Positions 1 to 51,559 are shown, numbered from the stretch's first letter. The stretch: DNA of 51,559 nt from Candidatus Aminicenantota bacterium (GCA_016934475.1 JAFGST010000010.1:1-51559), one strand, 5' to 3'. A program made the numbers and translations. Notes: generated by a model not told the origin, from the letters alone.

Positions 1-1140
1 CTGGAGATCGAGAAGCTGGAGAACGAGTACATCGACCTGATCAAGCAGATCAATTACCTCAAGGAGCTCCTAGCCAGCGAGCGCATGATGCTGAGCGTGA
101 TCAAGGAGGAGCTGCGCAAGGTCAAGGAGCAGTTCGCCGACAAGCGCCGAACCGAGATCGTCGCCAAGCAGTTGTCCGAGTTCAAGATCGAGGACATGAT
201 CAAGGATGAGGATTTCGTCATCACCTACACGCGCAGCGGCTACATCAAGAGGACGACGCTCAGCTCCTACCGCAGCTTGAACCGCGGCACCATGGGCCGA
301 AGGGGGATCGGCCTGAAGGAGGAGGACGCCATCTCCCGGGTGTACGTCGCCTCCGCCCACTCCTATATCCTGGCCTTCACCGAGAAAGGACGCATGTTCT
401 GGATCAAGGTATACGACATCCCCGAGGGCGACAGCGCCGGCCGCGGCAAGCCCATCAACCGCCTGATCGGCATCGGGCCCGAGGAGCAGGTCTGCTCGGT
501 CATCAACGTGAAGGAGTTCCCCAAGGACAAGTTCGTGATGCTGTTCTCCCGGCAGGGGTATGTGAAGAAGACCTCGCTGGCGGAGTTCTCCCATCCGCGC
601 ATCAGCGGCATCATCGCCGCCGAGGTGCCGAAGGATGACCGCCTGCTGGAGGCGGTGATCACCTCGGGCAGCAACGAGGTCATCCTGGGCACCTGCCTGG
701 GCAAGGCGCTGAAGTTCAACGAGGGGAATGTCCGGCCCATGGGCCGCGGCGCCCGCGGCGTCACGGCCATCAAGCTGGGAAAGGGGGACGTCGTGGTCGG
801 GGCCGATGTCATCGACGAGAAAGACAAGTACATCCTGACGGTGACCGAGAACGGCATCGGGAAGAAATCGGACTTGTCTCTCTACCGCCTGCAGAATCGC
901 GGCGGCAAGGGCCTGATCAATATCAAGATCGGCGCGAAGTTGGGGAAAGTAGTCGGCCTGGTCACCTTGAACGACGAGGACGGCGAGATCATCCTCTGCT
1001 CGGAAAAGGGGATCCTCAACAAGCAGGACACCGTCGAGCTGCGGGCCAAGGGGCGCGCCACCCAGGGAGTGAAGCTGGTCAACCTGCGGCCCGGCGACCG
1101 CCTGGTGTCCATCGAGAAAGTGAAGCGCGAGGAAAAGTAG
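1..1140 (+). CDS. gyrA: DNA gyrase subunit A, C-terminal part (5' truncated by window edge)
   Basis: Frame open from base 1 (LEIEKLENEYIDLIKQI...); repeated GyrA C-terminal blades (YTRSGYIKRTTLSSYRSLNRGTMGRRG, FSRQGYVKKTSLAEFSHPR, VTENGIGKKSDLSLYRLQNRGGKG). Confidence 0.93.
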   Translation: MEIEKLENEYIDLIKQINYLKELLASERMMLSVIKEELRKVKEQFADKRRTEIVAKQLSEFKIEDMIKDEDFVITYTRSGYIKRTTLSSYRSLNRGTMGRRGIGLKEEDAISRVYVASAHSYILAFTEKGRMFWIKVYDIPEGDSAGRGKPINRLIGIGPEEQVCSVINVKEFPKDKFVMLFSRQGYVKKTSLAEFSHPRISGIIAAEVPKDDRLLEAVITSGSNEVILGTCLGKALKFNEGNVRPMGRGARGVTAIKLGKGDVVVGADVIDEKDKYILTVTENGIGKKSDLSLYRLQNRGGKGLINIKIGAKLGKVVGLVTLNDEDGEIILCSEKGILNKQDTVELRAKGRATQGVKLVNLRPGDRLVSIEKVKREEK

Positions 1141-1935
1141 TCAGCGTTTCAGCCGCCGGTAGTTTTTCTCGATCTGCTCCAGGAGGAGCGTCACCTCGAC
1201 TTTCTTGATGGCGGCGATCTTTTCCACGATCCGGGTGACGGCCAACGGCGAGTTGGTCCGGCCGCGCTCGGGCTCGGGAGCCAGGTAGGGGGAGTCGGTT
1301 TCGCTGAAGAGCCGCTCCAGGGGCGTTCGCTCCACGACTTCCCGGAGCTCCTCGGCTTTCTTGAAGGTGATGATGCCGGAAAAGGAAAGGAAATACCCGC
1401 GGGCGAGGATCTCGTCGGCGGCTTCCCGGTCTCCGGTGTAACAGTGAAAGACGACCGGCTGGTCGAATCCCTCCTCGTCCAGAAGCCGCAGCACCTCCGC
1501 CTCGGCGCGACGGGAATGCACGACCAGGGGCAGGGCGCACTCGCGGGCCAGAGCGATCTGCCGGCGGAAGACGGCGGCCTGGTTCTCGCGGGTCGAATGG
1601 TCGTAGTGAAAGTCCAGACCCGCCTCGCCGACGGCCAGGGTCCGGCAGCGGTCGATGAAGTCAAGGATGCGCTTCTCCGTTTTCCTTGAATAGCGATCGG
1701 CTTGGTGGGGGTGGGCCCCGATCGTGGAATCGATGCGTTCGCAGCGGGCGAGCATCTCGGCGGTCAGCGCCGGCGACCGTTCGTCGTCCGGATCGGCGAC
1801 CGTCACCAAGGCGGCGAAGCCCGCCGCGAGGCATTGCTCGATGATGACCCAGCGGTTCGCATCATAGACGGCGTCGTCCAGGTGGCAATGAAAATCGATG
1901 GGACCGCGTTGCTCCATGGCGACATTGTAGCGCAA
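1141..1935 (-). CDS. TatD family metal-dependent hydrolase
   Basis: IDFHCHLDD, GAHPHQAD, VGEAGLDFHYD, VVHSRRAE, FHCYTGD, SETDSPYLAPEPERGRTNSP motifs. Confidence 0.92.
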   Translation of the reverse strand: MRYNVAMEQRGPIDFHCHLDDAVYDANRWVIIEQCLAAGFAALVTVADPDDERSPALTAEMLARCERIDSTIGAHPHQADRYSRKTEKRILDFIDRCRTLAVGEAGLDFHYDHSTRENQAAVFRRQIALARECALPLVVHSRRAEAEVLRLLDEEGFDQPVVFHCYTGDREAADEILARGYFLSFSGIITFKKAEELREVVERTPLERLFSETDSPYLAPEPERGRTNSPLAVTRIVEKIAAIKKVEVTLLLEQIEKNYRRLKR

Positions 1936-2001
1936 AGAGCCGCGCCGGGACAGCCCTTCCGCACCGCCGCCAGGTTGACGGCCCCTGGGCGACGGCGTAT
2001 A

Positions 2002-3237
2002 ATGGCCGGCAGGACGAGCATGATCGGCGGTTTACACAAAAACAAGGTAGCTGCGATCTTGAAGATCACCGAGGACCTCAACCAGATCAAGGACATCGAC
2101 TCCTTGCTCGACCGGGTCCTGCTGGAGGCGCGGCGCTTCTGCCGCGCCGATGCCGGGTCGATCTATTTACTGGAAAAGAACCGGAAACTGCGCATCAACT
2201 ACGTGCAGAACGACACCCTGATCCAGAAGGAGAGCGGTAAGAAATACCTGTACCAGAACCACGAGCTGGACATCAACGACAAATCCATGGCCGGCTATGC
2301 GGCCATGACCAAGAAATCACTGGTTATCGACGACGCCTACGGCCTGGACGAGCGGGTCCCTTATCGCTTCAACCGCTCCTTTGACGAGACGGCGGCGTAC
2401 CGCACCCGCTCGGTCCTGACGCTGCCGCTGATCGCCAGCCACAACCGCCTGATCGGGGTCATGCAGATCATCAATTCCCTGGACGCGAGGGGGCGGGCGG
2501 TCCCCTTCCGCGGCGAGGACGAACTGGTGGTGGCCTATTTCGCCAACCATGCCGCCGGCAGCATCGAGAAAGCGAAAATGACCCGCGAGATCATCCTGCG
2601 CATGATCGGCATCGCCGAACTGCGCGATCCGGAGGAGACCGGAGCCCACGTCAACCGGGTCGGTTCCTACTCGATCGAGATCTATTCCAAATGGGCGATG
2701 AACCACAAGGTGGACGATGCCGAAATTCGCCGGGTGCGGGACGTGCTGCGCATCGCCGCCATGCTGCACGACGTCGGCAAGGTCGCCATTTCCGACATCT
2801 TGCTGAAGAAGCACGGTCCGTTGGATGACGGCGAGTACGAGCAGATGCAGCGCCACGTTCTGTTCGGAGCGCGCCTTTTCAAGAATTCCACGTCGGACTG
2901 GGACGACATGGCGGCCGAGATCGCGCTCAACCACCATGAACGCTGGGACGGCAGCGGCTATCCCGGGAAGGTCGCGGACGTGTTTGACGACCGTTGGTGC
3001 CCCGGTCCGGGGAAACGGGGCGAGGAGATCCCCTTGTTCGCCAGGATCGTCGCCCTGTCCGACGTCTATGATGCGCTGACCTCGATGCGCGCCTACAAGG
3101 AGAGCTGGCCCGAGGAGAAGGTCCTGCAATACATCCGGGAGCAGAAAGGAAGGCAGTTCGACCCGGAGCTGGTCGACGTGTTCTTTTCGATTTACGACGT
3201 GATTCGCGCCATCCGCGGGAAGTATGCCGACCAGTAG
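2002..3237 (+). CDS. GAF domain + HD-GYP domain putative cyclic-dinucleotide phosphodiesterase
   Basis: N-terminal GAF-like region (DAGSIYLLEKNRKLRINYVQNDTL, RSVLTLPLI); C-terminal MLHDVGKVAI ... HHERWDGSGYPG ... ALSDVYDALTSMRAYK. Start chosen at the internal ATG 2002; the ORF upstream overlaps tatD. Confidence 0.85.
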   Translation: MAGRTSMIGGLHKNKVAAILKITEDLNQIKDIDSLLDRVLLEARRFCRADAGSIYLLEKNRKLRINYVQNDTLIQKESGKKYLYQNHELDINDKSMAGYAAMTKKSLVIDDAYGLDERVPYRFNRSFDETAAYRTRSVLTLPLIASHNRLIGVMQIINSLDARGRAVPFRGEDELVVAYFANHAAGSIEKAKMTREIILRMIGIAELRDPEETGAHVNRVGSYSIEIYSKWAMNHKVDDAEIRRVRDVLRIAAMLHDVGKVAISDILLKKHGPLDDGEYEQMQRHVLFGARLFKNSTSDWDDMAAEIALNHHERWDGSGYPGKVADVFDDRWCPGPGKRGEEIPLFARIVALSDVYDALTSMRAYKESWPEEKVLQYIREQKGRQFDPELVDVFFSIYDVIRAIRGKYADQ

Positions 3238-3303
3238 GACCCTGGCCCAAGGCCTGGACCGGGAAGAGGCCTGCGGCGCCGGCCGTGCCGACCGGAGACC
3301 GAC

Positions 3304-6300
3304 GTGAGCGATCCCGGAGGCGGGAGCCAAGAGCTCGGTGGCGAGATTTTTTTCTCCTGCGATCCTTCGGGAACCGCGATCGACCGCCTGATGCCCTTCA
3401 GGGTGAAACGCTTCCTGCTGGTGGCCAGCCTCTACGACTGTTTCATGCTGGAGGAAGACGGCCGCCTGCAGGACCTGCTGCTGCAGACCTACCAGAAATG
3501 GCACCTGGGCTACGTACCGCAGTTCGTCCGGGTCAGCGGCGGCGATAACGCCCTGCGGCGGATCGCCGAAGAGAAATTCGACCTGATCATCGCGCTCATG
3601 CGCCTGGGCGACATGGATCCGTTCACCTTCGGCCGGAAGGCGAAGGAGATCGATCCGCACCTGCCTGTCGTCGGGCTGGCCTACAACACCCCGGAATTGC
3701 AGCGCCTTCTCGAACTGGATGACGGTAGCGCCGTCGACCGGGTCTTCGTGTGGCAGGGGGACAGCCGGGTGCTGCTGGGGATAATCCAGTTCGTCGAGGA
3801 TCGCCGGAATGCCGACAACGACACCGAGGCCATCGGGGTGCAAAGCATCCTGCTGGTCGAGGACTCCATCGGCTTCTACTCCTCCTATCTGCCCCTGGTC
3901 TTTTCCGTCCTGCGCGAGCTGACCGAAAGCCTGCTCAAGGAGGACCTGACCTTCTCGCAGAAGCTTTTGCGTCAGAGCGCCCGCCCCCGCCTGCATCTGG
4001 CCACGACCTTCGAGGAGGCGGTCGCCGTCTTCGACCGCTTCAAGGACCATCTCCTGGGAATCATCAGCGATATCCGTTTTCCCCGGCAAGGAGTCCTGGA
4101 TCCAGAGGCCGGGAGGCGGTTTTTGCAGAAAGTCCGCTCCGAAAAGCCGCAGCTGCCCATCCTGGTGCAATCCAGCGACGACGGGGCGGAAGCGATGGCG
4201 CAAGAATCCGGAAGCCGATTTCTCTCCAAGTTATCGCCGACCCTGCTGGCCGACCTGAAGCGCATCCTGCGCTCGTTCTTCGGTTTCGGCGACCTGCTGC
4301 CGGATCCGGGAGCCGGCCAGGCCGGGTGGCGCTTCGCCAATATGGACCAGTTGTACTCCAACCTGTCCGAGCTGCCCGCGGATTCACTGAACCGGATGCT
4401 GGCCAGCGGGGAACTCGACCGCTGGCTGCGGGCCAGGACCGAGTTCTCGCTGGCCAACGCGATCAAGGATCTGCTTGTTAAGGAGGGCCTGCCCCTCGCC
4501 TCCCCGCAAGAAGCGATCAAGGAGTTGATCGCCGCTTCCCGGACCGCCAGCCGCCGCGGTTCCATTGTCCCCTACTCGCGCCATTTCCACGAGGAGTACT
4601 CGAGGTTCAGCATCATCGGCGGCGGTTCGATCGGCGGCAAGGCCCGCGGCCTGGCCTTCATGGACCGCATCCTGGCGAAATACTTCGATTCCGGGAAATT
4701 CCCAGGGACAAGCGTTTCCATTCCCCGCACCCTGGTGCTGGGCACCGACGTGTTCGATGACTTCATGAAAGAGAACGATCTGCTTCCCCAAGCCGTGGAG
4801 GATCACTCCGACGGCCACATGGCCAGCCTGTTCATCAAGGCGAACCTGCCGGGAAAGGTCGTGGGCGATCTTCGCGATTTCATCACCCATGTCACCGTGC
4901 CCCTGGCGGTCCGCTCCTCCAGCCTGTTGGAAGATTCCCTCTACCAGCCGTTCGCCGGGATTTATGCCACCAAAATGCTGCCGAACGACCAGAGCAAGAA
5001 CGACATCCGCTTCCTCAACCTGGTCAATGCCATCAAGTTCGTTTATGCCTCGACGTTTTTCCGCCAGGCCAAGGCCTACATCGCCAGCACGCCTCACCGC
5101 GTGGAGGACGAGAAAATGGCCGTCGTCATCCAGCCGGTCGTGGGGCATCTGCACCCGGACAGCTTTTATCCCGATTTTTCCGGGGTGGCCCGCTCCTACA
5201 ATTATTATCCCGTCGGTCAGGCCCGTCCCGAGGACGGGGTGGTCAATGTCGCCCTGGGCCTGGGCAAGACCATCGTCGACGGGGGCGTTTCCCTGCGCTT
5301 CACCCCGGCCTACGCCGGGGTGTTGCCGCAATTCACCTCGATCAAGGAGATGTTTCGCTTTTCCCAGCGCGATTTCTATGCCGTCGCCATGCGCCGCGCC
5401 GATTCGGTCGCCTTCCTTGACGAAGACCAGTACCTGGTCAAGCAGGGGCTGGACAAGGCGCAAAAGGACGGGGTCCTGACGTTCCTAGCCTCGACCTATT
5501 CGCCGGAGAACGACGCCGTGTACGACGGCATCAGCTTTGAGGGGCCGCGAATCATCAATTTCGCCCATATCCTGAAGAATAAGGTCTTCCCCCTGGATGC
5601 GATCACCATGCACCTGCTGCGGCTGAGCAGCGAGGCGATGAATTGCGCGGTGGAAATGGAGTTTGCCGTTACCATCGATCCGCAGAACGCGCTCCCCGCC
5701 CATTTCGCCGTTCTTCAGGTCCGCCCCCTGGTCATCCAGGACGAGCTGGTGGAGGTGGATCTGGATGAAGGGCAGATGGAGTTCGCCTTCTGCTTCAGCG
5801 ATCGCGTGCTGGGCAACGGCACCAACCGGGAGATCCGCGACATCGTGTTCGTCAAGCCGTCGTCGTTCGACGCCGTCCGCAGCCCGCAGATCGCCGGCGA
5901 AGTCGACGCGCTCAACGGCCGCCTGCGCGCGGGAAAGGCGCCCTACCTTCTCATCGGACCGGGCCGCTGGGGCAGCAGCGATCCCTGGCTGGGCATCCCG
6001 GTCAAGTGGAGCCAGATCAGCGGAGTGAAGGTCGTGGTCGAGGCGTGCCTGCCCAACATGAATGTGGATCCCTCCCAGGGATCGCACTTTTTCCAGAACA
6101 TGACCTCGCTACGCATCGGCTATTTCACGGTCGCCTTGGACCGCGAGCACGGATTCATCGATTGGCCGTGGCTGGAGGCCCTGCCCGCGGCGGAAGAAAC
6201 CGAGTTCCTGAAGCGTGTCCGCCTGCCGGAGCCTGTCACGGTGGTAATCGACGGCCGCAAAAGCAGGGGGATCATCCTGAGGCCGGGAGCTCCGGTTGGG

Positions 6301-6312
6301 GGAAATGGCTGA
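3304..6312 (+). CDS. Tandem receiver-like domains fused to a PEP/pyruvate-binding (PPDK_N, ATP-grasp) domain
   Basis: Second receiver: SILLVED...LGIISDIRFP...ILVQSS...LSK. PPDK_N signatures IGGGSIGGKARGLAFM, PLAVRSSSLLEDS, GLGKTIVDGG, LIGPGRWGSSDPWLGIPVKWSQI. Confidence 0.8.
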   Translation: MSDPGGGSQELGGEIFFSCDPSGTAIDRLMPFRVKRFLLVASLYDCFMLEEDGRLQDLLLQTYQKWHLGYVPQFVRVSGGDNALRRIAEEKFDLIIALMRLGDMDPFTFGRKAKEIDPHLPVVGLAYNTPELQRLLELDDGSAVDRVFVWQGDSRVLLGIIQFVEDRRNADNDTEAIGVQSILLVEDSIGFYSSYLPLVFSVLRELTESLLKEDLTFSQKLLRQSARPRLHLATTFEEAVAVFDRFKDHLLGIISDIRFPRQGVLDPEAGRRFLQKVRSEKPQLPILVQSSDDGAEAMAQESGSRFLSKLSPTLLADLKRILRSFFGFGDLLPDPGAGQAGWRFANMDQLYSNLSELPADSLNRMLASGELDRWLRARTEFSLANAIKDLLVKEGLPLASPQEAIKELIAASRTASRRGSIVPYSRHFHEEYSRFSIIGGGSIGGKARGLAFMDRILAKYFDSGKFPGTSVSIPRTLVLGTDVFDDFMKENDLLPQAVEDHSDGHMASLFIKANLPGKVVGDLRDFITHVTVPLAVRSSSLLEDSLYQPFAGIYATKMLPNDQSKNDIRFLNLVNAIKFVYASTFFRQAKAYIASTPHRVEDEKMAVVIQPVVGHLHPDSFYPDFSGVARSYNYYPVGQARPEDGVVNVALGLGKTIVDGGVSLRFTPAYAGVLPQFTSIKEMFRFSQRDFYAVAMRRADSVAFLDEDQYLVKQGLDKAQKDGVLTFLASTYSPENDAVYDGISFEGPRIINFAHILKNKVFPLDAITMHLLRLSSEAMNCAVEMEFAVTIDPQNALPAHFAVLQVRPLVIQDELVEVDLDEGQMEFAFCFSDRVLGNGTNREIRDIVFVKPSSFDAVRSPQIAGEVDALNGRLRAGKAPYLLIGPGRWGSSDPWLGIPVKWSQISGVKVVVEACLPNMNVDPSQGSHFFQNMTSLRIGYFTVALDREHGFIDWPWLEALPAAEETEFLKRVRLPEPVTVVIDGRKSRGIILRPGAPVGGNG

Positions 6313-7201
6313 GCTGCCGGGAGGCGACATCCCTCCCGCCGAAGGACCGTTCCTATTCGCCAGTGACCTGCACGGGCGCGAGGAGCGCTACCTGAAGCTG
6401 TTCTCACTCGTCCAGGCCAGGCGGCCCAAGGCTGTTTTCCTGGGCGGCGACCTTCTGCCCTCAGGCACGCTGCTGTTCGGCAACAGCCCGGTCTGCGGAG
6501 ATTTCCTGGAAGATTTCTTGCTGCCGGGGCTGAGTCGTCTGCGCGAGAGCCTGCACGACGACTATCCGCGGCTGTTTCTGATCCTGGGCAACGACGATCC
6601 GCGCCAGGCCGAGGAAAGCTTCCTGCGCCGGGAAGCGCAGGGGCTGTGGAGCTATGTTCACGGGCGCAAGTCCCCATTGGGGCGATACGCCGTCTACGGC
6701 TACGCCTGCGTACCGCCCACGCCGTTTATGCTGAAGGACTGGGAGCGCTACGACGTTTCGCGCTTTGTCGATCCGGGTGCCGTCCCCCCCGAGGAGGGGC
6801 GATACAGTGTCGTCGTTCCCGAGGAGGAACGGGGCTTTCCCACCATCCAGGACGACTTGGTGCGGCTCGCGGGCGCTGATCCCATGGAGCGGGCCATTTT
6901 CCTGTTCCATTCCCCCCCGTACCGTACGGCGCTCGACCGGGCGGCCCTGGACGGCCGCCAGGTGGATGGCGCCCCCCTCGACGTGCACGTGGGCAGCATC
7001 GCAATCAAGCGATTCATCGAGGAGCGCCAGCCCCGGGTCACCCTGCACGGCCATGTCCACGAGTCGGCGCGCCTGACCGGCTCCTGGCAAGAAACGATCG
7101 GCCGGACCCATTGCTTCTCCGCGGCCCACTCCGGCCCCGAGCTGGCCGTGGTCTCGTTCGACCCGGCGAATCCTGGGGAGGCAGCCCGGTGCTTGCTATG
7201 A
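6305..7201 (+). CDS. Metallophosphoesterase (calcineurin-like)
   Basis: FASDLHGREERY, FLGGDLLP, ILGNDDPR, FLFHSPPY, TLHGHVHES. Confidence 0.85.
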   Translation: MAELPGGDIPPAEGPFLFASDLHGREERYLKLFSLVQARRPKAVFLGGDLLPSGTLLFGNSPVCGDFLEDFLLPGLSRLRESLHDDYPRLFLILGNDDPRQAEESFLRREAQGLWSYVHGRKSPLGRYAVYGYACVPPTPFMLKDWERYDVSRFVDPGAVPPEEGRYSVVVPEEERGFPTIQDDLVRLAGADPMERAIFLFHSPPYRTALDRAALDGRQVDGAPLDVHVGSIAIKRFIEERQPRVTLHGHVHESARLTGSWQETIGRTHCFSAAHSGPELAVVSFDPANPGEAARCLL

Positions 7202-7211
7202 CCGCGGCAAC

Positions 7212-10200
7212 TTATTGGCTTTTAAGGGCCAGGGGGCGGGCGGCGTTGGTCGCGGCGTCGATCTTGACGGCGAAGCTGGTCTTCTTGGCGATATCCTCGT
7301 CGGTCAGCAGGTGATAGTCGAGCAGCCCCCCGGATTTGTAGCCGGTGCGCGAGTAGTTGATCTCGGCCAGGCACAGGCTCCAGCCCTCGAGCCAGAGAAC
7401 AAGTTCCTGCTTCTGCCGCTCGCTCCCTTGGAAGTGGATCAGGAGGTCGATGTCGCTGCCAGGACCGGCCGTGGCGTTCTTCGTCGAGCCGAAGACGTAC
7501 ATGGCCTTGACGCCGAAGCGACCCGGATCAAGCTGGCCGGCGATTCGCTCGGCCATGCGCAGCCGCCAGCCCCAATGGTCGTCGCTGGCCGTCTCGGAGA
7601 CCTCGACCCGTTCCCGCTCGGCACTCGCCTGCGAGTCGGGCGTGGCCAAAAAGCCCAGAGCCTCGCCTAGGTCGGCGTTCATCAGCACCCGCAGCACCCT
7701 GCCGCTGGCGGCGCGCGGAACCTCGATGACGCGGATGGTGTCGGCGAGGGCCGCCGACTCGGGCAGGATGTCGGGGAAGTAGTTTTGGGCATCCAGCAGG
7801 AAACGCTCGTTGAAGATGATACCCGGGTCGTCGGGGTAGAGGGGCAGGTAGCGGATCGATGATTCGACCAGGTCCTGGAAAAAATGGGTGCCGAACGACA
7901 GCTCCGGGACGTAGTTGCCCTTCTTGCGGGCGATCTCGATGAGGGCGGCGGTGTTGTTGAAATCCGAGTAGGTTACGGGCACGCCGAGCTTGATGTCCCC
8001 GCGGCTGCCCCAGCGCCCCGGCCCCATGAGGATGAACCGGCGCTTGGGCAGGAGCTTGTTGAGCTTGCCGACGGCCTGGCCGACCTCGATCATCTGCTCA
8101 CTGCGCTCGAGCAGGGAATAGTTCTCCGGGTCCACGTAGACAATGTGGGTGATGTCGGGAAGCTTGCCGTTCGAGATGTAGCGGTTGGCGGTGAAAATGA
8201 TCCGGTCCTCGGCGATGTCCTTGGGGATGAGGCTGGCCACGTTGCCCGCGGTCGAGCTTTGCGGCCGGCACTGGAGAAGGTAGAGCTGGCGGCCGTCGTG
8301 GGCGAACTCGATGTCCACCGGGGTGCTCATCTTCTCCTGGAGCGTCTTCAGCATGCACTGCAGCTGCTTGACGAAGGGGGTGCGCGAGATCCAGCCCTCG
8401 AAGGTGACGAACAGATTCGCCTTGCTGAAGTCGAGGCCGAGGGCCGAGGGGGAATAGATGTGGTCGTCCTCGTAGACGGAGACGATATTCTCGATGCCGG
8501 GATATTGGGAGCCGCACTCTGTCAGCAGGGCGGTGATCTCCATGGACTCGAACGAGCAGGTCTTCAGGTTGATGACGTCGATGCGCCGCGGCGAGTAGCG
8601 CATTGTCTCGTCGGCGGTGACGTTGACGCGCAGGTTGGGGATGCCCGGCGAGATCAGGATCGGGTAATCGTCGCTGACGCGGTCCACGGCGCGGGTGCCC
8701 AGGCCGGGGACGAGGCGGGCCAGCCCGTCCTCGCGCTTGATGCGCGGCGACCAGCGGAACTCGTTGTTGCTGAAGGCGACGCCGGCGAAGGCGGGGAGAT
8801 AGTAGTCGCCCACTTTTTGCCCGACCACTTCCTGGATCATGATGCCCATCTCCTCATGGAAGTCCAGCAGCCCGCGCTCGGCGCGGTATTCGATGGGGTC
8901 GGGGCCGAAGATGGAGGCGTAGACCTCGGCGATGGCGTCGGTCAGCGCATCCAGCCGCTCCTGTTTCGTTCCCTGGTTGGCCAGGAACAGACTCTTGTAT
9001 TTGCCGGAAAAGGCCATGCCCATGCGGTCTTCCAGTAGGCTCGAGCTGCGCACGATCAGCGGCTTGTTGCCCAGATCGTCGAGGGCCATAGACAGCCCCT
9101 TGATGATCTCGATGGGGAAATGGGCGTTTTTCAGCAGCTGGACGACATTATGGTACTCGAGGCGGATCTGGTCGATTTCCTTGTATTTCTGTTCGTTCAC
9201 TTCCTCGAGGTTGTTGTAGCTCAGGAAGTTCAGGATGGCGTCGGTGGTGATGTACCAGGTCTTGGGGAACTTGAGCTCGCACAGGACCTCGGAGTGGTCG
9301 CCCGGCTTGGTCAGGATTTTCTGCGCCAGGAACAGCCCGGCGCTCTTTCCTCCCAGGCGGCCGTAGCCGTTGGCGGGATAAATGATGCGCTGCACGAGGT
9401 CGTAAAAATGGCGCACCTCGATGTGGTTCTTGGCGATGTTGATGAAATCGAGCTGGTCGGAGAAGAAGCGGCGGATGAGCGAGACGCGAAGCCCCTTCTC
9501 CATGGGGGGCGAGAGCTCATACGTGCCGCCGGAGATGTAGTGGTAATGGGTGATGGCGTTGATGACGTCGACCAGGGGCATGTCGATGTTGTTGATCGCC
9601 CGGCTCAGGAAGCTGGCCTTGTCCTCCTGGATCCACTTCTGGATGCGACCCAGAATATCCGAGTCGCTCAGGTAGCGCGCCGCGATGCGGAACGTCTTGT
9701 CGCTGAGCTCCAGGAGCTCCAGCTGCGATTTCTTCTGGCTGGGGCGGTTCATGTCGTCGCTCATCTCGGTCTGGGCGGCGCCCTGGTCCTTGCTCAAAGA
9801 CTTCAAAAGTTCCTTGGCCTCCATAACGCCGTTCCAGAAGAGGTGGTAGACCATCTTGCGACCCAGGTGGATGTAGAGATTCTGGTCGGTGCGGCGCAGC
9901 AGGTCGATGACGACCATCCATTCCTTCTTGATCTTGTCGCTGAGGTCCTTCTGCGCCGTCTCCCATTCGCGCGAGACCTGCTCCAGCTTGAAATGCAGGA
10001 CGGTGCGGCCGATGCGCTCGGCGATGGTCTGCAGCAGTTTTTGCTCGTCCTTGAGGAAATAGCTGTTTTCCGTCTGTGGGACGTCACGGGTGTAGGAAAC
10101 CTCGATGAAGCCGATGACCTTCTCCTCCTCCTTGATGTCGACGCGCTGCACGCGCGTCGACGGTGTAAATCCCGGGCTCTGGTAGGTGTGGTCCTCGTGG

Positions 10201-10394
10201 ACGATCCGCACCTGGCAGATGTTGGGGAATTGGTAGCCGCCGGGGATGACCTGGAGCAGCTGGGTGAAGATCTCGGACAAAGGCAGGTTGGTCCTGGTGA
10301 GAAGCTCCTCGACCTGGTACAGGCAGTTCAGTTCCTTGGCCCGCTCGCGCATGTCGTGGAGCAGCTTGTCGATCGGGTTTTGCGAATTGTTCAT
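7212..10394 (-). CDS. Sensory N-terminus + PEP/pyruvate-binding (PPDK_N) domain + C-terminal nucleotidyltransferase domain
   Basis: RLGGKSAGLFLAQK, PLIVRSSSLLEDRMG, LILMGPGRWGSR-type block (FILMGPGRWGSRGDIKLGVPVTYSDF), C-terminal YVFGSTKNATAGPGSDIDLLIHF (GS...DxD nucleotidyltransferase signature). Confidence 0.8.
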   Translation of the reverse strand: MNNSQNPIDKLLHDMRERAKELNCLYQVEELLTRTNLPLSEIFTQLLQVIPGGYQFPNICQVRIVHEDHTYQSPGFTPSTRVQRVDIKEEEKVIGFIEVSYTRDVPQTENSYFLKDEQKLLQTIAERIGRTVLHFKLEQVSREWETAQKDLSDKIKKEWMVVIDLLRRTDQNLYIHLGRKMVYHLFWNGVMEAKELLKSLSKDQGAAQTEMSDDMNRPSQKKSQLELLELSDKTFRIAARYLSDSDILGRIQKWIQEDKASFLSRAINNIDMPLVDVINAITHYHYISGGTYELSPPMEKGLRVSLIRRFFSDQLDFINIAKNHIEVRHFYDLVQRIIYPANGYGRLGGKSAGLFLAQKILTKPGDHSEVLCELKFPKTWYITTDAILNFLSYNNLEEVNEQKYKEIDQIRLEYHNVVQLLKNAHFPIEIIKGLSMALDDLGNKPLIVRSSSLLEDRMGMAFSGKYKSLFLANQGTKQERLDALTDAIAEVYASIFGPDPIEYRAERGLLDFHEEMGIMIQEVVGQKVGDYYLPAFAGVAFSNNEFRWSPRIKREDGLARLVPGLGTRAVDRVSDDYPILISPGIPNLRVNVTADETMRYSPRRIDVINLKTCSFESMEITALLTECGSQYPGIENIVSVYEDDHIYSPSALGLDFSKANLFVTFEGWISRTPFVKQLQCMLKTLQEKMSTPVDIEFAHDGRQLYLLQCRPQSSTAGNVASLIPKDIAEDRIIFTANRYISNGKLPDITHIVYVDPENYSLLERSEQMIEVGQAVGKLNKLLPKRRFILMGPGRWGSRGDIKLGVPVTYSDFNNTAALIEIARKKGNYVPELSFGTHFFQDLVESSIRYLPLYPDDPGIIFNERFLLDAQNYFPDILPESAALADTIRVIEVPRAASGRVLRVLMNADLGEALGFLATPDSQASAERERVEVSETASDDHWGWRLRMAERIAGQLDPGRFGVKAMYVFGSTKNATAGPGSDIDLLIHFQGSERQKQELVLWLEGWSLCLAEINYSRTGYKSGGLLDYHLLTDEDIAKKTSFAVKIDAATNAARPLALKSQ

Positions 10395-10455
10395 CGGTGC
10401 CTCCCCCGGGGACAGGAAAGGGGGGGCGCCGGCGGCGCCCCCCGGGATGTTCGGG

Positions 10456-11742
10456 TTACACCCAGCCCCTCAGCCTGCAGGCTTCGGCGACGCGGGCGAC
10501 GGCGATCATGTAAGCGGCGTCGCGCATGAAGGCCTTTTTCTGCTTGGCCAGCCCGTACACGGCGTGGAAAGCCGCGGTCATGACGTTGTCGAGCTTGCTC
10601 AGGACCTCTTCCTTGGTCCAGAAGTAGTTCATGTTGCACTGGACCTGCTCGAAATAGCTGCAGGTGACTCCGCCGGCATTGGCCAAAAAGTCGGGGATGA
10701 CGAAGATATTCTTTTTCTTGAACACTTCGTCGGCCTCGGGAGTGGTCGGGCCGTTGGCGCCCTCGGCGACCACCTTCATCTTGGCGGAGATCTTCTGCAC
10801 CGTCTCGGCGTTGATCTGGTTTTCCAGCGCCGCCGGCACCAGGATGTCGACATCCTGTCCGATCCAGGCCTCGGCGTCGGCCACTTCGTAGCCCAGGCCT
10901 TTGGCCTTGGCCTTGTCGATGCCGCCGAACTTGTCGGTGATGCCCAGCAGCTCGTCGAGGTCGATGCCGCTCTTCTTGATGAAGGTGTAGGACTTGTTGT
11001 CTTTCTGGTCCCAGCAGGAGACGCATACGGCCTTGCCGCCGTACTCCTGGTATAGGCGGACGGCATACTGCGAGACGTTGCCGAAGCCCTGGAAAGCGGC
11101 GCTCGTGTTCTTGATCTCGATGCCCAGCTCGCTCAGGGCCTCGCGCAGGGTGTAGATGACGCCGAAGCCCGTGGCCTCGGTGCGCCCCAGCGAGCCCCCC
11201 ATGCCGACCGGCTTGCCGGTGATGAAGCCGGGATACTTGGCACCGGTGAGCTTCTCGTACTCGTCCATCATCCAGATCATGTGCTGGGCGTTGGTCATGA
11301 CGTCGGGGGCCGGGACGTCCTGCAGCGGGCCGACGTTGCGCACCACCTGGCGCACCCAGCCGCGGCAGATCTGCTCCTGTTCGCGCATGGAGAGATTGTG
11401 CGGGTCGCAGATTACGCCGCCCTTGCCGCCGCCCAGCGGGATGTCGACGACGGCGCATTTCCAGGTCATCCAGGTGGCCAGGGCCTTCACCGTGTCGATG
11501 GTCTCCTGGGGGTGGAAGCGGATGCCGCCCTTGCAAGGGCCGCGCGAATCGTTGTGTTGCACCCGGAATCCCTGGAACACCTTCACGGTGCCGTCGTCCA
11601 TCTTGACCGGAATGGAGAAATGGTACTCGCGCAGCGGGTTGCGCAGCAGATCGCGCGTCCCCGGATCCAGGCCCAGTTGCTCGGCGACGCCGTCGAATTG
11701 CTGCTGCGCCATCTTGAACGCGTTGAACGATTTATCAGCCAT
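10456..11742 (-). CDS. gdhA: Glu/Leu/Phe/Val dehydrogenase (glutamate dehydrogenase)
   Basis: FQGFRVQHNDSRGPCKGGIRFHP, PLGGGKGGV, PAPDVMTNAQHMIWMMDEYEKL, VAEGANGPTTPEAD; ggaggt RBS upstream of ATG at 11742. Confidence 0.93.
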   Translation of the reverse strand: MADKSFNAFKMAQQQFDGVAEQLGLDPGTRDLLRNPLREYHFSIPVKMDDGTVKVFQGFRVQHNDSRGPCKGGIRFHPQETIDTVKALATWMTWKCAVVDIPLGGGKGGVICDPHNLSMREQEQICRGWVRQVVRNVGPLQDVPAPDVMTNAQHMIWMMDEYEKLTGAKYPGFITGKPVGMGGSLGRTEATGFGVIYTLREALSELGIEIKNTSAAFQGFGNVSQYAVRLYQEYGGKAVCVSCWDQKDNKSYTFIKKSGIDLDELLGITDKFGGIDKAKAKGLGYEVADAEAWIGQDVDILVPAALENQINAETVQKISAKMKVVAEGANGPTTPEADEVFKKKNIFVIPDFLANAGGVTCSYFEQVQCNMNYFWTKEEVLSKLDNVMTAAFHAVYGLAKQKKAFMRDAAYMIAVARVAEACRLRGWV

Positions 11743-11858
11743 GGGGTTTACCTCCTTGTGCATTCGTGAGTACGGCCATTTTACCACGCCGTCGGTCCTT
11801 TTGTAAATAGTTTACTCTATAACAATAGTGGCAGCCGGGCATTTTCCTTTCCAGCGCC

Positions 11859-14429
<2,571 letters not shown>

Positions 14430-14464
14430 GGGGCCTCCCTGCAAGATTCATTATAATACAGGTC

Positions 14465-14488
14465 GCCTCCGGCGGGAAAACCGGAGGC
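14465..14488. promoter_or_regulatory. Perfect 8-bp inverted repeat GCCTCCGG-N8-CCGGAGGC between clpB and the divergent gene
   Basis: Read directly; on the minus strand it is centred on the expected -35 position relative to TATAAT (14450-14455) of clpB. Confidence 0.5.
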
Positions 14489-14497
14489 CCTGGTCTT

Positions 14498-14526
14498 TTG
14501 ACAATTTTGTCCGGACGGCATATCAT
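14498..14526 (+). promoter_or_regulatory. Sigma-70-type promoter TTGACA-N17-TATCAT
   Basis: TTGACA at 14498-14503, 17-nt spacer, TATCAT at 14521-14526, just upstream of the CDS at 14550. Confidence 0.65.
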
Positions 14527-14549
14527 GGATGGCATCAAGGAGGAGAACA

Positions 14550-15110
14550 ATGGCGCGACACGGTTTGCTTTCGCTGGTTCTTGTTGTTCTTTTCGCCGTC
14601 CCCGTCGTGGCCGGCACCCTGGCCGGAATCACCCTGCCTGACAGCCTGGAGGTGGACGGCCAGAAACTGGTCCTCAACGGCATGGCCTTGCGCAAGAAGA
14701 TCATATTCAAGGTCTATGTGGCGGGCCTCTATCTGCCGGTCAAGGAAAGCGACGGAGTCAAGGTTCTCGCCGCCGACACCCACCGCTGCACGGTGATGCA
14801 TTTCGTGCGCAGCGTCAAGGCCAATCAGGTGAACGAGGCCTGGTATGAGGGCCTGGAGGCCAACACTCCCGGCTATTCGGCGCAGCTGAAGCAGCAGTTC
14901 GATCAGATGGCCGCCCAGATGGAAGACCTGAAGAACGGCGACAAGCTCGTCTTCACCTACAAGCCCGGAGTCGGGACCGAGATCAAGGTTAAGGGCAAGG
15001 TGAAGGGAATCCTGGGGGACAAGGCCTTCGCCGACGCCTTGTTCGCCTGCTGGATCGGCGAAAAGCCGGGGCCGGGAGAGAAGTTCAAGAAGGGCCTCCT
15101 GGGATTGTAA
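14550..15110 (+). CDS. Secreted chalcone isomerase-like protein
   Basis: Signal peptide then TLAGITLPDSLEVDGQKLVLNGMALRKKIIFKVYVAGLYLPVK...DKAFADALFACWIGEKP, typical of the bacterial chalcone-isomerase-like family. Confidence 0.7.
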   Translation: MARHGLLSLVLVVLFAVPVVAGTLAGITLPDSLEVDGQKLVLNGMALRKKIIFKVYVAGLYLPVKESDGVKVLAADTHRCTVMHFVRSVKANQVNEAWYEGLEANTPGYSAQLKQQFDQMAAQMEDLKNGDKLVFTYKPGVGTEIKVKGKVKGILGDKAFADALFACWIGEKPGPGEKFKKGLLGL

Positions 15111-15135
15111 GCCGCTCCCTTTTCCGCCAGATCCC

Positions 15136-16065
15136 GTGAAATTCGACGCGGCTGAAGGGGGCAAACTTTACCGGCCGAGGGAACCGCGGCCGATCCCCTG
15201 GTCGTGGGGAGTTCCGTTCCTGCTGCTTCTCGCCCTGCTCTTCGTCCACGGCATGAATACAATCTTGCAGTGGACGGTGATTCGCCAGGACCTCAGCGAG
15301 CGGCCGGCCTACCGCACTCCGGACTACACCTTCCTCGGTTTCGCCCCCTTCCAGCCACAGAAGATCGCCGATGCCCAGCGCCTGCCCAACGCCTCGCCCG
15401 CGGGAAGGATCTTCGCCTTCTTCGACTGGCTCCATCCGGCGGTCTTCCTGATATGGAACAACGGCCGGGAGGAGGATTTCTTCGACCTGGGCCCGGTGGT
15501 GGTCTCCGTGCCCCCGGGATTCAGCCGCGTGGCCTTTTTCCCGGGATCGGTCTTCTCGCTGCGTAGCGGGTCGCGGACCGTGTTCAGGCATTTCGGGGGC
15601 GCCATTGTCGGCAGGGCCTGGCACGGTGTTCTGGCCGGGGGAACGTCCCCGCCGGCAAGAGGCCCATCGCGAACGCTCGGTTCTTTCGTGGTCAAGCATT
15701 GGGAGCGGTCGACCAGCCTCCACCTCCCCTACCTGCTCTATTTTCTTTTGCCCCTGGCGTTGATCGCCGCCGCCCTGGCCAGCTGGGGAGCGGCTGCGGC
15801 CGCCGCTTTCCTTTACTATGTCGAGATGTTTTTTCTCTTTGATTATGGAAAGCTTTTCGTCACCGTCCCTTTCGGCTGGCTGTTCAGGATCCTGGGCTTG
15901 GAGCTGTCCGAGTTCTGGATCAAGGCCGCGGCCATATTCCTGGTGACCTTGTTTTTGCTCGGCGCCGTTTTCGGTTTATGGCATTGGAAGAGGCGCGAGG
16001 CATCGCCCTGGATGAAAAGGTTCGTCCTGTTCCTCCTCTTGCTCCCGGCGGCCCTGTTCTTGTAG
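15136..16065 (+). CDS. Hypothetical membrane protein
   Basis: Long ORF with GTG start and several hydrophobic segments; no recognised family. Confidence 0.6.
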   Translation: MKFDAAEGGKLYRPREPRPIPWSWGVPFLLLLALLFVHGMNTILQWTVIRQDLSERPAYRTPDYTFLGFAPFQPQKIADAQRLPNASPAGRIFAFFDWLHPAVFLIWNNGREEDFFDLGPVVVSVPPGFSRVAFFPGSVFSLRSGSRTVFRHFGGAIVGRAWHGVLAGGTSPPARGPSRTLGSFVVKHWERSTSLHLPYLLYFLLPLALIAAALASWGAAAAAAFLYYVEMFFLFDYGKLFVTVPFGWLFRILGLELSEFWIKAAAIFLVTLFLLGAVFGLWHWKRREASPWMKRFVLFLLLLPAALFL

Positions 16066-16078
16066 TCGCCGTCGCCGG

Positions 16079-17131
16079 TCAGCGCCTGTTTTTTTCCAGG
16101 AGGACGATCGCCCGCTTGACCTGCTGCAGCCGATCGAAGGGCGCGATCAGGATGCCGCTGGCGGTGTGGATCACCGCCACCCCCTCCATCCCGATGAGAG
16201 CCAGCGGCTTTTTTTCATTGGAGAAGACCAGGGAGTTCCGCGTGTCGATGGTGATGGTATTCCCGCGGCGGACGTTGCCTCCGGAATCCTTGTCGTTCAT
16301 TTCGTAGACCGCGGACCAGGAGCCCACGTCGTTCCAGTGAAATCGCGCCTTGAACATGACGGCTTCGCGGATTTTTTCCATCAGGGCGTAATCGATCGAC
16401 TCCGGGGTGATCGACCTGTAGATCCTGGCGAATTCCCCCGGGCGGCCGTATGCCCTCTCGAGTCTGGCGTACTGCCTGCCGTAATACGGGGCATAGGCAT
16501 TCAGGAATCCCCGAAAAAAAGCCATTTTGTAGACGAACATGCCCGAATTCCAGTAGAAATTGCCTTTTTTCAGGAAGGCGGCGGCGGTCTTGCCATCGGG
16601 TTTTTCCCTGAACTGCCTGACCGGGAAGAACGGTCCCCTGTTCTTGCCCTCCGTGAAATGGATGTAGCCGTACCCCGTGTGGGGCTCGGTCGGCTTGATG
16701 CCGGCCGTGATCAGGCAACGGTTCTCGGCATGGCGAAGGGCGGCCTGCAGTTGCCGGGCGAAGGTATTCTCCTCGGCGATGTGGTGGTCGGCCGGCACCA
16801 CCAGGAGATGGGCTCCGGGATCGATCCTCGACAGGACGATGTTGGCCTGGATCAATGCCGGGGCCGTATTGCGCGGGGCCGGCTCGGCGATGAAGTTGCG
16901 GCGGGAAAATCTCGGGATGCACTCGCAAACGGCCGGCAAGTACTTCTTGTCGGCGCTGATAAAGATATTCCGGGCCGGGACGAATCGGCGCAGGCGGCGG
17001 TAGGTCTGGGTGATCAGCGGCCGTTTTCCGATGACGGGAAGGAACTGCTTGGGCTTGGCGGCGGTGCTCCAGGGCCAGAAGCGCGTCCCCTGCCCGCCGG
17101 CCATGATCAAGGCGAAATGGTTGCTGCTCAT
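16079..17131 (-). CDS. Mannose-1-phosphate guanylyltransferase
   Basis: FALIMAGGQGTRFWPWSTAAKPKQFLPVIG, VVPADHHI, FYWNSGMFVYK, NDVGSWSAVYE. Confidence 0.92.
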   Translation of the reverse strand: MSSNHFALIMAGGQGTRFWPWSTAAKPKQFLPVIGKRPLITQTYRRLRRFVPARNIFISADKKYLPAVCECIPRFSRRNFIAEPAPRNTAPALIQANIVLSRIDPGAHLLVVPADHHIAEENTFARQLQAALRHAENRCLITAGIKPTEPHTGYGYIHFTEGKNRGPFFPVRQFREKPDGKTAAAFLKKGNFYWNSGMFVYKMAFFRGFLNAYAPYYGRQYARLERAYGRPGEFARIYRSITPESIDYALMEKIREAVMFKARFHWNDVGSWSAVYEMNDKDSGGNVRRGNTITIDTRNSLVFSNEKKPLALIGMEGVAVIHTASGILIAPFDRLQQVKRAIVLLEKNRR

Positions 17132-17244
17132 GGTGGCAAGGTATCACATGTCGCTGGCAAAGACAATTTGCCGGTGCCAGCGTCAACCGGCCCCGCTGGT
17201 CTCGCCGTAAACCGTCCACCGCGACGAGTAGAAAGGGACCGTGG

Positions 17245-18030
17245 CTATTTGAAATGCCTGCCAATCTCCTTCAGAACGGCCGGATAGAGCGCCTTGTTGG
17301 CGGCCAAGACCGTGCTGGGGTGCACGCCGAGCTCGTTTCCCAGAAAATCGCTGCTTGCGCCCCCGGCCTCGGCGACCAGCAGTTTCCCGGCCATGAAGTC
17401 CCAGGGCAGCAGGTGGGCTTCCCAGAAGAAATCGTAGCGGCCGCAGGCCGTGTAGGCCATGTCCAGCGCCGCCGCTCCGCAGCGGCGCATGTCCTTGCAT
17501 TTGCCCAGCAGGCAACGGAAGGTTCGCGTATACGCCGGCCGCTGTTCAGGGGCCTTGAAGGGAAATCCGGTGGCGCCCAGGGCCGAGGCCAGCGCGGTAG
17601 TCCGGCTGACGGTGATCGGCCGGCCGTTCAGGAAGGCGCCGCAGCCCCGGTCCGCATGAAAGATGTCGCCTGCCAGGGGATCGTAGATCAGGCCGAAGAT
17701 GACCTTCTCGTTTTTCAACAGGGCCAGCGAAACCGCGAAATGGGGGATGCCATGGATGAAGTTGGTCGTGCCGTCGAGGGGGTCGATAACCCAGAGGCTC
17801 TCGCCGCTTTTCCGTGAATAACCGCTCTCCTCGGCCAGTATGCGGTGGCTCGGGAATGCGCCGGAGATGACCTCGACGATGGCGGCTTCGGCCTCGCGGT
17901 CGACACGGGTGACAAAGTCATTCTTTCCCTTGACCTCGATGTCGGAGTCGGTGAGCATGCGAAAGCCCCGCAGGATCGCTGCCCCGGCCCGTTGCACGGC
18001 CCGCAGGGCGACCGAATGATATGGGGACAC
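17245..18030 (-). CDS. Inositol monophosphatase family protein
   Basis: ILAEESG, WVIDPLDGTTNFIHGIPHFAVSLAL, GAAALDMAYTACGRYDFFWEAHLLPWDFMAGKLLVAEAGG. Confidence 0.93.
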   Translation of the reverse strand: MSPYHSVALRAVQRAGAAILRGFRMLTDSDIEVKGKNDFVTRVDREAEAAIVEVISGAFPSHRILAEESGYSRKSGESLWVIDPLDGTTNFIHGIPHFAVSLALLKNEKVIFGLIYDPLAGDIFHADRGCGAFLNGRPITVSRTTALASALGATGFPFKAPEQRPAYTRTFRCLLGKCKDMRRCGAAALDMAYTACGRYDFFWEAHLLPWDFMAGKLLVAEAGGASSDFLGNELGVHPSTVLAANKALYPAVLKEIGRHFK

Positions 18031-18057
18031 CTTTTCTCCTTTGCCGAACGCCGGCGG

Positions 18058-18639
18058 CTATTTTTTTTGCCGGAAAGCCGTGAGGTTGATCCAGGCGCAG
18101 AGGACCGAGAAAAGGAAGATCGCGATGATGACGGCGACGTCGGCGGAGCGGGCGCTGGAAAAAGCCATCCCCACGCGCGGAACGACCCGCAGCAGGGCCA
18201 GGAGGTGAAAGACGGCCAGCAGGGCGAACAGGATGGAGGCGCCCAAGGCGATGATTCTCCGGCCGGAGCAGATCATCAACCCGGCGGCCAGCAGCAGGAC
18301 CGGGAGCAGGCCGATCAGCAGGGTCTCCAGGCTCCAGTGGAATCCGCGAAAGGTTTTTGTGTTGCCCCAGAGGAACAACAGGGGCCAGCCGGCCAGGAGC
18401 ACCAGGGACAAGAGGTGGCAGAGGTGTCTGGGGAATGATCTCCGGTCTGCCCGAGGCGCAATCCAGAGGAAAAAGAATCCGGCCAGAGCCGCGCCCATGG
18501 TGATAAGGCAGTACTGAATGCGCTCCGGCACCAAGTACGTTCCCAGCACGGGAACGGACTTGAGCACGGCATAGGACCAGAGGACCAATGCGGACAGGAT
18601 GAACATCGTGCCGGCGGCCAGATATTTTTTCTTGCTCAT
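18058..18639 (-). CDS. Hypothetical membrane protein
   Basis: ORF starting MSKKKYLAAGTMFILSALVLWSYAVLK with several transmembrane-like segments. Confidence 0.55.
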   Translation of the reverse strand: MSKKKYLAAGTMFILSALVLWSYAVLKSVPVLGTYLVPERIQYCLITMGAALAGFFFLWIAPRADRRSFPRHLCHLLSLVLLAGWPLLFLWGNTKTFRGFHWSLETLLIGLLPVLLLAAGLMICSGRRIIALGASILFALLAVFHLLALLRVVPRVGMAFSSARSADVAVIIAIFLFSVLCAWINLTAFRQKK

Positions 18640-18748
18640 GATCGCTCCATCCTTATGAGGTTGCCCACGGTTTCCCCCAATGGTAAGCGGCGGCATTCCC
18701 AATGTCAAGGGCGGCGGGACAGGCGGCGGGATGGGTGCCGCCGCTGGC

Positions 18749-19276
18749 CTACGTCCGGCCGGCTTCTGTAGACGGTTCGGAGGGCGGCAGTCGCTGCAGC
18801 TCGATGTAGGAAACGGAGAACATCATGGTGTCGCGATCGCCGAATTTCGAATCATGGGTATGCAGATCCCCCTGAAGGTGATCGTCCTTGACGTCGAGCA
18901 GAATGACCAGTGAGTTGCGCCGGATGTCCTCCGCCTTCACCAGCGGGCCGTTCAGCCTGGCCTCGACGGCATACTCGGGATTGCCCAGCCACACCAGCAG
19001 CCAGGAATTCGGGGCGATCACCGCGTTTTCCAGCTCGGCGTCCCCGATCCTGCCGCGAACGGTCCGGTCGGGCCTGATCTCCAGTTCCACCGCGATCTGT
19101 TTTTGTTTGCACCAGCTGACAATGATTTTCCCCTCTCCCCGCCATTTTCCCAGAAGGGCCTGCGGCGGGGAGGAAGAGGAGGCGGAGCGGCCTCCCAGCG
19201 CCCATAATGGGGCCGCGGCCACGATGGGGAGCAGAAGCAGCCATGCGCGTCTTTTCGACCATTTTTGCCCGTTCAT
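18749..19276 (-). CDS. Hypothetical secreted protein
   Basis: ORF with signal-like N-terminus (MNGQKWSKRRAWLLLLPIVAAAPLWALGG); RBS-like gaggaag before ATG. Confidence 0.5.
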   Translation of the reverse strand: MNGQKWSKRRAWLLLLPIVAAAPLWALGGRSASSSSPPQALLGKWRGEGKIIVSWCKQKQIAVELEIRPDRTVRGRIGDAELENAVIAPNSWLLVWLGNPEYAVEARLNGPLVKAEDIRRNSLVILLDVKDDHLQGDLHTHDSKFGDRDTMMFSVSYIELQRLPPSEPSTEAGRT

Positions 19277-20013
19277 ATCTTCCTCCTCGGGTCCGGACAT
19301 GGATCCGGATCTCCTGCGTCCGGTTCGCGGAAATCGGCGAATTCATCCTTCGTCTTCCCCCTGGGGGACAGCAGGAAGGCGATCCCGGTCGCGAACGGCG
19401 GCAGGGGCAGAAGCAGGATCATTAGGACCTGCATGGCGGGATTGCCGGCGGGCAGGCGCGTGCAGAACTGGACGAACAGCGCCGCTCCCGCAAGGATCAG
19501 GAGCGGGCCGCCGAGCAGCGGGAGGCCCCAGGCAACGGCGGTGAGGATCAGCAGGGAGATGCCGATGCCATGCTCCCAGAGGGCTCCCCTCTGCAGGCCG
19601 TGGCTCAGCAAGCTGAACAGCAGCCAGAATCCGCCGCAGGCCGCCCCCAGGATCAAACCCAGCCTGCGGACCTCCCCCTTCTTCCCGAGCAGGAAGATGG
19701 CCCTCAGGATAAGGGGAAGAAAGAGAAGCAAGTACCAGTCGCTCTCGGGATTCCTGCCGAGAACGAGCAGCTTGTGCAGAAAAAGAGCCAGGATGACGGC
19801 GTAGAGAACATGGAAGGAGAAGGATCCCGATTGGATCTCGATCCAGCATGAACGCTCGTCGCCAGCAGTCCCAAGCCTCATCATCCGCAGCAAGGGATCG
19901 ACCAGGGCCAGGACAAAAAGCAGCAGGAGCGCCTCCACCTTCCAGGCTATGGCCAGCAGCAGGATCGAGGCACTCAGGGCCCCGTACAGCAGGAACCGCG
20001 CTTTTTTAGACAT
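19273..20013 (-). CDS. Hypothetical multi-spanning membrane protein
   Basis: Highly hydrophobic ORF overlapping the downstream gene by 4 bp and the XRE regulator by 8 bp. Confidence 0.55.
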   Translation of the reverse strand: MSKKARFLLYGALSASILLLAIAWKVEALLLLFVLALVDPLLRMMRLGTAGDERSCWIEIQSGSFSFHVLYAVILALFLHKLLVLGRNPESDWYLLLFLPLILRAIFLLGKKGEVRRLGLILGAACGGFWLLFSLLSHGLQRGALWEHGIGISLLILTAVAWGLPLLGGPLLILAGAALFVQFCTRLPAGNPAMQVLMILLLPLPPFATGIAFLLSPRGKTKDEFADFREPDAGDPDPCPDPRRKI

Positions 20014-20215
20014 TTTGCCCCTCCTCCAGGATGAAGATCGATTCGACGCTGGCATGAAAGACCCTCGCCAGGCGAATGGCCAGCCATACGGAGGGGCTGT
20101 AATTCCCCTTTTCGATGGCCGCGATGGTCTGACGGGAGACGCCCACTTTTTCGGCCAGGAGCGACTGGCTCATCTCGCCGCATATGAAACGGTGAAAGCG
20201 CACCTTATTAGTCAT
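20006..20215 (-). CDS. Short XRE-family HTH transcriptional regulator (about 69 aa)
   Basis: MTNKVRFHRFICGEMSQSLLAEKVGVSRQTIAAIEKGNYSPSVWLAIRLARVFHASVESIF: canonical HTH_3. Confidence 0.88.
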   Translation of the reverse strand: MTNKVRFHRFICGEMSQSLLAEKVGVSRQTIAAIEKGNYSPSVWLAIRLARVFHASVESIFILEEGQNV

Positions 20216-20440
20216 TCTCGGCTCCAAGCAAATAGTGTTATCTATATAATACATTATGTAAATTAATATTACCAAATTGTCAATTAAAATATTCACTTTT
20301 TCTAAAGATTTTTCCTGAATTGGGAAAATTTGGCCTGAATTTGGGGAAAGCCGAGCTGCTGCCCAATCGGGATGCGGGCCGGCGAAAGGTTAGGGCTAGC
20401 CTCGGGTTGCAAGCCCGGAAGGTTGTACTATAATAGCTCC

Positions 20441-21628
20441 ATGAAAAGGAAGATCGCCGTCGTGGTGCAGCGCTATGGCTTGGAGATCAACGGCGGCGCC
20501 GAATACCACGCGCGCTTGATCGCGGAGATGCTGAATCGGCACTTCAGCGTCGAGGTCTTCACCACCTCGGCCTTCGATTACGTCACCTGGGCCCACCATT
20601 ACCCCGCGGTCAGGGAGGAGCTAAACGGCATCCCGGTCCATCGTTTCCGGGTACAGCGGTCCCGCGATCCCGAGGCCTTCGGGCGCATCCAGCAGCGTAT
20701 CCTTAAGGAGGAGCACATCCTGGACGACGAGCTGCGCTGGCTGGAGGAGGAAGGCCCTCTGGTTCCCGGCCTGCTGCGGGAGCTCCAACGGCGGGAAGCG
20801 GAGTTCGCTTATTTTGTTTTTTTCTCCTACCGCTACTACCACTCCTATCACGGGATTGAAACGTTCCGCCGCAAGGTCATCCTGGTCCCCACGGCCGAAC
20901 ACGACCAGGTGGTCCATCTCAGCCTCTTCCGGGACAGCTTCAACCTGCCGGCGGCGATCGTCTACAATTCGCCGGAAGAGAGGGAATTGATCCAGAAGGT
21001 TTCCGGCAACGCCGGAGTTCCCGGGGAGGTGATCGGTGTCGGCTCCGAGGTGCCCGATCGCTTTGATCCCCGGACAACCTGCGCCCGGCTGGGCATCGAG
21101 GGCAGTTACGCCATCTATATCGGCCGCCTGGACGAGAACAAGGGGGTTCCCGAGCTTTTCCGCTTCTATCTGCGGCTGAAGTCCGAAGAAAGGATCGGGC
21201 TGAAGCTGGTGTTGGTCGGCAAGGCCTATGTCCCGGTCCCGGAGGATCCCGATATCATCCACGTGGGTTTCCAGGAGAACAAGGAGAAATTCGACCTGCT
21301 CATGGGAGCGGACTTCCTGCTCATGCCGTCGCAGTTCGAGTCGCTCTCCATGGTCGCCATCGAGGCGTGGGCCGTCGGCAAGCCGGTGCTGGCCAATGGC
21401 CGCACCGACGTGCTGCGCGGCCAGTGCCGGCGCAGCCATGCCGGTCTCTGGTACTTGGATTACGACGAGTTCCGCGAGGCCTTCCTGGTCTTGGAGCGCA
21501 ATCCCCCGCTGCGTTCGGGACTGGGGCGGAACGGGATGGAATTCTATCGCCGGAATTATTCCTGGCAGGTCATCGAGGGCAAGTACCTGGATTTCATCAC
21601 GCGCCTCGATGGGACGGCGCGGCCTTGA
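20441..21628 (+). CDS. Glycosyltransferase (GT4-like)
   Basis: GAEYHARLIAEML, YAIYIGRLDENKGVPELF, LMPSQFESLSMVAIEAWAVGKPVLA. Confidence 0.88.
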   Translation: MKRKIAVVVQRYGLEINGGAEYHARLIAEMLNRHFSVEVFTTSAFDYVTWAHHYPAVREELNGIPVHRFRVQRSRDPEAFGRIQQRILKEEHILDDELRWLEEEGPLVPGLLRELQRREAEFAYFVFFSYRYYHSYHGIETFRRKVILVPTAEHDQVVHLSLFRDSFNLPAAIVYNSPEERELIQKVSGNAGVPGEVIGVGSEVPDRFDPRTTCARLGIEGSYAIYIGRLDENKGVPELFRFYLRLKSEERIGLKLVLVGKAYVPVPEDPDIIHVGFQENKEKFDLLMGADFLLMPSQFESLSMVAIEAWAVGKPVLANGRTDVLRGQCRRSHAGLWYLDYDEFREAFLVLERNPPLRSGLGRNGMEFYRRNYSWQVIEGKYLDFITRLDGTARP

Positions 21629-21634
21629 TGAAGG

Positions 21635-23002
21635 TCAAGGCAGCAGCTGGTACTTTTTGATCTTGGACAGCAGGTTGACCCGCGATATCCCAAGAATCTT
21701 CGCCGCCTGGCTCTTGTTCCCCTTGGTGTGGCCAAGGATCCGCCGGATGTGCTCTTTCTCGATCTCGCTCAGTGATTTCAGGGCCTGGCCGCTGTCGGAC
21801 GTCTCCTGGATGCGGGAGTTCTCCAGGAAGTAGTGCGGGAGCGATTTCTTGTGCAGCTCGCTCCCGCTTTCGATGATGACGGCGCTGTTGATGATGTTCA
21901 TCAGCTCGCGGACATTTCCGGGGAAATCGTATTGTTTCAGCAGGCGCATGGCGCCCTCGGAGAGCTTCTGGATGGCTTTCTCGTTCTGCTCGTTGTACCT
22001 TTCCAGGAAGTACTGGCACAGCAGCGGGATGTCGCCCTTGCGCTCGCGCAGCGGCGGAAGGTAGACGGAGCTCATGTTCAAGCGATAAAAGAGGTCCTTG
22101 CGGAAATTCCCCTTCTTCATCTCGCTGAGAAGGTCCTTGTTGGTGGCGGCGATGATGCGCACGTCCACTTTCTGGTTCTTGGTCGATCCCAGCCGGAAAA
22201 ATTCCCCCTCCTGGAGAACCCGCAGCAGCTTCACCTGGATGGGAAGGGCCAGTTCGCCGATCTCGTCGAGGAACAATGTGCCCTTGTCGGCTTCTTCCAG
22301 GAAGCCTTTCTTGGCCGCGCTGGCACCGGTGAAGGCGCCCTTGTCGTGGCCGAAGAACTCGGAGGCGAACAGCTCGTTGGCGAAAGTTCCGGCGTTGACG
22401 GCGACGAAATGCTCGTCGCGGCGCCGGCTGATGCGGTGGATGGCCTTGGCGATCAACTCCTTGCCCGTTCCGCTTTCTCCCCAGATCAGGATGCTGTTGT
22501 CGGGCTGGGCCATCTTCTCGACCATCTGGAACAGCTTGATCATATCGTCGTCCTGGGTGATGATCTCCTGGAAGGCCTCCTTGAATTTCAGCTGGTCCAG
22601 GGATACGGCGGCTTCGGAGGCGGTCGCCCCCCGGGCGCCGCGGGTTTCCAGCACCGAGGTGATGATCTTCAGGAGCTGGTCGTTGTCGACGGGCTTGGTC
22701 AGGTAGTCGAAGGCGCCGAGCTTCATCGCCGAGACGGCCAGTTCCACGTCCTCCACGCCGGTGAGCACGATGGTCTCGATGTCGATGTTCCTGTCCTTGA
22801 TGAACTTCAGGATGTCCAGGCCGGTCACTTCGGGCATGTCCATGTCCAGCAGCAGGAGGTCGTAGCTGTTCTTGCGCAATTCCTGGAGGGCCTTGCTGCT
22901 GTTGGCCAGCACGGTGACTTCGTAGGCCCCGGTCTGCAGCAGCATGATGTTCAGGTAGTTCAGTACCGCCTGGTCGTCGTCGATGGCCAAGATCTTCTTC
23001 AT
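21635..23002 (-). CDS. Sigma-54-dependent response regulator (NtrC family)
   Basis: REC (LAIDDDQAVLNYL...LLLDMDMPEVTG), AAA+ with GESGTGKELIAKAIH, GAFTGA, and Fis-type HTH at the C-terminus. Confidence 0.95.
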   Translation of the reverse strand: MKKILAIDDDQAVLNYLNIMLLQTGAYEVTVLANSSKALQELRKNSYDLLLLDMDMPEVTGLDILKFIKDRNIDIETIVLTGVEDVELAVSAMKLGAFDYLTKPVDNDQLLKIITSVLETRGARGATASEAAVSLDQLKFKEAFQEIITQDDDMIKLFQMVEKMAQPDNSILIWGESGTGKELIAKAIHRISRRRDEHFVAVNAGTFANELFASEFFGHDKGAFTGASAAKKGFLEEADKGTLFLDEIGELALPIQVKLLRVLQEGEFFRLGSTKNQKVDVRIIAATNKDLLSEMKKGNFRKDLFYRLNMSSVYLPPLRERKGDIPLLCQYFLERYNEQNEKAIQKLSEGAMRLLKQYDFPGNVRELMNIINSAVIIESGSELHKKSLPHYFLENSRIQETSDSGQALKSLSEIEKEHIRRILGHTKGNKSQAAKILGISRVNLLSKIKKYQLLP

Positions 23003-25107
23003 GGCGTTGCCCTCGGCGCGAGCGGAATGTGGATCGAGAACGTCGTGCCCGCCCCAACCTTGCTGTCCACCGCGATCCGTCCCTTGTGGTCCTTGATGAT
23101 CCCGTAGGCGATCGACAGTCCCAGCCCGGTGCCGCCCTGGTTCCTCTTGGTGGTGAAGAAAGGATCGAAGATCTGCTTGAGCGTCTTTTCGTCGATGCCG
23201 CTGCCGTTATCACGGATCTGAAGCAGGTTTTCGTTTTCCTTTTCCAGGTACTCGGTGCGGACGGCGATCGAGCCCATCTTTTTCTCGATGGCCTGCGAGG
23301 CGTTGATCAGGATGTTGACCAGAACCTGCTCCAGGCGCTGGAAGTTGCCCTTGATTCTCGGGAGGCGCTCGTCCAGCTCCAGCGTGACTTTGGCCTTGCG
23401 CCCGATCTGGTTGGAGACCAGGCGCAGGCAGCTATGGATGATCTCGTTGAGGTCCACCTCGTCGTTCAGCACGCCGTCGTCCCGCTTGGCGAACTTGCGC
23501 AGGCCGTCGACGATGGCCTTGATGCGGTTGGCTCCCTGGGCCATGTCTTCCAGCAGGATCAAAATGTTGCTGCGGAAAACGTCGTAGTTCAGGCGGGCGA
23601 TCTGCAGGTTCCCCTTCTTGCTGGAGTGTTCGTCAAGAATGGGCAGGATGTCCTTCATCGCCTCCTGGATGATCGACACGTTGCCGCGGATGAAGGTGTT
23701 GGGATTGTTGATCTCGTGGGCGATGCCCGAGACCAGCTGGCCCAGCGAGGCCAGCTTGTCGGTCTGCATCAGCTGCAGCTCCATGTTTTTCTGCTTGGTG
23801 ATCAGGCGCGAGAATTCCAGCACGCCATCCACCTCTCCCCGCTCGTCGAAGATCGGGTAGGCCTGCAGCAGGTAGTAATCGTCGGCGATCTTTTCCTCCA
23901 GGGTGATGGATTTTCTCTGCTGGAAGGCCATGGCTCCCGGGCAGGGCTGGCAGGGCTGGGAGCGGCCGAAGATCTTGGCGTAGCATTTGCCGTCGTGATT
24001 GCCCTCCTTGCGATTGGCCATCTTGACGTTGAAGTCGCGATCGATCATGACCACCTGGTCGGTGATGGCGTCGAAGAGCGTCTGCAGCTTGTTCCAGCTC
24101 TCCTTCAGCTTCTCGGTGAGCGAAACGAGTTCCTCGTTTTTGTGGATCAGCAGGTCCTTTTGCATTTCCAGGTCGGCCGTCCTGGCCTGGACGATCTTTT
24201 CCAGGTTTTCGTTTTGCTTGATCAGCTCCTGCTCCAGTTCCTTGCGCAGGCGGATGTCCTTGTAGACCTCCTCGATGCAGCGCCGGCCGTCGAAGTCGAC
24301 GAGAATGAACGAGCCGATGACCGGGCATTGCTTGCCCCGGGAATCGATCAGGCTCATCTCCATTCCCTCCAGGAATCCCTTTTCCTTCAGCTTTTTGAAA
24401 ATAAAGGGGCGGATGAGCGGGATGTTGGCGTACAGCTTGTCCTTGACGAAGTTCAGGTGGACCGATCCGTCCTCGGGGTAGTGCAGCATGCGATAGAAGG
24501 CGCGGTTGGCCTTGAGGATGTCGCCGTTCAGCTCGGAGATGACGATGCCGTCGGGCGCGTTCTCGAAAAGGTCCTCGAAGCGCTTCGTCGACTTTTCCAG
24601 CTCCCGGGTCTTGTCCTTGACCATTTCCTTCAACTTGCCGACGTACTTTTGCAGCTCCAGTTGCAGTTCGTGCTTCTCGACCGCCTTGGAGATCATGCGG
24701 CCGATCTCCCCGATGAGCTTCTTTTCCTCCTCGAGGAACTCGCCTTTCTCCCGGTACGCGACCTGGGCGTATCCCCTGGGAAGCCCGTTGACCACGATGT
24801 CGGCCCGGATGGCGCTGACGATGTCGGCGCAGTGGTTCTTGCCGCCGGGATAGCGGGTTCGATCCAGCATAATGCAGCCGCGCGCCTTCTCCGGATACTG
24901 GAATCCCTTTACCAGGTGCGAAGCGGACTGCTCCAGGACCTGTTTGAGCCCCTTGCCCGCCTCGATCTGGGAACTGATGATATAGAGGCACTCCAGTTCC
25001 TTGATCCGCTCCTTGAGGTCGTGCTCGAGCTTGCGGGCGCACTCGATGCATTCCTTCCGCTGGGGCTGCTTCTGCACCCTGGCCGTCGTCTTGCTGCCTT
25101 TTGCCAC
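22999..25107 (-). CDS. PAS-domain sensor histidine kinase
   Basis: H-box LGQLVSGIAHEINNPNTFI, N-box VLVNILINASQAI, G-boxes DNGSGID and GGTGLGLSIAYGI; overlaps the response regulator by 4 bp. Confidence 0.95.
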   Translation of the reverse strand: MAKGSKTTARVQKQPQRKECIECARKLEHDLKERIKELECLYIISSQIEAGKGLKQVLEQSASHLVKGFQYPEKARGCIMLDRTRYPGGKNHCADIVSAIRADIVVNGLPRGYAQVAYREKGEFLEEEKKLIGEIGRMISKAVEKHELQLELQKYVGKLKEMVKDKTRELEKSTKRFEDLFENAPDGIVISELNGDILKANRAFYRMLHYPEDGSVHLNFVKDKLYANIPLIRPFIFKKLKEKGFLEGMEMSLIDSRGKQCPVIGSFILVDFDGRRCIEEVYKDIRLRKELEQELIKQNENLEKIVQARTADLEMQKDLLIHKNEELVSLTEKLKESWNKLQTLFDAITDQVVMIDRDFNVKMANRKEGNHDGKCYAKIFGRSQPCQPCPGAMAFQQRKSITLEEKIADDYYLLQAYPIFDERGEVDGVLEFSRLITKQKNMELQLMQTDKLASLGQLVSGIAHEINNPNTFIRGNVSIIQEAMKDILPILDEHSSKKGNLQIARLNYDVFRSNILILLEDMAQGANRIKAIVDGLRKFAKRDDGVLNDEVDLNEIIHSCLRLVSNQIGRKAKVTLELDERLPRIKGNFQRLEQVLVNILINASQAIEKKMGSIAVRTEYLEKENENLLQIRDNGSGIDEKTLKQIFDPFFTTKRNQGGTGLGLSIAYGIIKDHKGRIAVDSKVGAGTTFSIHIPLAPRATP

Positions 25108-25114
25108 GGGGATA

Positions 25115-28100
25115 TTATAGCACCAATTTGCTTTTGATTTTTGTTCTCAGGTAGTTTTCGCTGGAGAGTAGCGGCTGTTTCTCGCGGCTGTGGATGGCCA
25201 GGTCGATGGCCAGGGGGAGAAAGTGGGCCTTGCCTCCCGCAGTGGCGAACGTTTCCCTGAAGAGCCGACCTCCCCAAAAACCGCCGTCGGCGACCTCTCG
25301 GTAATAGGGATTGGCCTCGGTGATCTCCCGGAAGACTGCGGCGGCATCGATGTCCTGAAGGGGCTGGCCGGTAAGCTGGGCCAGCCTGCCGATGACTTCC
25401 AGGTTGGTCATGCCGCTGCGCGCCGGCAGGAGCGCGGCGCAGCGCTGGACGCGCCGGTCGCAGGCGGTGTAGGTGCCGTCGCTTTCCAGTGGGGTCGACA
25501 TGGGCAGGATGACATCGGCCTCGGCGGCGCTGGCCGTCAGAAAAAAGTCGGCCACGAGCTTGAATTCCACCGCGGACAGCAGGCTCCCGGCTCCACTGGC
25601 GGCCAGGGGATCCTCGCCGAAGACCAAAAGCGCCTTCACCTCGCCCTTCTTCAACCTGGCGGCCAGGTCGACCGGCGTAAATATCCTCTCCAGGGGGGCC
25701 TTCCACATGGCGCTCAAGTGGGCAATCCCGTCCTGGCCGGGGCGGACGAAACCGGGCAGCCAGCGGGGATCACATCCCATGTCGAGGAGTCCCTGGGCAT
25801 TGGCGTAGTCGCGGATGAGCAGCAGGCCGTTTCCGGGCTTGCCGGATTTTCCCAGCAGCAGCATCAGGTTCCCCAGGGCCTTCAGCTCGTCGCGCGATCG
25901 TTCCAGGTATTCGTCCATGCCGTAGACAATCACCAGGTTGGGCGACCCGGCCAGCAGCTCGACGACGCGCTCGAATTTCTCCTTTTCCATGGCCGTTTTG
26001 GCCAGGGCTTGCTTGGGGCCCAGCTTGACGATCGAGGCCTGGAATTGCGCGAAGTCTTCGCAGCGGCGCTCGATGAACTCCCGGTCGATGACCCCCTTCT
26101 TGATCAGGGCGCCGGCGATGCCCGCCAACAGGGAGGTGTTGCTGCCCCGCTTGGGATCGAGCCACAGGTCGGCGATTTTGCTGAGAGTGTTTTCCGATGA
26201 GCTGATGGAGACCAGGCGGGCCCCCCTCTTGATCGCCTCCTTGATCTTCAGTTCGGCCACCAGGTTGTTCTCGGTCAGCTCGGCGTTCACGACCAGGATG
26301 ACATCGGCCTTGGCCAGATCGTCCATCGTCGTTGTGGAGGTCGTGAACCCGAGCATATCGTCGAGGGCGTCGAGTTCGTGTCCGTCAAACATGTTGCTGA
26401 AGCTGCCGATCATATTGGTTTGCCAGCCGGAGCGCACCCATTTCTGTAGCAGGTACAGCTCCTCGTTGGCCATGCGCGGGGAGGCGAATACGGCCACGGA
26501 CTCGGTCCCATGCGCCTGAATGACGGCCTGGATCCTGGCGGCGGCGAGGGTGAGCGCCTCGTCCCAGGACGCTTCCCGAAGTCCGTTCCCCTTCTTGACC
26601 CGGGGCGCGAGCAGGCGTCCTTTGTCCAGCATGTAGCGGTAGCCGAAGCGTCCTTTGTGGCAAAGGTAGCCCTTGTTGTGCGAGTCGCCGTTGACCGCCG
26701 CGACGGCAAAGGTGTCCCGATCGAAGATCTTGTACTGCAGCACGCAGCCGACGGAGCAGAAGTGACAAATCGAATCGGCTCTCCGGGCGGCCCAGGGTCC
26801 GGGTTTGGCGAACGGCAGGCTCTCGGCGATGGCGCCGGTGGGACAGGCGGCGATGCAATTGCCGCAGGAGATGCAGTTGGTTTCCAGAAGCTTTTTCTCC
26901 ATGGAGGGACGCACCACCGATTTGAAGCCGCGGTAGACGAAGCCCAGCGCCGAGACTTGGAGGACCTCCGAACAAGTGCGGACGCAACGGCCGCAGGCGA
27001 TGCATTTGTTCGGATCCAGCGTGATGAAGGGATGGCCCTTGTCGACCTTGTATTTTCTCACTTCACCGACGAATTTGGTGATGTCCACGCCAAAATCCAC
27101 GGCGTGCTTGCGCAGAGCGCAGTCGAAATACGCCGAGCAGCCGCATTCCAGGCAGCGGCCGGCCTCGTTTTGCGCCTGCTGCGGGGTGAAGCCCCTTTCT
27201 ACCTCCTCGAAGGTCTTGCCTCTGGATGCGGCCGGCAGTTCCGGCATTTTTTCCTTCGCGATCTTCGCGAAGTCGGCGAAATCGCTGTCGGGGATATCGC
27301 CGAAGGCCTCCTTGCGGCTGATGAATTCAGCCGTGCGGGCCTCGGCCTTGCCGTTGCGGACGTATTGATCGATGGACTCGGCGGCGCGCCTGCCCTGGGC
27401 GATGGCGTCAATGGCCACGGCCGGCCCGGTGGCCATGTCGCCGCCGACGAACACCCCTGGGATCGACGTTGCGAAAGTGCCTTCGTCGTAGACGGGGGTA
27501 TTATGACGGGTCGACTGCAGCCGCGGGTCCTTTTGCAGGCCGCACAGGTCGACGTCCTGGCCGATGGCCGAGATGACGAAGTCACAGGGCAGGCGGTACT
27601 CGGAATTCGCCAGCGGCACGGGGCTGCGCCGGCCGCTGGCATCGGGCTCTCCCAGCTCCATGCGGATGCAGGTCAGTGCCTGCAGCCGGCCGTTCTCCTG
27701 CAGCAGCTCGGTCGGTGCCGAAAGCTGGACCAGTTCGACGCCCTCCTCGAGGGCGGCCTCGATCTCCATGGAATGAGCCGGCATCTCCTTGCGCGTGCGG
27801 CGGTAGAGCAGCGTCACCTTGTCGGCTCCGAGCCTGAGGGCGGTGCGGGCGGCATCGATGGCCGTGTTGCCTCCACCGACCACGACGACCGTGCCGTAGA
27901 TCTCGGGCTTCTTTTCCCCCTGGAGCTGCCAGAGGAAATCGATGCCGCCCAGGACCCCGGTGATCTGGTCTTCGCCCGCCAGACGCATGCCCTTTGCCTT
28001 CTGGGCCCCGAAGGCAAGGAAAATGGAGTCATAGCCCTGCTTTTTGAGATCGTCGAGAGTGAAGTCCCGTCCCAGGGCGCTGCTGGTCTTCAGCGTTACT

Positions 28101-28867
28101 CCCAGGCCAGTGATCCAGCCGATCTCCTTGTCCAGCAGCTCTTTGGGCAGGCGGTACTCGGGGATGCCGTAGCGTAGCATGCCCCCGAGTGCCGGCGCTT
28201 TCTCGAAGAGGGTGACGGCGTATCCCTTGAGAATCAGGTAATAGGCGCAGGTCAGGCCGGCCGGCCCGCCGCCGACCACCGCCACCTTTTTACCGTTGGC
28301 CGGAGGCAGCGCCGGCGTCCAGGGATCTTCGATGTCGATGTCGGTGGCGTAGCGCTTCAGGTAGTCGATGCCCACGCGCTCGTCGACGCGGTTGCGGCGG
28401 CAGGCCACCTCGCATTCACGCACGCAGACGCGGCCGCAGACCAGGGGCAGGGGATTGGTCCTTTTGATCAGGCGAACCGCCTCGCGCTCCTTGCCCATGG
28501 CGATGAGGGCGATGTACCCCTGGACGTCGACGCCGGCCGGGCAAGTCTGCTGGCATGGAGCCAGGCAATCGGCGTAGTGGTTGGAGAGGAGCAGCTCCAG
28601 GGCGGTTTTCCGGGCCGCGCGGATGCGCGGATTGTCGGTGTGGACAACCATCTTGTCGGCGACCGGACTGGAGCACGACGGGATCAGCTTGGCGATCCCC
28701 TCGACCTCCACCACGCAGAGATAGCAGGAACCGTAGGGCGGGAGCTTCGGATCGTGGCACAGGGTCGGGATCTCGGCAAGGCGGTTCTCCTGGATGACCT
28801 CCAGGATGGTCTGCCCGGGCCGGGCAGTCACTTGCTTTCCATCGATATTGAGCGTGATCTTTTCCAT
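25115..28867 (-). CDS. Multidomain redox protein: NuoG-type 2Fe-2S N-terminus + GltD/NfnB-like FAD-NAD(P)H module + 2x[4Fe-4S] + molybdopterin-oxidoreductase-like domain
   Basis: CHDPKLPPYGSCYLC; CLAPCQQTCPAGVD...CGRVCVRECEVAC; VVGGGPAGLTCAYYL; VVGGGNTAIDAARTALRLGADKVTLLYRRTRKEMPA; CIACGRCVRTC; CISCGNCIAACPTGAI; SICHFCSVGC...GYLCHKGRFGYRY. Confidence 0.9.
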   Translation of the reverse strand: MEKITLNIDGKQVTARPGQTILEVIQENRLAEIPTLCHDPKLPPYGSCYLCVVEVEGIAKLIPSCSSPVADKMVVHTDNPRIRAARKTALELLLSNHYADCLAPCQQTCPAGVDVQGYIALIAMGKEREAVRLIKRTNPLPLVCGRVCVRECEVACRRNRVDERVGIDYLKRYATDIDIEDPWTPALPPANGKKVAVVGGGPAGLTCAYYLILKGYAVTLFEKAPALGGMLRYGIPEYRLPKELLDKEIGWITGLGVTLKTSSALGRDFTLDDLKKQGYDSIFLAFGAQKAKGMRLAGEDQITGVLGGIDFLWQLQGEKKPEIYGTVVVVGGGNTAIDAARTALRLGADKVTLLYRRTRKEMPAHSMEIEAALEEGVELVQLSAPTELLQENGRLQALTCIRMELGEPDASGRRSPVPLANSEYRLPCDFVISAIGQDVDLCGLQKDPRLQSTRHNTPVYDEGTFATSIPGVFVGGDMATGPAVAIDAIAQGRRAAESIDQYVRNGKAEARTAEFISRKEAFGDIPDSDFADFAKIAKEKMPELPAASRGKTFEEVERGFTPQQAQNEAGRCLECGCSAYFDCALRKHAVDFGVDITKFVGEVRKYKVDKGHPFITLDPNKCIACGRCVRTCSEVLQVSALGFVYRGFKSVVRPSMEKKLLETNCISCGNCIAACPTGAIAESLPFAKPGPWAARRADSICHFCSVGCVLQYKIFDRDTFAVAAVNGDSHNKGYLCHKGRFGYRYMLDKGRLLAPRVKKGNGLREASWDEALTLAAARIQAVIQAHGTESVAVFASPRMANEELYLLQKWVRSGWQTNMIGSFSNMFDGHELDALDDMLGFTTSTTTMDDLAKADVILVVNAELTENNLVAELKIKEAIKRGARLVSISSSENTLSKIADLWLDPKRGSNTSLLAGIAGALIKKGVIDREFIERRCEDFAQFQASIVKLGPKQALAKTAMEKEKFERVVELLAGSPNLVIVYGMDEYLERSRDELKALGNLMLLLGKSGKPGNGLLLIRDYANAQGLLDMGCDPRWLPGFVRPGQDGIAHLSAMWKAPLERIFTPVDLAARLKKGEVKALLVFGEDPLAASGAGSLLSAVEFKLVADFFLTASAAEADVILPMSTPLESDGTYTACDRRVQRCAALLPARSGMTNLEVIGRLAQLTGQPLQDIDAAAVFREITEANPYYREVADGGFWGGRLFRETFATAGGKAHFLPLAIDLAIHSREKQPLLSSENYLRTKIKSKLVL

Positions 28868-28880
28868 GGAGCTTTCCTCT

Positions 28881-30647
28881 TCAGTCCTTGACGATGGCGT
28901 TGAAATTGCAGGTCTCGAAACACTTACCGCATTTGATGCATGCGGCCGGGTCAATACGGTGCGGCTGTTTCTTCCCTCCCTGGATCGCCCCGACCGGGCA
29001 GACCCTGGCGCACAGGGTGCATCCCGTGCATTTGTCCTCCAGGATGAAGAAGGTCAGCAGCGGGCCGCAGCTGTGGGCCGGGCATTTCTTCTGGCGGATG
29101 TGGATCTCGTATTCGTCGCGAAAGTACTTCAGCGTGGTCAAGACCGGATTGGGCGCGGTCTGCCCCAGGCCGCAGATGGTGTTGCTGCGGATCTTCTCGG
29201 CCAGGTCCTCCAGAAGCTCGATGTCGCCCTCCCGGCCGCGGCCGTCGGTGATGCGCTCCAGGATCTCCAGCATGCGCTTCGTGCCGATGCGGCAAAAGGT
29301 GCATTTGCCGCAGCTCTCGTCCTGGGTGAAGCGCAGGAAGAACTTGGCCATCTCCACCATGCAGGTCGTCTCGTCCATGACCACCATGCCGCCTGAGCCC
29401 ATGATGGCCCCGGTCTTGTTGATCTGCTGGTAGTCAATCTGCAGATCGCCCATGCTTGCCGGGATGCAGCCGCCTGAGGGACCGCCCATCTGCACGGCCT
29501 TGAACTTCTTGCCGTCGCGGATGCCGCCGCCGATGTCGTAAATAATCTCCTTGATCGTGATCCCCATGGGCACTTCCACCAAGCCTCCGCGGGCGATCTT
29601 GCCGGCCAGGGCGAACACCTTGGTGCCCTTGCTGTTCTCGGTGCCCAGGGCGGCGAAGGCCGGGGCCCCGTTGGCGATGATCCAGGGAACGTTGGCATAG
29701 GTCTCGACGTTGTTGATGTTGGTCGGCTTGCCCCACAGGCCGCGCTGGGCGGGGAAAGGCGGGCGAAAGCGCGGCATGCCGCGCTGGCCCTCGATGGAGG
29801 CGATCAGGGCGGTCTCCTCGCCGCAGACAAAGGCTCCGGCTCCCTCCTTGATGTGGATCTTCAGGTTCATCGTGGAGCCGAAGATGCTCTTTCCCAGGAA
29901 TCCCCTCTTGCCGGCTTCTCGGATCGAGTGCCGCAGGCGGCGGACGGCCATGGGGTATTCGGCGCGGACGTAGATATAGGCCTCATCGGCCCCGCAGGCA
30001 TAGGCGCTGATCATCATTCCTTCCAGCACCGAGTGCGGATCGCCCTCCAGGGTGCTGCGGTCCATGAAGGCCCCCGGGTCGCCTTCGTCGGCGTTGCAGA
30101 TGATGTATTTCTTGTCGCCGGCCGCCTGGCGGCAGAAGCGCCATTTCAGGCCGGTCAGAAAGCCGGCGCCGCCGCGGCCGCGCAGGCCCGATTGCAGGAT
30201 GATCTCGGTGACCTCTTCGGGAGTGTATAGCTCCAGGGCCTTGCGGATGGATCCGTAGCCGCCACGGGCGATGTACTCGTCGATGGAGTCGGGATCGATG
30301 ACGCCGCAATTGCGCAGGACGATCCGTTTCTGCTTGGCGAAGAACGTATCCTCCTTCTCCTTGTCCAGGCCGCGGACGATCCATTCGGCGACGGGCTTGT
30401 CCTGCAGCACCTGCTCGTCCAGGATCCGCTTCACTTTGTCGGGCGTGACGTTCCCGTACATGGTTTCGCGCCCGTCCTCATCGATGACCTCGAGCAGGAC
30501 TTCCTGATAGCAGTTTCCCTTGCAGCCGGTCTCCATCAGCCGCACCGGGATCTTCTCCTTGGCGATCTCGCTCTTCAGGGCGGCCAGCACCTTCTCCCCG
30601 CCCGCCGAGACGCCGCAGGTGCCTAGGCCGATTTTTATGGTTTTCAT
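28881..30647 (-). CDS. NuoF/HydB-like flavoprotein subunit with C-terminal 2x[4Fe-4S]
   Basis: GLRGRGGAGFLTGLKW, CNADEGDPGAFMDR, ESCGKCTFCRIGTKRM, C-terminal CTGCTLCARVCPVGAI and CIKCGKCFETCNFNAI; N-terminal thioredoxin-like Fe-S region. Confidence 0.93.
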   Translation of the reverse strand: MKTIKIGLGTCGVSAGGEKVLAALKSEIAKEKIPVRLMETGCKGNCYQEVLLEVIDEDGRETMYGNVTPDKVKRILDEQVLQDKPVAEWIVRGLDKEKEDTFFAKQKRIVLRNCGVIDPDSIDEYIARGGYGSIRKALELYTPEEVTEIILQSGLRGRGGAGFLTGLKWRFCRQAAGDKKYIICNADEGDPGAFMDRSTLEGDPHSVLEGMMISAYACGADEAYIYVRAEYPMAVRRLRHSIREAGKRGFLGKSIFGSTMNLKIHIKEGAGAFVCGEETALIASIEGQRGMPRFRPPFPAQRGLWGKPTNINNVETYANVPWIIANGAPAFAALGTENSKGTKVFALAGKIARGGLVEVPMGITIKEIIYDIGGGIRDGKKFKAVQMGGPSGGCIPASMGDLQIDYQQINKTGAIMGSGGMVVMDETTCMVEMAKFFLRFTQDESCGKCTFCRIGTKRMLEILERITDGRGREGDIELLEDLAEKIRSNTICGLGQTAPNPVLTTLKYFRDEYEIHIRQKKCPAHSCGPLLTFFILEDKCTGCTLCARVCPVGAIQGGKKQPHRIDPAACIKCGKCFETCNFNAIVKD

Positions 30648-30668
30648 TGCGATTCTCCTTGCACGGAT

Positions 30669-31187
30669 TCAGTCGGTCTGGGCGTGCTCGGCTTTCGTCT
30701 TGTATTCCTTCAATAGTTGCTGGACTTTCTTGGGCGTCAGGCGCCCGTAGGTTTCGTCATTGATGGTGATGACCGGGGATAGGGAGCAGCAGCCGAGGCA
30801 AGCCACCTTCTGCAGGGTGAACAGCCCGTCCTCGGTTGTGTCGCCCCCGCTGATCTGCAGCTCGTCCTCGATGACGCCGGCGATCCGTTCCGAGCCGTTG
30901 ACGTGGCAGGCGGTGCCGTCGCAGACCTTGATCAGGTATTTTCCCAGCGGCTTGAGGCGGAACTGGGAGTAGAACGTGATCACGCCGTAGATGTCGGCCG
31001 CCGGCAGGCCGACGATCTCGCTGATCTGATCGATGGCCGATTCGGGGATGAATCCGTAGGTGTCCTGGGCGGCTTGCAGCAGGGGGATCAGGGCGCCCCT
31101 TTCCCCCTCGTAGCTCCACAATTCGACCTTGAAACCGGCAAGGCCGTTCCGTTTCCTTGGGGCATTCAGCTCTTCATTGGCTTTCAT
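30669..31187 (-). CDS. NuoE-like [2Fe-2S] subunit
   Basis: LIPLLQAAQDTYGFIPESAIDQIS, VCDGTACHVNGSE, VACLGCCSLSPVITINDETYG. Confidence 0.93.
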   Translation of the reverse strand: MKANEELNAPRKRNGLAGFKVELWSYEGERGALIPLLQAAQDTYGFIPESAIDQISEIVGLPAADIYGVITFYSQFRLKPLGKYLIKVCDGTACHVNGSERIAGVIEDELQISGGDTTEDGLFTLQKVACLGCCSLSPVITINDETYGRLTPKKVQQLLKEYKTKAEHAQTD

Positions 31188-31211
31188 GCCCCCATTATCT
31201 TACATTTTGCC

Positions 31212-32222
31212 TTACATTTCAAACAGCTTGATGATCGGGGTCTCCTTGATGCGCAGCACGCCGTCGAGGGGCTTGATCTTGGACTGGATGACGCGATCGA
31301 TCTCGGCGAAGCTGGCTCCCTGCATCAGCAGAACCATATCGTACTTGCCATGAAGGCAGTCGCTGGAGACGACGTGGTCGTTCATGTACAGGGTGGGATA
31401 GATGGTTTCCAGCTTGTCTTTGTCGATCTCCAGGAAGACGTAGGAGGAGGCGCTTTTCCAGAAATTGGCGTTGTTGACAGCCTCCGGGTTCCCCTTTTCC
31501 CGACCCAGGGCCTTGTCGACGGTGCCGATGATGTTGCCGACGCTCTCGGGGAGGTGCGGCGACTCGACCGGCAGGAAGACGACTTCCCGCACGCCGGGGA
31601 GCTTGTGGATCTTGTTCTCCACCAAGGCCTGGATGTCGGACAGGGTTTCCGCCTGCAGCAGCAAGCCCAGGTCATGATCGCCCTTGAGGGCATCGCAGTA
31701 CAGCACGTTGTCCATGAAATACAATTCTTGATAGATATCGGTCAGGTTGGCTTCAGAAGCAAAATTCAGCAGGGCGTAGGCGCTGACCGCCTTCTTCTCG
31801 CCGGGGATCTCCTGCTCCATCTCCTGGGGTGCGTCAGCCGGGGTTTTCAGGGGGAGGTCGTTCAGGATGTTGGCCAGCTCTTCGGCGGTGAAAGGCTTCT
31901 CCAGATAGGCGTCGGCTTTCTGCGAGCGGGCGTCGGCTTCGGTCGCGTCGCTTCCGTAGCCGGTGATGACCACCACGGGCAACTCGGGATAGTTGAATTT
32001 GATCACCTTGAGCAACTTGAGACCGTCGATGTCGGGTAGGCGCACGTCGACCACCACATAATTGAGATCTTTTTGCTTTTGCTTGAACGCTTCCAGTGTT
32101 TTCAGGCCGCACATTCCGCTTTCGCAGGACTCGGTCTCAAACCCCTTTTGCAGCAAGCCCAGGGCCAGGCTCCGCTGCAGCGAAGATTCGTCGTCGATCA
32201 ACAGGATCTTTTTTTCTTTCAT
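31212..32222 (-). CDS. Response regulator: REC domain + two Lrp/AsnC ligand-binding-like repeats, no recognised DNA-binding domain
   Basis: KILLIDDESSLQRSL, YVVVDVRLPDIDG, VVVITGYG, EKPFT; then two similar segments LYFMDNVLYCDALKGDHDLGLLLQAETLSDIQALVENKIHKLPGV and LYMNDHVVSSDCLHGKYDMVLLMQGASFAEIDRVIQSKIKPLDGV. Confidence 0.85.
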   Translation of the reverse strand: MKEKKILLIDDESSLQRSLALGLLQKGFETESCESGMCGLKTLEAFKQKQKDLNYVVVDVRLPDIDGLKLLKVIKFNYPELPVVVITGYGSDATEADARSQKADAYLEKPFTAEELANILNDLPLKTPADAPQEMEQEIPGEKKAVSAYALLNFASEANLTDIYQELYFMDNVLYCDALKGDHDLGLLLQAETLSDIQALVENKIHKLPGVREVVFLPVESPHLPESVGNIIGTVDKALGREKGNPEAVNNANFWKSASSYVFLEIDKDKLETIYPTLYMNDHVVSSDCLHGKYDMVLLMQGASFAEIDRVIQSKIKPLDGVLRIKETPIIKLFEM

Positions 32223-32416
32223 CTTTATGCTCCTTAGTTCTTTAATTTCAGGGGCTTTCGCTTCCCTGTAAAACAATAAGCAAGAGGGATGCCAAATCGG
32301 AAAAGCCAATATTTACTGTGGTTCTTGCTTGTTCAACGCTTTCCCCATGGGAGCGTTTTGCTTCGATATTTTACAGTTTTTAGGCAAAAGTGCCATCCAG
32401 TCAGGGCTTTTTGACT

Positions 32417-32433
32417 TGTTAAATTATTTTACA
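32417..32433. promoter_or_regulatory. Imperfect dyad TGTTAAA-TTA-TTTTACA in the divergent intergenic region
   Basis: Read directly inside the AT-rich 411-bp gap between the two redox operons; 6 of 7 arm positions pair. Confidence 0.3.
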
Positions 32434-32633
32434 CTTTACGAATGGCCAGAATCCCTTATCCAGTAAGACTTTTACGCTGCTAAAATATTTGCTGTATATT
32501 TTTTTGCTTGATTCTATTAGAATTGCATTTCAAAGGAGGGCGTTCTGGGCGGTTCATCTCCTTTTTCTCATGCAGATCGGCTTGAAATCGGGCGAGTTCT
32601 TTGCTACTTTAGGAGTCCGTGGAGGAAACGCCC

Positions 32634-33461
32634 ATGAACAAGGTCGTAGCCAAGGAATTCCTTTCGGACAACGTGGCCAGATTGGTCATCGAGGTCCCAC
32701 TCATCGCGAAGAAGCAGAAGCCGGGCCAGTTCGTCATTGTGCGCACCGACGATCGGGGGGAGCGTATTCCTCTGACGATCGCTGACGCCGACAAGGAGAA
32801 CGGGACCATCACCCTCATCGTCCAGAGGGTCGGTACCTCCTCGCACAAGATCTGCGATCTGAACGCCGGGGACGCGCTGCTGGATGTCTCCGGTCCCCTG
32901 GGTCGCCCCACGCATGTCGAGAAAGTGGGAACCGTGCTGGCCTGTGGCGGCGGCGTGGGCATTGCCCCTCTCTATCCAATCGCCAGGGCGTTCAAGGAGG
33001 CCGGCAACAGGCTCGTCACGGTGCTGGGTGCCCGCAGCCGAGATCTGCTGATCCTGGAAAAGGAGATGGCCGTGTTCGCCGATGAGCTGGTCGTCATGAC
33101 CGATGACGGCTCCTATGGCAAGAAGGGGCTGATTACGGCCGGCATCGAGGAAGTGCTGGTGCGCGAGCCCGTCCACCTGGTGGTGACCATCGGGCCGGCG
33201 GTGATGATGAAATTCGTCGCCCTGCTCACCAAGAAGCACAACGTCCCGACCATCGCCAGCCTGAACACAATCATGGTGGACGGGACCGGGATGTGCGGCG
33301 CCTGCCGGGTCACGGTCGGAGGAAGGACCCGCTTCGTCTGCGTCGACGGTCCCGAGTTTGATGCCCACGAGATAGACTACGACGAGATGATCAAGAGGCT
33401 GAACACCTATCAAAGGGAAGAACGCCTTTCCTATGACGCATTCCGGAAAACATCGCCCTGA
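32634..33461 (+). CDS. nfnA: NfnA-like ferredoxin-NADP reductase / sulfide dehydrogenase small-subunit family
   Basis: MNKVVAKEFLSDNVARLVIEVPLIAKKQKPGQFVIVR, CGGGVGIAPLYPIA, C-terminal MVDGTGMCGACRVTVGGRTRFVCVDGPEFDAHEID ([2Fe-2S] Cys set). Confidence 0.9.
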   Translation: MNKVVAKEFLSDNVARLVIEVPLIAKKQKPGQFVIVRTDDRGERIPLTIADADKENGTITLIVQRVGTSSHKICDLNAGDALLDVSGPLGRPTHVEKVGTVLACGGGVGIAPLYPIARAFKEAGNRLVTVLGARSRDLLILEKEMAVFADELVVMTDDGSYGKKGLITAGIEEVLVREPVHLVVTIGPAVMMKFVALLTKKHNVPTIASLNTIMVDGTGMCGACRVTVGGRTRFVCVDGPEFDAHEIDYDEMIKRLNTYQREERLSYDAFRKTSP

Positions 33462-33473
33462 AGGAGATCCATC

Positions 33474-34961
33474 ATGCCGGTTGATCTGCAGGAATTGAGC
33501 GCCGACAGGAACCAGGAGTGGAGAAACGAGCTGCGAAGCAAGTTGAGCGCCAAGGAGCGGAGCGCCTTGCCCCGCGTCCGCATGCCCGAGCTGGATCCCG
33601 GGCAGAGAAAAAAGGGCTTCGAGGAGGTCAACACCGGATTGAGCGCCGAGATGGCCGTCCAGGAGGCACGACGATGCCTGGACTGCGCCTCGCCCACGTG
33701 CATTTCCGGTTGCCCGGTGAACATCAATATCCCGGGATTCATCAAACTGATCGAAAAGGGGGATTTCCCGGCGGCGGCCAGGAAATTGAAGGAGACCAAC
33801 GCCCTGCCGGCCGTTTGCGGCCGGGTTTGTCCCCAGGAGATCCAGTGCGAGGCCAATTGCGTCTACCAGAGGATGAAAAAGCCGCCGGTGGCCATCGGCT
33901 ACCTGGAGAGGTTCGCCTCGGACTGCGAACGCCTTTCGGGAAACATCGCCATCCCGGCGATCGCCAGAGCGATCCCGCTGCAGGTCGCCGCCATCGGCTC
34001 CGGGCCGGCCAGCTTGACCTTCGCCGGCCTGATGGCCAAGCTGGGCTACCGCGTGACCGTCTTCGAGGCCCTGCATGAGCTGGCCGGGGTGCTGAGCTAC
34101 GGCATCCCGGAATTCCGCCTGCCCAAGAGCATCGTACGCTCGGAGATCGCCTATCTGGAGGCTATCGGCGTGGTCTTCGAAAGGAACGTGGTCGTCGGCA
34201 AGACCTTGACATTCGATGACATGAAAGGACAGGGATTCCGGGGATTCTTTATCGGCAGCGGCGCCGGTCTGCCGAAGTTCATGCACATCCCCGGCGAGAA
34301 TTCCATCGGCATCTACTCCTCCAACGAATACCTCACCCGCGTCAACCTGATGAAGGCCTACCAATTCCCCCGCTTCGACACGCCGATCGTCAGCGGCAGG
34401 CAGGTGGCGGTCATCGGCGGGGGCAACACGGCCATGGATTCGGTGCGCACGGCCGTCCGCCTGGGCGCCGAGAGGGCGATGATCGTTTATCGCCGCTCCG
34501 AGCAGGAAATGCCGGCCCGCATCGAGGAGGTGCACCATGCCAAGGAGGAAGGGGTCGAGTTCCTGACCCTGACCAATCCCGTCGCCTACCTCGCCGACGA
34601 GAACGGGCGGGTGAAGCAGATGCGGGTGCAGAAGATGGAGCTGGGAGCCCCCGACGATTCGGGGAGACGGCGGCCTGTGGTCATCGCCGGGTCCGAGTAC
34701 GCAATCGACGTGGACACGGTGGTCGTCGGCGTCGGCACCGATCCCAATCCCCTCATCCCGCAAACGGTCGGCGGTCTCGAGGTCACCAAGTGGGGGACCA
34801 TCGTGGTCAACGAAGAGACCATGCAGACCGCCGTGCCGGAGATATTCGCCGGCGGTGACATCGTCCGCGGCGGCGCGACCGTCATCCTGGCCATGGGCGA
34901 CGGGAAAAAGGCGGCCGAGTCCATGCACGCCTACCTGCAGCGTGGAACGAGCGCGACATGA
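33474..34961 (+). CDS. nfnB: NfnB-like NADPH-dependent glutamate-synthase-family flavoprotein
   Basis: CLDCASPTCISGCPVNINIPGF, CGRVCPQEIQCEANCV, GSGPASLTFAG, VIGGGNTAMDSVRTAVRLGAERAMIVYRRSEQEMPAR, IFAGGDIVRGGATVILAMGDGKKAA. Confidence 0.92.
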   Translation: MPVDLQELSADRNQEWRNELRSKLSAKERSALPRVRMPELDPGQRKKGFEEVNTGLSAEMAVQEARRCLDCASPTCISGCPVNINIPGFIKLIEKGDFPAAARKLKETNALPAVCGRVCPQEIQCEANCVYQRMKKPPVAIGYLERFASDCERLSGNIAIPAIARAIPLQVAAIGSGPASLTFAGLMAKLGYRVTVFEALHELAGVLSYGIPEFRLPKSIVRSEIAYLEAIGVVFERNVVVGKTLTFDDMKGQGFRGFFIGSGAGLPKFMHIPGENSIGIYSSNEYLTRVNLMKAYQFPRFDTPIVSGRQVAVIGGGNTAMDSVRTAVRLGAERAMIVYRRSEQEMPARIEEVHHAKEEGVEFLTLTNPVAYLADENGRVKQMRVQKMELGAPDDSGRRRPVVIAGSEYAIDVDTVVVGVGTDPNPLIPQTVGGLEVTKWGTIVVNEETMQTAVPEIFAGGDIVRGGATVILAMGDGKKAAESMHAYLQRGTSAT

Positions 34962-34982
34962 CGCCGGGGAAGCGGCCCGGGC

Positions 34983-35753
34983 TCAGTCCCGCGCCTTCCC
35001 ACCCGTTTGCGCCGGTCCGTAATCGACGCGCACCAGGGTCAATCCCTTGGCCGGCGCCGTCTGCCCCGCCCGGCGACGGTCCTTGGAGGCGAAGATAACC
35101 GGGATGTCGTCTGCGGCGATCTTCCCCCGGCCGACGTCAATCAGCGTGCCGATCATGTTGCGCACCATGTAGCGCAGGAAGCTCTTGCCGCGAACGGTGA
35201 AAGTGATCTCCTCGTTCCGGAACCGCATCCTGAACTCGTCGATCTCGCGAACCTTCTTTTTCGCGGGTTCATCGGAGGAGAAGGAGGTGAAGTCCTTCGT
35301 GCCGATGAAATGGCGCGCGGCCCGGCGCATGGCCTTGAGGTCGAGGGGATAGGGAAGGTGCAGGGCGAAGCGCTGGCTGAACGGCGACTGCACCTGGCCC
35401 GTGAATACGCGGTAGACATAGGTCTTGGCGACGGCCCCGAAACGGGCGTTGAACGCCTTGTCCGCCAGTTCGCACTCCATGATGCGGATGTCCCTGGGCA
35501 GGAGCGAGTTCATCGCCCGGCGCAGCGATTCGGGCTCGATGGCGATCGGCAGATGGAAATTGGCGGTCAGGCCGCTGGAATGCACTCCGGCGTCGGTCCG
35601 AGAGCTCCCGGTGACCAGGACCTGCTTCTTGGCGATGATTTTCAGCACCCGGACCAGTTCGCCCTGGATGGTCCGGTACTCGGGTGCCTGGCACTGCCAG
35701 CCGAAGTATTCGCTGCCGTCGAAATGCACGACCACGCGGTAGTTGCTGCTCAT
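34983..35753 (-). CDS. truA: tRNA pseudouridine synthase A
   Basis: VVVHFDGSEYFGWQCQAPEYRTIQGEL, GSSRTDAGVHSSG, GKSFLRYMVRNMIGTLIDVGRGK. Confidence 0.94.
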   Translation of the reverse strand: MSSNYRVVVHFDGSEYFGWQCQAPEYRTIQGELVRVLKIIAKKQVLVTGSSRTDAGVHSSGLTANFHLPIAIEPESLRRAMNSLLPRDIRIMECELADKAFNARFGAVAKTYVYRVFTGQVQSPFSQRFALHLPYPLDLKAMRRAARHFIGTKDFTSFSSDEPAKKKVREIDEFRMRFRNEEITFTVRGKSFLRYMVRNMIGTLIDVGRGKIAADDIPVIFASKDRRRAGQTAPAKGLTLVRVDYGPAQTGGKARD

Positions 35754-35769
35754 GGCGACCCTGGGCGGC

Positions 35770-36258
35770 CTATTTCCCCTGGCAAAAGAAGTCGCCGATC
35801 AGGCGCATGGCCTCCTGGGGCGTCTTCACGGCGATGACCCCGGGAATGTCCCAGGTCTGGATGCCGAAGACCTTTTTGCCGAAGACTTGGGCATAGGCGA
35901 TCTCGGAAAGGGTCCCGTAGGAGCCGTCGACCGCCACCAGGACGTCGGCATTCAGCACCACCAGCGCGTTGCGCAGGTACCCCAACCCGGTGGGGACGGC
36001 GATGTCGGTGAAGGAATTGGCTTCCTGGGCCGCTTTTCCCGGCAGGATGCCGATGACCCACCCTCCAGCGGCCTTGGCCCCCCTGGCCGAGGCCTCCATC
36101 ACCCCTTTCAGTCCGCCATTGACCAGGATATAGCCGTTTTCGGCGACCAGACGCCCCATATCCTCAGCGGTCCGCAGATGCTCGGGAGAGGGGGCGCTGC
36201 CGCCGATGAGGCCAACCCGCTTTTTTGCCGACAATCCGCCTTCAGGTCGGAGTTTCAA
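35770..36258 (-). CDS. LOG/TIGR00725-type nucleotide-binding Rossmann protein
   Basis: VGLIGGSAPSPEH, ILVNGGLKGVMEASARGAKAAGGWVIGILPG, VAVDGSYGTLSEIAYA. Confidence 0.85.
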   Translation of the reverse strand: MKLRPEGGLSAKKRVGLIGGSAPSPEHLRTAEDMGRLVAENGYILVNGGLKGVMEASARGAKAAGGWVIGILPGKAAQEANSFTDIAVPTGLGYLRNALVVLNADVLVAVDGSYGTLSEIAYAQVFGKKVFGIQTWDIPGVIAVKTPQEAMRLIGDFFCQGK

Positions 36259-36272
36259 GCGGGGATCCCCTC

Positions 36273-36464
36273 TCAGACGGCTTTCTTGATCCTGCCGGAA
36301 CGGATGCAGGCGGTGCAGACCCTAAGGGATTTGGTCTTGCCGTCGACCACCACCTTGACCTTCTGCAAATTGGGCTCCCAGCGGCGGTTGGTGATCTTGT
36401 GGGAGTGGCTGACATTGTGGCCGTAAGTGGGTTTTTTCCCGCATATATCGCAGATTTTGGCCAT
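36273..36464 (-). CDS. rpmB: 50S ribosomal protein L28
   Basis: MAKICDICGKKPTYGHNVSHSHKITNRRWEPNLQKVKV...LRVCTACIRSGRIKKA. Confidence 0.95.
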   Translation of the reverse strand: MAKICDICGKKPTYGHNVSHSHKITNRRWEPNLQKVKVVVDGKTKSLRVCTACIRSGRIKKAV

Positions 36465-36574
36465 GGGTGACTCCTCCTTTTTCTCTGAAGTCCTTATTTT
36501 ACACTTTTCCGGCGCGGAATGCAATCATTGAAAACCGCCCCTTTCCGTGCTACGATCGGGAGGCGAGGTCGATA

Positions 36575-38026
36575 ATGAAAAAACTCCTTGTGACGGCCGT
36601 TCTGTTCCTGTGGTTCGGCATGATCTTCGCCGCTCACGTTCCGTTCGCCGACGCCAAACAGGTCGCCCAGAATTGGGTGCAAATCCTGGCAGACGAATTC
36701 AGGGACCGGGTCACGCTGGCCGGCGGTGAATCGCTGCGGCGCCAGGGAGTTGTCGTCGGCCATGTCTTCCACCTGGCGCCTTCCGGCTTCGTGCTGGTCG
36801 CCGCCGAGGATTATCTCCCGCCGGTCAAGCTGTACTCGCTGAAGAACGAATTCGGCCGCGAGGGGCGGACGTTCGAGGAACAGATCATCGGGAACCTGCA
36901 GGCCCTGATCGCCAAGGTGAATGCCGGGACCCTGGACCCCGAAAAGTATTTTCTGGGAGTCAACCGGGACAATTTCGCCTGGCTGAAGAAGGAGCGGCCG
37001 TTGCCGCGGGCGCTGATGAGCGTGACCCCGGTTCAGGACGCCGCCCCCCTGCTGCGCACGGCCTGGAACCAGGGGGACCCCTACAACGCCCTATGCCCGG
37101 AGATCAACGGCCGCAAGCCTCCGTGCGGCTGCGTGGCCACGGCCTTCGCTCAGATATTCCACTATTTCCAGTACCCGGCGACGGGGCGGGGATCGCACAG
37201 CTACCAGTGGCGCGGGACATCCCTCACCACCCGCTTCGACCATCCATACCCCTGGGATCAGATGCTGCTCGACTACAACGAGACGCCCGGCAGCACGGAA
37301 CAGCGGAACGCCGTCGCCCGGCTGATGTTCGATCTCGGCGTGGCCTTCGAAATGGACTACAACCTGCGCGGCAGCGGCGCCTACCCCACCGACGCCCTGA
37401 CGGTCCTGCCGCTGTATTTCAAGTATTCCGATCGCATCAAGGCTATCGAGCGCAGCGGGGTCTCCAGCGATGAGCAGTGGTTCGCCATCGCCCGCCAGCA
37501 GCTGGACAACGGCCTGCCGCTGGCCTTCGCCATCTACAGCGAGGATGTCGGCCATGAGGTGGTCATCGACGGCTACCGTGTCTCCGGGGGCGCGACGAGC
37601 TTCCATATCAACATGGGCTGGGGGGGGGCGTACGACGCGTATTATTCCCTGAACAACATCATGGATTTCGATGTCAATGAATGGCAGATCTTCGTATATG
37701 ACATCTATCCGCCCGACTTCCTGGCCGTGCCGCCCCCGCAGAACACCGGCGGCGAGGCTTTTCTGAACGAAAGCCTGTTCTTTTCCCAGTATTTCTGCCG
37801 CATCCGTTGGGAAGCCGGTCCCGGCGGCGACGCCGAGCTGGGCAAATATGTGATTCTCCAGAGGGACGGCCAGGGGAACGTCTCCACGCTGGGGGAGGTC
37901 GAGCCCCGGGTCAAGGAATTCACCTTCCGCTGTGCCGATTATTCGGCCTGCAGCTACGCGGTGGTGGCGGTCGACCGCAGCGGCCGCCAATCGGTGGTGA
38001 AATATTTCCCGCTGCTCCTGCGCTAG
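36575..38026 (+). CDS. Secreted C10 family (streptopain-like) cysteine peptidase
   Basis: Signal peptide, SpeB-like prodomain (GHVFHLAPSGFVLVAAEDYLPPVKLYS), active-site Cys region PPCGCVATAFAQIFHYFQYP, His region GHEVVIDGYRV, NMGWGGAYDAYYSLNNI. Confidence 0.88.
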   Translation: MKKLLVTAVLFLWFGMIFAAHVPFADAKQVAQNWVQILADEFRDRVTLAGGESLRRQGVVVGHVFHLAPSGFVLVAAEDYLPPVKLYSLKNEFGREGRTFEEQIIGNLQALIAKVNAGTLDPEKYFLGVNRDNFAWLKKERPLPRALMSVTPVQDAAPLLRTAWNQGDPYNALCPEINGRKPPCGCVATAFAQIFHYFQYPATGRGSHSYQWRGTSLTTRFDHPYPWDQMLLDYNETPGSTEQRNAVARLMFDLGVAFEMDYNLRGSGAYPTDALTVLPLYFKYSDRIKAIERSGVSSDEQWFAIARQQLDNGLPLAFAIYSEDVGHEVVIDGYRVSGGATSFHINMGWGGAYDAYYSLNNIMDFDVNEWQIFVYDIYPPDFLAVPPPQNTGGEAFLNESLFFSQYFCRIRWEAGPGGDAELGKYVILQRDGQGNVSTLGEVEPRVKEFTFRCADYSACSYAVVAVDRSGRQSVVKYFPLLLR

Positions 38027-38493
38027 ATAGGGATCGGGCCGAGAAAAATCCGGTGGAATGCCAGCAATACCCCCAGCGTGTACAGCCCGGCCAGGATGTC
38101 GTCGGTCATGATGCCGAAGCCGCGGGGCAGCGATTCGCTCAGGAGGATGGGGAAGGGCTTGACGATGTCGAAGGCGCGGAAGATAAACACGGCGGCGATG
38201 TAGAGCAGCGCCTGGCGCGGCAGCAGCCACAGGGCGATCATCTGCCCGGCCACTTCGTCGATGACGCAGGGCTGGGGATCCTTGTCCTTGAAATGGTGCT
38301 CGCTGGCCGTCGCGGCCGGAACGCCGAGAGCGGATACGATGCCCACGGCCAGGATGTATGTTAGGATCGGAGCGGAGGACAAGGGGGTGACATAGACGAT
38401 CAGGGCGGTCAGGAACGAAGCCCAGGTTCCCGGGGCGACGGGCAGGAACCCGGTGCCGAAAAATGTGGCGATCACGACCCATGGTTTTTTCAT
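38023..38493 (-). CDS. pgpA: Phosphatidylglycerophosphatase A
   Basis: GTGFLPVAPGTWASFLTAL, DPQPCVIDEVAGQMIAL, FRAFDIVKPFPI. Confidence 0.9.
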   Translation of the reverse strand: MKKPWVVIATFFGTGFLPVAPGTWASFLTALIVYVTPLSSAPILTYILAVGIVSALGVPAATASEHHFKDKDPQPCVIDEVAGQMIALWLLPRQALLYIAAVFIFRAFDIVKPFPILLSESLPRGFGIMTDDILAGLYTLGVLLAFHRIFLGPIPI

Positions 38494-39815
38494 GCTTTCT
38501 CTCCGTGCAGCATCTCGTCCTGGAAACCCGTGATGCGGACGGCCGGCATGGGCAGGCCCTCGGAGCATGCGACCCCGATCCGGCAATGGCCGTCGACCTC
38601 GGGAGCCTGGGCCCAGATGCGGCCGATGGTGCTGCCGCCGCTCCAGGGAGCCAGCGGCAGAAAATCGACCGTTTTTCCGATTAGGCTGCGGTTGAACCGG
38701 CGCGTGTTCCGCGCGGCCATGTCCAGCAGCCGCTTCTTCCTTTCCTCGATGACGCGCGGCCTCCTACGTCCCTTCAAGGCGAAGGCCGCCGTGTTTTCCT
38801 CGGGCGAGAAGGCGAATACGCCGATCCGCTCCAAGGCCGATTCGGCGCAGAAATCGAGCAATGCGGCGAAATCATCCTCGCGCTCTCCCGGAAAGCCGAC
38901 GATGAAGGTGCTGCGCAGGACGGCGGCGGGGAAGCGGCCGCGGATCTCGCGCACCAGCCGCAGATTCTGGCGAACGCTGCCGCCGCGTTTCATTCTTTTT
39001 AGCACCGCCGGCGCCACGTGCTGGAAGGGAAGGTCGAAGTAGGGCAGCACCGTGGGCTGTTCGAAGCCGGCCAGGATGTCGGGGGTGATCTCCTCGGGCA
39101 TCAGGTAGAGGACGCGCAGCCAGCGGAAGCCGAGCCCGGACAGCTCCGCCAGCAGGGCAGGCAGCCGCGAGCGGTCCCCGCGATCCCTGCCGAAATGGCT
39201 GGAATTCTGCGAGATGAGGTTCAGCTCCTCCACCCCCCTTTTCTTCAGCCCCTCGGCTTCCTTGACAATGGAGGGGATGGTCCGCGAGCGGAACGCTCCG
39301 CGGATGAGCGGGATGGCGCAGAAACTGCAGCCCATGTCGCAGCCCTCGGAGATCTTGATGAAGCTGGAGTTTACGGTGGTGAAGACGGGACGGCGGTGAC
39401 GTTCCGAGTAGAGGAACGGCCGCCGGTCGGGATACTCCCGCCGCTGCCCGGAGGCGATGGCGTCGGCGAGATCCTCGGTGTCGTTGACCCCCCAGAGGAT
39501 GTCGGCCTGAGCGAAGGTGCTTCTCAGCTCTCGATGGTATCGTTGGACCAGGCAGCCGAAAACAGCCAGTTTCCCGATCTCCCCCTTCTCTTTTTTTTCC
39601 AGCGCGGCCAAGATCTCCTCAATGCTCTCCTCCTTGGCGTCGCGGATGAAGCCGCAGGTGTTCACAGCAAGCCAATCCGGGTTCTCGTACTCGCTGACGA
39701 TCTCCATCCCCCTTTCCTGAAGCATCCCGGCCAGCACCTCGCTGTCCACCGTGTTCTTGAAGCAGCCCAGGCTCACGAAGGCGATGCGGCTGGCGGATTG
39801 GCTGCTCTTTTTCAC
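38490..39815 (-). CDS. rimO: Ribosomal protein S12 methylthiotransferase (radical SAM)
   Basis: FVSLGCFKNTVDSEVLAGML, NTCGFIRDAKEES, EGCDMGCSFCAIPLIRG, VLYLMPEEIT, FIVGFPGE; C-terminal TRAM-like region. Confidence 0.93.
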   Translation of the reverse strand: MKKSSQSASRIAFVSLGCFKNTVDSEVLAGMLQERGMEIVSEYENPDWLAVNTCGFIRDAKEESIEEILAALEKKEKGEIGKLAVFGCLVQRYHRELRSTFAQADILWGVNDTEDLADAIASGQRREYPDRRPFLYSERHRRPVFTTVNSSFIKISEGCDMGCSFCAIPLIRGAFRSRTIPSIVKEAEGLKKRGVEELNLISQNSSHFGRDRGDRSRLPALLAELSGLGFRWLRVLYLMPEEITPDILAGFEQPTVLPYFDLPFQHVAPAVLKRMKRGGSVRQNLRLVREIRGRFPAAVLRSTFIVGFPGEREDDFAALLDFCAESALERIGVFAFSPEENTAAFALKGRRRPRVIEERKKRLLDMAARNTRRFNRSLIGKTVDFLPLAPWSGGSTIGRIWAQAPEVDGHCRIGVACSEGLPMPAVRITGFQDEMLHGEKA

Positions 39816-39933
39816 GGGACAAATTCATTCCTTGGAAAAAAGCCATTGTAACAGAAGAGCTCCCCTCCGGCAACCCGGTGTGCCCCCCGGCCGGGCGTCA
39901 GCCCGCCGGGAGGCCCCGGGGCAATATGTTCCC

Positions 39934-41520
39934 TCAACCCTCCCGTTCGCCGGTCAAGGGATTCACCTTGGCCGCACCGGATCCATTGGCCGGCCTGCTC
40001 GGCGGGGAAAGAAGCGGAGGCGGACTGCTGGTGCCGGGCTTCAGGTCGACATATTCGGTTTGGACTTCGGTCGTAGCCCCAGCGCAGTGGAAATGCAGCA
40101 TGAGGTAGGTCGGATTGTAGGTCGAATCACTGAACGTATGGAGGCTGGTGCCGTTGATCAAGAATGAATAATTGCTTCCCGATTTGACGACCTTGAGAAT
40201 GTTCCATTTGTCGAGGCCGGCCTTGATGGCGGCGGACGAACCTGATGTGATGTAGACATAACTGCCGCTATCGGTAACGAAATTGTAGGGCCCGACGCGC
40301 CAGATCCCCCATTGTCCGTTGGTCCTATAGATAAACCAATAACCGTAGGCGCTGGTCTTGCTCGTGTTGGTGCTGAGAACTATAGCGTTGGAGTAGCTGC
40401 TGCCACCCTGGAGCCGGTTCATTTCCGCGCTGGCCGTGTAATCGCCGCTGAAGGAATGGAGATACACGCTGGGCGATCCTCCGGACGGGGAGCCTTTGTA
40501 ACGGTATTTCGCCGCGAAGATATCCCAGTCGCTCGAGTAGTAGGGTGACCAGCAAGATGAGATGGGAATGCGAAAATCCTCGCGGATTCCGACGGTCAGG
40601 GTTGGGCTGACGGTGACGGTCTGGCCGATGTTGATCGAGACCGCCTGGTGGTATTCCCTGTAGCCGCAGCTGCCGCGCACATATACGTGCAAGTCGCTCT
40701 GGGCCGTGCTGAAAAAGAACGAATAAGGAGTCGTGTGGCCAGTGTCGACATAGTCGAGGTAAATGCGGGCGCCGGCCGGGGTCGAGTTGACCACCAAGTT
40801 GGCCCCCTTCAAGGCCGCCGATAATGAATGATTGTCGTTCATGGTGATGGTGCCGGAATCGGCCGCGCTTGCCCCGTCGATCTCGACCTCCAAGCCGGAA
40901 TAGCCGCCCTCGGGGGCGTAGCTGTAAGAGACGTTGGTTCCCCTGGCGTAGGTGTAGGTGCCGCTGTTGGGCGTGCCTGTGATATGTGCCCCCTTGCTGA
41001 CCGTCAGCACGAAGGTCTTGGTGGAGTTGGCCACCAGGGTGTGGTCGCCGTTCATTGTCACCGTGCCGCTGGCGGCGACGGGAGCGCCGTCCAGGGTAAC
41101 CGAAAGGTCGCTGTAGCCGCTCTGCAGGGAATAGCTGTAGTTGACGACCGTTCCTTTCTCGTGGGTCGTCGATCCGGAAGTCGGAGTCCCGGTGACGCCT
41201 TCGCCCACCGTGGTCGTCAGAGTGTAATTTTTCTTTTTCAGGACCAGGAAATACAGCGCCGCCGCCCCGGCGGCCACGACGACCAGGCCCACGATCAGCC
41301 AGGGGAATTTCTTCCCTTTCCTGACCGCGGGCGCCGATTCCTCCTGCTCGATGAACCCGGTATCCTCGCTCGACTCGTGTGAGGCGGCCGCGCTTTTCTC
41401 GGATCCCGGAGCGGCGGTGGGCGCCGCCGGCATCTGGTTGGCCCAGAAGCATACCATGGCTAAAAAGGCGATGGCCACGACCATGGACAGCGGTTTGCGA
41501 AAAATGCTTGTGGTTTTCAT
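39934..41520 (-). CDS. Secreted/anchored protein with two divergent InlB-B-repeat-like modules, a PEGA-like module and a C-terminal LamG/concanavalin-like region
   Basis: N-terminal signal/TM segments; YTLTTTVGEGVTGTPTSGSTTHEKGTVVNYSYSLQSGYSDLSVTLDGAPVAASGTVTMNGDHTLVA and FVLTVSKGAHITGTPNSGTYTYARGTNVSYSYAPEGGYSGLEVEIDGASAADSGTITMNDNHSLSA; LVVNSTPAGARIYLDYVDTGHTTPYSF. Confidence 0.75.
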   Translation of the reverse strand: MKTTSIFRKPLSMVVAIAFLAMVCFWANQMPAAPTAAPGSEKSAAASHESSEDTGFIEQEESAPAVRKGKKFPWLIVGLVVVAAGAAALYFLVLKKKNYTLTTTVGEGVTGTPTSGSTTHEKGTVVNYSYSLQSGYSDLSVTLDGAPVAASGTVTMNGDHTLVANSTKTFVLTVSKGAHITGTPNSGTYTYARGTNVSYSYAPEGGYSGLEVEIDGASAADSGTITMNDNHSLSAALKGANLVVNSTPAGARIYLDYVDTGHTTPYSFFFSTAQSDLHVYVRGSCGYREYHQAVSINIGQTVTVSPTLTVGIREDFRIPISSCWSPYYSSDWDIFAAKYRYKGSPSGGSPSVYLHSFSGDYTASAEMNRLQGGSSYSNAIVLSTNTSKTSAYGYWFIYRTNGQWGIWRVGPYNFVTDSGSYVYITSGSSAAIKAGLDKWNILKVVKSGSNYSFLINGTSLHTFSDSTYNPTYLMLHFHCAGATTEVQTEYVDLKPGTSSPPPLLSPPSRPANGSGAAKVNPLTGEREG

Positions 41521-41637
41521 TCCCTCCTCCTTTTTGAGAGATCGAAAATTCCTATCAGACAATTATATTGGATTTGTGATTTTATCTCATCTTTTTTTTA
41601 AATATTTTTTTCTCTCGTGGAGTGAACTAAGGTTCAA

Positions 41638-41666
41638 TTGACGGGTTTTCAATACTGTGATATATG
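41638..41666 (+). promoter_or_regulatory. Sigma-70-type promoter TTGACG-N17-TATATG for the five-gene operon
   Basis: TTGACG at 41638-41643, 17-nt spacer, TATATG at 41661-41666; RBS aaaggagg then ATG at 41700. Confidence 0.55.
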
Positions 41667-41699
41667 AATGGCGGATTATTGTCTAGAAAGGAGGCATAT

Positions 41700-42845
41700 A
41701 TGAGTCTTTCGGGGGAAAAAGCGCCGCAAAAGAGGTATCGCATCGCCTGGCTGCCCGGCGACGGCATCGGGATCGAGGTGCTGGCCGCGGCCAGGGTCGT
41801 CCTTGACAAACTGCATTTCACCGCCGAGTACGTCCACGGCGACATCGGCTGGGAGTTCTGGTGCAAGGAGGGCGACGCCTTCCCGCAGCGCACCATCGAC
41901 CTGCTCAAGAGCGTCGACGCGGCCATGTTCGGCGCCATCACCTCCAAGCCGGTCAAGGCGGCCGAGGCCGAGCTTGTGCCCGAGTTGAAGGGCCGGGGCC
42001 TCGTCTACCGCTCGCCGATCGTGCGCATGCGCCAGCTCTTCGACCTGTACAATTGCCTGCGCCCCTGCAAGGCCTATCCCGGCAATCCGCTGAACTTCAA
42101 GGAGAACATCGACCTGGTGGTCTTCCGCGAGAATACCGAGGACCTTTACTCCGGGGTGGAGTTCAACCAGGTGCCGCCCGAGCTGGCCGAGGTCCTGGCC
42201 AGGCTTTCCAAGCCCTTCGCGGCGTTCAAGGATCTTCCCGGCGACCAGTACGCCATCTCGACCAAGATCAATACCCGCAAGGGATCGGAGCGCATCATCC
42301 GCGAGGCCTTCGAGTTCGCCAAGAAGTTCGGCCGCAAGAAGGTCACCGTGGTGCACAAGGCCAACGTGGTGCGCGCCACCGACGGCCTGTTCCTGGAGAC
42401 CGCCAGGGAGGTGGCCCAGGGCTATCCCGAGATCCAGATGGACAACGCCAACATCGACGCCATGTGCATGTGGCTGCTGAAGAACCCCTTCAACTACGAT
42501 GTCCTGGTGGCCCCCAACCTCTACGGCGACATCATCTCCGACCTCTGCGCCCAGATGGTCGGCGGCCTGGGCTTCGGCTGCTCGGGCAACATCGGCGAGA
42601 AGCTGGCCGTCTTCGAGCCGACCCACGGCTCGGCGCCGAAATACTCCGGCCAGCAAAAGGTCAATCCCATCGCCACCATCCTGGCCGCCAAGATGATGCT
42701 CGACTGGCTCGGCGAGACCGAGATGGGCGCGCGGCTGGAGACCGCAACCGCCGCGGTGATCAAGGAAGGCAAGGTGCGCACCTACGACATGGGGGGGGCC
42801 AACAAGACGCTGGAGATGGCCGAGGCGATCGCCGCGAAGCTGTAA
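41700..42845 (+). CDS. Isocitrate/isopropylmalate dehydrogenase family (isocitrate-dehydrogenase-like)
   Basis: IAWLPGDGIGIEVLAAA, RSPIVRMRQLFDLYNCLRP, VVFRENTEDLYSGVEF, KANVVRATDGLFLE, NLYGDIISDLCAQMVGGLGF, FEPTHGSAPKYSGQQKVNPIA. Confidence 0.9.
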   Translation: MSLSGEKAPQKRYRIAWLPGDGIGIEVLAAARVVLDKLHFTAEYVHGDIGWEFWCKEGDAFPQRTIDLLKSVDAAMFGAITSKPVKAAEAELVPELKGRGLVYRSPIVRMRQLFDLYNCLRPCKAYPGNPLNFKENIDLVVFRENTEDLYSGVEFNQVPPELAEVLARLSKPFAAFKDLPGDQYAISTKINTRKGSERIIREAFEFAKKFGRKKVTVVHKANVVRATDGLFLETAREVAQGYPEIQMDNANIDAMCMWLLKNPFNYDVLVAPNLYGDIISDLCAQMVGGLGFGCSGNIGEKLAVFEPTHGSAPKYSGQQKVNPIATILAAKMMLDWLGETEMGARLETATAAVIKEGKVRTYDMGGANKTLEMAEAIAAKL

Positions 42846-42898
42846 ATCCCCGGCATCTTGCATGAACGCCGGGCAAGGGCGCAAAGGGAGGTCATTCA

Positions 42899-43819
42899 AT
42901 GAATGAGATCCGTATTCATGAAGTCGGCCTACGGGACGGGCTGCAGATCGAGAAGCAATCCGTGCCCCTGGAAAAGAAGGTCGAATGGGTGGAAGCCCTG
43001 CTGGCCGCCGGCGTCGGCATGATCCAGCTGGGTTCGTTCGTCAACCCGGAGAGGGTGCCGCAGATGGCCGACAGCGACAAGCTCTTCGCCCATTTCGGCC
43101 AGGCGGGACGAAAGCCGGTTACGGCCGTCCTGTCGGGGCTGGTGCTGAATGAAAAAGGGCTTGAGCGCGGCATGGCCTGCGGGGTCGACATGTTCTGCAT
43201 GGGGGTGTCGGCCAGCGAAACCCACAGCCGCAAGAACACGGGCAAGGGCACCGATGAGGCCATCGGTCAGATCGTCGCCATGGCCCAGGCGGCCCTGAAA
43301 TCCGGCAAGCGCGTCCAGGCCTCCATTCAGTCGGCGTTCGGCTGCGGCTTCGAGGGGCCCATGGCTCCCGAGAGGGTCTTGGCCATCGTCGACAGGTACC
43401 TGGAGGCGGGCATAGGCAATATCAGCCTGGCCGACACGGCGGGTCATGCCCACCCCCCCCAGGTGGAAGGCCTGTACGGGGAAATCCGCAAGCGCGACGG
43501 CAAGGCCGAGCTGGCCTGCCACTTCCACAACACCTACGGCCTGGGGCTGGCGAACTGCTATGCGGCCATGAGAGCCGGGGTGACGTATTTCGAGGCGGCG
43601 CTGGGCGGACTGGGCGGCTGCCCCTTCACCAAGGTGGCGGCGGGCAACGTCTGCAGCGAGGACCTGGTCCATTCCCTGCAGCGCCAGGGGCTGGCCATGG
43701 AGATCGACCTGGACAGGCTCACCGAGACCGCCCGCGATCTCGGCCGCTTCTTCGGCCGCGAGCTCCCCGGATTCATCCTCAAGGCAGGCTCCATCGTCCG
43801 TTTCAGGAAAACGCCATAA
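42899..43819 (+). CDS. HMG-CoA lyase-like acyl-CoA lyase
   Basis: IHEVGLRDGLQIEK, VSASETHSRKNTGK, HFHNTYGLGLANCYAAMRAGV, GGLGGCPFTKVAAGNVCSEDLVH. Confidence 0.9.
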   Translation: MNEIRIHEVGLRDGLQIEKQSVPLEKKVEWVEALLAAGVGMIQLGSFVNPERVPQMADSDKLFAHFGQAGRKPVTAVLSGLVLNEKGLERGMACGVDMFCMGVSASETHSRKNTGKGTDEAIGQIVAMAQAALKSGKRVQASIQSAFGCGFEGPMAPERVLAIVDRYLEAGIGNISLADTAGHAHPPQVEGLYGEIRKRDGKAELACHFHNTYGLGLANCYAAMRAGVTYFEAALGGLGGCPFTKVAAGNVCSEDLVHSLQRQGLAMEIDLDRLTETARDLGRFFGRELPGFILKAGSIVRFRKTP

Positions 43820-43831
43820 AGGAGTAACACC

Positions 43832-45025
43832 ATGAAATTACTGGAAAAGGTCAGGATCGTTGACCTGACCAATGTCCTTTCGGGACCGTTCTGCACCATG
43901 CACCTGGCCCTGCTGGGAGCCGAGGTGATCAAGGTGGAGAATCCCGAGGGGGGCGACCTCGCCCGCAAGCTGGGCAATGTCCCCGGCCTGAACAAGCAGC
44001 TGATGGGCACCAGCTTCCTGGCGCAGAACGCCAACAAGAAATCGCTCACCCTGAACCTGAAGCTCGACGAGGGCAAGGAGATCTTCCGCAAGCTGGTCGA
44101 GAGCGCCGACGTGCTGGTGGAGAATTTCCGCCCCGGCGTCATGGACCGCCTCGGCTTTTCCTATTCGAAGTTGTCGGAGATCAATCCGCGCTTGGTCTAC
44201 TGCGCCATCTCCGGCTTCGGCCAGACGGGGCCCGATGCCTTCAAGCCGGCCTACGACCAGATCATCCAGGGCCTGAGCGGGGTCATGGCCATCAACGGCG
44301 ATGAGCGCCTGAACCCGCTGCGCTGCGGATTCCCGGTCTGCGACACGGTCGGCGGCTTGAACGCGGCCTTCGCCATCATGGCCGCGCTTTATTACCGGGA
44401 GAAGAGCGGTCGCGGCCAGTTCATCGACATCGCTATGCTCGACTCGATCATGCCGCTGATGGGCTGGGTGGCGGCCAACCTGCTCATCGGCGGCCAGCAG
44501 CCGCTGCTTCTGGGCAACGACAACTTCACCGCCGCCCCATCGGGGGCCTTCGCCACCCAGGATGGCTACGTCAACATCGCCGCCAACCAGCAGAAGCAGT
44601 GGGAAGACCTGGCCGACGCCCTAGGCGTTCCGGAGCTGAAGAACGATCCCCGCTTCCAGGAGCGCGACACGCGGAAAGGCAACCGCAAGCTGCTGACTCC
44701 CCTGCTGGAGGCCAGGCTGAAGGAGAACACGACCGCCTACTGGGTCGACCTGCTCAACGACCGGGGCATCCCCTCCGGCGACATCGTCGGCCTGGAGGCG
44801 GCACTGACCTCGGAGCAGGCCCGGCACCGGCAGGTCATCGAGGAGGTCAAGGAGGAGGGGATCGGAACCATCAAGATCTTCAACCTGACCGCCAAGTTCT
44901 CGGAAACCCCGGCCGGGATCGATGCCCCGCCGCCGCGCCTGTCGGCCCATACCGCGGAGATCCTCGAGGGGCTGGGCTACAGGAAAGAGGACGTCAAGGC
45001 GTTCAAGGAAAAAGGCGCGATCTGA
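43832..45025 (+). CDS. Family III (CaiB/BaiF) CoA-transferase
   Basis: VRIVDLTNVLSGPFCTMHLALLGAEVIKVENPEGGD, DVLVENFRPGVMDRLG, AISGFGQTGPD, CDTVGGLNAAFAIMAALYYREKSGRGQFIDIAMLDS. Confidence 0.93.
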   Translation: MKLLEKVRIVDLTNVLSGPFCTMHLALLGAEVIKVENPEGGDLARKLGNVPGLNKQLMGTSFLAQNANKKSLTLNLKLDEGKEIFRKLVESADVLVENFRPGVMDRLGFSYSKLSEINPRLVYCAISGFGQTGPDAFKPAYDQIIQGLSGVMAINGDERLNPLRCGFPVCDTVGGLNAAFAIMAALYYREKSGRGQFIDIAMLDSIMPLMGWVAANLLIGGQQPLLLGNDNFTAAPSGAFATQDGYVNIAANQQKQWEDLADALGVPELKNDPRFQERDTRKGNRKLLTPLLEARLKENTTAYWVDLLNDRGIPSGDIVGLEAALTSEQARHRQVIEEVKEEGIGTIKIFNLTAKFSETPAGIDAPPPRLSAHTAEILEGLGYRKEDVKAFKEKGAI

Positions 45026-45054
45026 GCGCCGCCACAACACAAGGAGGAACCACC

Positions 45055-46347
45055 ATGGGAATGACGATGGTTGAGAAGATCCTGGTCAGGGCGACCGGCC
45101 AGGCCGAGGTCAAGGCCGGCGATGTCTTGGAGCCGAAGGTCGATCTGGCCATGTCGCACGAAAACGGCGCCCTGGTCATCAACCAGTTCAACGACATCTA
45201 CAAGGGCACCGGGCTCGAGGCCAGGGTGTGGGATCCGAGCCGGATCGCCATCATCTTTGACCACCGGGTCCCGGCCGAAAGCTCGAAAACGGCGACCAAC
45301 CAGAAGAAGATCCGTGACTTCGTGGCCAAGCAGGGGATCAGCAAGTTTCACGACATCCGCGGCGACGGCGGCGGCATTTGCCACCAGATCCTCCCCGAGT
45401 ACGGCTATGTGCGGCCGGGCCACGTCGTGGTCGGGACCGATAGCCACACCACCAGCCACGGCGCCCTGGGCGCCTTCTCCTTCGGCATCGGCGCCACGGA
45501 AATGGCCGCCGTCTGGGCATTGGGGAAGATGCTGAACGTCGAGGTGCCTAAGACCATCAAGGTGATCTGCGAAGGCAAGTTCAAGCGCCATGTGGCGCCC
45601 AAGGACCTGATCCTGCATCTGGTGGGCAAGCTGACGGCCGAGGGGGCCAATTTCAAGGTCATCGAATTCCATGGCCCGGTCATCGAGAGCATGCCGACCT
45701 CGGGCCGTCTCGTGATCTGCAACATGACGGTCGAGGCCGGCGCCACCTCGGGCATCGTGCCGCCCGACGCCGAGACGGTGCGCTATTTGAAGGAGGAAGC
45801 CGGAGTCGAAGAGGTTCCCGAGCTGTTCGGCCCCGATCCCGATGCGGTTTATGAACAGGAGATCACTATCAACGTCTCCAAGCTGCAGCCGCAGATCGCT
45901 TGCCCGCACACGGTGGACAACGTCAAGCCCATCAAGCAGGTGCTGGGTGTCAAGATCAACCAGGTCGTCATCGGCTCCTGCACCAACGGCCGCCTCGACG
46001 ACCTGGCCATCGCCGCCAAGATCCTGAAAGGGAAGAAAGTAGCCAAGGGAACACGCATGCTGATCTTCCCCGCCTCGACGCGCATCTACCGGCAGGCCCT
46101 CAAGAAGGGATATCTCGCCACCTTCATGGAGGCCGGCGCCGTGGTGATGAACTCCGGCTGCGGCCCCTGCCTGGGCATCCACCAGGGGGCCCTGGCCGAT
46201 GGCGACGTCGCCCTGGCCACGACCAACCGCAACTTCAAGGGGCGCATGGGCAATCCCAACGCCGAGGTCTACCTGTGCTCGCCGGCCGTGGCCGCCGCTT
46301 CGGCCGTCACCGGCGTCATAACCGACCCGAGAAAAAAAGGAGAATAG
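45055..46347 (+). CDS. Aconitase / 3-isopropylmalate dehydratase family large subunit
   Basis: FDHRVPA, VGTDSHTTSHGALGAFSFGIGATEMA, GSCTNGRLDDL, NSGCGPCLGIHQG. ATG at 45055 with aaggagg upstream. Confidence 0.93.
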   Translation: MGMTMVEKILVRATGQAEVKAGDVLEPKVDLAMSHENGALVINQFNDIYKGTGLEARVWDPSRIAIIFDHRVPAESSKTATNQKKIRDFVAKQGISKFHDIRGDGGGICHQILPEYGYVRPGHVVVGTDSHTTSHGALGAFSFGIGATEMAAVWALGKMLNVEVPKTIKVICEGKFKRHVAPKDLILHLVGKLTAEGANFKVIEFHGPVIESMPTSGRLVICNMTVEAGATSGIVPPDAETVRYLKEEAGVEEVPELFGPDPDAVYEQEITINVSKLQPQIACPHTVDNVKPIKQVLGVKINQVVIGSCTNGRLDDLAIAAKILKGKKVAKGTRMLIFPASTRIYRQALKKGYLATFMEAGAVVMNSGCGPCLGIHQGALADGDVALATTNRNFKGRMGNPNAEVYLCSPAVAAASAVTGVITDPRKKGE

Positions 46348-46351
46348 CAAA

Positions 46352-46852
46352 ATGGCCAAAGTCGTTTACAAAGTCGGAGACGATGTCTCCACCGACATCA
46401 TCTACCCGGGACGGTTCATGGCCACGGTGTTGCCGAGCGAAACGCCGCAGTATGCCTTTGCCGATTCCCCCGAATTCAACGCCAGGATCAAGAGCGGGGA
46501 ATTTCCGCCGCAGAGCATCATCGTGGCCGGAAAGAACTTCGGCTGCGGCTCATCGCGCGAACAGGCCGCCTCCTGCCTGAAGGGTCCCGATTTCGTGGTC
46601 GTTGCCCGCAATTTTTCGCGCATCTTCATGCAAAACGCCATCAATCTCGGCCTGAAAATGGTCATCTGCCCGACGATCGAGACCAATGAGGGGGACGAGC
46701 TGGAAATTACCGCCGACCAGGTGGTCAACAAGAACTCGGGCAAGATTTTTCCCGTGATCCCCATGCCCAAGGCGCGGCAGGCGATCATCGACGCCGGCGG
46801 CCTGATCCCTTTCGCCCGCCAGCTGGTTGTCGAGGCCCAGGGCAAGGGCTGA
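46352..46852 (+). CDS. Aconitase / 3-isopropylmalate dehydratase family small subunit
   Basis: GDDVSTDIIYPGRF, AGKNFGCGSSREQAASCLKGPDFVVVARNFSRIFMQNAINLGL. Confidence 0.93.
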   Translation: MAKVVYKVGDDVSTDIIYPGRFMATVLPSETPQYAFADSPEFNARIKSGEFPPQSIIVAGKNFGCGSSREQAASCLKGPDFVVVARNFSRIFMQNAINLGLKMVICPTIETNEGDELEITADQVVNKNSGKIFPVIPMPKARQAIIDAGGLIPFARQLVVEAQGKG

Positions 46853-46857
46853 GCCCG

Positions 46858-47676
46858 TTGGGCCTGAACTTCAGGGAGGCGCTGTCCGCCCTCTCCCGGG
46901 CGCTGCCTTTGGTCCTTTTCCGGGCCGGGATTTTCGTGGTCGGCGGCTTCGCTGCCGTCATTTTTTTCGGCATGCTGCTCCTCGTCCTCCGCCCAAACGG
47001 CGGCGCTGGCCCGCTTGTCGCCCTGCTCCTCGCCTTGCCAATCCTCCTCGGCGGCTGGGCCAGTGGCCGGCTGCTGCAACGATTCTTTCTATTCCGCCAC
47101 CGGGCGGCCATGCTATACCTTTTCTCGGAGCAGAGACCCGCGGCCCCGGGGCTAGCCGGCGCCCTGCAAGAAACGGAGCGCTCCATCCCCGACCATGGCG
47201 CCTGGTTGGCCTTGAACCATGCCATAGGCAGAGCCTTTGCGGGCTTTCCCGGCGATGGTTCGGCGGCGATTACCGTCCATCCGGTCACCGCTGAGGTCCT
47301 CGGCCAGGCCGTCCTGGCCCTGGCATTCTCCCGGGGCGGAACGGACTTCAAGCATTCTATCCGGGAGGGGCTGGCTCTTTTTTTCTGCAACGGGGATGAA
47401 ACAAGGTGCCTGGCGCGGCGCTGGCTGGGATTCTCGGTCGCCGGCCTCACGCTCCTTTTCCTCTGCCTCGCCTTGCCCAATTGGTTTTTATTCAGCAGCG
47501 TTGGTGCGCCGGTCTGGATCGGCATGGCCCTGGCCGCAACCATCGCCTGGCTCCTGCAGCAGGCCTTTGTTTTCCCATTTGTTCTGGCTGGCGTCAGTGG
47601 TGCGCTCCTGGCCGCCACCCGCGGGCATACTCCCGACCCGGACCTGGTCGAAAAGCTGGCCACAGTCCTGCCGTAG
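46858..47676 (+). CDS. Hypothetical membrane protein
   Basis: ORF with N- and C-terminal hydrophobic segments, TTG start 5 bp after the leuD-like stop. Confidence 0.5.
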   Translation: MGLNFREALSALSRALPLVLFRAGIFVVGGFAAVIFFGMLLLVLRPNGGAGPLVALLLALPILLGGWASGRLLQRFFLFRHRAAMLYLFSEQRPAAPGLAGALQETERSIPDHGAWLALNHAIGRAFAGFPGDGSAAITVHPVTAEVLGQAVLALAFSRGGTDFKHSIREGLALFFCNGDETRCLARRWLGFSVAGLTLLFLCLALPNWFLFSSVGAPVWIGMALAATIAWLLQQAFVFPFVLAGVSGALLAATRGHTPDPDLVEKLATVLP

Positions 47677-47685
47677 CGGCCTATT

Positions 47686-47787
47686 TTAGTCGCTCACTTC
47701 GATGGTCTTTATTTCGCTCCTGCCGAAATACTGGGTGTGGTATATGCTCTGGGCGACCGTCGGCATCCAGGTGAAGCGGCCCAACCA
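47686..47787 (-). pseudogene. Decayed duplicate of the 3' end of the alpha-2-macroglobulin gene at 49634
   Basis: Minus-strand reading RFTWMPTVAQSIYHTQYFGRSEIKTIEVSD* matches RFTWMPAVAQGMYHPQYFGRNQIMAVEVVE* of the intact gene; homology stops near 47787. Confidence 0.85.
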
Positions 47788-47894
47788 CAAGCTGACGGAC
47801 CTTTACTCCAACCCCTGACCAAATAAAATGGTCCAACTTGAATTGGGGAATAAATCTTGTTAGACTTTGCCGAATTGGAGAATTCACCCTGATC

Positions 47895-49310
47895 ATGGAG
47901 AGAACAGACAAAACCAAATCCGCCATTAAAAATGACTGGAAAGTACTTCTCTTGCTGCTTGTTCTGGCATTGGGAATTTTTACCCCCTTTGTGGGGAAAG
48001 GTTTTGTCACAGATGATTTCGTCCATATCCGGCACGTTCAAAAAGGCGGCAATCCTTTAACTATCTCCCCCTTTGGGATCTACCGGCCGGTTGTCAGTCT
48101 GAGTTTTTACATCAACCACAAACTGTTCCAATTGAATGCCTTTCCTTATCGAATCACCAACCTGCTGTTGCATCTGTTGGTGATTGTGCTGTTGTTCATC
48201 TTTACCAAGACATTTACCGGGGACCGTTCGCTAACATTCCTAGCGGTTCTGGCATTCATCCTTACTCCAAAAGCACACACCATGGCAGTCAACTGGATAT
48301 CCGGCAGAACCGAATTATTAATGGGAATATTCAGTTTACTGGCCATCATCAGCTGGCTCCAGTATGAGTCCCAGCACAAAAAAAGATACTTTCTTTTGTG
48401 CATGACAGGCTATTTCCTGGCGGTGCTGAGCAAGGAGAATGCCGCTTTATTACCGGCACTTCTTTTTTTCATCTCATCCTCCTGGAAAATAAGTAAAAAG
48501 CGAATCATCGAAATTTCACTGATGTTTTCTGTTTTGGGGGCGGTGCTCCTGTTAAGATATTCTTTGGGAGCATTGATGCCGGTCTCCGGCGACGTTCATT
48601 ACAATCTGCTGATTCCAATAGGAACCATCCTGGAAAATATCATTAACTACTTTTTCCGAAGCATTCCGTCGGTGTTTTTATTGATCCTGGCGGTCTCCAT
48701 CCCCATGCTGATTGCCGGTAACCGAAAGAAGGTGAAAGGGATTCAAGCCCATGGTTCCCCCCTCTCCATCAGATCGGTATTGTTCTCCTGCATATGGTTC
48801 CTGATGTTTATCATTCCGGTCTCCCCCATCAGGATGAGAAGTGAATTATACGTCTATTTTGCCGGTTTTGGATTTTGTATTCTGGGGTCCCAAATCTTGA
48901 TCAAAAACCTGAAGGCCGATTTTTTTACCAAAAAGAGAATCAATGCTCCCCTGATTGGGGGATTGGTTGTGTATATCCTGCTAGCAGGGGCCTATATCAT
49001 CAATGGAAATATTCAATTCCTTCGCAAATCACATTTCTCAAATCAATTTTTACAAGAAATGATCCGTCAAGTGGAAATTACCCCAGATAACAATTTTCTC
49101 TATATAAAACCGGAAGACCGGAACACCGAAAAATGGGTACAATATGTATTCCAGGGGTATTTTGACATTATCGTGAAGGTGATTTACAATCGGGAGAACC
49201 TGTCCGGCCGGATGGCGTATGAGGAAGATTTTTCAGATCACAAAAACAAAACCACTTATAAGGTAAAGTATCTCGGCGGGAAACTGAAATTTATCCAAGA
49301 ACTCCCCTAA
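47895..49310 (+). CDS. AT-rich multi-spanning membrane protein resembling GT-C (PMT/TMTC-like) glycosyltransferases
   Basis: About 470 aa; early luminal FVTDDFVHIRHV, YRPVVSLSFYINHKLF, NLLLHLLVIVLLF, NWISGRTELLMGIFSLLAI; visibly lower GC than flanks. Confidence 0.65.
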   Translation: MERTDKTKSAIKNDWKVLLLLLVLALGIFTPFVGKGFVTDDFVHIRHVQKGGNPLTISPFGIYRPVVSLSFYINHKLFQLNAFPYRITNLLLHLLVIVLLFIFTKTFTGDRSLTFLAVLAFILTPKAHTMAVNWISGRTELLMGIFSLLAIISWLQYESQHKKRYFLLCMTGYFLAVLSKENAALLPALLFFISSSWKISKKRIIEISLMFSVLGAVLLLRYSLGALMPVSGDVHYNLLIPIGTILENIINYFFRSIPSVFLLILAVSIPMLIAGNRKKVKGIQAHGSPLSIRSVLFSCIWFLMFIIPVSPIRMRSELYVYFAGFGFCILGSQILIKNLKADFFTKKRINAPLIGGLVVYILLAGAYIINGNIQFLRKSHFSNQFLQEMIRQVEITPDNNFLYIKPEDRNTEKWVQYVFQGYFDIIVKVIYNRENLSGRMAYEEDFSDHKNKTTYKVKYLGGKLKFIQELP

Positions 49311-49492
49311 TCAACCACCCGTTGAATCTCACCTTGAAAACCCTGGGGATGATTTATTTTTTAGGTGTCATCAATAAGTTTTTCCAGAACCAACTCCAGA
49401 CCCGGTCAATTGTTATCCCGCCGGCGGTTTTCATCCGCTCCCGCAAATCGACGTGGATCAGCGGCAATTGTATTCCGGAAAAAGGTCTTTGT

Positions 49493-49606
49493 CATGGAGC
49501 GAATTTCCGCCGCAAACCATTATCGTCGCAGGCAAAAACTTCCCGATCATCGCCCTGCACAAAACCCGACAGGCCATCATCGCTACCGGCGGCTTTGCCG
49601 AGCAAT
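49493..49606 (+). pseudogene. Internally deleted remnant of a leuD-like gene
   Basis: WSEFPPQTIIVAGKNFPIIALHKTRQAIIATGGF matches SGEFPPQSIIVAGKNF joined to KIFPVIPMPKARQAIIDAGGL of the gene at 46352. Confidence 0.8.
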
Positions 49607-49633
49607 CACTAAATTTCCGACCTTTTTTCTTCG

Positions 49634-51559
49634 CTATTCGACCACTTCGACGGCCATTATCTGGTTCCTGCCGAAATACTGGGGGTGGTACATGCCCTGG
49701 GCCACCGCCGGCATCCAGGTGAAGCGGCCCGAGTACATGGCTTTGATGAAGTAGACGAAGCGCATCGCCCCCCGCATGGAGTAGGTATAGAAGACCAGGC
49801 GGTCGGCGAAGTTCTCTTGGCGCACCCATGGCGTGCGATAGATGCCACTGTGCTTGGTGTTGAATTCCTTCAGCGAGCGCGTCGTGGCGATATCCTGGCG
49901 CAGCAGCTCGAAGCCGGCGGCCAGCGGCTCGTCGATCACGCCGTAGGGAACCTCCTTGTCCGAGATGACCAGAAGCTCAACCTGGTAGACCTGGCCGCGC
50001 TGGAAGGCCTCCGTTTTCTCCCCTTTCTCGTTGTATACCTGGCGCTGGATATCGATGCCGCGGCTTTTCTTCCCGGCCCGGCCCAGCTTCCAGGTCAGCT
50101 CGCTGGTGACATAGACCGGCTGGTCGGCGCTGACCGTGACCTCGAACGGCCCCGGCCTCTCCCCGAGCGGCTTGCGGACCCGCAGGACGTCGCGGGCATT
50201 GGCGAACTCCTTTGCCGCCTTTTCCCCCAGCAGGCCGATCTCGGCCCTGCGCGCCGTCGTTTTCTCCACCTGCCTGAGGAATTCATCCATGGCGCAGAGG
50301 ATCCAGAAGTTGGTCTGGGTCGTATTCCAGCAGTGCGGCTCGGCCTCGAGGAGCCAGTGGATGATGCGCTCGGCCAAGACGTGCTCTGTCTCCACCTCGA
50401 GGACGGCCTGCAGGAGCAGCGCCGTGGCGAAGCGCGAGGAGTAGAAGGGGAAATCGCGGTGGTATTTGAATTCACCGGCATCGAAATAGGCGAAGTCGGC
50501 CTCGACCTGCAGGCTGTTGTTGAACTCGCCCAGCATGGTCTTGACCAGGCCGGCCTCGATCCCCTGTTTGTGCATGGCGCGATAAAGGAAAACCTTCCCC
50601 GGCAGGGGCAGGCTGTCGCGCTCGGAAGCCAGCTTCCGCAGCTTTTTGTTGTCGGCATTCTTGTGCAGGCTCAGCACGAATTGGTAGAAGCTTTCGCAGG
50701 TCTTGTCCAGGCTGGCCCGCTGCAGGTAGCCGGACAGCTTCTGCACCAGCCGCGGATCGACCTTGTAGTCGTGCTCCCGGGCCAGATGCAGGCTCCACAG
50801 CACGTAGGCGGTCAGGTAATCGGACGAATACTGGCCGCCGCGATAATATGACAGCGCTCCTTCACCGTTCTGGAACTCGGGGATGATCTTCAGATAGCTT
50901 TCGATCGACTCGCGGATCTGGGCCTGATCGAGGCCCAGATCCAGCCGCTCGGCCAGCTGCGGGCTGAGGGCCAGGAAGGGCATCACCTTGGAGGCCCGTT
51001 GCTCGAGGCATTCATAAGGATAGAAAACGAGCTTCTTGGCGATGTTGACCGCCGGCCTGAGCAGGGAGGGGGTGGCCGTGACGGCGATGGCCTGCGCCTC
51101 CGCATCGCCTTGCGGTTCGATCGTCTTCTTCATGGCCTTGCCGCTGGCGAAGTCGAGCAGGGTCTCGCTGACCAGGCGATCGGTCACCGGCAGCTTTTTC
51201 TCCAGACCATCCTTGTCGACGGCGCTGAGCGCATAAAAGGTGATCGTGGCCTCGCCGATGCGACCGGCCAGGAAAGGGAAACGGAACAGGCCGTTGCTCC
51301 TGGGGTCGAGGGTACCATCGGCTTGCGCCGCGCCGCCGACGGCGATCCCCTCGGGCTTGATCCACAGGGAGAAGGGGAGCTTTTTCCCGGTGCGGTTGCT
51401 GAGCTGCACTCCGGCCCGGAACTCGTCGTCCTGGCGGGCGAACTCGGGCATGGCCTCGGAGATGAGCAGGTCCTTGCTGACCAGGAGCTTTTTTTCGGCG
51501 CTGCCGAAGCGATCCTCGCTGTACGCCACGGCCATGATGCGGTAGGTCGACAGCTGGTC
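49634..51559 (-). CDS. Alpha-2-macroglobulin family protein, C-terminal part (5' end beyond window)
   Basis: Thioester motif YECLEQRASKVMPFLAL, MG-like domains, GGQYSSDYLTAYVLWSLHLA, C-terminal YTYSMRGAMRFVYFIKAMYSGRFTWMPAVAQGMYHPQYFGRNQ; open to the last base. Confidence 0.92.
   Translation of the reverse strand, partial: DQLSTYRIMAVAYSEDRFGSAEKKLLVSKDLLISEAMPEFARQDDEFRAGVQLSNRTGKKLPFSLWIKPEGIAVGGAAQADGTLDPRSNGLFRFPFLAGRIGEATITFYALSAVDKDGLEKKLPVTDRLVSETLLDFASGKAMKKTIEPQGDAEAQAIAVTATPSLLRPAVNIAKKLVFYPYECLEQRASKVMPFLALSPQLAERLDLGLDQAQIRESIESYLKIIPEFQNGEGALSYYRGGQYSSDYLTAYVLWSLHLAREHDYKVDPRLVQKLSGYLQRASLDKTCESFYQFVLSLHKNADNKKLRKLASERDSLPLPGKVFLYRAMHKQGIEAGLVKTMLGEFNNSLQVEADFAYFDAGEFKYHRDFPFYSSRFATALLLQAVLEVETEHVLAERIIHWLLEAEPHCWNTTQTNFWILCAMDEFLRQVEKTTARRAEIGLLGEKAAKEFANARDVLRVRKPLGERPGPFEVTVSADQPVYVTSELTWKLGRAGKKSRGIDIQRQVYNEKGEKTEAFQRGQVYQVELLVISDKEVPYGVIDEPLAAGFELLRQDIATTRSLKEFNTKHSGIYRTPWVRQENFADRLVFYTYSMRGAMRFVYFIKAMYSGRFTWMPAVAQGMYHPQYFGRNQIMAVEVVE

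Follow-up and report, generated by a model that had tools for sequence, protein, structure and literature searches.

Taken as a whole, the sequence of the 1250-aa protein encoded at positions 25115-28867 is best explained as that of StnC. With high confidence, we propose that it joins the StnA and StnB encoded beside it in an electron-bifurcating transhydrogenase of the Stn (Nfn-Bfu/Nfn-ABC) type, in which the FdhF-like domain would be a formate dehydrogenase (FDH) remnant without an active Mo/W site. The basis of this reading is homology, conservation of ligands and other residues, gene order, and the missing active-site residues and domain IV. The gene lies in a window (the whole stretch of DNA analysed, 51,559 nt, from Candidatus Aminicenantota bacterium) that is part of a 2.57 Mb draft genome. 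The single-polypeptide fusion is not new, since a 2020 study already presented StnC as a GltD/NuoG fusion (PMC7483475) and its structure was solved in 2023, when its FdhF-like domain was called catalytically inactive (PMC10482914). Schut et al. class the Stn enzyme as Type 1 Nfn-Bfu (PMC9304861). The enzyme itself would only extend a known transhydrogenase family to an uncultured lineage.

The stnC-like gene is one ORF on the minus strand, with its ATG at 28867 and its stop at 25115. The original prediction had placed a single 1250-aa ORF here, which was confirmed, and had assigned to it a 2Fe-2S N-terminus, GltD-type Fe-S, FAD and NAD(P)H motifs and two 4Fe-4S clusters, all of which were recovered by a Pfam domain search. 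The matches were, in order, Fer2_4 (residues 2-79), Fer4_20 (101-180), Pyr_redox_2 (193-492), Fer4_Nqo3 (613-680), the Mo-enzyme 4Fe-4S domain Molybdop_Fe4S4 (697-746) and Molybdopterin (PF00384, 751-1149). The 2Fe-2S domain and GltD Fer4_20 region (residues 1-193, 28289-28867, minus strand) contain H97, C101/105/109, C148/152/156 and K171, and in the FAD/NADPH two-Rossmann GltD domain (residues 193-492, 27392-28291, minus strand) R239 and R356-R357 are conserved. Same-length orthologues were present in 10 species of the window's genus at 71-77% identity.

Comparison with solved chains gave E values of 2e-271 for 9bov_A (over residues 3-1032), well outside what chance would give, and 9e-242 for StnC, 8oh5_C. 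An AlphaFold model, proposed as a check in the original prediction, covered residues 570-1250 (AF2, pLDDT 80.5); the top PDB match of a Foldseek search with this model was 9bov_A, named as the electron-bifurcating Nfn-ABC of Caldicellulosiruptor saccharolyticus, while 8oh5_C, named as StnABC of Sporomusa ovata, ranked 7 amid FDHs. Nfn-ABC (PDB 9BOV/9BP5) is thus the best match in both sequence and fold. The protein resembles StnABC of S. ovata (PDB 8OH5/8OH9; PMC7483475, PMC10482914) in three-gene order, StnC domain order and Fe-S ligands. Homology to these solved enzymes upholds the earlier suggestion of a fusion of GltD/NfnB and NuoG/FdhA parts like that of Sporomusa Stn. Nfn-Bfu of Thermococcus sibiricus shares the Type 1 Bfu logic and has an NADP(H)-binding BfuA, but this BfuA falls short of StnC by ~200 residues and has no cluster A4 (PMC9304861).

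Ligands were counted across 88 aligned StnC-like proteins. Twenty-six Cys were kept in 86-88 of the 88 rows, K171 in every row and H97 in all but one, a total of 28 ligands, as many as one would expect given that StnC has one 2Fe-2S and six 4Fe-4S clusters. K171 of the window protein is the equivalent of K170 of S. ovata StnC, a ligand near the FAD that was described as strictly conserved (PMC10482914), and the R239 equivalent was likewise found in 88/88 rows. The window protein therefore shares the conserved K170 and R239 with S. ovata StnC, as well as an FdhF domain without Cys/Sec-His. Unlike S. ovata StnC, it has Val in place of C114, is ~80 residues longer and has a Mo domain nearer to those of true FDHs. 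Val at this position was also remarked on by the S. ovata authors, whose C114A variant lost 50% of its activity (PMC10482914).

The two genes before stnC complete the predicted enzyme. The stnA-like gene (30669-31187, minus strand) encodes a 172-aa NuoE/HydC-type 2Fe-2S protein and directly precedes the stnB-like gene (28881-30647, minus strand), whose 588-aa product is a HydB/NuoF-type bifurcating subunit with a Trx-like N-terminus, FMN/NADH sites, a 4Fe-4S cluster, a Cx4C motif and two C-terminal 4Fe-4S clusters. The order stnA-stnB-stnC was found in the window, in Desulfosporosinus sp. BG, which is a listed Stn member (PMC7483475), and in most other loci compared. The Cys pattern of the window StnB is that of Desulfosporosinus sp. 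BG StnB, and its Trx-like N-terminus and two C-terminal clusters set it apart from a non-bifurcating FDH beta subunit from the same family of genomes.

In S. ovata, electrons pass from NADPH to FAD, through clusters C7-C6-C5-C4-C3 to the FMN of StnB and on to NAD+ and ferredoxin; clusters C1 and C2 lie off this path yet are needed for assembly, which is blocked by deletion of the FdhF domain or loss of the C1/C2 cysteines (PMC10482914). Carrying over the electron path, bifurcation site and assembly role from that work, we infer that NADPH would reduce the FAD in the GltD part of StnC and that electrons would then travel singly to StnB by way of the 4Fe-4S clusters of the GltD part, the 2Fe-2S at the N-terminus and one 4Fe-4S of the NuoG type. 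In StnB the FMN would bifurcate them to NAD+ and ferredoxin, the reverse direction yielding NADPH, and the FdhF-like domain with its 4Fe-4S clusters would be kept for assembly. Since all ligands and both StnA and StnB are conserved, this mechanism very likely also operates here.

Divergent from the stn operon lies a second transhydrogenase, encoded on the plus strand by nfnA (280 aa, 32619-33461) followed by nfnB (495 aa, 33474-34961), the latter specifying a complete GltD-type bifurcating subunit. NfnB was rejected as an identity for the StnC-like ORF, the NfnAB pair at 32619-34961 being separate. NfnAB (NADH-dependent ferredoxin:NADP+ oxidoreductase) has a similar GltD/NfnB fold and similar FAD and NADPH sites, but lacks the NuoG/FdhF and StnAB parts, and it is in NfnB, not in StnC, that the FAD bifurcates. 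nfnAB adjoins stn in 10/10 genus loci with enough flank (the window and L112-L120), with nfnA alone visible before the contig end in L120. In Aegiribacteria/Fermentibacterales (L033, L037, L048, L056) nfn is co-directional with stn: nfnAB lies upstream of the gene for a receiver-RAM (REC-RAM) protein in Aegiribacteria, and nfnB lies upstream on a Fermentibacterales contig. This arrangement could mean that Stn and NfnAB form one supercomplex or are coupled in function, so that Stn would not be an independent transhydrogenase. We regard this as very unlikely, as nfnAB is located elsewhere in the genome in other genera of the window's family (e.g. G017, G023, G024) and the sigma-54 site of the stn operon described below was not found upstream of nfnA. 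The presence of both sets of genes side by side departs from earlier descriptions: acetogens were reported to have, with few exceptions, either Stn or Nfn (PMC7483475), and the two were reported to be exclusive in Thermococcaceae (PMC9304861). The two can adjoin in one genus, and they may be used under different conditions.

The C-terminal FdhF-like Mo domain (residues 697-1250, 25118-26779, minus strand) was predicted to have lost its active site, and TNMIGSFSNMFDGHELDALDDMLG is indeed present at the active-site loop, where the catalytic Cys/Sec-His pair of FDHs aligns with F827-D828 (26389-26384). Across the 88 StnC-like rows this column holds 18 different residues, with Cys in 2. A shifted catalytic Cys, Sec or Ser had been named as contrary evidence; no Cys or Sec-His pair was found near the loop in the window protein or its 14 family relatives, so this contrary evidence did not appear. 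The four Cys of the domain's adjoining 4Fe-4S (C701/704/708/736) were retained in 88/88 rows. Within the genus, identity was 78-98% in the GltD region compared to 57-66% in Mo domains II/III. The original prediction called the domain full-length, which was incorrect: the protein ends ~31 residues past a GKAHFLPL motif, where FDHs continue for ~130 more, and PF01568 (Molydop_binding, domain IV) was absent from the Pfam matches listed (25 of 27 families). With the Cys/Sec-His pair replaced, its column variable, the C-terminal tail short and Molydop_binding not among the matches listed, the Mo domain appears to be vestigial, as originally proposed, while its Fe-S ligands are invariant.

These same features bear on a rival reading, in which the protein would be a formate dehydrogenase linked to NADPH, or a different molybdoenzyme, whose unusual active site works without a Cys/Sec ligand. 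NAD-dependent FDH alpha (6TG9, 7VW6) and NuoG share its 2Fe-2S, 4Fe-4S and Mo-domain fold; both lack the GltD insert, and FDH alpha retains Cys/Sec-His and domain IV. The window Mo domain aligned with FDHs over ~500 residues (E 1e-62 to 1e-52), and its scores reached 213 bits against catalytic FDHs compared to 184 for Nfn-ABC and 157 for StnC. K44 and R333 equivalents are both present in the window protein, and fused relatives from Thermodesulfovibrionales (L070) and Thermoleophilia (L087) retain CARLCH and domain IV. However, Cys/Sec and His are both gone, the loop is unconserved, domain IV is absent, the R333 equivalent is missing in several same-genus species and the StnC FdhF domain was reported to be inactive (PMC10482914). 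Among the 88 rows, the K44 equivalent was present in 47 and the R333 equivalent in 30. On the Cys/Sec-His feature (F827-D828 here), and with PF01568 not among the matches listed, the protein was not assigned to the formate dehydrogenases, and we consider this alternative extremely improbable. The higher scores against catalytic FDHs, a point that weighs against the StnC reading, suggest that the Mo domain of this StnC is less degenerate than those of the studied StnC and Nfn-ABC, its decay appearing less advanced than in S. ovata.

In the Mo-domain tree, 60 StnC sequences without Cys-His formed one clade (SH-aLRT 99, or 98 with L082 added), separate from FDHs and from L070 and L087, the placement of the latter two branches not being fixed. 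Because the Cys-His-less StnCs group together and both Cys-His and domain IV persist in the two fused relatives, the simplest reading is that Cys-His was likely lost once, in an already fused ancestor. The case would record a formate dehydrogenase turned scaffold, of which fused relatives with an active site still exist. Since the Mo of arsenite oxidase has no ligand from the protein, a bound pterin may be compatible with the sequence of the window protein.

The original prediction also likened the protein to the two parts of SfrAB fused. The architecture agrees, in that Geobacter SfrAB comprises 2Fe-2S and GltD modules (SfrB) and a NuoG/FdhA-like module (SfrA), but SfrAB is two polypeptides and is not the nearest relative by sequence. 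That the protein is a soluble SfrAB-type Fe(III) reductase with fused subunits, an analogy drawn in that prediction and echoed by the comparison of StnC with SfrA and SfrB in PMC7483475, is exceedingly unlikely: its N-terminal 635 residues match NF009454 (PRK12814, 657 aa, GltD-like with N-terminal 2Fe-2S), which probably represents SfrB, at 682.8 bits, below the curated cut-off of 916, its nearest sequences are Stn/Nfn-ABC, and StnA/StnB genes lie directly upstream. SfrAB membership was rejected on the single ORF, this cut-off and the gene context.

The predicted stn transhydrogenase genes are embedded in an operon of six minus-strand genes, in the order REC-RAM, stnA, stnB, stnC, histidine kinase and NtrC, which are separated by 8-24 bp or, in one case, overlap by 4 bp. 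The first gene (31212-32225) encodes a 337-aa REC and Lrp/AsnC (RAM) protein with no HTH match. A 702-aa PAS histidine kinase (22999-25107) starts 8 bp after stnC, and its gene overlaps by 4 bp that of a 455-aa NtrC-family sigma-54 response regulator (21635-23002). The six-gene order was also found in loci titled Coatesbacteria, Bacteroidota, Krumholzibacteriota, Thermodesulfobacteriota, an unclassified bacterium (L038) and a proteobacterium, and an Elusimicrobia locus had the operon order without a visible NtrC gene, a contig end being close by. Pfam confirmed REC and AsnC/RAM in six recurring loci, the RAM score of L035 being slightly under the cut-off. In the StnC tree, REC-RAM loci were confined to one part, and the enclosing 27-row group had a support of 91. 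Full-length REC-RAM was present in 5 of 109 phylum-wide genomes, every one among the 12 with StnC (hypergeometric 6.8e-6, with kinship ignored and 3 of the 5 from one genus), and in 41 close genomes it was restricted to stn-bearing ones. Firmicutes (Sporomusa-type) stn loci lack REC-RAM. The window operon differs from S. ovata stn in its REC-RAM, kinase and NtrC genes as well as in the adjoining nfnAB, S. ovata having no nfn. For Nfn-ABC/Nfn-Bfu, the passages of PMC9304861 consulted do not mention such signalling genes. For the hnd hydrogenase operon, regulation by Rex and HydS has been proposed (PMC10084766). In the literature searched, no paper dealt with RAM and receiver domains together with response regulators and Lrp. 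The signalling operon and nfnAB pairing were not described in that literature, with subscription journals mostly outside it, and these parts may be new.

A predicted sigma-54 (-24/-12) promoter element, TGGCATCCCTCTTGCT, lies at 32279-32294 on the minus strand, ~70-100 bp before the REC-RAM start. The strict pattern TGGCACRNNNNTTGCW, with one mismatch allowed, had no match in the window; the element, a TGGCAT variant, was recovered by genus alignment. It occupied the same place in each of the 10 genus loci tested, and likewise in Coatesbacteria L029 and two other-genus relatives (L121, L122); the per-locus chance in shuffled sequence was ~0.00-0.02, and 1/47 control stnA upstream regions contained such an element. 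No site was found before REC-RAM in L030, L035, L038, L047, L060, L107 or the Aegiribacteria/Fermentibacterales loci, and the promoter is therefore not general for the signalling lineage. The REC-RAM protein, kinase and NtrC are predicted to control the stn operon via the conserved sigma-54 promoter. Whether these loci represent a distinct Stn lineage, spread over several phyla both candidate and established, with its own circuit is an even call. Such a circuit would combine a soluble PAS kinase and an NtrC activator with a ligand-sensing REC-RAM protein in which no DNA-binding domain was detected. In the window's lineage the loop would be closed by the sigma-54 promoter, and in some genera, where nfnAB is paired with stn, a small metabolite or redox signal could drive switching between two bifurcating transhydrogenases. 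The conserved signalling module could show which signal governs bifurcating transhydrogenases. In the genome, rpoN is present as two partial pieces on two contigs.

Fused 2Fe-2S/GltD/NuoG proteins were found at loci from Thermodesulfovibrionales (L070:1111-5352; 1384 aa) and Thermoleophilia (L087:8980-13185; 1397 aa). Both retain the formate dehydrogenase active-site motif CARLCH together with the Molydop_binding domain, and neither StnA nor StnB was found in the retrieved flanks of the two genes. It is possible that these proteins are single-chain NADPH-linked formate dehydrogenases. At three further loci (L046:9001-13077, L099:8992-13107 and L104:8989-13080), the StnC homologue is encoded by two adjacent frames of about 820 and 543 aa, with the split point lying within the Mo-domain half. 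The genome that carries the window has a second locus of related genes (L132:5551-13758, on contig G000:C89), with NfnA-like, NfnB-like, NuoG-like, NuoF/HydB-like and Fe-hydrogenase C-terminal/FeS genes. Its NuoG-like protein is 787 aa long with a reduced Mo domain, and the Fe-hydrogenase C-terminal/FeS genes are possibly sensory.

REC and Lrp/AsnC (RAM) ligand-binding domains are combined in one protein in the window (31212-32225) and at L029 (Coatesbacteria), L030, L035, L047, L107 and L033 (Aegiribacteria/Fermentibacterales group). No HTH was detected in these seven proteins, and stnA adjoins the REC-RAM gene at every locus where neighbours were visible. The operon's histidine kinase (window 22999-25107) carries CYAKIFGRSQPCQPCP in its PAS region, a motif that may represent a metal or redox site. 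Elsewhere in the window, reading by eye revealed two large proteins (3304-6312 and 7212-10394) that look like PEP-synthase/phosphotransferase domains fused to signalling domains, and an apparent cluster (41664-46852) of isocitrate/isopropylmalate dehydrogenase-like, HMG-CoA-lyase-like, CoA-transferase-like and aconitase/LeuCD-like genes.
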